Assembly (NCBI GenBank): GCA_032622095.1
Contig: CP136062.1
Coordinates: 13,791,710 to 13,855,709, forward strand
Reading direction: 5' to 3'
From: Siphonodentalium dalli
Taxonomy: Eukaryota; Mollusca; Scaphopoda; Gadilida; Siphonodentaliidae
DNA length: 64,000 nt
This document shows, piece by piece, positions 1 through 64,000 of this stretch. Every line of letters starts with the position of its first letter. Within the stretch, counting starts at the first letter, position 1. Below the pieces are notes generated by a model. The model made no database searches and was not told the origin of the DNA. It worked only from the letters and a program-made list of their open reading frames with translations. The translations under genes were made by a program, and so were the position numbers.

Positions 1-999
1 CCCAGGATGTACGATTCTATGTCCCAGGATGTATGATTCTATACCCAGGATGTACGATTCTATGTCCAAGGATGTATGATTCTATGTCGCAGGATGTAAG
101 ATTCTATGTCTCAGGATGTACGATTGTATGTCTCAGGATGTACGATTCTATGTCCCAGGATGTACGATTCTATGTCCCAGGATGTATGATTCTATACCCA
201 GGATGTAAGATTCTATGTCCCAGGATGTATGATTCTATACCCAGGATGTACGATTCTATGTCCAAGGATGTATGATTCTATGTCTCAGGATGTAAGATTC
301 TATGTCCCAGGATGTACGATTATATGTCTCAGGATGTATGATTATATGTCCCAGGATGTACGATTCCATGTCTCAGGATGTACGATTCTATGTCCCAGGA
401 TGTATGAATCTATTTCCCAGGATGTACGATTCTATGTCCCAGGATGTATGATTCTATGTCCCAGGATGTATGATTCCTTGTCTCAGGATGTACGGTTCAA
501 TGTCTCAGGATGTAAGATTATATGTCCCAGGATGTATGATTCTATGTCTCAGGATGTACGATTTTATGTCTCAGGATGTATGATTCTATTTCCCAGGATG
601 TACGATTCTATGTCTCAGGATGTATGATTCCATGTCCCAGGATGTACGATTCTATGTCTCAGGATGTACGATTCCATGTCCCAGGATGTATGGTGCTATG
701 TCCCAGGATGTACGATTCTATGTCCCAGGATGTACGATTCTATGTCTCAGGATGTACGATTCTATGTCTCAGGATGTACGATTCTATGTCTCAGGATGTA
801 CGATTCTATGTCTCAGGATGTACGATTCTATGTCTCAGGATGTACGATTCTATGTCTCAGGATGTACGATTCTATGTCTCAGGATGTACGATTCTATGTC
901 TCAGAATGTACGATTCTATGTCCCAGGATGTATGATTCTATGTCACAGGATGTATGATTCTATGTCTCAGGATGTATGATTCTATGTCTCAGGATGTAC

Positions 1000-3900
1000 G
1001 ATTCTATGTCTCAGGATGTAAGATTGTATGTCCCAGGATGTACGATTGTATGTCCCAGGATGTATGATTCTATTTCCCAGGATGTACGATTCTATGTCTC
1101 AGGATGTAATATTCTATGTCTCAGGATGTACGATTGTATATCCCAGGATGTACGATTATATGTCCCAGGATGTACGATTCTATGTCCAAGGATGTATAAT
1201 TCTATCTCCCAGGATGTATGATTCTATGTCCCAGGATGTATGATTCTATACCCAGGATGTAAGATTCTATGTCCCAGGATGTATGATTCTATACCCAGGA
1301 TGTACAATTCTATGTCCAAGGATGTATGATTCTATGTCTCAGGATGTAAGATTCTATGTCCCAGGATGTACGATTCTATTTCCAAGGATGTATGATTTTA
1401 TACCCAGGATGTACGATTCTATGTCCAAGGATGTATGATTCTATGTCTCAGGATGTACGATTGTATGTCCCAGGATGTACGATTCTATGTCCCAGGATGT
1501 ACGATTCTATTTCCCAGGATGTACGATTCTATGTCTCAGGATGTATGATTCTATGTCTCAGGATGTACGATTCTATGTCTCAGGATGTACGATTCTATGT
1601 CCCAGGATGTATGATTCTATGTCTCAGGATGTACGATTCCATGTCTCAGGATGTACGATTCTATGTCCCAGGATGTATGATTCCATGTCCCAGGATGTAT
1701 GATTCTATTTCCCAGGATGTACGATTCTATGTCTCAGGATGTATGATTCCATGTCCCAGGATGTACGATTCTATGACTCAGGATATACGATTCTATGACT
1801 CAGGATGTATGATTCTATGTCTCAGAATGTACGATTCTATGTCTCAGGATGTATGATTCTATGTCCCAGGATGTATGATTCTATGTCTCAGGATGTATGA
1901 TTCTATGTCTCAGGATGTACGATTCTATGTCTCAGGATGTATGATTCTATGTCCCAGGATGTATGATTCTATGTCTCAGGATGTATGAATCTATGTCTCA
2001 GGATGTACGATTCTATGTCTCAGGATGTACGATTCTATGTCTCAGGATGTACGATTCTATGTCTCAGGATGTACGATTCTATGTCTCAGGATGTACGATT
2101 CTATGACCCAGAATGTACGATTCTATGTCTCAGTATGTACGATTCTATGTCTCAGGATGTACGATTCTATGTCTCAGGTTGTACGATTCTATGTCTCAGG
2201 ATGTACGATTCTATGTCCCAGGATGTACGATTATATGTCTCAGGATGTATGATTCTATGTCCCAGGATGTACGATTCTATGTCTCAGGATGTACGATTCT
2301 ATGTCCAATGATGTACGATTCTATGTCCCAGGATGTATGATTCTATGTCTCAGGATGTACGATTCTATGTCCCAGGATGTACGATTCTATGTATCAGGAT
2401 GTACGATTCTATGTATAAGGATGTACGATTCTATGTCCCAGGATGTACGATTCTATGTCTCAGGATGTACGATTCTATGTCTCAGGATGTACGATTCTAT
2501 GTCCCAGGATGTATGATTCTATGTCACAGGATGTATGATTCTATGTCTCAGGATGTATGATTCTATGTCTCAGGATGTACGATTCTATGTCTCAGGATGT
2601 ATGATTATATGTCTCAGGATGTATGATTCTATGTCTCAGGATGTACTATTCTATGTCCCAGGATGTATGATTCTATGTCACAGGATGTATGATTCTATGT
2701 CTCAGGATGTATGATTCTATGTCTCAGGATGTACGATTCTATGTCTCAGGATGTACGATTCTATGTCTCAGGATGTACGATTCTATGTCTCAGGATGTAT
2801 GAATCATGTTTCAGGATGTATGATTCTATGAATCAGGATGTATAATTATATGACTCAGGATATACGATTCTATGTCTCAGGATGTACGATTCTATGTCTC
2901 AGGATGTACGATTCTATGGCTCAGTATGTACGATTCTATGTCTCAGGTTGTACGATTCTATGTCTCAGGATGTACGATTCTATGTCACAGGATGTACGAT
3001 TCTATGTCTCAGGATGTACGATTATATGCTGAGATGTATGATTATATGTCCCAGGATGTACGATTCCATGTCTCAGGATGTACGATTCTATGTCCCAGGA
3101 TGTATGATTCTATTTCCCAGGATGTACGATTCTATTTCCCAGGATGTATGATTCTATGTCCCAGGATGTATGATTCCATGTCTCAGGATGTACGGTTCAA
3201 TGTCTCAGGATGTAAGATTATATGTCCCAGGATGTATGATTCTATGTCTCAGAATGTACGATTTTATGTCTCAGGATGTATGATTCTATTTCCCAGGATG
3301 TACGATTTTATGTCTCAGGATGTATGATTCTATGACTCAGGATGTATGATTCTATGTCCCAGGATGTATGATTCTATGGCTCAGTATGTACGATTCTATG
3401 ATTTAGTATGTACGATTCTATGTCCCAGGATGTACGATTCTATGTCTCAGGATGTACGATTATATGTCCCAGGATGTACGATTCTATGTCCCAGGATGTA
3501 CGATTCAATGTCTCAGGATGTACGATTCTATGTTTCAGGATGTACGATTCTATGTCTCAGGATGTACGATTCTATGACTCAGGATCTACGATTCTATGTC
3601 TCAGGATGTATGATTCTATGACTCAGGATGTACGATTCTATGTCTCAGGATGTATGATTCTATGACTCAGGATGTATGATTCTATGTCTCAGGATGTACG
3701 ATTATATGTCTCAGGATGTAAGATTGTATGTCTCAGGATGTACGATTCTATGTCCCAGGATGTACGATTCTATGTCTCAGGATGTATGATTTTATGTCTC
3801 AGGATGTATGATTTTATGTCTCAGGATGTACGATTCTATGTCCCAGGATGTACGATTCTATGTCTCAGGATGTATGATTTTATGTCTCAGGATGTAAGAT

Positions 3901-5711
3901 TGTATGTCTCAGGATGTACGATTCTATGTCCCAGGATGTACGATTCTATGTCCCAGGATGTATGATTCTATGTCTCAGGATGTAAGATTATATGTCCCAG
4001 GATGTACGATTCTATGTCCCAGGATGTACGATTCTATGTCCCAGGATGTACGATTCTATGACTCAGGATGTATGATTCTATGTCTCAGGATGTACGATTC
4101 TATGTCTCAGGATGTACGATTCTATGTCTCAGGATGTGCGATTCTATTTCCCAGGATGTACGGTTATATGTCCCAGGATGTATGATTCTATGTCTCAGGA
4201 TGTAAGATTGTATGTCCCAGGATGTACGATTCTATGTCTCAGGATGTACGATTCTATGTCCCAGGATGTATGATTCTATGTCTCAGGATGTACGATTCTA
4301 TGTCCCAGAATGTACGATTCTATGTCTCAGGATGTACGATTCTATGACTCAGGATGTACGATTCTATGTCCAAGGATGTATGATTCTATGTCTCAGGATG
4401 TACGATTCTATGTCCCAGGATGTATGATTCTATGTCCCAGGATGTATGATTCTATGTCCCAGTATGTATGATTCTATGTCCCTGGATGTATGATTCTATG
4501 TCCCAGGATGTAATATTCTATGTCTCAGGATGTACGATTATACGTCCCAGGATGTATGATGCTATGTCCCAGGATGTAAGATTGTATGTCCCAGGATGTA
4601 AGATTCTATGTCTCAGGATGTATGATTCTATGTCTCAGGATGTACGATTCTATGTCTCAGGATGTAAGATTCTATGTCTCAGGATGTATGATTCTATGTC
4701 TCAGGATGTATGATTCTATGTATCAGGATGTATGATTCTATGTCTCAGGATGTACGATTCCATGTCCAAGGATGTATGATTCTATGTCTCAGGATGTACG
4801 ATTCTATGTCCCAGGATGTATGATTCTATGTCCCAGGATGTATGAATTCTATGTCCCAGGATGTATGATTCTATGTCCCAGGATGTAATATTCTATGTAT
4901 CAGGATGTACGATTATATGTCCCAGGATGTATGATGCTATGTCCCAGGAAGTAAGATTGTATGTCCCAGGATGTACGATTCTATGTCTCATGATGTATGA
5001 TTCTATGTCTCAGGATGTACGATTATATGTCTCAGGATGTAAGATTCTATGTCTCAGGATGTATGATTCTATGTATCAGGATGTATGATTCTATGTCTCA
5101 GGATGTATGATTCTATGTCTCAGGATGTACGATTCTATGACTCAGGATGTACGATTCTATGTCTCAGGATGTATGATTCTATGTCTCAGGATGTATGCTT
5201 CTATGTCTCAGGATGTATGATTCTATGTCTCAGGATGTAAGATTGTATGTCCCAGGATGTATGATTCTATGTCTCAGGATGTATGTTTCTATGTATCAGG
5301 ATGTATGATTCTATGTCTCAGGATGTATGATGCTATGTCTCAGGATGTATGCTTCTATGTCTCAGGATGTACGATTCTATGTCCCGGGTTGTTAGATTCT
5401 ATGTCCCCAGGATGTATGATTCTATGGCTCAGTATGTACGATTCTATGACTCAGTATGTACGATTCTATGTCCCAGGATGTACGATTCTATGTCTCAGGA
5501 TGTACGATTATATGTCCCAGGATGTACGATTCTATGTCCCAGGATGTACGATTCTATGTCCCAGAATGTACGATTCTATGTCTCGGGATGTACGATTCTA
5601 TGACTCAGGATGTACGAGTCTATGACTCAGTATGTACGATTCTATGTCCCAGGATGTACGATTCTATGACTCTGGATGTACGATTCTATGACTCAGTATG
5701 TACGATTCTAT
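1000..5711 (+). repeat. About 5-kb higher-order repeat unit A1
   Basis: The order of monomer variants from about 1,000 to 5,711 repeats at about 6,100 to 11,094. The offset is 5,100 near 1,021, 5,121 from 1,106 to about 2,270, 5,363 from 2,289 to about 4,750 and about 5,383 near 5,456. The steps correspond to gains or losses of whole monomers; the largest is 242 bp, or 11 monomers. Landmarks are the 21-bp monomer with GAATCATGTTTC near 2,800 and the shortened monomer with TGCTGAGATG near 3,028. Boundaries are approximate. Confidence 0.8.
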
Positions 5712-6099
5712 GTTCCAGGATGTACGATTCTATGTCTCAGGATGTATGATTCTATGTCTCAGGATGTACGATTCTATGTTCCAGGATGTATGATTCTATG
5801 TCTCAGGATGTATGATTCTATGTCTCAGGATGTACGATTCTATGTCTCAGATTGTACGATTCTATGTCTCAGGATGTACGATTCTATGTCTCAGGATGTA
5901 CGATTCTATGTCTCAGGATGTACGATTCTATGTCTCAGGATGTACGATTCTATGTCTCAGGATGTATGATTCCATGTCCCAGGATGTACTATTCTATGTC
6001 TCAGGATGTACGTTTCTATGACTCAGGATGTATGATGCTTTGTCCCAGGATGTAAGATTGTATGTCCCAGGATGTACGATTCTATGTCTCAGGATGTAT

Positions 6100-9000
6100 G
6101 ATTCTATGTCTCAGGATGTAAGATTGTATGTCCCAGGATGTACGATTGTATGTCCCAGGATGTATGATTCTATACCCAGGATGTACGATTCTATGTCCAA
6201 GGATGTATGATTCTATGTCGCAGGATGTAATATTCTATGTCTCAGGATGTACGATTGTATATCCCAGGATGTACGATTATATGTCCCAGGATGTACGATT
6301 CTATGTCCAAGGATGTATAATTCTATCTCCCAGGATGTATGATTCTATGTCCCAGGATGTATGATTATATACCCAGGATGTAAGATTCTATGTCCCAGGA
6401 TGTATGATTCTATACCCAGGATGTACAATTCTATGTCCAAGGATGTATGATTCTATGTCTCAGGATGTAAGATTCTATGTCCCAGGATGTACGATTCTAT
6501 TTCCAAGGATGTATGATTTTATACCCAGGATGTACGATTCTATGTCCAAGGATGTATGATTCTATGTCTCAGGATGTACGATTGTATGTCCCAGGATGTA
6601 CGATTCTATGTCCCAGGATGTACGATTCTATTTCCCAGGATGTACGATTCTATGTCTCAGGATGTATGATTCTATGTCTCAGGATGTACGATTCTATGTC
6701 TCAGGATGTACGATTCTATGTCCCAGGATGTATGATTCTATGTCTCAGGATGTACGATTCCATGTCTCAGGATGTACGATTCTATGTCCCAGGATGTATG
6801 ATTCCATGTCCCATGATGTATGATTCTATTTCCCAGGATGTACGATTCTATGTCTCAGGATGTATGATTCCATGTCCCAGGATGTACGATTCTATGACTC
6901 AGGATATACGATTCTATGACTCAGGATGTATGATTCTATGTCTCAGAATGTATGATTCTATGTCTCAGGATGTATGATTCTATGTCCCAGGATGTATGAT
7001 TCTATGTCTCAGGATGTATGATTCTATGTCTCAGGATGTACGATTCTATGTCTCAGGATGTATGATTCTATGTCCCAGGATGTATGATTCTATGTCTCAG
7101 GATGTATGAATCTATGTCTCAGGATGTACGATTCTATGTCTCAGGATGTACGATTCTATGTCTCAGGATGTACGATTCTATGTCTCAGGATGTACGATTC
7201 TATGTCTCAGGATGTACGATTCTATGACCCAGAATGTACGATTCTATGTCTCAGTATGTACGATTCTATGTCTCAGGATGTACGATTCTATGTCTCAGGA
7301 TGTACGATTCTATGTCTCAGGATGTACGATTCTATGTCCCAGGATGTACGATTATATGTCTCAGGATGTATGATTCTATGTCCCAGGATGTACGATTCTA
7401 TGTCACATGATGTAAGATTATATGTCCCAGGATGTACGATTCTATGTCTCAGGATGTACGATTCTATGTACAAGGATGTACGATTCTATTTCCCAGGATC
7501 TATGATTCTATTTCTCAGGATGTACGATTCTATGTCCAAGGATGTACGATTCTATGTCTCATGATGTATGATTCTATGTCCCAGGATGTACGATTCTATG
7601 TCCCAGGATGTATGATTCTATGTCACAGGATGTACGATTCTATGTCTGAGGATGTACGATTCTATGTCCAATGATGTACGATTCTATGTCCCAGGATGTA
7701 TGATTCTATGTCTCAGGATGTACGATTCTATGTCCCAGGATGTACGATTCTATGTATCAGGATGTACGATTCTATGTATAAGGATCTACGATTCTATGTC
7801 CCAGGATGTACGATTCTATGTCTCAGGATGTACGATTCTATGTCTCAGGATGTACGATTCTATGTCCCAGGATGTATGATTCTATGTCACAGGATGTATG
7901 ATTCTATGTCTCAGGATGTATGATTCTATGTCTCAGGATGTACGATTCTATGTCTCAGGATGTATGATTATATGTCTCAGGATGTATGATTCTATGTCTC
8001 AGGATGTACTATTCTATGTCCCAGGATGTATGATTCTATGTCACAGGATGTATGATTCTATGTCTCAGGATGTATGATTCTATGTCTCAGGATGTACGAT
8101 TCTATGTCTCAGGATGTACGATTCTATGTCTCAGGATGTACGATTCTATGTCTCAGGATGTATGAATCATGTTTCAGGATGTATGATTCTATGAATCAGG
8201 ATGTATAATTATATGACTCAGGATATACGATTCTATGTCTCAGGATGTACGATTCTATGTCTCAGGATGTACGATTCTATGGCTCAGTATGTACGATTCT
8301 ATGTCTCAGGTTGTACGATTCTATGTCTCAGGATGTACGATTCTATGTCACAGGATGTACGATTCTATGTCTCAGGATGTACGATTATATGCTGAGATGT
8401 ATGATTATATGTCCCAGGATGTACGATTCCATGTCTCAGGATGTACGATTCTATGTCCCAGGATGTATGATTCTATTTCCCAGGATGTACGATTCTATTT
8501 CCCAGGATGTATGATTCTATGTCCCAGGATGTATGATTCCATGTCTCAGGATGTACGGTTCAATGTCTCAGGATGTAAGATTATATGTCCCAGGATGTAT
8601 GATTCTATGTCTCAGGATGTACGATTTTATGTCTCAGGATGTATGATTCTATTTCCCAGGATGTACGATTTTATGTCTCAGGATGTATGATTCTATGACT
8701 CAGGATGTATGATTCTATGTCCCAGGATGTATGATTCTATGGCTCAGTATGTACGATTCTATGATTTAGTATGTACGATTCTATGTCCCAGGATGTACGA
8801 TTCTATGTCTCAGGATGTACGATTATATGTCCCAGGATGTACGATTCTATGTCCCAGGATGTACGATTCAATGTCTCAGGATGTACGATTCTATGTTTCA
8901 GGATGTACGATTCTATGTCTCAGGATGTACGATTCTATGACTCAGGATCTACGATTCTATGTCTCAGGATGTATGATTCTATGACTCAGGATGTACGATT

Positions 9001-11094
9001 CTATGTCTCAGGATGTATGATTCTATGACTCAGGATGTATGATTCTATGTCTCAGGATGTACGATTATATGTCTCAGGATGTAAGATTGTATGTCTCAGG
9101 ATGTACGATTCTATGTCCCAGGATGTACGATTCTATGTCTCAGGATGTATGATTTTATGTCTCAGGATGTATGATTTTATGTCTCAGGATGTACGATTCA
9201 ATGTCCCAGGATGTACGATTCTATGTCTCAGGATGTATGATTTTATGTCTCAGGATGTAAGATTGTATGTCTCAGGATGTACGATTCTATGTCCCAGGAT
9301 GTACGATTCTATGTCCCAGGATGTATGATTCTATGTCGCAGGATGTAAGATTATATGTCCCAGGATGTACGATTCTATGTCCCAGGATGTACGATTCTAT
9401 GTCCCAGGATGTACGATTCTATGACTCAGGATGTATGATTCTATGTCTCAGGATGTACGATTCTATGTCTCAGGATGTACGATTCTATGTCTCAGGATGT
9501 GCGATTCTATTTCCCAGGATGTACGGTTATATGTCCCAGGATGTATGATTCTATGTCTCAGGATGTAAGATTGTATGTCCCAGGAAGTACGATTCTATGT
9601 CTCAGGATGTACGATTCTATGTCCCAGGATGTATGATTCTATGTCTCAGGATGTACGATTCTATGTCCCAGGATGTACGATTCTATGTCTCAGGATGTAC
9701 GATTCTATGACTCAGGATGTACGATTCTATGTCCAAGGATGTATGATTCTATGTCTCAGGATGTACGATTCTATGTCCCAGGATGTATGATTCTATGTCC
9801 CAGGATGTATGATTCTATGTCCCAGTATGTATGATTCTATGTCCCTGGATGTATGATTCTATGTCCCAGGATGTAATATTCTATGTCTCAGGATGTACGA
9901 TTATACGTCCCAGGATGTATGATGCTATGTCCCAGGATGTAAGATTGTATGTCCCAGGATGTAAGATTCTATGTCTCAGGATGTATGATTCTATGTCTCA
10001 GGATGTACGATTCTATGTCTCAGGATGTAAGATTCTATGTCTCAGGATGTATGATTCTATGTCTCAGGATGTATGATTCTATGTATCAGGATGTATGATT
10101 CTATGTCTCAGGATGTACGATTCTATGACTCAGGATGTACGATTCCATGTCCAAGGATGTATGATTCTATGTCTCAGGATGTACGATTCTATGTCCCAGG
10201 ATGTATGATTCTATGTACCAGGATGTATGATTCTATGTCCCAGGATGTATGATTCTATGTCCCAGGATGTAATATTCTATGTATCAGGATGTACGATTAT
10301 ATGTCCCAGGATGTATGATGCTATGTCCCAGGAAGTAAGATTGTATGTCCCAGGATGTACGATTCTATGTCTCATGATGTATGATTCTATGTCTCAGGAT
10401 GTACGATTCTATGTCTCAGGATGTAAGATTCTATGTCTCAGGATGTATGATTCTATGTCTCAGGATGTATGATTCTATGTATCAGGATGTATGATTCTAT
10501 GTCTCAGGATGTACGATTCTATGACTCAGGATGTACGATTCTATGTCTCAGGATGTATGATTCTATGTCTCAGGATGTATGCTTCTATGTCTCAGGATGT
10601 ATGATTCTATGTCTCAGGATGTAAGATTGTATGTCCCAGGATGTATGATTCTATGTCTCAGGATGTATGCTTCTATGTCTCAGGATGTATGATTCTATGT
10701 CTCAGGATGTATGATGCTATGTCTCAGGATGTATGCTTCTATGTCTCAGGATGTACGATTCTATGTCCCAGGTTGTATGATTCTATGTCCCAGGATGTAT
10801 GATTCTATGGCTCAGTATGTACGATTCTATGACTCAGTATGTACGATTCTATGTCCCAGGATGTACGATTCTATGTCTCAGGATGTACGATTATATGTCC
10901 CAGGATGTACGATTCTATGTCCCAGGATGTACGATTCTATGTCCCAGAATGTACGATTCTATGTCTCGGGATGTACGATTCTATGACTCAGGATGTACGA
11001 GTCTATGACTCAGTATGTACGATTCTATGTCCCAGGATGTACGATTCTATGACTCTGGATGTACGATTCTATGACTCAGTATGTACGATTCTAT
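6100..11094 (+). repeat. About 5-kb higher-order repeat unit A2
   Basis: Second tandem copy of the block at 1,000-5,711. It contains an extra 11-monomer stretch at about 7,400-7,640 and one extra monomer near 10,125. The landmark monomers recur near 8,160 and 8,392. The match to A1 ends near 11,094, where this copy continues with a TGTCTC variant and A1 with a TGTTCC variant. Confidence 0.8.
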
Positions 11095-14000
11095 GTCTCA
11101 GGATGTACGATTCTATGTCTCAGGATGTACGATTCTATGTCTCAGGATGTACGATTCTATGTCCCAGGATGTATGATTCTATGTCACAGGATGTATGATT
11201 CTATGTCTCAGGATGTATGATTCTATGTCTCAGGATGTACGATTCTATGTCTCAGGATGTATGATTCTATGTCTCAGGATGTATGATTCTATGTCTCATG
11301 ATGTACGATTCTATGTCTCAGGATGTACGGTTCAATGTCTCAGGATGTACGATTCTATGGCTCAGTATGTACGATTCTATGTCTCAGGATGTACGATTCT
11401 ATGTCTCAGGATGTACGATTCTATGTCTCAGGATGTACGATTCTATGTCCCAGGATGTATGATTCTATGTCACATGATGTATGATTCTATGTCTCAGGAT
11501 GTATGATTCTATGTCTCAGGATGTACGATTCTATGTCTCAGGATGTATGATTCTATGTCTCAGGATGTATGATTCTATGTCTCAGGATGTACGATTCTAT
11601 GTCCCAGGATGTATGATTCTATGTCACAGGATGTATGATTCTATGTCTCAGGATGTATGATTCTATGTCTCAGGATGTTCGATTCTATGTCTCAGGATGT
11701 ACGATTCTATGTCTCAGGATGTACGATTCTATGTCTCAGGATGTATGAATCATGTTTAAGGATGTATGATTCTATGACTCAGGATGTATAATTCTATGAC
11801 TCAGGATATACGATTCTATGTCTCAGGATGTACGATTCTATGTCTCAGGATGTACGATTCTATGGCTCAGTATGTACGATTCTATGTCTCAGGTTGTACG
11901 ATTCTATGTCTCAAGATGTACGATTCTATGTCTCAGGATGTGCGATTCTATGTCTCAGGATGTACGATTATATGTCCCAGGATGTATGATTCTATGTCTC
12001 AGGATGTATGATTCTATGTCTCAGGATGTACGATTCTATGTTCCAGGATGTATGATTCTATGTCTCAGGATGTATGATTCTATGTCTCAGGATGTATGAT
12101 TCTATGTCTCAGAATGTACGATTCTATGTCTCAGGATGTACGATTCTATGTCTCAGGATGTACGATTCTATGTCTCAGGATGTACGATTCTATGTCTCAG
12201 GATGTACGATTCTATGTCTCAGGATGTATGATTCCATGTCCCAGGATGTACGATTCTATATCTCAGGATGTACGATTCTATGACTCAGGATGTATGATGC
12301 TTTGTCCCAGGATGTAAGATTGTATGTCTCAGGATGTATGATTCTATTCCCAGGATGTACGATTCTATACCCAGGATGTACGATTCTATGTCCAATGATG
12401 TATGATTCTATGTCTCAGGATGTAAGATTGTATGTCCCAGGATGTACGATTGTATGTCCCAGGATGTATGATTCTATACCCAGGATGTACGATTCTATGT
12501 CCAAGGATGTATGATTCTATGTCGCAGGATGTAATATTCTATGTCTCAGGATGTACGATTGTATATCCCAGGATGTACGATTATATGTCCCAGGATGTAC
12601 GATTCTATGTCCAAGGATGTATAATTCTATCTCCCAGGATGTATGATTCTATGTCCCAGGATGTATGATTCTATGTCCCAGGATGTATGATTCTATACCC
12701 AGGATGTAAGATTCTATGTCCCAGGATGTATGATTCTATTTCCCAGGATGTATGATTTTATACCCAGGATGTACGATTCTATGTCCAAGGATGTATGATT
12801 CTATGTCTCAGGATGTACGATTCTATTTCCCAGGATGTATGATTTTATACCCAGGATGTACGATTCTATGTCCAAGGATGTATGATTCTATGTCTCAGGA
12901 TGTACGATTGTATGTCCCAGGATGTACGATTGTATGTCCCAGGATGTACGATTCTATTTCCCAGGATGTACGATTCTATGTCTCAGGATGTACGATTCTA
13001 TGTCTCAGGATGTACGATTCTATGTCTCAGGATGTACGATTCTATGTCCCAGGATGTATGATTCTATGTCTCAGGATGTACGATTCTATGTCTCAGGATG
13101 TACGATTCTATGTCTCAGGATGTACGATTCTATGTCTCAGGATGTACGATTCTATGTCTCAGGATGTACGATTCTATGTCTCAGGATGTACGATTCTATG
13201 TCTCAGGATGTGCGATTATATGTCTCAGGATGTATGATTATATGTCCCAGGATGTACGATTGCATGTCTCAGGATGTACGATTCTATGTCCCAGGATGTA
13301 TGAATCTATTTCCCAGGATGTACGATTCTATGTCCCAGGATGTATGATTCTATGTCCCAGGATGTATGATTCCATGTCTCAGGATGTACGGTTCAATGTC
13401 TCAGGATGTAAGATTATATGTCCCAGGATGTATGATTCTATGTCTCAGGATGTACGATTTTATGTCTCAGGATGTATGATTATATTTCCCAGGATGTACG
13501 ATTCTATGTCTCAGGATGTATGATTCCATGTCCCAGGATGTATGATTCTATTTCCCAGGATGTACGATTCTATGTCTCAGGATGTATGATTCCATGTCCC
13601 AGGATGTACGATTCTATGACTCAGGATATACGATTCTATGACTCAGGATGTATGATTCTATGTCTCAGGATGTATGATTCTATGTCCCAGGATGTACGAT
13701 TCTATGTCCCAGGATGTACGATTCTATGTCCCAGGATGTATGATTATATACCCAGGATGTAAGATTCTATGTCCCACGATGTATGATTCTATACCCAGGA
13801 TGTACGATTCTATGTCCAAGGATGTATGATTCTATGTCTCAGGATGTAAGATTCTATGTCCCAGGATGTACGATTATATGTCTCAGGATGCATGATTATA
13901 TGTCCCAGGATGTACGATTCCATGTCTCAGGATGTACGATTCTATGTCCCAGGATGTATGAATCTATTTCCCAGGATGTACGATTCTATGTCCCAGGATG

Positions 14001-14510
14001 TATGATTCTATGTCCCAGGATGTATGATTCCATGTCTCAGGATGTACGGTTCAATGTCTCAGGATGTAAGATTATATGTCCCAGGATGTATGATTCTATG
14101 TCTCAGGATGTACGATTTTATGTCTCAGGATGTATGATTCTATTTCCCAGGATGTACGATTCTATGTCTCAGGATGTATGATTCCATGTCCCAGGATGTA
14201 CGATTCTATGTCTCAGGATGTATGATTCCATGTCCCAGGATGTATGATGCTATGTCCCAGGATGTACGATTCTATGTCCCAGGATGTATTATTCTATGTC
14301 TCAGGATGTACGATTCTATGTCTCAGGATGTACGATTCTATGTCTCAGGATGTACGATTCTATGTCTCAGGATGTACGATTCTATGTCTCAGGATGTACG
14401 ATTCTATGTCTCAGGATGTACGATTCTATGTCTCAGGATGTACGATTCTATGTCTCAGGATGTACGATTCTATGTCTCAGGATGTACGATTCTATGTCCC
14501 AGGATGTATG

Positions 14511-15526
14511 ATTCTATGTCACAGGATGTATGATTCTATGTCTCAGGATGTATGATTCTATGTCTCAGGATGTACGATTCTATGTCTCAGGATGTATGAT
14601 TCTATGTCTCAGGATGTATGATTCTATGTCTCAGGGTGTACTATTCTATGTCCCAGGATGTATGATTCTATGTCACAGGATGTATGATTCTATGTCTCAG
14701 GATGTATGATTCTATGTCTCAGGATGTACGATTCTATGTCTCAGGATGTACGATTCTATGTCTCAGGATGTACGATTCTATGTCTCAGGATGTATGAATC
14801 ATGTTTCAGGATGTATGATTCTATGAATCAGGATGTATAATTATATGACTCAGGATATACGATTCTATGTCTCAGGATGTACGATTCTATGTCTCAGGAT
14901 GTACGATTCTATGGCTCAGTATGTACGATTCTATGTCTCAGGTTGTACGATTCTATGTCTCAGGATGTACGATTCTATGTCTCAGGATGTACGATTCTAT
15001 GTCTCAGGATGTACGATTATATGCTGAGATGTATGATTATATGTCCCAGGATGTACGATTCCATGTCTCAGGATGTACGATTCTATGTCCCAGGATGTAT
15101 GATTCTATTTCCCAGGATGTACGATTCTATTTCCCAGGATGTATGATTCTATGTCCCAGGATGTATGATTCCATGTCTCAGGATGTACGGTTCAATGTCT
15201 CAGGATGTAAGATTATATGTCCCAGGATGTATGATTCTATGTCTCAGGATGTACGAATTTATGTCTCAGGATGTATGATTCTATTTCCCAGGATGTACGA
15301 TTTTATGTCTCAGGATGTATGATTCTATGACTCAGGATGTATGATTCTATGTTCCAGGATGTATGATTCTATGGCTCAGTATGTACGATTCTATGATTTA
15401 GTATGTACGATTCTATGTCCCAGGATGTACGATTCTATGTCTCAGGATGTACGATTATATGTCTCAGGATGTACGATTCTATGTCCCAGGATGTACGATT
15501 CTATGTCCCAGGATGTACGATTCTAA
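14511..15526 (+). repeat. Partial third copy of the 5-kb unit
   Basis: Matches 2,516-3,531 (offset 11,995) and 7,879-8,894 in variant order, including the GAATCATGTTTC monomer near 14,795 and the shortened TGCTGAGATG monomer near 15,020. It stops near 15,526, where a TCTAAGTCTC variant appears and the order changes. It lies outside the large duplication, so the 5-kb unit was already spread through the array. Confidence 0.75.
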
Positions 15527-17884
15527 GTCTCAGGATGTACGATTCTATGACTCAGGATGTACGAGTCTATGACTCATTATGTACGATTCTATGTCCCAGG
15601 ATGTACGATTCTATGACTCAGGATGTACGATTCTATGACTCAGTATGTACGATTCTATGTCTCAGGATGTTCGATTCTATGTCTCAGGATGTACGATTCT
15701 ATGTCTCAGGATGTACGATTCTATGTTACAGGATGTATGATTATATGTCACAGGATGTATGATTCTATGTCTCAGGATGTATGATTCTATGTCTCAGGAT
15801 GTACGATTCTATGTCTCAGGATGTATGATTCTATGTCTCAGGATGTATGATACTATGTCTCAGGATGTACGATTCTATGTCCCAGGATGTATGATTCTAT
15901 GTCACAGGATGTATGATTCTATGTCTCAGGATGTATGATTCTATATCTCAGGATGTAAGATTATATGTCTCAGGATGTACGATTCTATTTCCCAGGATGT
16001 ATGATTCTATACCCAGGATGTACGATTCTATGTCCAAGGATGTATGATTCTATGTCGCAGGATGTAAGATTCTATGTCTCAGGATGTACGATTGTATGTC
16101 TCAGGATGTACGATTATATGTCCCAGGATGTACGATTCTATGTCCCAGGATGTATGATTCTATACCCAGGATGTACGATTCTATGTCCAAGGATGTATGA
16201 TTCTATGTCCCAGGATGTTTGATTCTATGTCCCAGGATGTATGATTCTATACCCAGGATGTACGATTCTATGTCTCAGGATGTATGATTCTATGTCCCAG
16301 GATGTACGATTCTATGTCCCAGGATGTATGATTCTATACCCAGGATGTACGATTCTATGTCCAAGGATGTATGATTCTATGTCTCAGGATGTAAGATTGC
16401 TTGTCCCAGGATGTACGATTCTATGTCCCAGGATGTATGATTCTATACCCAGGATGTACGATTCTATGTCCAAGGATGTATGATTCTATGTCGCAGGATG
16501 TAAGATTCTATGTCTCAGAATGTACGATTGTATGTCTGAGGATGTACGATTATATGTCCCAGGATGTACGATTCTATTCCAAGGATGTATAATTCTATCT
16601 ACCAGGATGTATGATTCTATGTCCCAGGATGTATGATTCTATACCCAGGATGTACGATTATATGTCTCAGGATGTATGATTCTATGTCCCAGGATGTACG
16701 ATTCTATGTCCCAGGATGTACGATTCTATGTCCCAGGATGTATGATTCTATACCCAGGATGTAAGATTCTATGTCCCAGGATGTATGATTCTATACCCAG
16801 GATGTACGATTCTATGTCCAATGATGTATGATTCTATGTCTCAGGATGTAAGATTCTATGTCCCAGGATGTACGATTCTATTTCCCAGGATGTATGATTT
16901 TATACCCAGGATGTACGATTCTATGTCCAAGGATGTATGATTCTATGTCTCAGGATGTACGATTGTATGTCCCAGGATGTACGATTCTATCTCCCAGGAT
17001 GTATGATTCTATTTCCCAGGATGTACAATTCTATGTCTCAGGATGTACGATTCTATGTCTCAGGATGTACGATTCTATGTCTCAGGATGTACGATTCTAT
17101 GTCCCAGGATGTATGATTCTATGTCTCAGGATGTATGATTTTATGTCTCAGGATGTACGATTCTATGTTCCAGGATGTATGATTCTATGTCTCAGGATGT
17201 ATGATTCTATGTCTCAGGATGTACGATTCTATGTCTCAGAATGTACGATTCTATGTCTCAGGATGTACGATTCTATGTCTCAGGATGTACGATTCTATGT
17301 CTCAGGATGTACGATTCTATGTCTCAGGATGTATGATTCCATGTCCCAGGATGTACGATTCTATGTCTCAGGATGTACGATTCTATGACTCAGGATGTAT
17401 GATGCTTTGTCCCAGGATGTAAGATTGTTTGTCCCAGGATGTATGATTCTATGTCTCAGGATGTATGATTCTATGTCTCAGGATGTAAGATTGTATGTCC
17501 CAGGATGTACGATTGTATGTCCCAGGATGTATGATTCTATACCCAGGATGTACGATTCTATGTCCAAGGATGTATGATTCTATGTCGCAGGATGTAATAT
17601 TCTATGTCTCGGGATGTACGATTGTATATCCCAGGATGTACGATTATATGTCCCAGGATGTACGATTCTATGTCCAAGGATGTATAATTCTATCTCCCAG
17701 GATGTATGATTCTATGTCCCAGGATGTATGATTCTATACCCAGGATGTAAGATTCTATGTCCCAGGATGTATGATTCTATACCGAGGATGTACGATTCTA
17801 TGTCCAAGGATGTATGATTCTATGTCTCAGGATGTAAGATTATATGTCCCAGGATGTACGATTCTATGACTCAGGATGTATGAT

Positions 17885-19136
17885 TCTATGTCTCAGGATG
17901 TACGATTCTATGTCTCAGGATGTATGATTCTATGTCCCAGGATGTATGATTCTATGTCCCAGGATGTATGATTCTATGTCTCAGGATGTACGATTCTATG
18001 TCTCAGGATGTATGATTCTATGTCCCAGAATGTATGATTCTATGTCTCAGGATGTATGAATCTATGTCTCAGGATGTACGATTCTATGTCTCAGGATGTA
18101 CGATTCTATGTCTCAGGATGTACGATTCTATGTCTCAGGATGTACGATTCTATGTCTCAGGATGTACGATTCTATGTCTCAGTATGTACGATTCTATGAC
18201 CCAGGATGTACGATTCTATGTCTCATTATGTACGATTCTATGTCTCAGGATGTACGATTATGTCTCAGGATGTACGATTCTATGTCTCAGGATGTACGAT
18301 TCTATGTCCCAGGATGTACGATTATATGTCTCAGGATGTATGATTCTATGTCCCAGGATGTACGATTCTATGTCACATGATGTAAGATTATATGTCCCAG
18401 GATGTACGATTCTATGTCTCAGGATGTACGATTCTATGTACAAGGATGTACGATTCTATTTCCCAGGATCTATGATTCTATGTCTCAGGATGTACGATTC
18501 TATGTCCAAGGATGTATGATTCTATGTCTCAGGATGTACGATTCTATGTCTCAGGATGTATGATTCTATGTCCCAGGATGTATGATTCTATGTCCCAGGA
18601 TGTATGATTCTATGTCTCAGGATGTACGATTCTATGTCTCAGGATGTATGATTCTATGTCCCAGAATGTATGATTCTATGTCTCAGGATGTATGAATCTA
18701 TGTCTCAGGATGTACGATTCTATGTCTCAGGATGTACGATTCTATGTCTCAGGATGTACGATTCTATGTCTCAGGATGTACGATTCTATGTCTCAGGATG
18801 TACGATTCTATGTCTCAGTATGTACGATTCTATGACCCAGGATGTACGATTCTATGTCTCATTATGTACGATTCTATGTCTCAGGATGTACGATTCTATG
18901 TCTCAGGATGTACGATTCTATGTCCCAGGATGTACGATTATATGTCTCAGGATGTATGATTCTATGTCCCAGGATGTACGATTCTATGTCACATGATGTA
19001 AGATTATATGTCCCAGGATGTACGATTCTATGTCTCAGGATGTACGATTCTATGTACAAGGATGTACGATTCTATTTCCCAGGATCTATGATTCTATGTC
19101 TCAGGATGTACGATTCTATGTCCAAGGATGTACGAT
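17885..19136 (+). repeat. Tandem duplication with about 636-bp period (two copies)
   Basis: The order around 17,885-18,520 repeats at about 18,521-19,136. The offset is 636 for most of the length (for example 18,034 to 18,670) and falls to 616 after 18,255, because the first copy carries an additional 20-bp monomer with GATTATGTCTC. This is a simple unequal-exchange product inside the satellite. Boundaries are good to about one monomer. Confidence 0.8.
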
Positions 19137-20291
19137 TCTATGTCTCATGATGTACGATTCTATGTCCAAGTATGTACGATTCTATGTCCCAGGATGTATG
19201 ATTCTATGTCCCAGGATGTACGATTCTATGTCCCAGAATGTATGATTCTATGTCACAGGATGTACGATTCTATGTCTCAGGATGTACGATTCTATGTCCA
19301 ATGATGTACGATTCTATGTCCCAGGATGTATGATTCTATGTCTCAGGATGTACGATTCTATGTCCCAGGATGTACGATTCTATGTCTCAGGATGTACGAT
19401 TCTATATCTAAGGATGTACGATTCTATGTCCCAGGATGTATGATTCTATGTCCCAGGATGTACGATTCTATGTCCAAGGATGTATGATTCTATGTCTCAG
19501 GATGTAAGATTCTATGTCCCAGGATGTATGATTCTATACCCAGGATGTACGATTCTATTTCCCAGGATGTATGATCCTATGTCTCAGGATGTAAGATTCT
19601 ATGTCTCAGGATGTACGATTCTATTTCCCAGAATGTATGATTCTATACCCAGGATGTACGATTCTATGTCCAAGGATGTATGATTCTATGTCGCAGGATG
19701 TAAGATTCTATGTCTCAGGATGTACGATTGTATGTCTCAGGATGTACGATTCTATGTCCCAGGATGTATGATTCTATACCCAGGATGTACGATTCTATGT
19801 CCAAGGATGTATGATTCTATGTCCCAGGATGTTTGATTCTATGTCCCAGGATGTATGATTCTATACCCAGGATGTACGATTCTATGTCTCAGGAAGTATG
19901 ATTCTATGTCCCAGAATGTACGATTCTATGTCCCAGGATGTATGATTCTATACCCAGGATGTACGATTCTATGTCCAAGGATGTATGATTCTATGTCTCA
20001 GGATGTATGATTCTATGTCCCAGGATGTACGATTCTATGTCTCAGGATGTACGATTCTATGTCTAAGGATGTACGATTCTATGCCCCAGGATGTATGATT
20101 CTATGTCCCAGGATGTACGATTCTATGTCCAAGGATGTATGATTCTATGTCTCAGGATGTAAGATTCTATGTCCAAGGATGTATGATTCTATACCCAGGA
20201 TGTACGATTGTATGTCTCAGGATGTACGATTATATGTCCCAGGATGTACGATTCTATGTCCCAGGATGTTTGATTCTATGTCCCAGGATGT

Positions 20292-20596
20292 ATGATTCTA
20301 TACCCAGGATGTACGATTCTATGTCTCAGGATGTATGATTCTATGTCCCAGGATGTACGATTCTATGTCCCAGGATGTATGATTCTATACCCAGGATGTA
20401 CGATTCTATGTCCAAGGATGTATGATTCTATGTCTCAGGATGTAAGATTGTATGTCCCAGGATGTACGATTCTATGTCCCAGGATGTATGATTCTATACC
20501 CAGGATGTACGATTGTATGTCTCAGGATGTACGATTATATGTCCCAGGATGTACGATTCTATGTCCCAGGATGTTTGATTCTATGTCCCAGGATGT
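20292..20596 (+). repeat. 305-bp higher-order unit, copy 1
   Basis: A 14-monomer unit of 305 bp, which equals eleven 22-bp plus three 21-bp monomers. The 21-bp monomers carry TATACCC in place of TATGTCCC. The next 305 bp repeats the same order; matching points include 20,292 to 20,597 and 20,452 to 20,757. A GATGTTTGATT marker monomer occurs at 20,268 and 20,573, and earlier at about 19,829 and 16,217. Confidence 0.8.
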
Positions 20597-20901
20597 ATGA
20601 TTCTATACCCAGGATGTACGATTCTATATCTCAGGATGTATGATTCTATGTCCCAGGATGTACGATTCTATGTCCCAGGATGTATGATTCTATACCCAGG
20701 ATGTACGATTCTATGTCCAAGGATGTATGATTCTATGTCTCAGGATGTAAGATTGTATGTCCCAGGATGTACGATTCTATGTCCCAGGATGTATGATTCT
20801 ATACCCAGGATGTACGATTCTATGTCCAAGGATGTATGATTCTATGTCGCAGGATGTAAGATTCTATGTCTCAGGATGTACGATTGTATGTCTCAGGATG
20901 T
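20597..20901 (+). repeat. 305-bp higher-order unit, copy 2
   Basis: Second tandem copy of the 14-monomer unit. It differs by a few substitutions (for example TCTATATCTC near 20,629) and merges into the left edge of the large duplicate at 20,761. The region 19,500-21,050 is the part of the window richest in 21-bp TATACCC monomers. Confidence 0.75.
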
Positions 20902-21759
20902 ACGATTCTATGTCCCAGGATGTACGATTCTATGTCCCAGGATGTATGATTCTATACCCAGGATGTAAGATTCTATGTCCCAGGATGTATGATTCTATAC
21001 CCAGGATGTACGATTCTATGTCCAAGGATGTATGATTCTATGTCTCAGGATGTAAGATTCTATGTCCCAGGATGTACGATTATATGTCTCAGGATGTATG
21101 ATTATATGTCCCAGGATGTACGATTCCATGTCTCAGGATGTACGATTCTATGTCCCAGGATGTATGAATCTATTTCCCAGGATGTACGATTCTATGTCCC
21201 AGGATGTATGATTCTATGTCCCAGGATGTATGATTCCTTGTCTCAGGATGTACGGTTCAATGTCTCAGGATGTAAGATTATATGTCCCAGGATGTATGAT
21301 TCTATGTCTCAGGATGTACGATTTTATGTCTCAGGATGTATGATTCTATTTCCCAGGATGTACGATTCTATGTCTCAGGATGTATGATTCCATGTCCCAG
21401 GATGTACGATTCTATGTCTCAGGATGTATGATTCCATGTCCCAGGATGTATGGTGCTATGTCCCAGGATGTACGATTCTATGTCCCAGGATGTACGATTC
21501 TATGTCTCAGGATGTACGATTCTATGTCTCAGGATGTACGATTCTATGTCTCAGGATGTACGATTCTATGTCTCAGGATGTACGATTCTATGTCTCAGGA
21601 TGTACGATTCTATGTCTCAGGATGTACGATTCTATGTCTCAGGATGTACGATTCTATGTCTCAGAATGTACGATTCTATGTCCCAGGATGTATGATTCTA
21701 TGTCACAGGATGTATGATTCTATGTCTCAGGATGTATGATTCTATGTCTCAGGATGTAC

Positions 21760-24700
21760 GATTCTATGTCTCAGGATGTAAGATTGTATGTCCCAGGATG
21801 TACGATTGTATGTCCCAGGATGTATGATTCTATTTCCCAGGATGTACGATTCTATGTCTCAGGATGTAATATTCTATGTCTCAGGATGTACGATTGTATA
21901 TCCCAGGATGTACGATTATATGTCCCAGGATGTACGATTCTATGTCCAAGGATGTATAATTCTATCTCCCAGGATGTATGATTCTATGTCCCAGGATGTA
22001 TGATTCTATACCCAGGATGTAAGATTCTATGTCCCAGGATGTATGATTCTATACCCAGGATGTACAATTCTATGTCCAAGGATGTATGATTCTATGTCTC
22101 AGGATGTAAGATTCTATGTCCCAGGATGTACGATTCTATTTCCAAGGATGTATGATTTTATACCCAGGATGTACGATTCTATGTCCAAGGATGTATGATT
22201 CTATGTCTCAGGATGGACGATTGTATGTCCCAGGATGTACGATTCTATGTCCCAGGATGTACGATTCTATTTCCCAGGATGTACGATTCTATGTCTCAGG
22301 ATGTATGATTCTATGTCTCAGGATGTACGATTCTATGTCTCAGGATGTACGATTCTATGTCCCAGGATGTATGATTCTATGTCTCAGGATGTACGATTCC
22401 ATGTCTCAGGATGTACGATTCTATGTCCCAGGATGTATGATTCCATGTCCCAGGATGTATGATTCTATTTCCCAGGATGTACGATTCTATGTCTCAGGAT
22501 GTATGATTCCATGTCCCAGGATGTACGATTCTATGACTCAGGATATACGATTCTATGACTCAGGATGTATGATTCTATGTCTCAGAATGTACGATTCTAT
22601 GTCTCAGGATGTATGATTCTATGTCCCAGGATGTATGATTCTATGTCTCAGGATGTATGATTCTATGTCTCAGGATGTACGATTCTATGTCTCAGGATGT
22701 ATGATTCTATGTCCCAGGATGTATGATTCTATGTCTCAGGATGTATGAATCTATGTCTCAGGATGTACGATTCTATGTCTCAGGATGTACGATTCTATGT
22801 CTCAGGATGTACGATTCTATGTCTCAGGATGTACGATTCTATGTCTCAGGATGTACGATTCTATGACCCAGAATGTACGATTCTATGTCTCAGTATGTAC
22901 GATTCTATGTCTCAGGATGTACGATTCTATGTCTCAGGATGTACGATTCTATGTCTCAGGATGTACGATTCTATGTCCCAGGATGTACGATTATATGTCT
23001 CAGGATGTATGATTCTATGTCCCAGGATGTACGATTCTATGTCTCAGGATGTACGATTCTATGTCCAATGATGTACGATTCTATGTCCCAGGATGTATGA
23101 TTCTATGTCTCAGGATGTACGATTCTATGTCCCAGGATGTACGATTCTATGTATCAGGATGTACGATTCTATGTATAAGGATGTACGATTCTATGTCCCA
23201 GGATGTACGATTCTATGTCTCAGGATGTACGATTCTATGTCTCAGGATGTACGATTCTATGTCCCAGGATGTATGATTCTATGTCACAGGATGTATGATT
23301 CTATGTCTCAGGATGTATGATTCTATGTCTCAGGATGTACGATTCTATGTCTCAGGATGTATGATTATATGTCACAGGATGTATGATTCTATGTCTCAGG
23401 ATGTACTATTCTATGTCCCAGGATGTATGATTCTATGTCACAGGATGTATGATTCTATGTCTCAGGATGTATGATTCTATGTCTCAGGATGTACGATTCT
23501 ATGTCTCAGGATGTACGATTCTATGTCTCAGGATGTACGATTCTATGTCTCAGGATGTATGAATCATGTTTCAGGATGTATGATTCTATGAATCAGGATG
23601 TATAATTATATGACTCAGGATATACGATTCTATGTCTCAGGATGTACGATTCTATGTCTCAGGATGTACGATTCTATGGCTCAGTATGTACGATTCTATG
23701 TCTCAGGTTGTACGATTCTATGTCTCAGGATGTACGATTCTATGTCACAGGATGTACGATTCTATGTCTCAGGATGTACGATTATATGCTGAGATGTATG
23801 ATTATATGTCCCAGGATGTACGATTCCATGTCTCAGGATGTACGATTCTATGTCCCAGGATGTATGATTCTATTTCCCAGGATGTACGATTCTATTTCCC
23901 AGGATGTATGATTCTATGTCCCAGGATGTATGATTCCATGTCTCAGGATGTACGGTTCAATGTCTCAGGATGTAAGATTATATGTCCCAGGATGTATGAT
24001 TCTATGTCTCAGAATGTACGATTTTATGTCTCAGGATGTATGATTCTATTTCCCAGGATGTACGATTTTATGTCTCAGGATGTATGATTCTATGACTCAG
24101 GATGTATGATTCTATGTCCCAGGATGTATGATTCTATGGCTCAGTATGTACGATTCTATGATTTAGTATGTACGATTCTATGTCCCAGGATGTACGATTC
24201 TATGTCTCAGGATGTACGATTATATGTCCCAGGATGTACGATTCTATGTCCCAGGATGTACGATTCAATGTCTCAGGATGTACGATTCTATGTTTCAGGA
24301 TGTACGATTCTATGTCTCAGGATGTACGATTCTATGACTCAGGATCTACGATTCTATGTCTCAGGATGTATGATTCTATGACTCAGGATGTACGATTCTA
24401 TGTCTCAGGATGTATGATTCTATGACTCAGGATGTATGATTCTATGTCTCAGGATGTACGATTATATGTCTCAGGATGTAAGATTGTATGTCTCAGGATG
24501 TACGATTCTATGTCCCAGGATGTACGATTCTATGTCTCAGGATGTATGATTTTATGTCTCAGGATGTATGATTTTATGTCTCAGGATGTACGATTCTATG
24601 TCCCAGGATGTACGATTCTATGTCTCAGGATGTATGATTTTATGTCTCAGGATGTAAGATTGTATGTCTCAGGATGTACGATTCTATGTCCCAGGATGTA

Positions 24701-26469
24701 CGATTCTATGTCCCAGGATGTATGATTCTATGTCTCAGGATGTAAGATTATATGTCCCAGGATGTACGATTCTATGTCCCAGGATGTACGATTCTATGTC
24801 CCAGGATGTACGATTCTATGACTCAGGATGTATGATTCTATGTCTCAGGATGTACGATTCTATGTCTCAGGATGTACGATTCTATGTCTCAGGATGTGCG
24901 ATTCTATTTCCCAGGATGTACGGTTATATGTCCCAGGATGTATGATTCTATGTCTCAGGATGTAAGATTGTATGTCCCAGGATGTACGATTCTATGTCTC
25001 AGGATGTACGATTCTATGTCCCAGGATGTATGATTCTATGTCTCAGGATGTACGATTCTATGTCCCAGAATGTACGATTCTATGTCTCAGGATGTACGAT
25101 TCTATGACTCAGGATGTACGATTCTATGTCCAAGGATGTATGATTCTATGTCTCAGGATGTACGATTCTATGTCCCAGGATGTATGATTCTATGTCCCAG
25201 GATGTATGATTCTATGTCCCAGTATGTATGATTCTATGTCCCTGGATGTATGATTCTATGTCCCAGGATGTAATATTCTATGTCTCAGGATGTACGATTA
25301 TACGTCCCAGGATGTATGATGCTATGTCCCAGGATGTAAGATTGTATGTCCCAGGATGTAAGATTCTATGTCTCAGGATGTATGATTCTATGTCTCAGGA
25401 TGTACGATTCTATGTCTCAGGATGTAAGATTCTATGTCTCAGGATGTATGATTCTATGTCTCAGGATGTATGATTCTATGTATCAGGATGTATGATTCTA
25501 TGTCTCAGGATGTACGATTCCATGTCCAAGGATGTATGATTCTATGTCTCAGGATGTACGATTCTATGTCCCAGGATGTATGATTCTATGTCCCAGGATG
25601 TATGATTCTATGTCCCAGGATGTATGATTCTATGTCCCAGGATGTAATATTCTATGTATCAGGATGTACGATTATATGTCCCAGGATGTATGATGCTATG
25701 TCCCAGGAAGTAAGATTGTATGTCCCAGGATGTACGATTCTATGTCTCATGATGTATGATTCTATGTCTCAGGATGTACGATTCTATGTCTCAGGATGTA
25801 AGATTCTATGTCTCAGGATGTATGATTCTATGTATCAGGATGTATGATTCTATGTATCAGGATGTATGATTCTATGTCTCAGGATGTACGATTCTATGAC
25901 TCAGGATGTACGATTCTATGTCTCAGGATGTATGATTCTATGTCTCAGGATGTATGCTTCTATGTCTCAGGATGTATGATTCTATGTCTCAGGATGTAAG
26001 ATTGTATGTCCCAGGATGTATGATTCTATGTCTCAGGATGTATGTTTCTATGTATCAGGATGTATGATTCTATGTCTCAGGATGTATGATGCTATGTCTC
26101 AGGATGTATGCTTCTATGTCTCAGGATGTACGATTCTATGTCCCGGGTTGTTAGATTCTATGTCCCAGGATGTATGATTCTATGGCTCAGTATGTACGAT
26201 TCTATGACTCAGTATGTACGATTCTATGTCCCAGGATGTACGATTCTATGTCTCAGGATGTACGATTATATGTCCCAGGATGTACGATTCTATGTCCCAG
26301 GATGTACGATTCTATGTCCCAGAATGTACGATTCTATGTCTCGGGATGTACGATTCTATGACTCAGGATGTACGAGTCTATGACTCAGTATGTACGATTC
26401 TATGTCCCAGGATGTACGATTCTATGACTCTGGATGTACGATTCTATGACTCAGTATGTACGATTCTAT
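21760..26469 (+). repeat. About 5-kb higher-order repeat unit B1
   Basis: Counterpart of A1 inside the large duplicate, at offset 20,760 falling to 20,758. It shares the A1 landmarks (shifted monomers near 23,560 and 23,788). It lacks the single inserted bases that A1 carries near 4,835 and 5,406, so those are private to A1. Confidence 0.8.
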
Positions 26470-26857
26470 GTTCCAGGATGTACGATTCTATGTCTCAGGA
26501 TGTATGATTCTATGTCTCAGGATGTACGATTCTATGTTCCAGGATGTATGATTCTATGTCTCAGGATGTATGATTCTATGTCTCAGGATGTACGATTCTA
26601 TGTCTCAGATTGTACGATTCTATGTCTCAGGATGTACGATTCTATGTCTCAGGATGTACGATTCTATGTCTCAGGATGTACGATTCTATGTCTCAGGATG
26701 TACGATTCTATGTCTCAGGATGTATGATTCCATGTCCCAGGATGTACTATTCTATGTCTCAGGATGTACGTTTCTATGACTCAGGATGTATGATGCTTTG
26801 TCCCAGGATGTAAGATTGTATGTCCCAGGATGTACGATTCTATGTCTCAGGATGTAT

Positions 26858-29800
26858 GATTCTATGTCTCAGGATGTAAGATTGTATGTCCCAGGATGTA
26901 CGATTGTATGTCCCAGGATGTATGATTCTATACCCAGGATGTACGATTCTATGTCCAAGGATGTATGATTCTATGTCGCAGGATGTAATATTCTATGTCT
27001 CAGGATGTACGATTGTATATCCCAGGATGTACGATTATATGTCCCAGGATGTACGATTCTATGTCCAAGGATGTATAATTCTATCTCCCAGGATGTATGA
27101 TTCTATGTCCCAGGATGTATGATTATATACCCAGGATGTAAGATTCTATGTCCCAGGATGTATGATTCTATACCCAGGATGTACAATTCTATGTCCAAGG
27201 ATGTATGATTCTATGTCTCAGGATGTAAGATTCTATGTCCCAGGATGTACGATTCTATTTCCAAGGATGTATGATTTTATACCCAGGATGTACGATTCTA
27301 TGTCCAAGGATGTATGATTCTATGTCTCAGGATGTACGATTGTATGTCCCAGGATGTACGATTCTATGTCCCAGGATGTACGATTCTATTTCCCAGGATG
27401 TACGATTCTATGTCTCAGGATGTATGATTCTATGTCTCAGGATGTACGATTCTATGTCTCAGGATGTACGATTCTATGTCCCAGGATGTATGATTCTATG
27501 TCTCAGGATGTACGATTCCATGTCTCAGGATGTACGATTCTATGTCCCAGGATGTATGATTCCATGTCCCATGATGTATGATTCTATTTCCCAGGATGTA
27601 CGATTCTATGTCTCAGGATGTATGATTCCATGTCCCAGGATGTACGATTCTATGACTCAGGATATACGATTCTATGACTCAGGATGTATGATTCTATGTC
27701 TCAGAATGTATGATTCTATGTCTCAGGATGTATGATTCTATGTCCCAGGATGTATGATTCTATGTCTCAGGATGTATGATTCTATGTCTCAGGATGTACG
27801 ATTCTATGTCTCAGGATGTATGATTCTATGTCCCAGGATGTATGATTCTATGTCTCAGGATGTATGAATCTATGTCTCAGGATGTACGATTCTATGTCTC
27901 AGGATGTACGATTCTATGTCTCAGGATGTACGATTCTATGTCTCAGGATGTACGATTCTATGTCTCAGGATGTACGATTCTATGACCCAGAATGTACGAT
28001 TCTATGTCTCAGTATGTACGATTCTATGTCTCAGGATGTACGATTCTATGTCTCAGGATGTACGATTCTATGTCTCAGGATGTACGATTCTATGTCCCAG
28101 GATGTACGATTATATGTCTCAGGATGTATGATTCTATGTCCCAGGATGTACGATTCTATGTCACATGATGTAAGATTATATGTCCCAGGATGTACGATTC
28201 TATGTCTCAGGATGTACGATTCTATGTACAAGGATGTACGATTCTATTTCCCAGGATCTATGATTCTATTTCTCAGGATGTACGATTCTATGTCCAAGGA
28301 TGTACGATTCTATGTCTCATGATGTATGATTCTATGTCCCAGGATGTACGATTCTATGTCCCAGGATGTATGATTCTATGTCACAGGATGTACGATTCTA
28401 TGTCTGAGGATGTACGATTCTATGTCCAATGATGTACGATTCTATGTCCCAGGATGTATGATTGTATGTCTCAGGATGTACGATTCTATGTCCCAGGATG
28501 TACGATTCTATGTATCAGGATGTACGATTCTATGTATAAGGATCTACGATTCTATGTCCCAGGATGTACGATTCTATGTCTCAGGATGTACGATTCTATG
28601 TCTCAGGATGTACGATTCTATGTCCCAGGATGTATGATTCTATGTCACAGGATGTATGATTCTATGTCTCAGGATGTATGATTCTATGTCTCAGGATGTA
28701 CGATTCTATGTCTCAGGATGTATGATTATATGTCTCAGGATGTATGATTCTATGTCTCAGGATGTACTATTCTATGTCCCAGGATGTATGATTCTATGTC
28801 ACAGGATGTATGATTCTATGTCTCAGGATGTATGATTCTATGTCTCAGGATGTACGATTCTATGTCTCAGGATGTACGATTCTATGTCTCAGGATGTACG
28901 ATTCTATGTCTCAGGATGTATGAATCATGTTTCAGGATGTATGATTCTATGAATCAGGATGTATAATTATATGACTCAGGATATACGATTCTATGTCTCA
29001 GGATGTACGATTCTATGTCTCAGGATGTACGATTCTATGGCTCAGTATGTACGATTCTATGTCTCAGGTTGTACGATTCTATGTCTCAGGATGTACGATT
29101 CTATGTCACAGGATGTACGATTCTATGTCTCAGGATGTACGATTATATGCTGAGATGTATGATTATATGTCCCAGGATGTACGATTCCATGTCTCAGGAT
29201 GTACGATTCTATGTCCCAGGATGTATGATTCTATTTCCCAGGATGTACGATTCTATTTCCCAGGATGTATGATTCTATGTCCCAGGATGTATGATTCCAT
29301 GTCTCAGGATGTACGGTTCAATGTCTCAGGATGTAAGATTATATGTCCCAGGATGTATGATTCTATGTCTCAGGATGTACGATTTTATGTCTCAGGATGT
29401 ATGATTCTATTTCCCAGGATGTACGATTTTATGTCTCAGGATGTATGATTCTATGACTCAGGATGTATGATTCTATGTCCCAGGATGTATGATTCTATGG
29501 CTCAGTATGTACGATTCTATGATTTAGTATGTACGATTCTATGTCCCAGGATGTACGATTCTATGTCTCAGGATGTACGATTATATGTCCCAGGATGTAC
29601 GATTCTATGTCCCAGGATGTACGATTCAATGTCTCAGGATGTACGATTCTATGTTTCAGGATGTACGATTCTATGTCTCAGGATGTACGATTCTATGACT
29701 CAGGATCTACGATTCTATGTCTCAGGATGTATGATTCTATGACTCAGGATGTACGATTCTATGTCTCAGGATGTATGATTCTATGACTCAGGATGTATGA

Positions 29801-31852
29801 TTCTATGTCTCAGGATGTACGATTATATGTCTCAGGATGTAAGATTGTATGTCTCAGGATGTACGATTCTATGTCCCAGGATGTACGATTCTATGTCTCA
29901 GGATGTATGATTTTATGTCTCAGGATGTATGATTTTATGTCTCAGGATGTACGATTCAATGTCCCAGGATGTACGATTCTATGTCTCAGGATGTATGATT
30001 TTATGTCTCAGGATGTAAGATTGTATGTCTCAGGATGTACGATTCTATGTCCCAGGATGTACGATTCTATGTCCCAGGATGTATGATTCTATGTCGCAGG
30101 ATGTAAGATTATATGTCCCAGGATGTACGATTCTATGTCCCAGGATGTACGATTCTATGTCCCAGGATGTACGATTCTATGACTCAGGATGTATGATTCT
30201 ATGTCTCAGGATGTACGATTCTATGTCTCAGGATGTACGATTCTATGTCTCAGGATGTGCGATTCTATTTCCCAGGATGTACGGTTATATGTCCCAGGAT
30301 GTATGATTCTATGTCTCAGGATGTAAGATTGTATGTCCCAGGAAGTACGATTCTATGTCTCAGGATGTACGATTCTATGTCCCAGGATGTATGATTCTAT
30401 GTCTCAGGATGTACGATTCTATGTCCCAGGATGTACGATTCTATGTCTCAGGATGTACGATTCTATGACTCAGGATGTACGATTCTATGTCCAAGGATGT
30501 ATGATTCTATGTCTCAGGATGTACGATTCTATGTCCCAGGATGTATGATTCTATGTCCCAGGATGTATGATTCTATGTCCCAGTATGTATGATTCTATGT
30601 CCCTGGATGTATGATTCTATGTCCCAGGATGTAATATTCTATGTCTCAGGATGTACGATTATACGTCCCAGGATGTATGATGCTATGTCCCAGGATGTAA
30701 GATTGTATGTCCCAGGATGTAAGATTCTATGTCTCAGGATGTATGATTCTATGTCTCAGGATGTACGATTCTATGTCTCAGGATGTAAGATTCTATGTCT
30801 CAGGATGTATGATTCTATGTCTCAGGATGTATGATTCTATGTATCAGGATGTATGATTCTATGTCTCAGGATGTACGATTCTATGACTCAGGATGTACGA
30901 TTCCATGTCCAAGGATGTATGATTCTATGTCTCAGGATGTACGATTCTATGTCCCAGGATGTATGATTCTATGTACCAGGATGTATGATTCTATGTCCCA
31001 GGATGTATGATTCTATGTCCCAGGATGTAATATTCTATGTATCAGGATGTACGATTATATGTCCCAGGATGTATGATGCTATGTCCCAGGAAGTAAGATT
31101 GTATGTCCCAGGATGTACGATTCTATGTCTCATGATGTATGATTCTATGTCTCAGGATGTACGATTCTATGTCTCAGGATGTAAGATTCTATGTCTCAGG
31201 ATGTATGATTCTATGTCTCAGGATGTATGATTCTATGTATCAGGATGTATGATTCTATGTCTCAGGATGTACGATTCTATGACTCAGGATGTACGATTCT
31301 ATGTCTCAGGATGTATGATTCTATGTCTCAGGATGTATGCTTCTATGTCTCAGGATGTATGATTCTATGTCTCAGGATGTAAGATTGTATGTCCCAGGAT
31401 GTATGATTCTATGTCTCAGGATGTATGCTTCTATGTCTCAGGATGTATGATTCTATGTCTCAGGATGTATGATGCTATGTCTCAGGATGTATGCTTCTAT
31501 GTCTCAGGATGTACGATTCTATGTCCCAGGTTGTATGATTCTATGTCCCAGGATGTATGATTCTATGGCTCAGTATGTACGATTCTATGACTCAGTATGT
31601 ACGATTCTATGTCCCAGGATGTACGATTCTATGTCTCAGGATGTACGATTATATGTCCCAGGATGTACGATTCTATGTCCCAGGATGTACGATTCTATGT
31701 CCCAGAATGTACGATTCTATGTCTCGGGATGTACGATTCTATGACTCAGGATGTACGAGTCTATGACTCAGTATGTACGATTCTATGTCCCAGGATGTAC
31801 GATTCTATGACTCTGGATGTACGATTCTATGACTCAGTATGTACGATTCTAT
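26858..31852 (+). repeat. About 5-kb higher-order repeat unit B2
   Basis: Counterpart of A2 at offset 20,758, including the 11-monomer insertion (now at about 28,158-28,400) and the landmark monomers near 28,918 and 29,149. A2-specific insertions are shared with B2 but not with B1. The tandem 5-kb duplication and its divergence therefore predate the 20.76-kb duplication. Confidence 0.8.
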
Positions 31853-33079
31853 GTCTCAGGATGTACGATTCTATGTCTCAGGATGTACGATTCTATGTCT
31901 CAGGATGTACGATTCTATGTCCCAGGATGTATGATTCTATGTCACAGGATGTATGATTCTATGTCTCAGGATGTATGATTCTATGTCTCAGGATGTACGA
32001 TTCTATGTCTCAGGATGTATGATTCTATGTCTCAGGATGTATGATTCTATGTCTCATGATGTACGATTCTATGTCTCAGGATGTACGGTTCAATGTCTCA
32101 GGATGTACGATTCTATGGCTCAGTATGTACGATTCTATGTCTCAGGATGTACGATTCTATGTCTCAGGATGTACGATTCTATGTCTCAGGATGTACGATT
32201 CTATGTCCCAGGATGTATGATTCTATGTCACATGATGTATGATTCTATGTCTCAGGATGTATGATTCTATGTCTCAGGATGTACGATTCTATGTCTCAGG
32301 ATGTATGATTCTATGTCTCAGGATGTATGATTCTATGTCTCAGGATGTACGATTCTATGTCCCAGGATGTATGATTCTATGTCACAGGATGTATGATTCT
32401 ATGTCTCAGGATGTATGATTCTATGTCTCAGGATGTTCGATTCTATGTCTCAGGATGTACGATTCTATGTCTCAGGATGTACGATTCTATGTCTCAGGAT
32501 GTATGAATCATGTTTAAGGATGTATGATTCTATGACTCAGGATGTATAATTCTATGACTCAGGATATACGATTCTATGTCTCAGGATGTACGATTCTATG
32601 TCTCAGGATGTACGATTCTATGGCTCAGTATGTACGATTCTATGTCTCAGGTTGTACGATTCTATGTCTCAAGATGTACGATTCTATGTCTCAGGATGTG
32701 CGATTCTATGTCTCAGGATGTACGATTATATGTCTCAGGATGTATGATTATATGTCCCAGGATGTACGATTCCATGTCCCAGGATGTATGATTCTATTTC
32801 CCAGGATGTACGATTCTATGTCCCAGGATGTATGATTCTATGTCCCAGGATGTATGATTCCATGTCTCAGGATGTACGGTTCAATGTCTCAGGATGTAAG
32901 ATTATATGTCCCAGGATGTATGATTCTATGTCTCAGGATGTACGATTTTATGTCTCAGGATGTATGATTCTAGTTCCCAGGATGTACGATTCTATGTCTC
33001 AGGATGTATGATTCTATGACTCAGGATGTATGATTCTATGTCTCATGATGTACGATTCTATGTCTCAGGATGTATGATT

Positions 33080-34700
33080 ACGAGTCGAAACGGAATGTGG
33101 CATATGCTTAGTATACCACAAGTCAGCAAACTGCAACTGATGATGACCCTATCAAAAACTTTGGCACCTTTTCCAAAACATCAACCTATTAGTAACATAT
33201 AAAACCAAATTCCACCTTTGGCATAAATAAATTATCTTTAGGGGGTACGTTCTAAAACATTTTCAAAATTATTTTAAACCGCTCCAGAAATATACTCTCC
33301 ATTTCTAAATTTGGTTATGAGAACAGGGAACAAATTGTCTGCAAAAAATTGGGACCCTGACCATAAAAACATGCCTATTCATTAATATGCTTAGCAGACA
33401 ACCTCCCCTTTCTCATACCTAAAAACCTTTTAATGAATGTAATCCCCTTATACCAAACCATATACCACTTAAGAGATATATATGCATGTAGAACATTAAT
33501 TGATGTCTACAAATAAACAATGTTTATAATGTACAATGGCTATATGTTATGTATGTCTGTCTGTCTGTTTGTTTAGCTGTCTGTCCACCACCACGATAAT
33601 TTATGTGCATTAGTATGCCTGGTTTGAACGCTGGCACCCAGCATAGTACTACTAACTATAGGGTACTAGAACATAATATTATTAAGGGGTATAGGACAAT
33701 ACCTTGGAATATTCACATAATTGCCTTAATTATTATAAGGAGATACTATATTAAATGCCAAATCCTATATTAATTTTAACGGGCATAGTTATAAGCACAA
33801 ATAAAATGGACTTAATCATGTTTAAAGGATATTTAAGAAAAGGAACTTTACAATTATATAATACTATAATTTAATATGTATATACATGTATAAGATACAC
33901 AAGAGATTGTTATAAATATAATCCATTAAAACATTCATACCCCTTTTATGGCATACCCCTATAACGGCATAACCTTTATAGCAATACTGTGCTGCTAGAA
34001 ACCAAAAACTATATTATACACTATTATAATATTAATATAATAATTATATTTATTCATAATTATATAGGGTTTGATACTCACTGCACATAATTGATAATCA
34101 ACGGAATCTCATTAAGAAGGATTTGAGGGAAGTTTTATTTTAATAAAATATAAAACATATATGTATAAATGTAATTCAAAACAATTCGATCAAAAAGCAG
34201 ACTATAGACCCATTATTATCAGACTATACTTTGTGTATAAACTAAAACCAGATACCTCATTATTGTACCTACAACATATTATTGACTTTACTTTTGACCT
34301 ATATAGGCTTGTTGACCAACTTTGGTTATAATTTAAAGGGATGCATACTAACAATTTTTTATAATTACCTACGACAATTTTAAGTTAACTTTTTATAAAT
34401 GCATTCAATTATAACCATAGTGAATACTATGATTGTTACATAACAATAGTAACAAATAATTCAACCTAAATACAATATTGATAATTAAAAGATATTTGAC
34501 TGACTTCCAGGTTGCTCTATAATTTTATCTTTTACTTCTGCCTTTTTACTTTTGACTGGCTAAAACTGCTCCTACGGCAGACTATCTGTTCATCATTAGC
34601 ATAATACATCTTCCGGTGAGCAAGGCAGGGTACCTTTTTTGTGGGCCCAGGACACTGCGGCATCCCCCATTGCTCACTATGAATGTGGGCACCATAAAAC
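33080..34700. repeat. 1.62-kb AT-rich interspersed block, copy 1
   Basis: Non-satellite, strongly AT-rich sequence of 1,621 bp set inside the array. It begins ACGAGTCGAAACGG and ends GGCACCATAAAAC. No open frame of note is present on either strand. It contains a short GTCT/GTTT microsatellite near 33,554-33,574, three degenerate units of about 17 bp at 33,936-33,990, and inverted repeats near 34,416-34,431, 34,433-34,455 and 34,616-34,677. The satellite resumes with TATGATT, the same 7 bases that precede the block. One extra T near 33,831 distinguishes it from copies 2 and 3. It could be an old transposon insertion or captured unique DNA; I do not recognise a family. Confidence 0.95.
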
Positions 34701-37540
34701 TATGATTCTATGTCCCAGGATGTACGATTTTATGTCTCAGGATGTATGATTCTATACCCAGGATGTACGATTCTATGTCTCAGGATGTATGATTCTATGT
34801 CCCAGTATGTACGATTTTATGTCTCAGGATGTAAGATTATATGTCCCAGGATGTACGATTCTATGTCTCAGGATGTACGATTCTATGTCTAAGGATGTAC
34901 GATTCTATGTCCCAGTATGTACGATTCTATGTCTCAGGATGTACGATTCTATTTCCCAGGATGTATGATTCTATGTCTCAGGATGTACGATTCTATGTCT
35001 CAGGATGTACGATTCTATGTCCCATGATGTACGATTCAATGTCTCAGGATGTACGATTCTATGTTTCAGGATGTACGATTATATTTCCCATGATGTACGA
35101 TTCTATGTCTCAGGATGTACGATTATATGTCTCAGGATGTACGATTCTATGTCCCATGATGTACGATTCAATCTCTCAGGATGTACGATTCTATGTTTCA
35201 GGATGTACGATTCTATGTCTCAGGATGTACGATTCTATGACTCAGGATCTACGATTCTATGTCTCAGGATGTATGATTCTATGACTCAGGATGTACGATT
35301 CTATGTCTCAGGATGTATGATTCTATGACTCAGGATGTATGATTCTATGTCTCAGGATGTACGATTATATGTCTCAGGATGTAAGATTGTATGTCCCAGG
35401 ATGTACGATTCTATGTCTCAGGATGTATGATTTTATGTCTCAGGATGTATGATTCTATACCCAGGATGTACGATTCTATGTCTCAGGATGTATGATTCTA
35501 TGTCCCAGTATGTACGATTTTATGTCTCAGGATGTAAGATTATATGTCCCAGGATGTACGATTCTATGTCTCAGGATGTATGATTTTATGTCTCAGGATG
35601 TATGATTTTATGTCTCAGGATGTACGATTCTATGTCCCAGGATGTACGATTCTATGTCTCAGGATGTATGATTTTATGTCTCAGGATGTAAGATTGTATG
35701 TCTCAGGATGTACGATTCTATGTCCCAGGATGTACGATTCTATGTCCCAGGATGTATGATTCTATGTATCATGATGTAAGATTATATGTCCCAGGATGTA
35801 CGATTCTATGTCCCAGAATGTACGATTCTATGTCCCAGGATGTACGATCCTATGACTCAGGATGTATGATTCTATGTCTCAGGATGTACGATTCTATGTC
35901 TCAGGATGTACGATTCTATGTCTCAGGATGTGCGATTCTATTTCCCAGGATGTACGGTTATATGTCCCAGGATGTATGATTCTGTCTCAGGATGTAAGAT
36001 TGTATGTCCCAGGATGTACGATTCTATGCCTCAGGATGTACGATTCTATGTCCCAGGATGTATGATTCTATGTCTCAGGATGTACGATTCTATGTCCCAG
36101 GATGTACGATTCTATGTCTCAGGATGTACGATTCTATGACTCAGGATGTACGATTCTATGTCCAAGGATGTATGATTCTATGTCTCAGGATGTACGATTC
36201 TATGTCCCAGGATGTATGATTCTATGTCCCAGGATGTATGATTCTATGTCCCAGTATGTATGATTCTATGTCCCTGGATGTATGATTCTATGTCCCAGGA
36301 TGTAATATTCTATGTCTCAGGATGTACGATTATACGTCCCAGGATGTATGATGCTATGTCCCAGGATGTAAGGTTGTATGTCCCAGGATGTAAGATTCTA
36401 TGTCTCAGGATGTATGATTCTATGTCTCAGGATGTACGATTCTATGTCTCAGGATGTAAGATTCTATGTCTCAGGATGTATGATTCTATGTCTCATGATG
36501 TACGATTCTATGTCTCAGGATGTACGGTTCAATGTCTCAGGATGTACGATTCTATGGCTCAGTATGTACGATTCTATGTCTCAGGATGTACGATTCTATG
36601 TCTCAGGATGTACGATTCTATGTCTCAGGATGTACGATTCTATGTCCCAGGATGTATGATTCTATGTCACAGGATGTATGATTCTATGTCTCAGGATGTA
36701 TGATTCTATGTCTCAGGATGTACGATTCTATGTCTCAGGATGTATGATTCTATGTCTCAGGATGTATGATTCTATGTCTCGGGATGTACGATTCTATGTC
36801 CCAGGATGTATGATTCTATGTCACAGGATGTATGATTCTATGTCTCAGGATGTATGATTCTATGTCTCAGGATGTACGATTCTATGTCTCAGGATGTACG
36901 ATTCTATGTCTCAGGATGTACGATTCTATGTCTCAGGATGTATGAATCATGTTACAGGATGTATGATTCTATGACTCAGGATGTATAATTCTATGACTCA
37001 GGATATACGATTCTATGTCTCAGGATGTACGATTCTATGTCTCAGGATGTACGATTCTATGGCTCAGTATGTACGATTCTATGTCTCAGGTTGTACGATT
37101 CTATGTCTCAGGATGTACGATTCTATGTCTCAGGATGTACGATTCTATGTCTCAGGATGTACGATTATATGTCTCAGGATGTATGATTATATGTCCCAGG
37201 ATGTACGATTCCATGTCTCAGGATGTACGATTCTATGTCCCAGGATGTATGATTCTATTTCCCAGGATGTACGATTCTATGTCCCAGGATGTATGATTAT
37301 ATGTACCAGGACGTATGATTCCATGTCTCAGGATGTACGGTTCAATGTCTCAGGATGTAAGATTATATGTCCCAGGATGTATGATTCTATGTCTCAGGAT
37401 GTACGATTTTATGTCTCAGGATGTATGATTCTATTTCCCAGGATGTACGATTCTATGTCTCAGGATGTATGATTCTATGACTCATGATGTATGATTCTAT
37501 GTCTCATGATGTACGATTATATGTCTCAGGATGTATCATT
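34701..37540 (+). repeat. 22-bp satellite array, segment II
   Basis: About 129 monomers between AT-rich blocks 1 and 2. Much of the order follows segment I: 35,200-36,480 tracks 3,540-4,690, and 36,480-37,440 tracks 11,290-11,900 and 32,050-32,990. The GAATCATGTT landmark monomer is near 36,943. A monomer lacking two bases near 35,985 (GATTCTGTCTC) is a private change. Confidence 0.93.
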
Positions 37541-39160
37541 ACGAGTCGAAACGGAATGTGGCATATGCTTAGTATACCACAAGTCAGCAATCTGCAACTG
37601 ATGATGACCCTATCAAAAACTTTGGCACCTTTTCCAAAACATCAACCTATTAGTAACATATAAAACCAAATTCCACCTTTGGCATAAATAAATTATCTTT
37701 AGGGGGTACGTTCTAAAACATTTTCAAAATTATTTTAAACCGCTCCAGAAATATACTCTCCATTTCTAAATTTGGTTATGAGAACAGGGAACAAATTGTC
37801 TGCAAAAAATTGGGACCCTGACCATAAAAACATGCCTATTCATTAATATGCTTAGCAGACAACCTCCCCTTTCTCATACCTAAAAACCTTTTAATGAATG
37901 TAATCCCCTTATACCAAACCATATACCACTTAAGAGATATATATGCATGTAGAACATTAATTGATGTCTACAAATAAACAATGTTTATAATGTACAATGG
38001 CTATATGTTATGTATGTCTGTCTGTCTGTTTGTTTAGCTGTCTGTCCACCACCACGATAATTTATGTGCATTAGTATGCCTGGTTTGAACGCTGGCACCC
38101 AGCATAGTACTACTAACTATAGGGTACTAGAACATAATATTATTAAGGGGTATAGGACAATACCTTGGAATATTCACATAATTGCCTTAATTATTATAAG
38201 GAGATACTATATTAAATGCCAAATCCTATATTAATTTTAACGGGCATAGTTATAAGCACAAATAAAATGGACTTAATCATGTTAAAGGATATTTAAGAAA
38301 AGGAACTTTACAATTATATAATACTATAATTTAATATGTATATACATGTATAAGATACACAAGAGATTGTTATAAATATAATCCATTAAAACATTCATAC
38401 CCCTTTTATGGCATACCCCTATAACGGCATAACCTTTATAGCAATACTGTGCTGCTAGAAACCAAAAACTATATTATACACTATTATAATATTAATATAA
38501 TAATTATATTTATTCATAATTATATAGGGTTTGATACTCACTGCACATAATTGATAATCAACGGAATCTCATTAAGAAGAATTTGAGGGAAGTTTTATTT
38601 TAATAAAATATAAAACATATATGTATAAATGTAATTCAAAACAATTCGATCAAAAAGCAGACTATAGACCCATTATTATCAGACTATACTTTGTGTATAA
38701 ACTAAAACCAGATACCTCATTATTGTACCTACAACATATTATTGACTTTACTTTTTACCTATATAGGCTTGTTGACCAACTTTGGTTATAATTTAAAGGG
38801 ATGCATACTAACAATTTTTTATAATTACCTACGACAATTTTAAGTTAACTTTTTATAAATGCATTCAATTATAACCATAGTGAATACTATGATTGTTACA
38901 TAACAATAGTAACAAATAATTCAACCTAAATACAATATTGATAATTAAAAGATATTTGACTGACTTCCAGGTTGCTCTATAATTTTATCTTTTACTTCTG
39001 CCTTTTTACTTTTGACTGGCTAAAACTGCTCCTACGACAGACTATCTGTTCATCATTAGCATAATACATCTTCCGGTGAGCAAGGCAGGGTACCTTTTTT
39101 GTGGGCCCAGGACACTGCGGCATCCCCCATTGCTCACTATGAATGTGGGCACCACAAAAC
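37541..39160. repeat. 1.62-kb AT-rich interspersed block, copy 2
   Basis: 1,620 bp, nearly identical to copy 1. Differences seen include GCAATCTGC near 37,589, AGAAGAATTT near 38,578, CTTTTTACC near 38,755, CTACGACAG near 39,034 and CCACAAAAC at the right end. The left satellite flank reads TATCATT instead of TATGATT. Distance from the start of copy 1 is 4,461 bp, so block plus satellite has amplified as one higher-order unit. Confidence 0.95.
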
Positions 39161-42100
39161 TATGATTCTATGTCCCAGGATGTACGATTTTATGTCTCAG
39201 GATGTATGATTCTATACCCAGGATGTACGATTCTATGTCTCAGGATGTATGATTCTATGTCCCAGGATGTACGATTTTATGTCTCAGGATGTAAGATTAT
39301 ATGTCCCAGGATGTACGATTCTATGTCTCAGGATGTACGATTCTATGTCTCAGGATGTACGATTCTATGTCCCAGGATGTACGATTCTATGTCTCAGGAT
39401 GTACGATTCTATTTCCCAGGATGTATGATTCTATGTCTCAGGATGTACGATTCTATGTCTCAGGATGTACGATTCTATGTCCCATGATGTACGATTCAAT
39501 GTCTCAGGATGTACGATACTATGTTTCAGGATGTACGATTATATTTCCCAGGATGTACGATTCTATGTCTCAGGATGTACGATTATATGTCTCAGGATGT
39601 ACGATTCTATGTCCCATGATGTACGATTCAATGTCTCAGGATGTACGATTCTATGTTTCAGAATGTACGATTCTATGTCTCAGGATGTACGATTCTATGA
39701 CTCAGGATCTACGATTCTATGTCTCAGGATGTATGATTCTATGACTCAGGATATACGATTCTATGTCTCAGGATGTATGATTCTATGACTCAGGATGTAT
39801 GATTCTATGTCTCAGGATGTACGATTATATGTCTCAGGATGTAAGATTGTATGTCTCAGGATGTACGATTCTATGTCCCAGGATGTACGATTCTATGTCT
39901 CAGGATGTATGTTTTTATGTCTCAGGATGTAAGATTGTATGTCTCAGGATGTACGATTCTATGTCCCAGGATGTACGATTCTATGTCCCAGGATGTATGA
40001 CTCTATGTCTCAGGATGTAAGATTATATGTCCCGGGATGTACGATTCTATGTCCCAGGATGTACGATTCTATGACTCAGGATGTATGATTCTATGTCTCA
40101 GGATGTACGATTCTATGTCTCAGGATGTACGATTCTATGTCTCAGGATGTGCGATTCTATTTCCCAGGATGTACGATTATATGTCCCAGGATGTATGATT
40201 CTATGTCTCAGGATGTAAGATTGTATGTCCCAGGATGTACGATTCTATGTCTCAGGATGTACGATTATATGTCCCAGGATGTATGATTCTATGTCTCAGG
40301 ATGTACGATTCTATGTCCCAGGATGTACGATTCTATGACTCAGGATGTACGATTCTATGACTCAGGATGTACGATTCCATGTTCCAGGATGTATTATTCT
40401 ATGTCCCAGGATGTATGATTCTATGTCCCAGTATGTATGATTCTATGTCCCAGGATGTATGATTCTATGTCCCAGGATGTAATATTCTATGTCTCAGGAT
40501 GTACGATTATACGTCCCAGGATGTATGATTCTATGTCCCAGGATGTAATATTCTATGTCTCAGGATGTACGATTATACGTCCCAGGATGTATGATGCTAT
40601 GTACCAGGATGTAAGATTGTATGTCCCAGGATGTAAGATTCTATGTCTCAGGATGTATGATTCTATGTCTCAGGATGTACGATTCTATGTTTCAGGATGT
40701 AAGATTCTGTCTCAGGATGTATGATTCTATGTCTCAGGATGTATGATTCTATGTATCAGGATGTATGATTCTATGTCTCAGGATGTACGATTCTATGACT
40801 CAGGATGTTCGATTCCTTGTCCAAGGATGTATGATTCTATGTCTCAGGATGTATGCTTCTATGTCTCAGGATGTATGATTCTATGTCTCAGGATGTATGA
40901 TGCTATGTCTCAGGATGTATGCTTCTATGTCTCAGGATGTACGATTCTATGTCCCAGGATGTATGATTCTATGTTCCAGGATGTATGATTCTATGGCTCA
41001 GTATGTACGATTCTATGACTCAGTATGTACGATTCTATGTCCCAGGATGTACGATTCTATGTCTCAGGATGTACGATTATATGTCCCAGGATGTATGATT
41101 CTATGTCACAGGATGTAAGATTCTATGTCTCAGGATGTATGATTCTATGTCTCAGGATGTACGATTCTATGTCTCAGGATGTATGATTCTATTCTCAGGA
41201 TGTATGATTCTATGTCTCATGATGTACGATTCTATGTCTCAGGATGTACGGTTCAATGTCTCAGGATGTACGATTCTATGGCTCAGTATGTACGATTCTA
41301 TGTCTCAGGATGTACGATTCTATGTCTCAGGATGTACGATTCTATGTCTCAGTATGTACGATTCTATGTCCCAGGATGTATGATTCTATGTCACAGGATG
41401 TATGATTCTATGTCTCAGGATGTGTGATTCTATGTCTCAGGATGTACGATTCTATGTCCCAGGATGTATGATTCTATGTCACAGGATGTATGATTCTATG
41501 TCTCAGGATGTATGATTCTATGTCTCAGGATGTACGATTCTATGTCTCAGGATGTACGATTCTATGTCTCAGGATGTACGATTCTATGTCTCATGATGTA
41601 TGAATCATGTTTCAGGATGTATGATTCTATGACTCAGGATGTATAATTCTATGACTCAGGATATACGATTCTATGTCTCAGGATGTACGATTCTATGTCT
41701 CAGGATGTACGATTCTATGGCTCAGTAATGTACGATTCTATGTCTCAGGATGTACGATTCTATGTCTCAGGATGTACGATTCTATGTCTCAGGATGTACG
41801 ATTATATGTCTCAGGATGTATGATTATATGTCCCAGGATGTACGATTCCATGTCTCAGGATGTACGATTCTATGTCCCAGGATGTATGATTCTATTTCCC
41901 AGGATGTACGATTCTATGTCCCAGGATGTATGATTCTATGTCCCAGGATGTATGATTCCATGTCTCAGGATGTACGGTTCAATGTCTCAGGATGTAAGAT
42001 TATATGTCCCAGGATGTGTGATTCTATGTCTCAGGATGTACGATTTTATGTCTCAGGATGTATGATTCTATTTCCCAGGATGTACGATTCTATGTCTCAG

Positions 42101-42925
42101 TATGTACGATTCTATGTCCCAGGATGTATGATTCTATGTCACAGGATGTATGATTCTATGTCTCAGGATGTGTGATTCTATGTCTCAGGATGTACGATTC
42201 TATGTCCCAGGATGTATGATTCTATGTCACAGGATGTATGATTCTATGTCTCAGGATGTATGATTCTATGTCTCAGGATGTACGATTCTATGTCTCAGGA
42301 TGTACGATTCTATGTCTCAGGATGTACGATTCTATGTCTCATGATGTATGAATCATGTTTCAGGATGTATGATTCTATGACTCAGGATGTATAATTCTAT
42401 GACTCAGGATATACGATTATATGTCTCAGGATGTACGATTCTATGTCTCAGGATGTACGATTCTATGGCTCAGTAATGTACGATTCTATGTCTCAGGATG
42501 TACGATTCTATGTCTCAGGATGTACGATTCTATGTCTCAGGATGTACGATTATATGTCTCAGGATGTATGATTATATGTCCCAGGATGTACGATTCCATG
42601 TCTCAGGATGTACGATTCTATGTCCCAGGATGTATGATTCTATTTCCCAGGATGTACGATTCTATGTCCCAGGATGTATGATTCTATGTCCCAGAATGTA
42701 TGATTCCATGTCTCAGGATGTACGGTTCAATGTCTCAGGATGTAAGATTATATGTCCCAGGATGTATGATTCTATGTCTCAGGATGTACGATTTTATGTC
42801 TCAGGATGTATGATTCTATTTCCCAGGATGTACGATTCTATGTCTCAGGATGTATGATTCTATGACTCAGGATGTATGATTCTATGTCTCATGATGTACG
42901 ATTCTATGTCTCAGGATGTATGATT
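39161..42925 (+). repeat. 22-bp satellite array, segment III
   Basis: About 171 monomers between blocks 2 and 3. It is colinear with segment II over much of its length but longer, mainly because of a 748-bp internal tandem duplication. A duplicated two-monomer stretch with GTAATATTC near 40,485 and 40,550 is another local expansion. Two-base deletions near 40,708 and 41,191 change monomer length. Confidence 0.93.
41343..42838 (+). repeat. 748-bp tandem duplication (two copies, joint at 42,090/42,091)
   Basis: The variant order at 41,343-42,090 repeats at 42,091-42,838 with a constant offset of 748 bp (34 x 22). Both copies contain an unusual GGCTCAGTAATG join (near 41,719 and 42,467), where the other higher-order copies have GGCTCAGTATG followed by a GGTTGTACG monomer. 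Both also contain the GAATCATGTTTC landmark. The shared rare join supports direct duplication rather than chance similarity. Confidence 0.88.
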
Positions 42926-44545
42926 ACGAGTCGAAACGGAATGTGGCATATGCTTAGTATACCACAAGTCAGCAATCTGCAACTGATGAAGACCCTATCA
43001 AAAACTTTGGCACCTTTTCCAAAACATCAACCTATTAGTAACATATAAAACCAAATTCCACCTTTGGCATAAATAAATTATCTTTAGGGGGTACGTTCTA
43101 AAACATTTTCAAAATTATTTTAAACCGCTCCAGAAATATACTCTCCATTTCTAAATTTGGTTATGAGAACAGGGAACAAATTGTCTGCAAAAAATTGGGA
43201 CCCTGACCATAAAAACATGCCTATTCATTAATATGCTTAGCAGACAACCTCCCCTTTCTCATACCTAAAAACCTTTTAATGAATGTAATCCCCTTATACC
43301 AAACCATATACCACTTAAGAGATATATATGCATGTAGAACATTAATTGATGTCTACAAATAAACAATGTTTATAATGTACAATGGCTATATGTTATGTAT
43401 GTCTGTCTGTCTGTTTGTTTAGCTGTCTGTCCACCACCACGATAATTTATGTGCATTAGTATGCCTGGTTTGAACGCTGGCACCCAGCATAGTACTACTA
43501 ACTATAGGGTACTAGAACATAATATTATTAAGGGGTATAGGACAATACCTTGGAATATTCACATAATTGCCTTAATTATTATAAGGAGATACTATATTAA
43601 ATGCCAAATCCTATATTAATTTTAACGGGCATAGTTATAAGCACAAATAAAATGGACTTAATCATGTTAAAGGATATTTAAGAAAAGGAACTTTACAATT
43701 ATATAATACTATAATTTAATATGTATATACATGTATAAGATACACAAGAGATTGTTATAAATATAATCCATTAAAACATTCATACCCCTTTTATGGCATA
43801 CCCCTATAACGGCATAACCTTTATAGCAATACTGTGCTGCTAGAAACCAAAAACTATATTATACACTATTATAATATTAATATAATAATTAGATTTATTC
43901 ATAATTATATAGGGTTTGATACTCACTGCACATAATTGATAATCAACGGAATCTCATTAAGAAGGATTTGAGGGAAGTTTTATTTTAATAAAATATAAAA
44001 CATATATGTATAAATGTAATTCAAAACAATTCGATCAAAAAGCAGACTATAGACCCATTATTATCAGACTATACTTTGTGTATAAACTAAAACCAGATAC
44101 CTCATTATTGTACCTACAACATATTATTGACTTTACTTTTGACCTATATAGGCTTGTTGACCAACTTTGGTTATAATTTAAAGGGATGCACACTAATAAT
44201 TTTTTATAATTACCTACGACAATTTTAAGTTAACTTTTTATAAATGCATTCAATTATAACCATAGTGAATACTATGATTGTTACATAACAATAGTAACAA
44301 ATAATTCAACCTAAATACAATATTGATAATTAAAAGATATTTGACTGACTTCCAGGTTGCTCTATAATTTTATCTTTTACTTCTGCCTTTTTACTTTTGA
44401 CTGGCTAAAACTGCTCCTACGGCAGACTATCTGTTCATCATTAGCATAATACAGCTTCCGGTGAGCAAGGCAGGGTACCTTTTTTGTGGGCCCAGGACAC
44501 TGCGGCATCCCCCATTGCTCACTATGAATGTGGGCACCATAAAAC
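42926..44545. repeat. 1.62-kb AT-rich interspersed block, copy 3
   Basis: 1,620 bp, nearly identical to the other two copies. Private changes seen: GATGAAGACC near 42,988, AATTAGATTT near 43,888, CACACTAATAAT near 44,190 and ACAGCTTCC near 44,451. Its start is 5,385 bp after copy 2. Beyond it the array changes character and the 351-bp element appears. The three copies lie in the same orientation and no further copy occurs in the window. Confidence 0.95.
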
Positions 44546-47500
44546 TATGATTCTATGTCCCAGGATGTACGATTTGATGTCTCAGGATGTATGATTCTAT
44601 ACCCAGGATGTACGATTCTATGTCTCAGGATGTAAGATTATATGTCCCAGGATGTACGATTCTATGTCTCAGGATGTACGATTCTATGTCTCAGGATGTA
44701 CGATTCTATGTCCCAGGATGTACGATTCTATGTCTCAGGATGTACGATTCTATTTCCCAGGATGTATGATTCTATGTCTCAGGATGTACGATTCTATGTC
44801 TCAGGATGTACGATTCTATGTCCCTTGATGTACGATTCAATGTCTCAGGATGTACGATTCTATGTTTCAGGATGTACGATTATATTTCCCAGGATGTACG
44901 ATTCTATGTCTCAGGATGTACGACTATATGTCTCAGGATGTGCGATTCTATGTCCCATGATGTACGATTCAATGTCTCAGGATGTACGATTCTATGTTTC
45001 AGGATGTACGATTCTAATTCTCAGGATGTACGATTCTATGACTCAGGATCTACGATTCTGTCTCAGGATGTATGATTCTATGACTCAGGATGTACGATTC
45101 TATGTCTCAGGATGTATGATTCTATGACCCAGGATGTATGATTCTATGTCTCAGGATGTACGATTATATGTCTGAGGATGTAAGATTGTATGTCTCAGGA
45201 TGTACGATTCTATGTCCCAGGATGTACGATTCTATGTCTCAGGATGTATGATTTTATGTCTCAGGATGTAAGATTGTATGTCTCAGGATGTACGATTCTA
45301 TGTCCCATGAAGTACGATTCTATGTCCCAGGATGTATGATTCTATGTCTCAGAAAGTAAGATTATATGTACCAGGATGTACGATTCTATGTCCCAGGATG
45401 TACGATTCTATGTCCCAGGATGTACGATTCTATGACTCAGGATGTATGATTCTATGTCTCAGGATGTACGATTCTATGTCTCAGGATGTATGATTCTATG
45501 ACTCAGGATGTATGATTCTATGTCTCACGATGTACGATTCTATGTCTCAGGATGTACGATTCTATGTCTCAGTATGTGCGATTCTATTTCCCAGGATGTA
45601 CGATTATATGTCCCAGGATGTATGATTCTATGTCTCAGGATGTAAGATTGTATGTCCCAGGATGTACGATTCTATGTCTCAGGATGTACGATTCTATGTC
45701 CCAGGATGTATGATTCTATGTCTCAGGATGTACGATTCTATGTCTCAGGATGTAAGATTGTATGTCTCAGGATGTACGATTCTATGTCCCAGGATGTATG
45801 ATTCTATGTCCCAGGATGTATGATTCTATGTCTCAGGATGTAAGATTATATGTCCCAGGATGTACGATTCTATGTCCCAGGATGTAAGATTCTATTTCCC
45901 AGGATGTACGATTATATGTCCCAGGATGTACGATTCTATGTCTCAGGATGTACCCAGATGTACGATTCTATGTCTCAGGATGTACGATTCTATGTCCCAG
46001 GATGTATGATTCTATGTCCCAGGATGTATGATTCTATGTCTCAGGATGTAAGATTATATGTCCCAGGATGTACGATTCTATGTCCCAGGATGTACGATTC
46101 TATTTCCCAGGATGTACGATTATATGTCCCAGGATGTACGATTCTATGTCCCAGGATGTACGATTCTATGTCCCAGGATGTACGATTCTATGTCCCAGGA
46201 TGTATGATTCTATGTCCCAGGATGTATGATTCTATGTCTCAGGATGTAAGGTTATATGTCCCAGGATGTACGATTCTATGTCCCAGGGTGTACGATTCTA
46301 TTTCCCAGGATGTACGATTCTATGTCCCAGGATGTACGATTATATGTCCCAGGATGTACGATTGTATGTCTCAGTATGTACGATTGTATGTCCCAGGATG
46401 TACGATTATATGTCCCAGGATGTACGATTGTATGTCTCAGGATGTACGATTGTATGTCCCAGGATGTACGATTCTATGTCCCTGGATGTACGATCATATG
46501 TCCCAGGATGTACGATTCTATGTCTCATGATATATGATTCTATGTCTCAGGATGTACGATTGTATGTCTCAGGATGTACGATTATATGTCTCAGGATGTA
46601 CGATTCTATGTCTCAGGATGTACGATTCTATGTCTCAGGATGTACGATTCTATGTCCCAGGATGTACGATTCTATGTCCCAGGATGTGTGTTTCTATTTC
46701 CCAGGACGTATGATTCTATGTCTCAGGATGTATGAATCTATGTCTCAGGATGTATGATTCTATGACTCAGGATGTACGATTCTATGTCTCAGGATGTATG
46801 ATTCTATGACTCATGATGTATGATTCTATGTCTCAGGATGTATAATTCTATGCCTCAGGATGTATGATTCTATGACTCATGATGTATGATTCCATAACTC
46901 AGGATGTATGATTCTATGTCCCAGGATGTACGATTCTATGTCTCAGGATGTATGATTCTATGTCTCAGGGTGTATGATTCTATGTCTCAGGATGTATTAT
47001 TCTATGTTCCAGGATGTATGATTCTATGACTCAGGATGTATCATACTATGTCCCAGGATGTATGATTCTATGACTCAGGATGTATGATTCTATGTCACAG
47101 GATGTATGATTCTATTTCCCAGGATGTATGATACTATGTCAAAGGATGTCTGATTCTATGTCTCAGGATGTTCGATTATATATCTCAGGGTGTATGGTTC
47201 TATGTCCCAGGATGTACGATTCTATCTATGTCTCAGGATGTATGATTCTATGTCCCAGGATGTATGATTCTATGACTCAGGATGTATGATTCTCTGTCCC
47301 AGGACGTATGCTTCTATGTCACATGATGTATGATACTATGTCTCAGGTTGTATGATAATATGTCTCAAGATGTACGATTCTATGGCACAGGATGTATGAT
47401 TCTATAACTCAGGATGTATGATTCTATGTCCCATGATGTACGATTCTATGTCTCAGGATGTATGATTCTATGTCTCAGGATGTATGATTCTATTTCTCAG

Positions 47501-47627
47501 GATGTATGATTATATGTCACATGATGTATGATTCTATGTCTCAGGAAGTATGATTCTATGTCTCAGGATGTACGATTCTATGTCTCAGGATGTACGATTC
47601 TCTGTCTCAGGATGTATGATTCTATGT
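44546..47627 (+). repeat. 22-bp satellite array, segment IV
   Basis: Transition from the AT-rich-block type of array to the type carrying the 351-bp element. 44,546-45,300 follows segments II and III; from about 45,420 the order is that of the later units. The marker TACCCAGATG (a shortened monomer) is at 45,951 and the marker GTTTCTATTTCCCAGGACG at 46,690. From about 46,790 to 47,620 the monomers are unusually degenerate, including GTATCATACTATG, CAAAGGATGTCTG and a 26-bp monomer with CTATCTATG near 47,222. Confidence 0.92.
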
Positions 47628-47978
47628 CGAAAAATGGCAATAACTCCGCCAAAATGACATCAAAATCGCAGGTGTGCAAGTTCCCATGATGGTTGACATC
47701 TGTGCCAAGGTTAAAACAAATTGACTGGAAAATGACAGAATACAATCTCAGACAAAAGATGCGTCCCAAAATGTACGATTCTATGTTGAAAAAGGGCAAT
47801 AACTCCGCCGAAATGTGTCCGATTGAACTCAAAATGGCAGGTGCGCAAGTTCCCATGCTGGTTCAACCTGGTTGATATGTGTACCAAGTTTAAACAAATT
47901 TAACCAGAAAATGACTGAATACAGGCGGCGAACTGACGCACACACGGACAAGGGTCATTACTATAGTCCCCCGAATGT
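47628..47978 (+). mobile_element. 351-bp dimeric interspersed element, copy 1
   Basis: Non-satellite sequence with two homologous halves. Half A (47,628-47,744) and half B (47,787-47,923) share GGCAATAACTCCGCC, a GCAAGTTCCCATG core, AAAATGAC and GAATACA. Between them, at 47,764-47,785, sits a single 22-mer that equals a common satellite monomer at 20 of 22 bases. A tail follows (47,924-47,978) with GACGCACACACGGAC and CTATAGTCCCCCG. From memory this style resembles non-autonomous dispersed repeats of bivalves; the family is not established. No protein is encoded. A private change is GAAATGTGTCC near 47,812. Confidence 0.8.
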
Positions 47979-50508
47979 ATGTTTCTATTTCCCAGGACGT
48001 ATGATTCTATGTCTCAGGATGTATGAATCTATGTCTCAGGATGTATGATTCTATGACTCAGGATGTACGATTCTATGTCTCAGGATGTATGATTCTATGT
48101 CTCAGGATGTATGATTCTATGACTCAGGATGTACGATTCTATGTCTCAGGATGTATGATTCTATGACCCAGGATGTATGATTCTATGTCTCAGGATGTAC
48201 GATTATATGTCTGAGGATGTAAGATTGTATGTCTCAGGATGTACGATTCTATGTCCCAGGATGTACGATTCTATGTCCCAGGATGTACGATTCTATGACT
48301 CAGGATGTATGATTCTATGTCTCAGGATGTACGATTCTATGTCTCAGGATGTATGATTCTATGACTCAGGATGTATGATTCTATGTCTCACGATGTACGA
48401 TTCTATGTCTCAGGATGTACGATTCTATGTCTCAGTATGTGCGATTCTATTTCCCAGGATGTACGATTATATGTCCCAGGATGTATGATTCTATGTCTCA
48501 GGATGTAAGATTGTATGTCCCAGGATGTACGATTCTATGTCTCAGGATGTACGATTCTATGTCCCAGGATGTATGATTCTATGTCTCAGGATGTACGATT
48601 CTATGTCTCAGGATGTAAGATTGTATGTCTCAGGATGTAAGATTGTATGTCTCAGGATGTACGATTCTATGTCCCAGGATGTATGATTCTATGTCTCAGG
48701 ATGTAAGATTCTATGTCCCAGGATGTACGATTCTATGTCCCAGGATGTACGATTCTATGTCCCAGGATGTAAGATTCTATTTCCCAGGATGTACGATTCT
48801 ATGTCTCAGGATGTACCCAGATGTACGATTCTATGTCTCAGGATGTACGATTCTATGTCCCAGGATGTATGATTCTATGTCCCAGGATGTATGATTCTAT
48901 GTCTCAGGATGTAAGATTATATGTCCCAGGATGTACGATTCTATGTCCCAGGATGTACGATTCTATTTCCCAGGATGTACGATTATATGTCCCAGGATGT
49001 ACGATTCTATGTCCCAGGATGTACGATTCTATGTCCCAGGATGTACGATTCTATGTCCCAGGATGTATGATTCTATGTCCCAGGATGTATGATTCTATGT
49101 CTCAGGATGTAAGGTTATATGTCCCAGGATGTACGATTCTATGTCCCAGGGTGTACGATTCTATTTCCCAGGATGTACGATTCTATGTCCCAGGATGTAC
49201 GATTATATGTCCCAGGATGTACGATTGTATGTCTCAGTATGGTCGATTGTATGTCCCAGGATGTACGATTATATGTCCCAGGATGTACGATTGTATGTCT
49301 CAGGATGTACGATTGTATGTCCCAGGATGTACGATTCTATGTCCCTGGATGTACGATCATATGTCCCAGGATGTACGATTCTATGTCTCATGATATATGA
49401 TTCTATGTCTCAGGATGTACAATTGTATGTCTCAGGATGTACGATTATATGTCTCAGGATGTACGATTCTATGTCTCAGGATGTACGATTCTATGTCTCA
49501 GGATGTACGATTCTATGTCCCAGGATGTACGATTCTATGTCCCAGGATGTATGTTTCTATTTCCCAGGACGTATGATTCTATGTCTCAGGATGTATGAAT
49601 CTATGTCTCAGGATGTATGATTCTATGACTCAGGATGTACGATTCTATGTCTCAGGATGTATGATTCTATGACTCATGATGTATGATTCTATGTCTCAGG
49701 ATGTATAATTCTATGTCTCAGGATGTATGATTCTATGACTCATGATGTATGATTCCATAACTCAGGATGTATGATTCTATGTCCCAGGATGTACGATTCT
49801 ATGTCTCAGGATGTATGATTCTATGTCTCAGGGTGTATGATTCTATGTCTCAGGATGTATTATTCTATGTTCCAGGATGTATGATTCTATGACTCAGGAT
49901 GTATCATACTATGTCCCAGGATGTATGATTCTATGACTCAGGATGTATGATTCTATGTCACAGGATGTATGATTCTATGTCTCAGGAAGTATGATTCTAT
50001 GTCTCAGGATGTACGATTCTATGTCTCAGGATGTATGAATCTATGTCTCAGGATGTATGATTCTATGACTCAGGATGTACGATTCTATGTCTCAGGATGT
50101 ATGATTCTATGACTCATGATGTATGATTCTATGTCTCAGGATGTATAATTCTATGTCTCAGGATGTATGATTCTATGACTCATGATGTATGATTCCATAA
50201 CTCAGGATGTATGATTCTATGTCCCAGGATGTACGATTCTATGTCTCAGGATGTATGATTCTATGTCTCAGGGTGTATGATTCTATGTCTCAGGATGTAT
50301 TATTCTATGTTCCAGGATGTATGATTCTATGACTCAGGATGTATCATACTATGTCCCAGGATGTATGATTCTATGACTCAGGATGTATGATTATATGTCA
50401 CATGATGTATGATTCTATGTCTCAGGAAGTATGATTCTATGTCTCAGGATGTACGATTCTATGTCTCAGGATGTACGATTCTCTGTCTCAGGATGTATGA
50501 TTCTATGT
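47979..50508 (+). repeat. Satellite segment V (between 351-bp elements 1 and 2)
   Basis: One higher-order unit. It opens with the GTTTCTATTTCCCAGGACG marker at 47,981, has the TACCCAGATG marker at 48,814 and a second GTTTCTATTTCCC marker at 49,553, then a degenerate part leading to the next element. Relative to its neighbours, the degenerate part is shortened and contains a 440-bp (20-monomer) tandem duplication with copies starting near 49,593 and 50,033. Confidence 0.92.
49593..50472 (+). repeat. 440-bp tandem duplication
   Basis: The order from a GTATGAATC monomer at 49,593 repeats at 50,033, and the GGAAGTATG monomer near 49,986 repeats 440 bp later. 440 is exactly 20 x 22. The second copy carries an ACATGATG variant near 50,400 in place of ACAGGATG. 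The right end is approximate. Confidence 0.8.
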
Positions 50509-50859
50509 CGAAAAATGGCAATAACTCCGCCAAAATGACATCAAAATCGCAGGTGTGCAAGTTCCCATGATGGTTGACATCTGTGCCAAGGTTAAAACAA
50601 ATTGACTGGAAAATGACAGAATACAATCTCAGACAAAAGATGCGTCCCAAAATGTACGATTCTATGTTGAAAAAGGGCAATAACTCCGCCGAAATGAGTC
50701 CGATTGAACTCAAAATGGCAGGTGCGCAAGTTCCCATGCTGGTTCAACCTGGTTGATATGTGTACCAAGTTTAAACAAATTTAACCAGAAAATGACTGAA
50801 TACAGGCGGCGAACTGACGCACACACGGACAAGGGTCATTACTATAGTCCCCCGAATGT
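50509..50859 (+). mobile_element. 351-bp dimeric interspersed element, copy 2
   Basis: Same length and structure as copy 1, starting 2,881 bp after it. It carries GAAATGAGTCC in half B, the form shared by copies 2-6. The satellite resumes directly with ATGTATGTTTC at its right end. I saw no private substitution, so it is a fair reference for the family. Confidence 0.8.
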
Positions 50860-53213
50860 ATGTTTCTATTTCCCAGGACGTATGATTCTATGTCTCAGGA
50901 TGTATGAATCTATGTCTCAGGATGTATGATTCTATGACTCAGGATGTACGATTCTATGTCTCAGGATGTATGATTCTATGTCTCAGGATGTATGATTCTA
51001 TGACTCAGGATGTACGATTCTATGTCTCAGGATGTATGATTCTATGACCCAGGATGTATGATTCTATGTCTCAGGATGTACGATTATATGTCTGAGGATG
51101 TAAGATTGTATGTCTCAGGATGTACGATTCTATGTCCCAGGATGTACGATTCTATGTCCCAGGATGTACGATTCTATGACTCAGGATGTATGATTCTATG
51201 TCTCAGGATGTACGATTCTATGTCTCAGGATGTATGATTCTATGACTCAGGATGTATGATTCTATGTCTCACGATGTACGATTCTATGTCTCAGGATGTA
51301 CGATTCTATGTCTCAGTATGTGCGATTCTATTTCCCAGGATGTACGATTATATGTCCCAGGATGTATGATTCTATGTCTCAGGATGTAAGATTGTATGTC
51401 CCAGGATGTACGATTCTATGTCTCAGGATGTACGATTCTATGTCCCAGGATGTATGATTCTATGTCTCAGGATGTACGATTCTATGTCTCAGGATGTAAG
51501 ATTGTATGTCTCAGGATGTACGATTCTATGTCCCAGGATGTATGATTCTATGTCCCAGGATGTATGATTCTATGTCTCAGGATGTAAGATTATATGTCCC
51601 AGGATGTACGATTCTATGTCCCAGGATGTAAGATTCTATTTCCCAGGATGTACGATTATATGTCCCAGGATGTACGATTCTATGTCTCAGGATGTACCCA
51701 GATGTGCGATTCTATGTCTCAGGATGTACGATTCTATGTCCCAGGATGTATGATTCTATGTCCCAGGATGTATGATTCTATGTCTCAGGATGTAAGATTA
51801 TATGTCCCAGGATGTACGATTCTATGTCCCAGGATGTATGATTCTATGTCCCAGGATGTATGATTCTATGTCTCAGGATGTAAGGTTATATGTCCCAGGA
51901 TGTACGATTCTATGTCCCAGGGTGTACGATTCTATTTCCCAGGATGTACGATTCTATGTCCCAGGATGTACGATTATATGTCCCAGGATGTACGATTGTA
52001 TGTCTCAGTATGTACGATTGTATGTCCCAGGATGTACGATTATATGTCCCAGGATGTACGATTCTATGTCCCTGGATGTACGATCATATGTCCCAGGATG
52101 TACGATTCTATGTCTCATGATATATGATTATATGTCTCAGGATGTACAATTGTATGTCTCAGGATGTACGATTATATGTCTCAGGATGTACGATTCTATG
52201 TCTCAGGATGTACGATTCTATGTCTCAGGATGTACGATTCTATGTCCCAGGATGTACGATTCTATGTCCCAGGATGTATGTTTCTATTTCCCAGGACGTA
52301 AGATTCTATGTCTCAGGATGTATGAATCTATGTCTCAGGATGTATGATTCTATGACTCAGGATGTACGATTCTATGTCTCAGGATGTATGATTCTATGAC
52401 TCATGATGTATGATTCTATGTCTCAGGATGTATAATTCTATGTCTCAGGATGTATGATTCTATGACTCATGATGTATGATTCCATAACTCAGGATGTATG
52501 ATTCTATGTCCCAGGATGTACGATTCTATGTCTCAGGATGTATGATTCTATGTCTCAGGGTGTATGATTCTATGTCTCAGGATGTATTATTCTATGTTCC
52601 AGGATGTATGATTCTATGACTCAGGATGTATAATACTATGTCCCAGGATGTATGATTCTATGACTCAGGATGTATGATTCTATGTCACAGGATGTATGAT
52701 TCTATTTCCCAGGATGTATGATACTATGTCAAAGGATGTCTGATTCTATGTCTCAGGATGTTCGATTATATATCTCAGGGTGTATGGTTCTATGTCCCAG
52801 GATGTACGATTCTATGTCTCAGGATGTATGATTCTATGTCCCAGGATGTATGATTCTATGACTCAGGATGTATGATTCTCTGTCCCAGGACGTATGCTTC
52901 TATGTCACATGATGTATGATACTATGTCTCAGGTTGTATGATACTATGTCTCAAGATGTACGATTCTATGGCACAGGATGTATGATTCTATAACTCAGGA
53001 TGTATGATTCTATGTCCCATGATGTACGATTCTATGTCTCAGGATGTATGATTCTATGTCTCAGGATGTATGATTCTATTTCCCAGGATGTATGATTATA
53101 TGTCACATGATGTATGATTCTATGTCTCAGGAAGTATGATTCTATGTCTCAGGATGTACGATTCTATGTCTCAGGATGTACGATTCTCTGTCTCAGGATG
53201 TATGATTCTATGT
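50860..53213 (+). repeat. Satellite segment VI (between elements 2 and 3)
   Basis: One higher-order unit with markers at 50,862 (GTTTCTATTTCCC), 51,695 (TACCCAGATG) and 52,280 (second GTTTCTATTTCCC). It lacks several monomers present in other units near 51,830 and 52,050, giving the shortest inter-element satellite of the first five. Its degenerate part (52,380-53,200) closely follows 46,790-47,620 but lacks the CTATCTATG insertion. Confidence 0.92.
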
Positions 53214-53564
53214 CGAAAAATGGCAATAACTCCGCCAAAATGACATCAAAATCGCAGGTGTGCAAGTTCCCATGATGGTTGACATCTGTGCCAAGGTTAA
53301 AACAAATTGACTGGAAAATGACAGAATACAATCTCAGACAAAAGATGCGTCCCAAAATGTACGATTCTATGTTGAAAAAGGGCAATAACTCCGCCGAAAT
53401 GAGTCCGATTGAACTCAAAATGGCAGGTGCGCAAGTTCCCATGCTGGTTCAACCTGGTTGATATGTGTACCAAGTTTAAACAAATTTAACCAGAAAATGA
53501 CTGAATATAGGCGGCGAACTGACGCACACACGGACAAGGGTCATTACTATAGTCCCCCGAATGT
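53214..53564 (+). mobile_element. 351-bp dimeric interspersed element, copy 3
   Basis: Starts 2,705 bp after copy 2. The one private substitution seen is GAATATAGGCGG in the tail near 53,508. Both halves and the central 22-mer are intact. Confidence 0.8.
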
Positions 53565-56247
53565 ATGTTTCTATTTCCCAGGACGTATGATTCTATGTCT
53601 CAGGATGTATGAATCTATGTCTCAGGATGTATGATTCTATGACTCAGGATGTACGATTCTATGTCTCAGGATGTATGATTCTATGTCTCAGGATGTATGA
53701 TTCTATGACTCAGGATGTACGATTCTATGTCTCAGGATGTATGATTCTATGACCCAGGATGTATGATTCTATGTCTCAGGATGTACGATTATATGTCTGA
53801 GGATGTAAGATTGTATGTCTCAGGATGTACGATTCTATGTCCCAGGATGTACGATTCTATGTCTCAGGATGTATGATTTTATGTCTCAGGATGTAAGATT
53901 GTATGTCTCAGGATGTACGATTCTATGTCCCATGATGTACGATTCTATGTCCCAGGATGTATGATTCTATGTCTCAGAAAGTAAGATTATATGTACCAGG
54001 ATGTACGATTCTAGATCCCAGGATGTACGATTCTATGTCCCAGGATGTACGATTCTATGACTCAGGATGTATGATTCTATGTCTCAGGATGTACGATTCT
54101 ATGTCTCAGGATGTATGATTCTATGACTCAGGATGTATGATTCTATGTCTCACGATGTACGATTCTATGTCTCAGGATGTACGATTCTATGTCTCAGAAT
54201 GTGCGATTCTATTTCCCAGGATGTACGATTATATGTCCCAGGATGTATGATTCTATGTCTCAGGATGTAAGATTGTATGTCCCAGGATGTACGATTCTAT
54301 GTCTCAGGATGTACGATTCTATGTCCCAGGATGTATGATTCTATGTCTCAGGATGTACGATTCTATGTCTCAGGATGTAAGATTGTATGTCTCAGGATGT
54401 ACGATTCTATGTCCCAGGATGTATGATTCTATGTCCCAGGATGTATGATTCTATGTCTCAGGATGTAAGATTATATGTCCCAGGATGTACGATTCTATGT
54501 CCCAGGATGTAAGATTCTATTTCCCAGGATGTACGATTATATGTCCCAGGATGTACGATTCTATGTCTCAGGATGTACCCAGATGTACGATTCTATGTCT
54601 CAGGATGTACGATTCTATGTCCCAGGATGTATGATTCTATGTCCCAGGATGTATGATTCTATGTCTCAGGATGTAAGATTATATGTCCCAGGATGTACGA
54701 TTCTATGTCCCAGGATGTACGATTCTATTTCCCAGGATGTACGATTATATGTCCCAGGATGTACGATTCTATGTCCCAGGATGTACGATTCTATGTCCCA
54801 GGATGTACGATTCTATGTCCCAGGATGTATGATTCTATGTCCCAGGATGTATGATTCTATGTCTCAGGATGTAAGGTTATATGTCCCAGGATGTACGATT
54901 CTATGTCCCAGGGTGTACGATTCTATTTCCCAGGATGTACGATTCTATGTCCCAGGATGTACGATTATATGTCCCAGGATGTACGATTGTATGTCTCAGT
55001 ATGTACGATTGTATGTCCCAGGATGTACGATTATATGTCCCAGGATGTACGATTGTATGTCTCAGGATGTACGATTGTATGTCCCAGGATGTACGATTCT
55101 ATGTCCCTGGATGTACGATCATATGTCCCAGGATGTACGATTCTATGTCTCATGATATATGATTCTATGTCTCAGGATGTACGATTGTATGTCTCAGGAT
55201 GTACGATTATATGTCTCAGGATGTACGATTCTATGTCTCAGGATGTACGATTCTATTCTCAGGATGTACGATTCTATGTCCCAGGATGTACGATTCTGTG
55301 TCCCAGGATGTATGTTTCTATTTCCCAGGACGTATGATTCTATGTCTCAGGATGTATGAATCTATGTCTCAGGATGTATGATTCTATGACTCAGGATGTA
55401 CGATTCTATGTCTCAGGATGTATGATTCTATGACTCATGATGTATGATTCTATGTCCCAGGATGTATAATTCTATGTCTCAGGATGTATGATTCTATGAC
55501 TCATGATGTATGATTCCATAACTCAGGATGTATGATTCTATGTCCCAGGATGTACGATTCTATGTCTCAGGATGTATGATTCTATGTCTCAGGGTGTATG
55601 ATTTTATGTCTCAGGATGTATTATTCTATGTTCCAGGATGTATGATTCTATGACTCAGGATGTATCATACTATGTCCCAGGATGTATGATTCTATGACTC
55701 AGGATGTATGATTCTATGTCACAGGATGTATGATTCTATTTCCCAGGCTGTATGATACTATGTCAAAGGATGTATGATTCTATGTCTCAGGATGTTCGAT
55801 TATATATCTCAGGGTGTATGATTCTATGTCCCAGGATGTACGATTCTATGTCTCAGGATGTATGATTCTATGTCCCAGGATGTATGATTCTATGACTCAG
55901 GATGTATGATTCTCTGTCCCAGGACGTATGCTTCTATGTCACATGATGTATGATACTATGTCTCAGGTTGTATGATACTATGTCTCAAGATGTACGATTC
56001 TATGGCACAGGATGTATGATTCTATGACTCAGGATGTATGATTCTATGTCCCATGATGTACGATTCTATGTCTCAGGATGTATGATTCTATGTCTCAGGA
56101 TGTATGATTCTATTTCCCAGGATGTATGATTATATGTCACATGATGTATGATTCTATGTCTCAGGAAGTATGATTCTATGTCTCAGGATGTACGATTCTA
56201 TGTCTCAGGATGTACGATTCTCTGTCTCAGGATGTATGATTCTATGT
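53565..56247 (+). repeat. Satellite segment VII (between elements 3 and 4)
   Basis: One higher-order unit with markers at 53,567, 54,576 (TACCCAGATG) and 55,314. It includes the monomers with TCTCAGAAAGTAAG near 53,973 and TCTAGATCCC near 54,012. A monomer near 55,256 has lost two bases (TCTATTCTCAGG). Its degenerate part is at about 55,430-56,240. Confidence 0.92.
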
Positions 56248-56598
56248 CGAAAAATGGCAATAACTCCGCCAAAATGACATCAAAATCGCAGGTGTGCAAG
56301 TTCCCATGATGGTTGACATCTGTGCCAAGGTTAAAACAAATTGACTGGAAAATGACAGAATACAATCTCAGACAAAAGATGCGTCCCAAAATGTACGATT
56401 CTATGTTGAAAAAGGGCAATAACTCCGCCGAAATGAGTCCGATTGAACTCAAAATGGCAGGTGCGCAAGTTCCCATGCTGGTTCAACCTGGTTGATATGT
56501 GTACCAAGTTTAAACAAATTTAACCAGAAAATGACTGAATACAAGCGGCGAACTGACGCACACACGGACAAGGGTCATTACTATAGTCCCCCGAATGT
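56248..56598 (+). mobile_element. 351-bp dimeric interspersed element, copy 4
   Basis: Starts 3,034 bp after copy 3, the longest regular spacing. The private substitution seen is GAATACAAGCGG in the tail near 56,545. Otherwise identical in structure to copies 2 and 3. Confidence 0.8.
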
Positions 56599-58990
56599 AT
56601 GTTTCTATTTCCCAGGACGTATGATTCTATGTCTCAGGATGTATGAATCTATGTCTCAGGATGTATGATTCTATGACTCAGGATGTACGATTCTATGTCT
56701 CAGGATGTATGATTCTATGTCTCAGGATGTATGATTCTATGACTCAGGATGTACGATTCTATGTCTCAGGATGTATGATTCTATGACCCAGGATGTATGA
56801 TTCTATGTCTCAGGATGTACGATTATATGTCTGAGGATGTAAGATTGTATGTCTCAGGATGTACGATTCTATGTCCCAGGATGTACGATTCTATGTCTCA
56901 GGATGTATGATTTAATGTCTCAGGATGTAAGATTGTATGTCTCAGGATGTACGATTCTATGTCCCATGATGTACGATTCTATGTCCCAGGATGTATGATT
57001 CTATGTCTCAGAAAGTAAGATTATATGTACCAGGATGTACGATTCTATGTCCCAGGATGTACGATTCTATGTCCCAGGATGTACGATTCTATGACTCAGG
57101 ATGTATGATTCTATGTCTCAGGATGTACGATTCTATGTCTCAGGATGTATGATTCTATGACTCAGGATGTATGATTCTATGTCTCACGATGTACGATTCT
57201 ATGTCTCAGGATGTACGATTCTATGTCTCAGTATGTGCGATTCTATTTCCCAGGATGTACGATTATATGTCCCAGGATGTATGATTCTATGTCTCAGGAT
57301 GTAAGATTGTATGTCCCAGGATGTACGATTCTATGTCTCAGGATGTACGATTCTATGTCCCAGGATGTATGATTCTATGTCTCAGGATGTACGATTCTAT
57401 GTCTCAGGATGTAAGATTGTATGTCTCAGGATGTACGATTCTATGTCCCAGGATGTATGATTCTATGTCCCAGGATGTATGATTCTATGTCTCAGGATGT
57501 AAGATTATATGTCCCAGGATGTACGATTCTATGTCCCAGGATGTAAGATTCTATTTCCCAGGATGTACGATTATATGTCCCAGGATGTACGATTCTATGT
57601 ATCAGGATGTACCCAGATGTACGATTCTATGTCCCAGGATGTACGATTCTATGTCCCAGGAGGTATGATTCTATGTCTCAGGATGTAAGATTATATGTCC
57701 CAGGATGTACGATTCTATGTCCCAGGAAGTACGATTCTATTTCCCAGGATGTACGATTATATGTCCCAGGATGTACGATTCTATGTCCCAGGATGTACGA
57801 TTCTATGCCCCAGGATGTACGATTCTATGTCCCAGGATGTATGATTCTATGTCCCAGGATGTATGATTCTATGTCTCAGGATGTAAGGTTATATGTCCCA
57901 GGATGTACGATTCTATGTCCCAGGGTGTACGATTCTATTTCCCAGGATGTACGATTCTATGTCCCAGGATGTACGATTATATGTCTCAGTATGTACGATG
58001 GTATGTCCCAGGATGTACGATTATATGTCCCAGGATGTACGATTGTATGTCTCAGGATGTACGATTGTATGTCCCAGGATGTACGATTCTATGTCCCTGG
58101 ATGTACGATCATATGTCCCAGGATGTACGATTCTATGTCTCATGATATATGATTCTATGTCTCAGGATGTACGATTCTATGTCCCAGGATGTATGTTTCT
58201 ATTTCCCAGGACGTATGATTCTATGTCTCAGGATGTATGAATCTATGTCTCAGGATGTATGATTCTATGACTCAGGATGTACGATTCTATGTCTCAGGAT
58301 GTATGATTCTATGACTCATGATGTATGATTCTATGTCCCAGGATGTATAATTCTATGTCTCAGGATGTATGATTCTATGACTCATGATGTATGATTCCAT
58401 AACTCAGGATGTATGATTCTATGTCCCAGGATGTACGATTCTCAGGATGTATGATTCTATGTCACAGGATGTATGATTCTAATTCCCAGGATGTATGATA
58501 CTATGTCAAAGGATGTATGATTCTATGTCTCAGGATGTTCGATTATATATCTCAGGGTGTATGATTCTATGTCCCAGGATGTACGATTCTATGTCTCAGG
58601 ATGTATGATTCTATGTCCCAGGATGTATGATTCTATGACTCAGGATGTATGATTCTCTGTCCCAGGACGTATGCTTCTATGTCACATGCTGTATGATACT
58701 ATGTCTCAGGTTGTATGATACTATGTCTCAAGATGTACGATTCTATGGCACAGGATGTATGATTCTATGACTCAGGATGTATGATTCTATGTCCCATGAT
58801 GTACGATTCTATGTCTCAGGATGTATGATTCTATGTCTCAGGATGTATGATTCTATTTCCCAGGATGTATGATTATATGTCACATGATGTATGATTCTAT
58901 GTCTCAGGAAGTATGATTCTATGTCTCAGGATGTACGATTCTATGTCTCAGGATGTACGATTCTCTGTCTCAGGATGTATGATTCTATGT
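56599..58990 (+). repeat. Satellite segment VIII (between elements 4 and 5)
   Basis: One higher-order unit with markers at 56,601, 57,610 (TACCCAGATG, here after a TGTATC variant) and 58,195. Private features are GGAGGTATG near 57,661 and a deletion near 58,441 (GATTCTCAGG) that joins two distant monomers and shortens the degenerate part; the marker-to-element distance is about 140 bp less than in other units. 62,465-63,399 shares several of its variants, such as ATTCTAATTCCC and CACATGCTG. Confidence 0.92.
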
Positions 58991-59341
58991 CGAAAAATGG
59001 CAATAACTCCGCCAAAATGACATCAAAATCGCAGGTGTGCAAGTTCCCATGATGGTTGACATCTGTGCCAAGGTTAAAACAAATTGACTGGAAAATGACA
59101 GAATACAATCTCAGACAAAAGATGCGTCCCAAAATGTACGATTCTATGTTGAAAAAGGGCAATAACTCCGCCGAAATGAGTCCGATTGAACTCAAAATGG
59201 CAGGTGCGCAAGTTCCCATGCTGGTTCAACCTGGTTGATATGTGTACCAAGTTTAAACAAATTTAACCAGAAAATGACTGAATACAGGCGGCGAACTGAC
59301 GCACACACGGACAAGGGTCATTACTATAGTCCCCCGAATGT
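58991..59341 (+). mobile_element. 351-bp dimeric interspersed element, copy 5
   Basis: Starts 2,743 bp after copy 4. No private substitution was seen. It is followed by satellite beginning ATGTATGTTTC, like copies 1-4. Confidence 0.8.
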
Positions 59342-62300
59342 ATGTTTCTATTTCCCAGGACGTATGATTCTATGTCTCAGGATGTATGAATCTATGTCTC
59401 AGGATGTATGATTCTATGACTCAGGATGTACGATTCTATGTCTCAGGATGTATGATTCTATGTCTCAGGATGTATGATTCTATGACTCAGGATGTACGAT
59501 TCTATGTCTCAGGATGTATGATTCTATGACCCAGGATGTATGATTCTATGTCTCAGGATGTACGATTATATGTCTGAGGATGTAAGATTGTATGTCTCAG
59601 GATGTACGATTCTATGTCCCAGGATGTACGATTCTATGTCTCAGGATGTATGATTTTATGTCTCAGGATGTAAGATTGTATGTCTCAGGATGTACGATTC
59701 TATGTCCCATGATGTACGATTCTATGTCCCAGGATGTATGATTCTATGTCTCAGAAAGTAAGATTATATGTACCAGGATGTACGATTCTAGATCCCAGGA
59801 TGTACGATTCTATGTCCCAGGATGTACGATTCTATGACTCAGGATGTATGATTCTATGTCTCAGGATGTACGATTCTATGTCTCAGGATGTATGATTCTA
59901 TGACTCAGGATGTATGATTCTATGTCTCACGATGTACGATTCTATGTCTCAGGATGTACGATTCTATGTCTCAGTATGTGCGATTCTATTTCCCAGGATG
60001 TACGATTATATGTCCCAGGATGTATGATTCTATGTCTCAGGATGTAAGATTGTATGTCCCAGGATGTACGATTCTATGTCTCAGGATGTACGATTCTATG
60101 TCCCAGGATGTATGATTCTATGTCTCAGGATGTACGATTCTATGTCTCAGGATGTAAGATTGTATGTCTCAGGATGTACGATTCTATGTCCCAGGATGTA
60201 TGATTCTATGTCCCAGGATGTATGATTCTATGTCTCAAGATGTAAGATTATATGTCCCAGGATGTACGATTCTATGTCCCAGGATGTAAGATTCTATTTC
60301 CCAGGATGTACGATTATATGTCCCAGGATGTACGATTCTATGTCTCAGGATGTACCCAGGTGTACGATTCTATGTCTCAGGATGTACGATTCTATGTCCC
60401 AGGATGTATGATTCTATGTCCCAGGATGTATGATTCTATGTCTCAGGATGTAAGATTATATGTCCCAGGATGTACGATTCTATGTCCCAGGATGTACGAT
60501 TCTATTTCCCAGGATGTACGATTATATGTCCCAGGATGTACGATTCTATGTCCCAGGATGTACGATTCTATGTCCCAGGATGTACGATTCTATGTCCCAG
60601 GATGTATGATTCTATGTCCCAGGATGTATGATTCTATGTCTCAGGATGTAAGGTTATATGTCCCAGGATGTACGATTCTATGTCCCAGGGTGTACGATTC
60701 TATTTCCCAGGATGTACGATTCTATGTCCCAGGATGTACGATTATATGTCCCAGGATGTACGATTGTATGTCTCAGTATGTACGATTGTATGTCCCAGGA
60801 TGTACGATTATATGTCCCAGGATGTACGATTGTATGTCTCAGGATGTACGATTGTATGTCCCAGGATGTACGATTCTATGTCCCTGGATGTACGATCATA
60901 TGTCCCAGGATGTACGATTCTATGTCTCATGATATATGATTCTATGTCTCAGGATGTACGATTGTATGTCTCAGGATGTACGATTATATGTCTCAGGATG
61001 TACGATTCTATGTCTCAGGATGTACGATTCTATGTCTCAGGATGTACGATTCTATGTCCCATGATGTACGATTCTATGTCCCAGGATGTATGTTTCTATT
61101 TCCCAGGACGTATGATTCTATGTCTCAGGATGTATGAATCTATGTCTCAGGATGTATGATTCTATGACTCAGGATGTACGATTCTATGTCTCAGGATGTA
61201 TGATTCTATGACCCAGGATGTATGATTCTATGTCTCAGGATGTACGATTATATGTCTGAGGATGTAAGATTGTATGTCTCAGGATGTACGATTCTATGTC
61301 CCAGGATGTACGATTCTATGTCCCAGGATGTACGATTCTATGACTCAGGATGTATGATTCTATGTCTCAGGATGTACGATTCTATGTCTCAGGATGTATG
61401 ATTCTATGACTCAGGATGTATGATTCTATGTCTCACGATGTACGATTCTATGTCTCAGGATGTACGATTCTATGTCTCAGTATGTGCGATTCTATTTCCC
61501 AGGATGTACGATTATATGTCCCAGGATGTATGATTCTATGTCTCAGGATGTAAGATTGTATGTCCCAGGATGTACGATTCTATGTCTCAGGATGTACGAT
61601 TCTATGTCCCAGGATGTATGATTCTATGTCTCAGGATGTACGATTCTATGTCTCAGGATGTAAGATTGTATGTCTCAGGATGTACGATTCTATGTCCCAG
61701 GATGTATGATTCTATGTCCCAGGATGTATGATTCTATGTCTCAGGATGTAAGATTATATGTCCCAGGATGTACGATTCTATGTCCCAGGATGTAAGATTC
61801 TATTTCCCAGGATGTACGATTATATGTCCCAGGATGTACGATTCTATGTCTCAGGATGTACCCAGATGTACGATTCTATGTCTCAGGATGTACGATTCTA
61901 TGTCCCAGGATGTATGATTCTATGTCCCAGGATGTATGATTCTATGTCTCAGGATGTAAGATTATATGTCCCAGGATGTACGATTCTATGTCCCAGGAAG
62001 TACGATTCTATTTCCCAGGATGTACGATTATATGTCCCAGGATGTACGATTCTATGTCCCAGGATGTACGATTCTATGCCCCAGGATGTACGATTCTATG
62101 TCCCAGGATGTATGATTCTATGTCCCAGGATGTATGATTCTATGTCTCAGGATGTAAGGTTATATGTCCCAGGATGTACGATTCTATGTCCCAGGGTGTA
62201 CGATTCTATTTCCCAGGATGTACGATTCTATGTCCCAGGATGTACGATTATATGTCTCAGTATGTACGATGGTATGTCCCAGGATGTACGATTATATGTC

Positions 62301-63399
62301 CCAGGATGTACGATTGTATGTCTCAGGATGTACGATTGTATGTCCCAGGATGTACGATTCTATGTCCCTGGATGTACGATCATATGTCCCAGGATGTACG
62401 ATTCTATGTCTCATGATATATGATTCTATGTCTCAGGATGTACGATTCTATGTCCCAGGATGTATGTTTCTATTTCCCAGGACGTATGATTCTATGTCTC
62501 AGGATGTATGAATCTATGTCTCAGGATGTATGATTCTATGACTCAGGATGTACGATTCTATGTCTCAGGATGTATGATTCTATGACTCATGATGTATGAT
62601 TCTATGTCCCAGGATGTATAATTCTATGTCTCAGGATGTATGATTCTATGACTCATGATGTATGATTCCATAACTCAGGATGTATGATTCTATGTCCCAG
62701 GATGTACGATTCTATGTCTCAGGATGTATGATTCTATGTCTCAGGGTGTATGATTCTATGTCTCAGGATGTATTATTCTATGTTCCAGGATGTATGATTC
62801 TATGACTCAGGATGTATCATACTATGTCCCAGGATGTATGATTCTATGACTCAGGATGTATGATTCTATGTCACAGGATGTATGATTCTAATTCCCAGGA
62901 TGTATGATACTATGTCAAAGGATGTATGATTCTATGTCTCAGGATGTTCGATTATATATCTCAGGGTGTATGATTCTATGTCCCAGGATGTACGATTCTA
63001 TGTCTCAGGATGTATGATTCTATGTCCCAGGATGTATGATTCTATGACTCAGGATGTATGATTCTCTGTCCCAGGACGTATGCTTCTATGTCACATGCTG
63101 TATGATACTATGTCTCAGGTTGTATGATACTATGTCTCAAGATGTACGATTCTATGGCACAGGATGTATGATTCTATGACTCAGGATGTATGATTCTATG
63201 TCCCATGATGTACGATTCTATGTCTCAGGATGTATGATTCTATGTCTCAGGATGTATGATTCTATTTCCCAGGATGTATGATTATATGTCACATGATGTA
63301 TGATTCTATGTCTCAGGAAGTATGATTCTATGTCTCAGGATGTACGATTCTATGTCTCAGGATGTACGATTCTCTGTCTCAGGATGTATGATTCTATGT
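59342..63399 (+). repeat. Satellite segment IX, last before the array edge
   Basis: Contains two higher-order units but only one element, at its right end. TACCCAG markers are at 60,353 and 61,859 (offset 1,506), and GTTTCTATTTCCC markers at 59,344, 61,092 and 62,465. At 61,092 the order runs straight from the middle of one unit into the start of the next, skipping the degenerate part and the element. The second unit also lacks eight monomers (176 bp) present near 59,620-59,800. Monomers next to 63,399 are the last of the array in this window. Confidence 0.92.
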
Positions 63400-63750
63400 C
63401 GAAAAATGGCAATAACTCCGCCAATATGACATCAAAATCGCAGGTGTGCAAGTTCCCATGGTGGTTGACATCTGTGCCAAGGTTAAAACAAATTGACTGG
63501 AAAATGACAGAATACAATCTCAGACAAAAGATGCGTCCCAAAATGTACGATTCTATGTTGAAAAAGGGCAATAACTCCGCCGAAATGAGTCCGATTGAAC
63601 TCAAAATGGCAGGTGCGCAAGTTCCCATGCTGGTTCAACCTGGTTGATATGTGTACCAAGTTTAAACAAATTTAACCAGAAAATGACTGAATACAGGCGC
63701 CGAACTGACGCACACACGGACAAGGGTCATTACTATAGTCCCCCGAATGT
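63400..63750 (+). mobile_element. 351-bp dimeric interspersed element, copy 6, at the array edge
   Basis: Starts 4,409 bp after copy 5. It has three private substitutions: CCAATATGAC near 63,425, CCATGGTGG near 63,460 and CAGGCGCCG near 63,699. That makes it the most diverged of the six. Unlike copies 1-5 its right end is not followed by satellite: CCCCCGAATGT passes directly into CCGAACGGAATTTTG. It therefore marks the right boundary of the array. Confidence 0.8.
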
Positions 63751-63814
63751 CCGAACGGAATTTTGTGGAACAAAAATACTATGGAAAATTAAGTGGGTGT
63801 AATTATATTGAATA
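63751..63814. other. AT-rich non-satellite flank
   Basis: Short AT-rich stretch between the last 351-bp element and the possible coding segment. It contains an imperfect inverted repeat (GTGGG at 63,793 with CCCAC at 63,818, plus TAAT/ATTA). On the minus strand it would be the first part of a 3' untranslated region or an intron. No AATAAA polyadenylation signal is visible on that strand. Its start (GTCCGAACGGAA at 63,749) resembles the left end of the 1.62-kb blocks. Confidence 0.5.
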
Positions 63815-64000
63815 TTACCCACCATCCCATGCATTATCGTAGGCTCTGTTGGACGTCCCTTGATTATCCATAGTTCCCACGAAAAATCTGTTTTGTCGAG
63901 GGGAGCCTTGAGGGGAGGTAGTCCCATACTGGAAGTAGGACTTCGGCTGGTAGTAATAACCGCGTTTCCCAAGCGTCGACGAAAATACTGCTGAACCGTC
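63815..64000 (-). CDS. Possible terminal coding segment, partial, function unknown
   Basis: On the minus strand one frame is open from the window edge (64,000) to a TAA at 63,815-63,817, giving 61 residues with no start visible. The peptide is polar and rich in Gly, Ser, Tyr, Asn and Gln, with GYYYQPKSYFQYG in the middle and NRAYDNAWDGG at the end, like the cytoplasmic tail or C-terminus of a real protein. Base composition turns AT-rich exactly after this stop. The end could instead be an exon border: two donor-like GT sites (ATG|GTGGGT and GGG|TAATA with GTAATA overlapping) sit at the last codons. A competing minus frame (63,733-63,972) is also open but runs into the repeat element. I do not recognise the family. 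An open frame of this length is not rare by chance, so the call is tentative. Confidence 0.4.
   Translation of the reverse strand, partial: DGSAVFSSTLGKRGYYYQPKSYFQYGTTSPQGSPRQNRFFVGTMDNQGTSNRAYDNAWDGG

Follow-up and report, generated by a model that had tools for sequence, protein, structure and literature searches.

The window analysed here (the whole stretch of 64,000 nucleotides, C2:13791710-13855709, on contig C2 of a genome of 2.23 Gb in 9 contigs) consists largely of a 22-bp satellite, which we consider, with a probability of roughly 0.9, to have grown inside one copy of a dispersed transposable element from a single 22-bp segment at the junction between two of its internal repeat units (cores). 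The element itself has, in its sequence, the architecture of a non-autonomous Helentron (HINE), and the repeats appear molluscan in type. The array and the element pieces are placed as follows (window positions, unless prefixed by a contig).

1..63399, plus strand: 22-bp satellite array, part in the window (TRF, monomer segmentation, bounds)
C2:13779282-13855108: whole 22-bp array, 75.8 kb, extending leftward beyond the window
47627..47977, minus strand: HINE piece copy 1 (coreA - 22-mer - coreB - terminus)
47764..47785, plus strand: core-junction 22-mer TCCCAAAATGTACGATTCTATG, AA variant, copy 1
50645..50666, plus strand: core-junction 22-mer, copy 2
53350..53371, plus strand: core-junction 22-mer, copy 3
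56384..56405, plus strand: core-junction 22-mer, copy 4
59127..59148, plus strand: core-junction 22-mer, copy 5
63399..63751, minus strand: HINE piece copy 6, the array's right boundary, then unique intron DNA
63536..63557, plus strand: core-junction 22-mer, copy 6, original element end

The array has the consensus monomer TCYCAGGATGTAYGATTCTATG and an estimated ~3,150 monomers (inserts subtracted; the array was read apart from about 7-10 kb left of the window). Monomer segmentation yielded 2,588 fuzzy matches within the window, at a mean divergence of 7.3% from their own consensus, and three inserts of ~1.6 kb, as well as five pieces of the element, interrupt the array there. The three copies of the non-satellite insert (~1,623 bp; 33085-34707, 37546-39167 and 42931-44553) are spaced by 4,461 and 5,385 bp, and probably represent one insertion that was copied along with its surroundings. 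Large block duplication within the array is seen directly: the 12.3-kb block 1-12321 recurs at 20761-33079 (offset 20,760 bp, identity 99.6%), and is a recent large-scale duplication. Assembly of long simple arrays is difficult, and a 12.3-kb block at this identity could itself be an assembly duplication; nevertheless, the six element copies bear distinct differences at distinct spacings, distinct variants occur along the array and element sequence is present at both edges, which makes an assembly artefact extremely improbable as an explanation of the array. The secondary structure of a monomer dimer showed nothing beyond chance (z +1.2), and a literature text search did not find the monomer sequence.

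The core-junction 22-mer and its core context (46 bp) are identical at six positions (47758, 50639, 53344, 56378, 59121 and 63530; 0 expected from shuffles), in agreement with the initial annotation, which had placed the 22-mer at 47,764-47,785 and in all six copies of a dispersed 351-bp element. Its further observations also held: AA for GG is the sole difference from TCCCAGGATGTACGATTCTATG, halves A and B are homologous (72-73% identity across ~140-160 bp), and satellite-type sequence precedes half A (GATTCTATGTCG, the last array monomer). The 351-bp sequence is indeed dispersed, but it is not a whole element, being the last two core units and one terminus of a longer one, whose 5'->3' direction is the minus strand in the window. 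Copy 1 re-enters the satellite at ...CCGAATGT, followed across the joint by ATGTTTCTATTTCCC. The AA-for-GG 22-mer is a variant of local occurrence: the majority of the dispersed copies in other places carry GG, exactly the satellite monomer, and among the loci read the AA form occurs outside the window in the contig C7 copy only.

A genome search with the 351-bp piece returned 2,799 first-look candidates, of which the 40 that were scored are distributed over all nine contigs (the dispersed ones mostly 75-88% identical). Full-length copies measure 526-835 bp and contain two to four ~169-bp core units. Core/22-mer/core junctions number 590 genome-wide (all chromosomes, <=2 mismatches; reversed-pattern control 0), and the commonest form of their 22-mers is exactly the satellite monomer. 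In the 63 dispersed loci read, the core-to-core joint is ACAAAAGATGCG-TCCCAGGATGTACGATTCTATG-TYGAAAAAGGGCAATAACTCC, with a core spacing of ~169 bp; monomers keep this spacing, one per core junction, in 61 of the 63, with 1-3 monomers each (five at the C6 locus) and mostly <=2 mismatches from the satellite monomer. The 63 include duplicates, loci counted a second time (L061, L073, L083) and some chosen by exact junction pattern; the independent evidence consists of the genome-wide junction count and of the loci (L008-L030) picked up through similarity to the core. Copies far from the satellite that still hold the central 22-mer, for which the initial annotation had suggested searching, are thus present in both counts. 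As the cores differ on average by ~14% from their consensus, the element is old.

This age bears on an alternative that the same annotation had entertained, namely capture of a monomer by the element; in this reading the satellite came first, and the monomer taken up then spread with the element. HINE-type elements are known carriers of captured tandem repeats (PMC12628747, PMC7492417), yet here 590 dispersed junctions stand against tandem arrays at three loci, the arrays found are inside element copies, and every core junction has its own 22-mer at the same place, so that core and 22-mer are duplicated together. The 22-mer was therefore inherited within an old dispersed element and its capture is rejected as highly improbable; we retain the reading in which the element supplied the monomer.

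Read on the other strand from the satellite, the element is ordered TTGTCCCCCGAC-ATTCC-GTCGGAGGAC-TATAGTAATGACCC, a GTCC-like microsatellite, the cores, and GTCGGGGGACA-TTTT-GGTCAGCGACC-TTTT. As these correspond to the defining parts of oyster HINEs (5' subTIR, complementary inverted repeat, microsatellite, central repeats, 3' subTIR and palindrome; PMC7492417), the element is, on sequence criteria, a non-autonomous Helentron of the 'pearl'-like type. The 5' subTIR with its complementary inverted repeat is TTGTCCCCCGAC-ATTCC-GTCGGAGGAC; the full 5' terminus pattern was recovered in 23 of the 63 diverged loci (none in shuffles) and in 568 copies genome-wide (<=3 mismatches; control 0), folds as a hairpin (z -3.0), and is degenerate in the window's own element copy. 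A GTCCGTCCGTCC-like stretch, comparable to the GTCC-type microsatellite in the left module of several Cg_HINE (PMC7492417), lies past the 5' terminus in L008, L016, L074 and L071, and TRF found GACG/GGAC arrays in L015, L067 and L068. The two to four cores, at ~169-bp spacing, constitute the satellite-like central tandem units. The 3' subTIR, the complement of its 5' counterpart, and the palindrome, GTCGGGGGACA - TTTT - GGTCAGCGACC-TTTT, were found in 14 of the 63 loci (shuffles 0) and are the weakest of the features present, the palindrome stem being short (4 bp); both ends passed their patterns in one copy in 3 rows only, and a single locus accounts for two of these. HINE elements insert without target-site duplication, at T/T or A/T; in the 17 copies examined, whose ends are imprecise, left flanks end in AAT and right flanks begin with AA. 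Matches to the Helitron replication-initiator domain (Helitron_like_N, PF14214) are plentiful, numbering at least 150 in the genome, some within open frames over 1,600 aa.

The C2 array sits within a single copy of this element, in an apparent intron, and both of its edges were read directly. On the left the array borders on the end of a core, reading ...GAATACAAGTTCAGACAAAGAATCATCCCAGGATGTACG (GAATACAAGTTCAGACAAAGAATCATCCCAGG...), where element sequence had been predicted beforehand from the dispersed junction and was then found; its right edge is the start of coreA (GATTCTATGTCGAAAAATGGCAATAACTCC... / GTCGAAAAATGGCAATAACTCC), after which follow the AA 22-mer, coreB and the terminus, and then unique DNA. 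The left edge of the array lacks the full core and head that had been predicted, and the C2 element copy is therefore truncated on that side, as is the C7 copy. Homology of the array monomer to an internal stretch of a dispersed element, together with array/element junctions, is what characterizes a TE-derived satellite, and both are present here. The flanking features are:

63752..63822, unstranded: right flanking intron DNA, common only to C7:818627-818997
63823..64000, minus strand: putative coding exon running past the window, ...DDGSAVFSSTLGKRGYYYQPKSYFQYGTTSPQGSPRQNRFFVGTMDNQGTSNRAYDNAWD (C7 comparison, in-frame splice sites)
near C2:13778.9-13779.1 kb (L085), minus strand: second putative exon (consensus splice sites)

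An unexpanded paralog of the locus is directly observed on contig C7. There, L007 (C7:817477-820780) comprises C2's left flank, one monomer, coreA, the AA 22-mer, coreB, the terminus and C2's right flank (...CATTCTAAGAATACAAGTTCAGACAGAGAATCATCCCAGGATGTATGATTCTATGTCGAAAAATGG...), with one monomer where C2 has ~3,150. Each flank query (short and unique, long queries being swamped by unrelated high-copy repeats) matched, short repeats aside, only one further place of the genome at full length, on C7. In ungapped comparison the two left flanks are 91.9% identical and the right flanks, with the exon, 95.2%; moreover, the C2 coreA and coreB are nearest to the C7 coreA and coreB (94%) and branch together with them in the core tree. 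The C7 coreA carries two deletions, which, together with the general commonness of contraction in arrays, would suit a history in which several 22-mers existed before the C2/C7 duplication and were reduced to one on C7. This weighs on the reading that we favour, as a single perfect copy would also be left by deletion between monomers and C7 could in principle be a contracted array. Such a history, however, requires an expansion and a complete contraction in place of one expansion, and the dispersed junctions read are single-copy (the coreA/coreB junction of the same element included), so that we judge it quite improbable. The seed, seen directly in its place, is one monomer rather than a pre-existing array, and the dispersed junctions, both edges and the single-monomer C7 locus largely bear out the model of the initial annotation, in which a short internal repeat of a dispersed element grew into the satellite.

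Exact tandem dimers were found by genome search at three loci only, C2 (66 matches), C6 (1) and C8 (5), and a junction-based pattern (<=3 mismatches, which strongly diverged arrays would escape) again recovered only these. At the C6 locus, two cores enclose four monomers, of which the first is diverged and the other three are identical; the C8 locus has 42 monomers with element sequences on both sides. The cores beside the three arrays belong to different branches of a short-sequence tree with weak resolution, which argues, weakly, for independent expansions. The arrays would not be independent if one dimer-bearing source copy had transposed to C2, C6 and C8 and expanded separately, and their common 22-bp unit and register would agree with this. 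On the other hand, the shared register is partly ascertainment (the search was aimed at the 22-bp unit), the C2 insertion site is common to the single-monomer C7 locus, and the cores are, within the weak support of such short sequences, on different branches; a common source is thus unlikely, and growth of the C2 array from its own single junction 22-mer remains our preferred reading. We regard as rather doubtful, if conceivable, the proposal that the 22-bp junction is a sequence-encoded duplication hotspot producing the same unit and register independently in C6, C8 and C2, in which case the cause could be, for example, some property of the junction in replication or recombination instead of chance slippage.

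The 22-bp junction is not the sole duplicating segment, a role ruled out by a 20-bp tandem triplet in a core: in L091 and L092 (C5:24.28 and 24.60 Mb, which look like mutual duplicates), the piece ATTCCCATGCTGGTTGACAG inside the HINE core is present in three perfect tandem copies.

We propose that an old HINE copy, truncated on one side, would have lodged in an intron, that the locus would have been duplicated between C7 and C2 (the expansion falling after or during this duplication), and that the junction 22-bp segment of the C2 copy would then have been tandemly duplicated. Repeated unequal exchange and larger block duplications could have raised the number of monomers from 1 to ~3,150, and later duplications may have taken the element's end (coreA - 22-mer - coreB - terminus) into the array, giving six copies. 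Going by the paralogs, on which the timing rests, the expansion would be later than the C2/C7 split. The first dimer may have arisen by slippage or by microhomology-mediated duplication; a direct repeat of only 3 bp (GTC...GTC, at a distance of 22 bp) flanks the monomer, and the same consensus contains, at 10-60 bp spacing, 125 other 3-bp, 39 4-bp, 10 5-bp and 2 6-bp repeats. Being ordinary among such short repeats, the GTC microhomology was rejected as a sufficient cause: it permits slippage and leaves the choice of unit unexplained. All five inner element pieces meet array DNA past ...CCGAATGT, where the tail GAATGT and the monomer GGATGT|ATG have ATGT in common, and these joints, together with the 12.3-kb repeat, would fit unequal exchange and block duplication over the array edge.

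The first copies of a satellite are usually invisible, as arrays erase their own history. The present genome holds ~590 unexpanded junctions, a single-copy sister insertion and arrays of 4, 42 and ~3,150 monomers that are each still framed by element sequence, and the path from seed to satellite becomes directly testable (rate, timing, choice of unit). Transposon-derived satellites are already known, and the C2 case is unusually well resolved, since the seed, the sister locus and intermediates all occur in one genome. It shows that not the whole repeat unit of a Helentron alone, but also a small sub-segment of it, is able to become a satellite.

There are good descriptions of satellites that originated from internal parts of transposons, including Helentrons, or from their short internal arrays (PMC12628747, PMC7492417, PMC4079207). 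Among the closest known systems are Cg_HINE of Crassostrea gigas and the bivalve pearl / MgE / DTC84 elements (PMC7492417), which share with the present element a 5' subTIR and its complement, a GTCC-type microsatellite, central tandem units (~160 bp in pearl), a 3' subTIR, a palindrome, genome-wide dispersal and central repeats related to satellites. In those elements, however, the satellite-related unit is the whole central repeat, whereas here only 22 bp of each unit expand, and the longest array in the C. gigas survey has 29 monomers, compared with ~3,150 of a shorter unit here (PMC7492417). In Tetris / TIR-220 of Drosophila virilis (PMC4079207), transposon-internal repeats likewise seeded arrays that are still element-flanked; that element is a foldback one whose 220-bp unit was already tandem before expansion, in contrast to the single 22-bp copy here, and the passages cited report no single-unit sister locus at the same insertion site, such as C7 provides. 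The expanding unit in the oyster and Drosophila cases is the element's own long repeat (PMC7492417, PMC4079207). The Xenopus MITE of Scalvenzi and Pollet resembles our case, as described in PMC12628747, in carrying one or many satellite units within an otherwise conserved element; short direct repeats are proposed there as the cause of its copy changes. For that MITE, capture of a repeat that already existed is the accepted view, whereas for the present element the data speak against capture.

The C2 satellite appears to have grown inside an intron of a putative protein-coding gene. Putative exons with consensus splice sites lie on the minus strand in both flanks, by which the array is apparently intronic, and the two appear to belong to a paralogous gene pair on C2 and C7, with the array in the intron between them. 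Across the 61 codons of the putative exon compared between C2 and C7, 3 codons differ, with 2 amino-acid changes; neither putative exon had a Pfam match. To the left of the array lies a 1.9-kb repeat (L085:4600-6500, C2:13776299-13778200) with many genome copies at 93-95% identity, which is a younger, unrelated high-copy element. Still further left, ~38 kb from the array and far from the contig end, L035 (C2:13741710-13742209) contains an interstitial (AACCCT)n stretch, a telomere-type motif.
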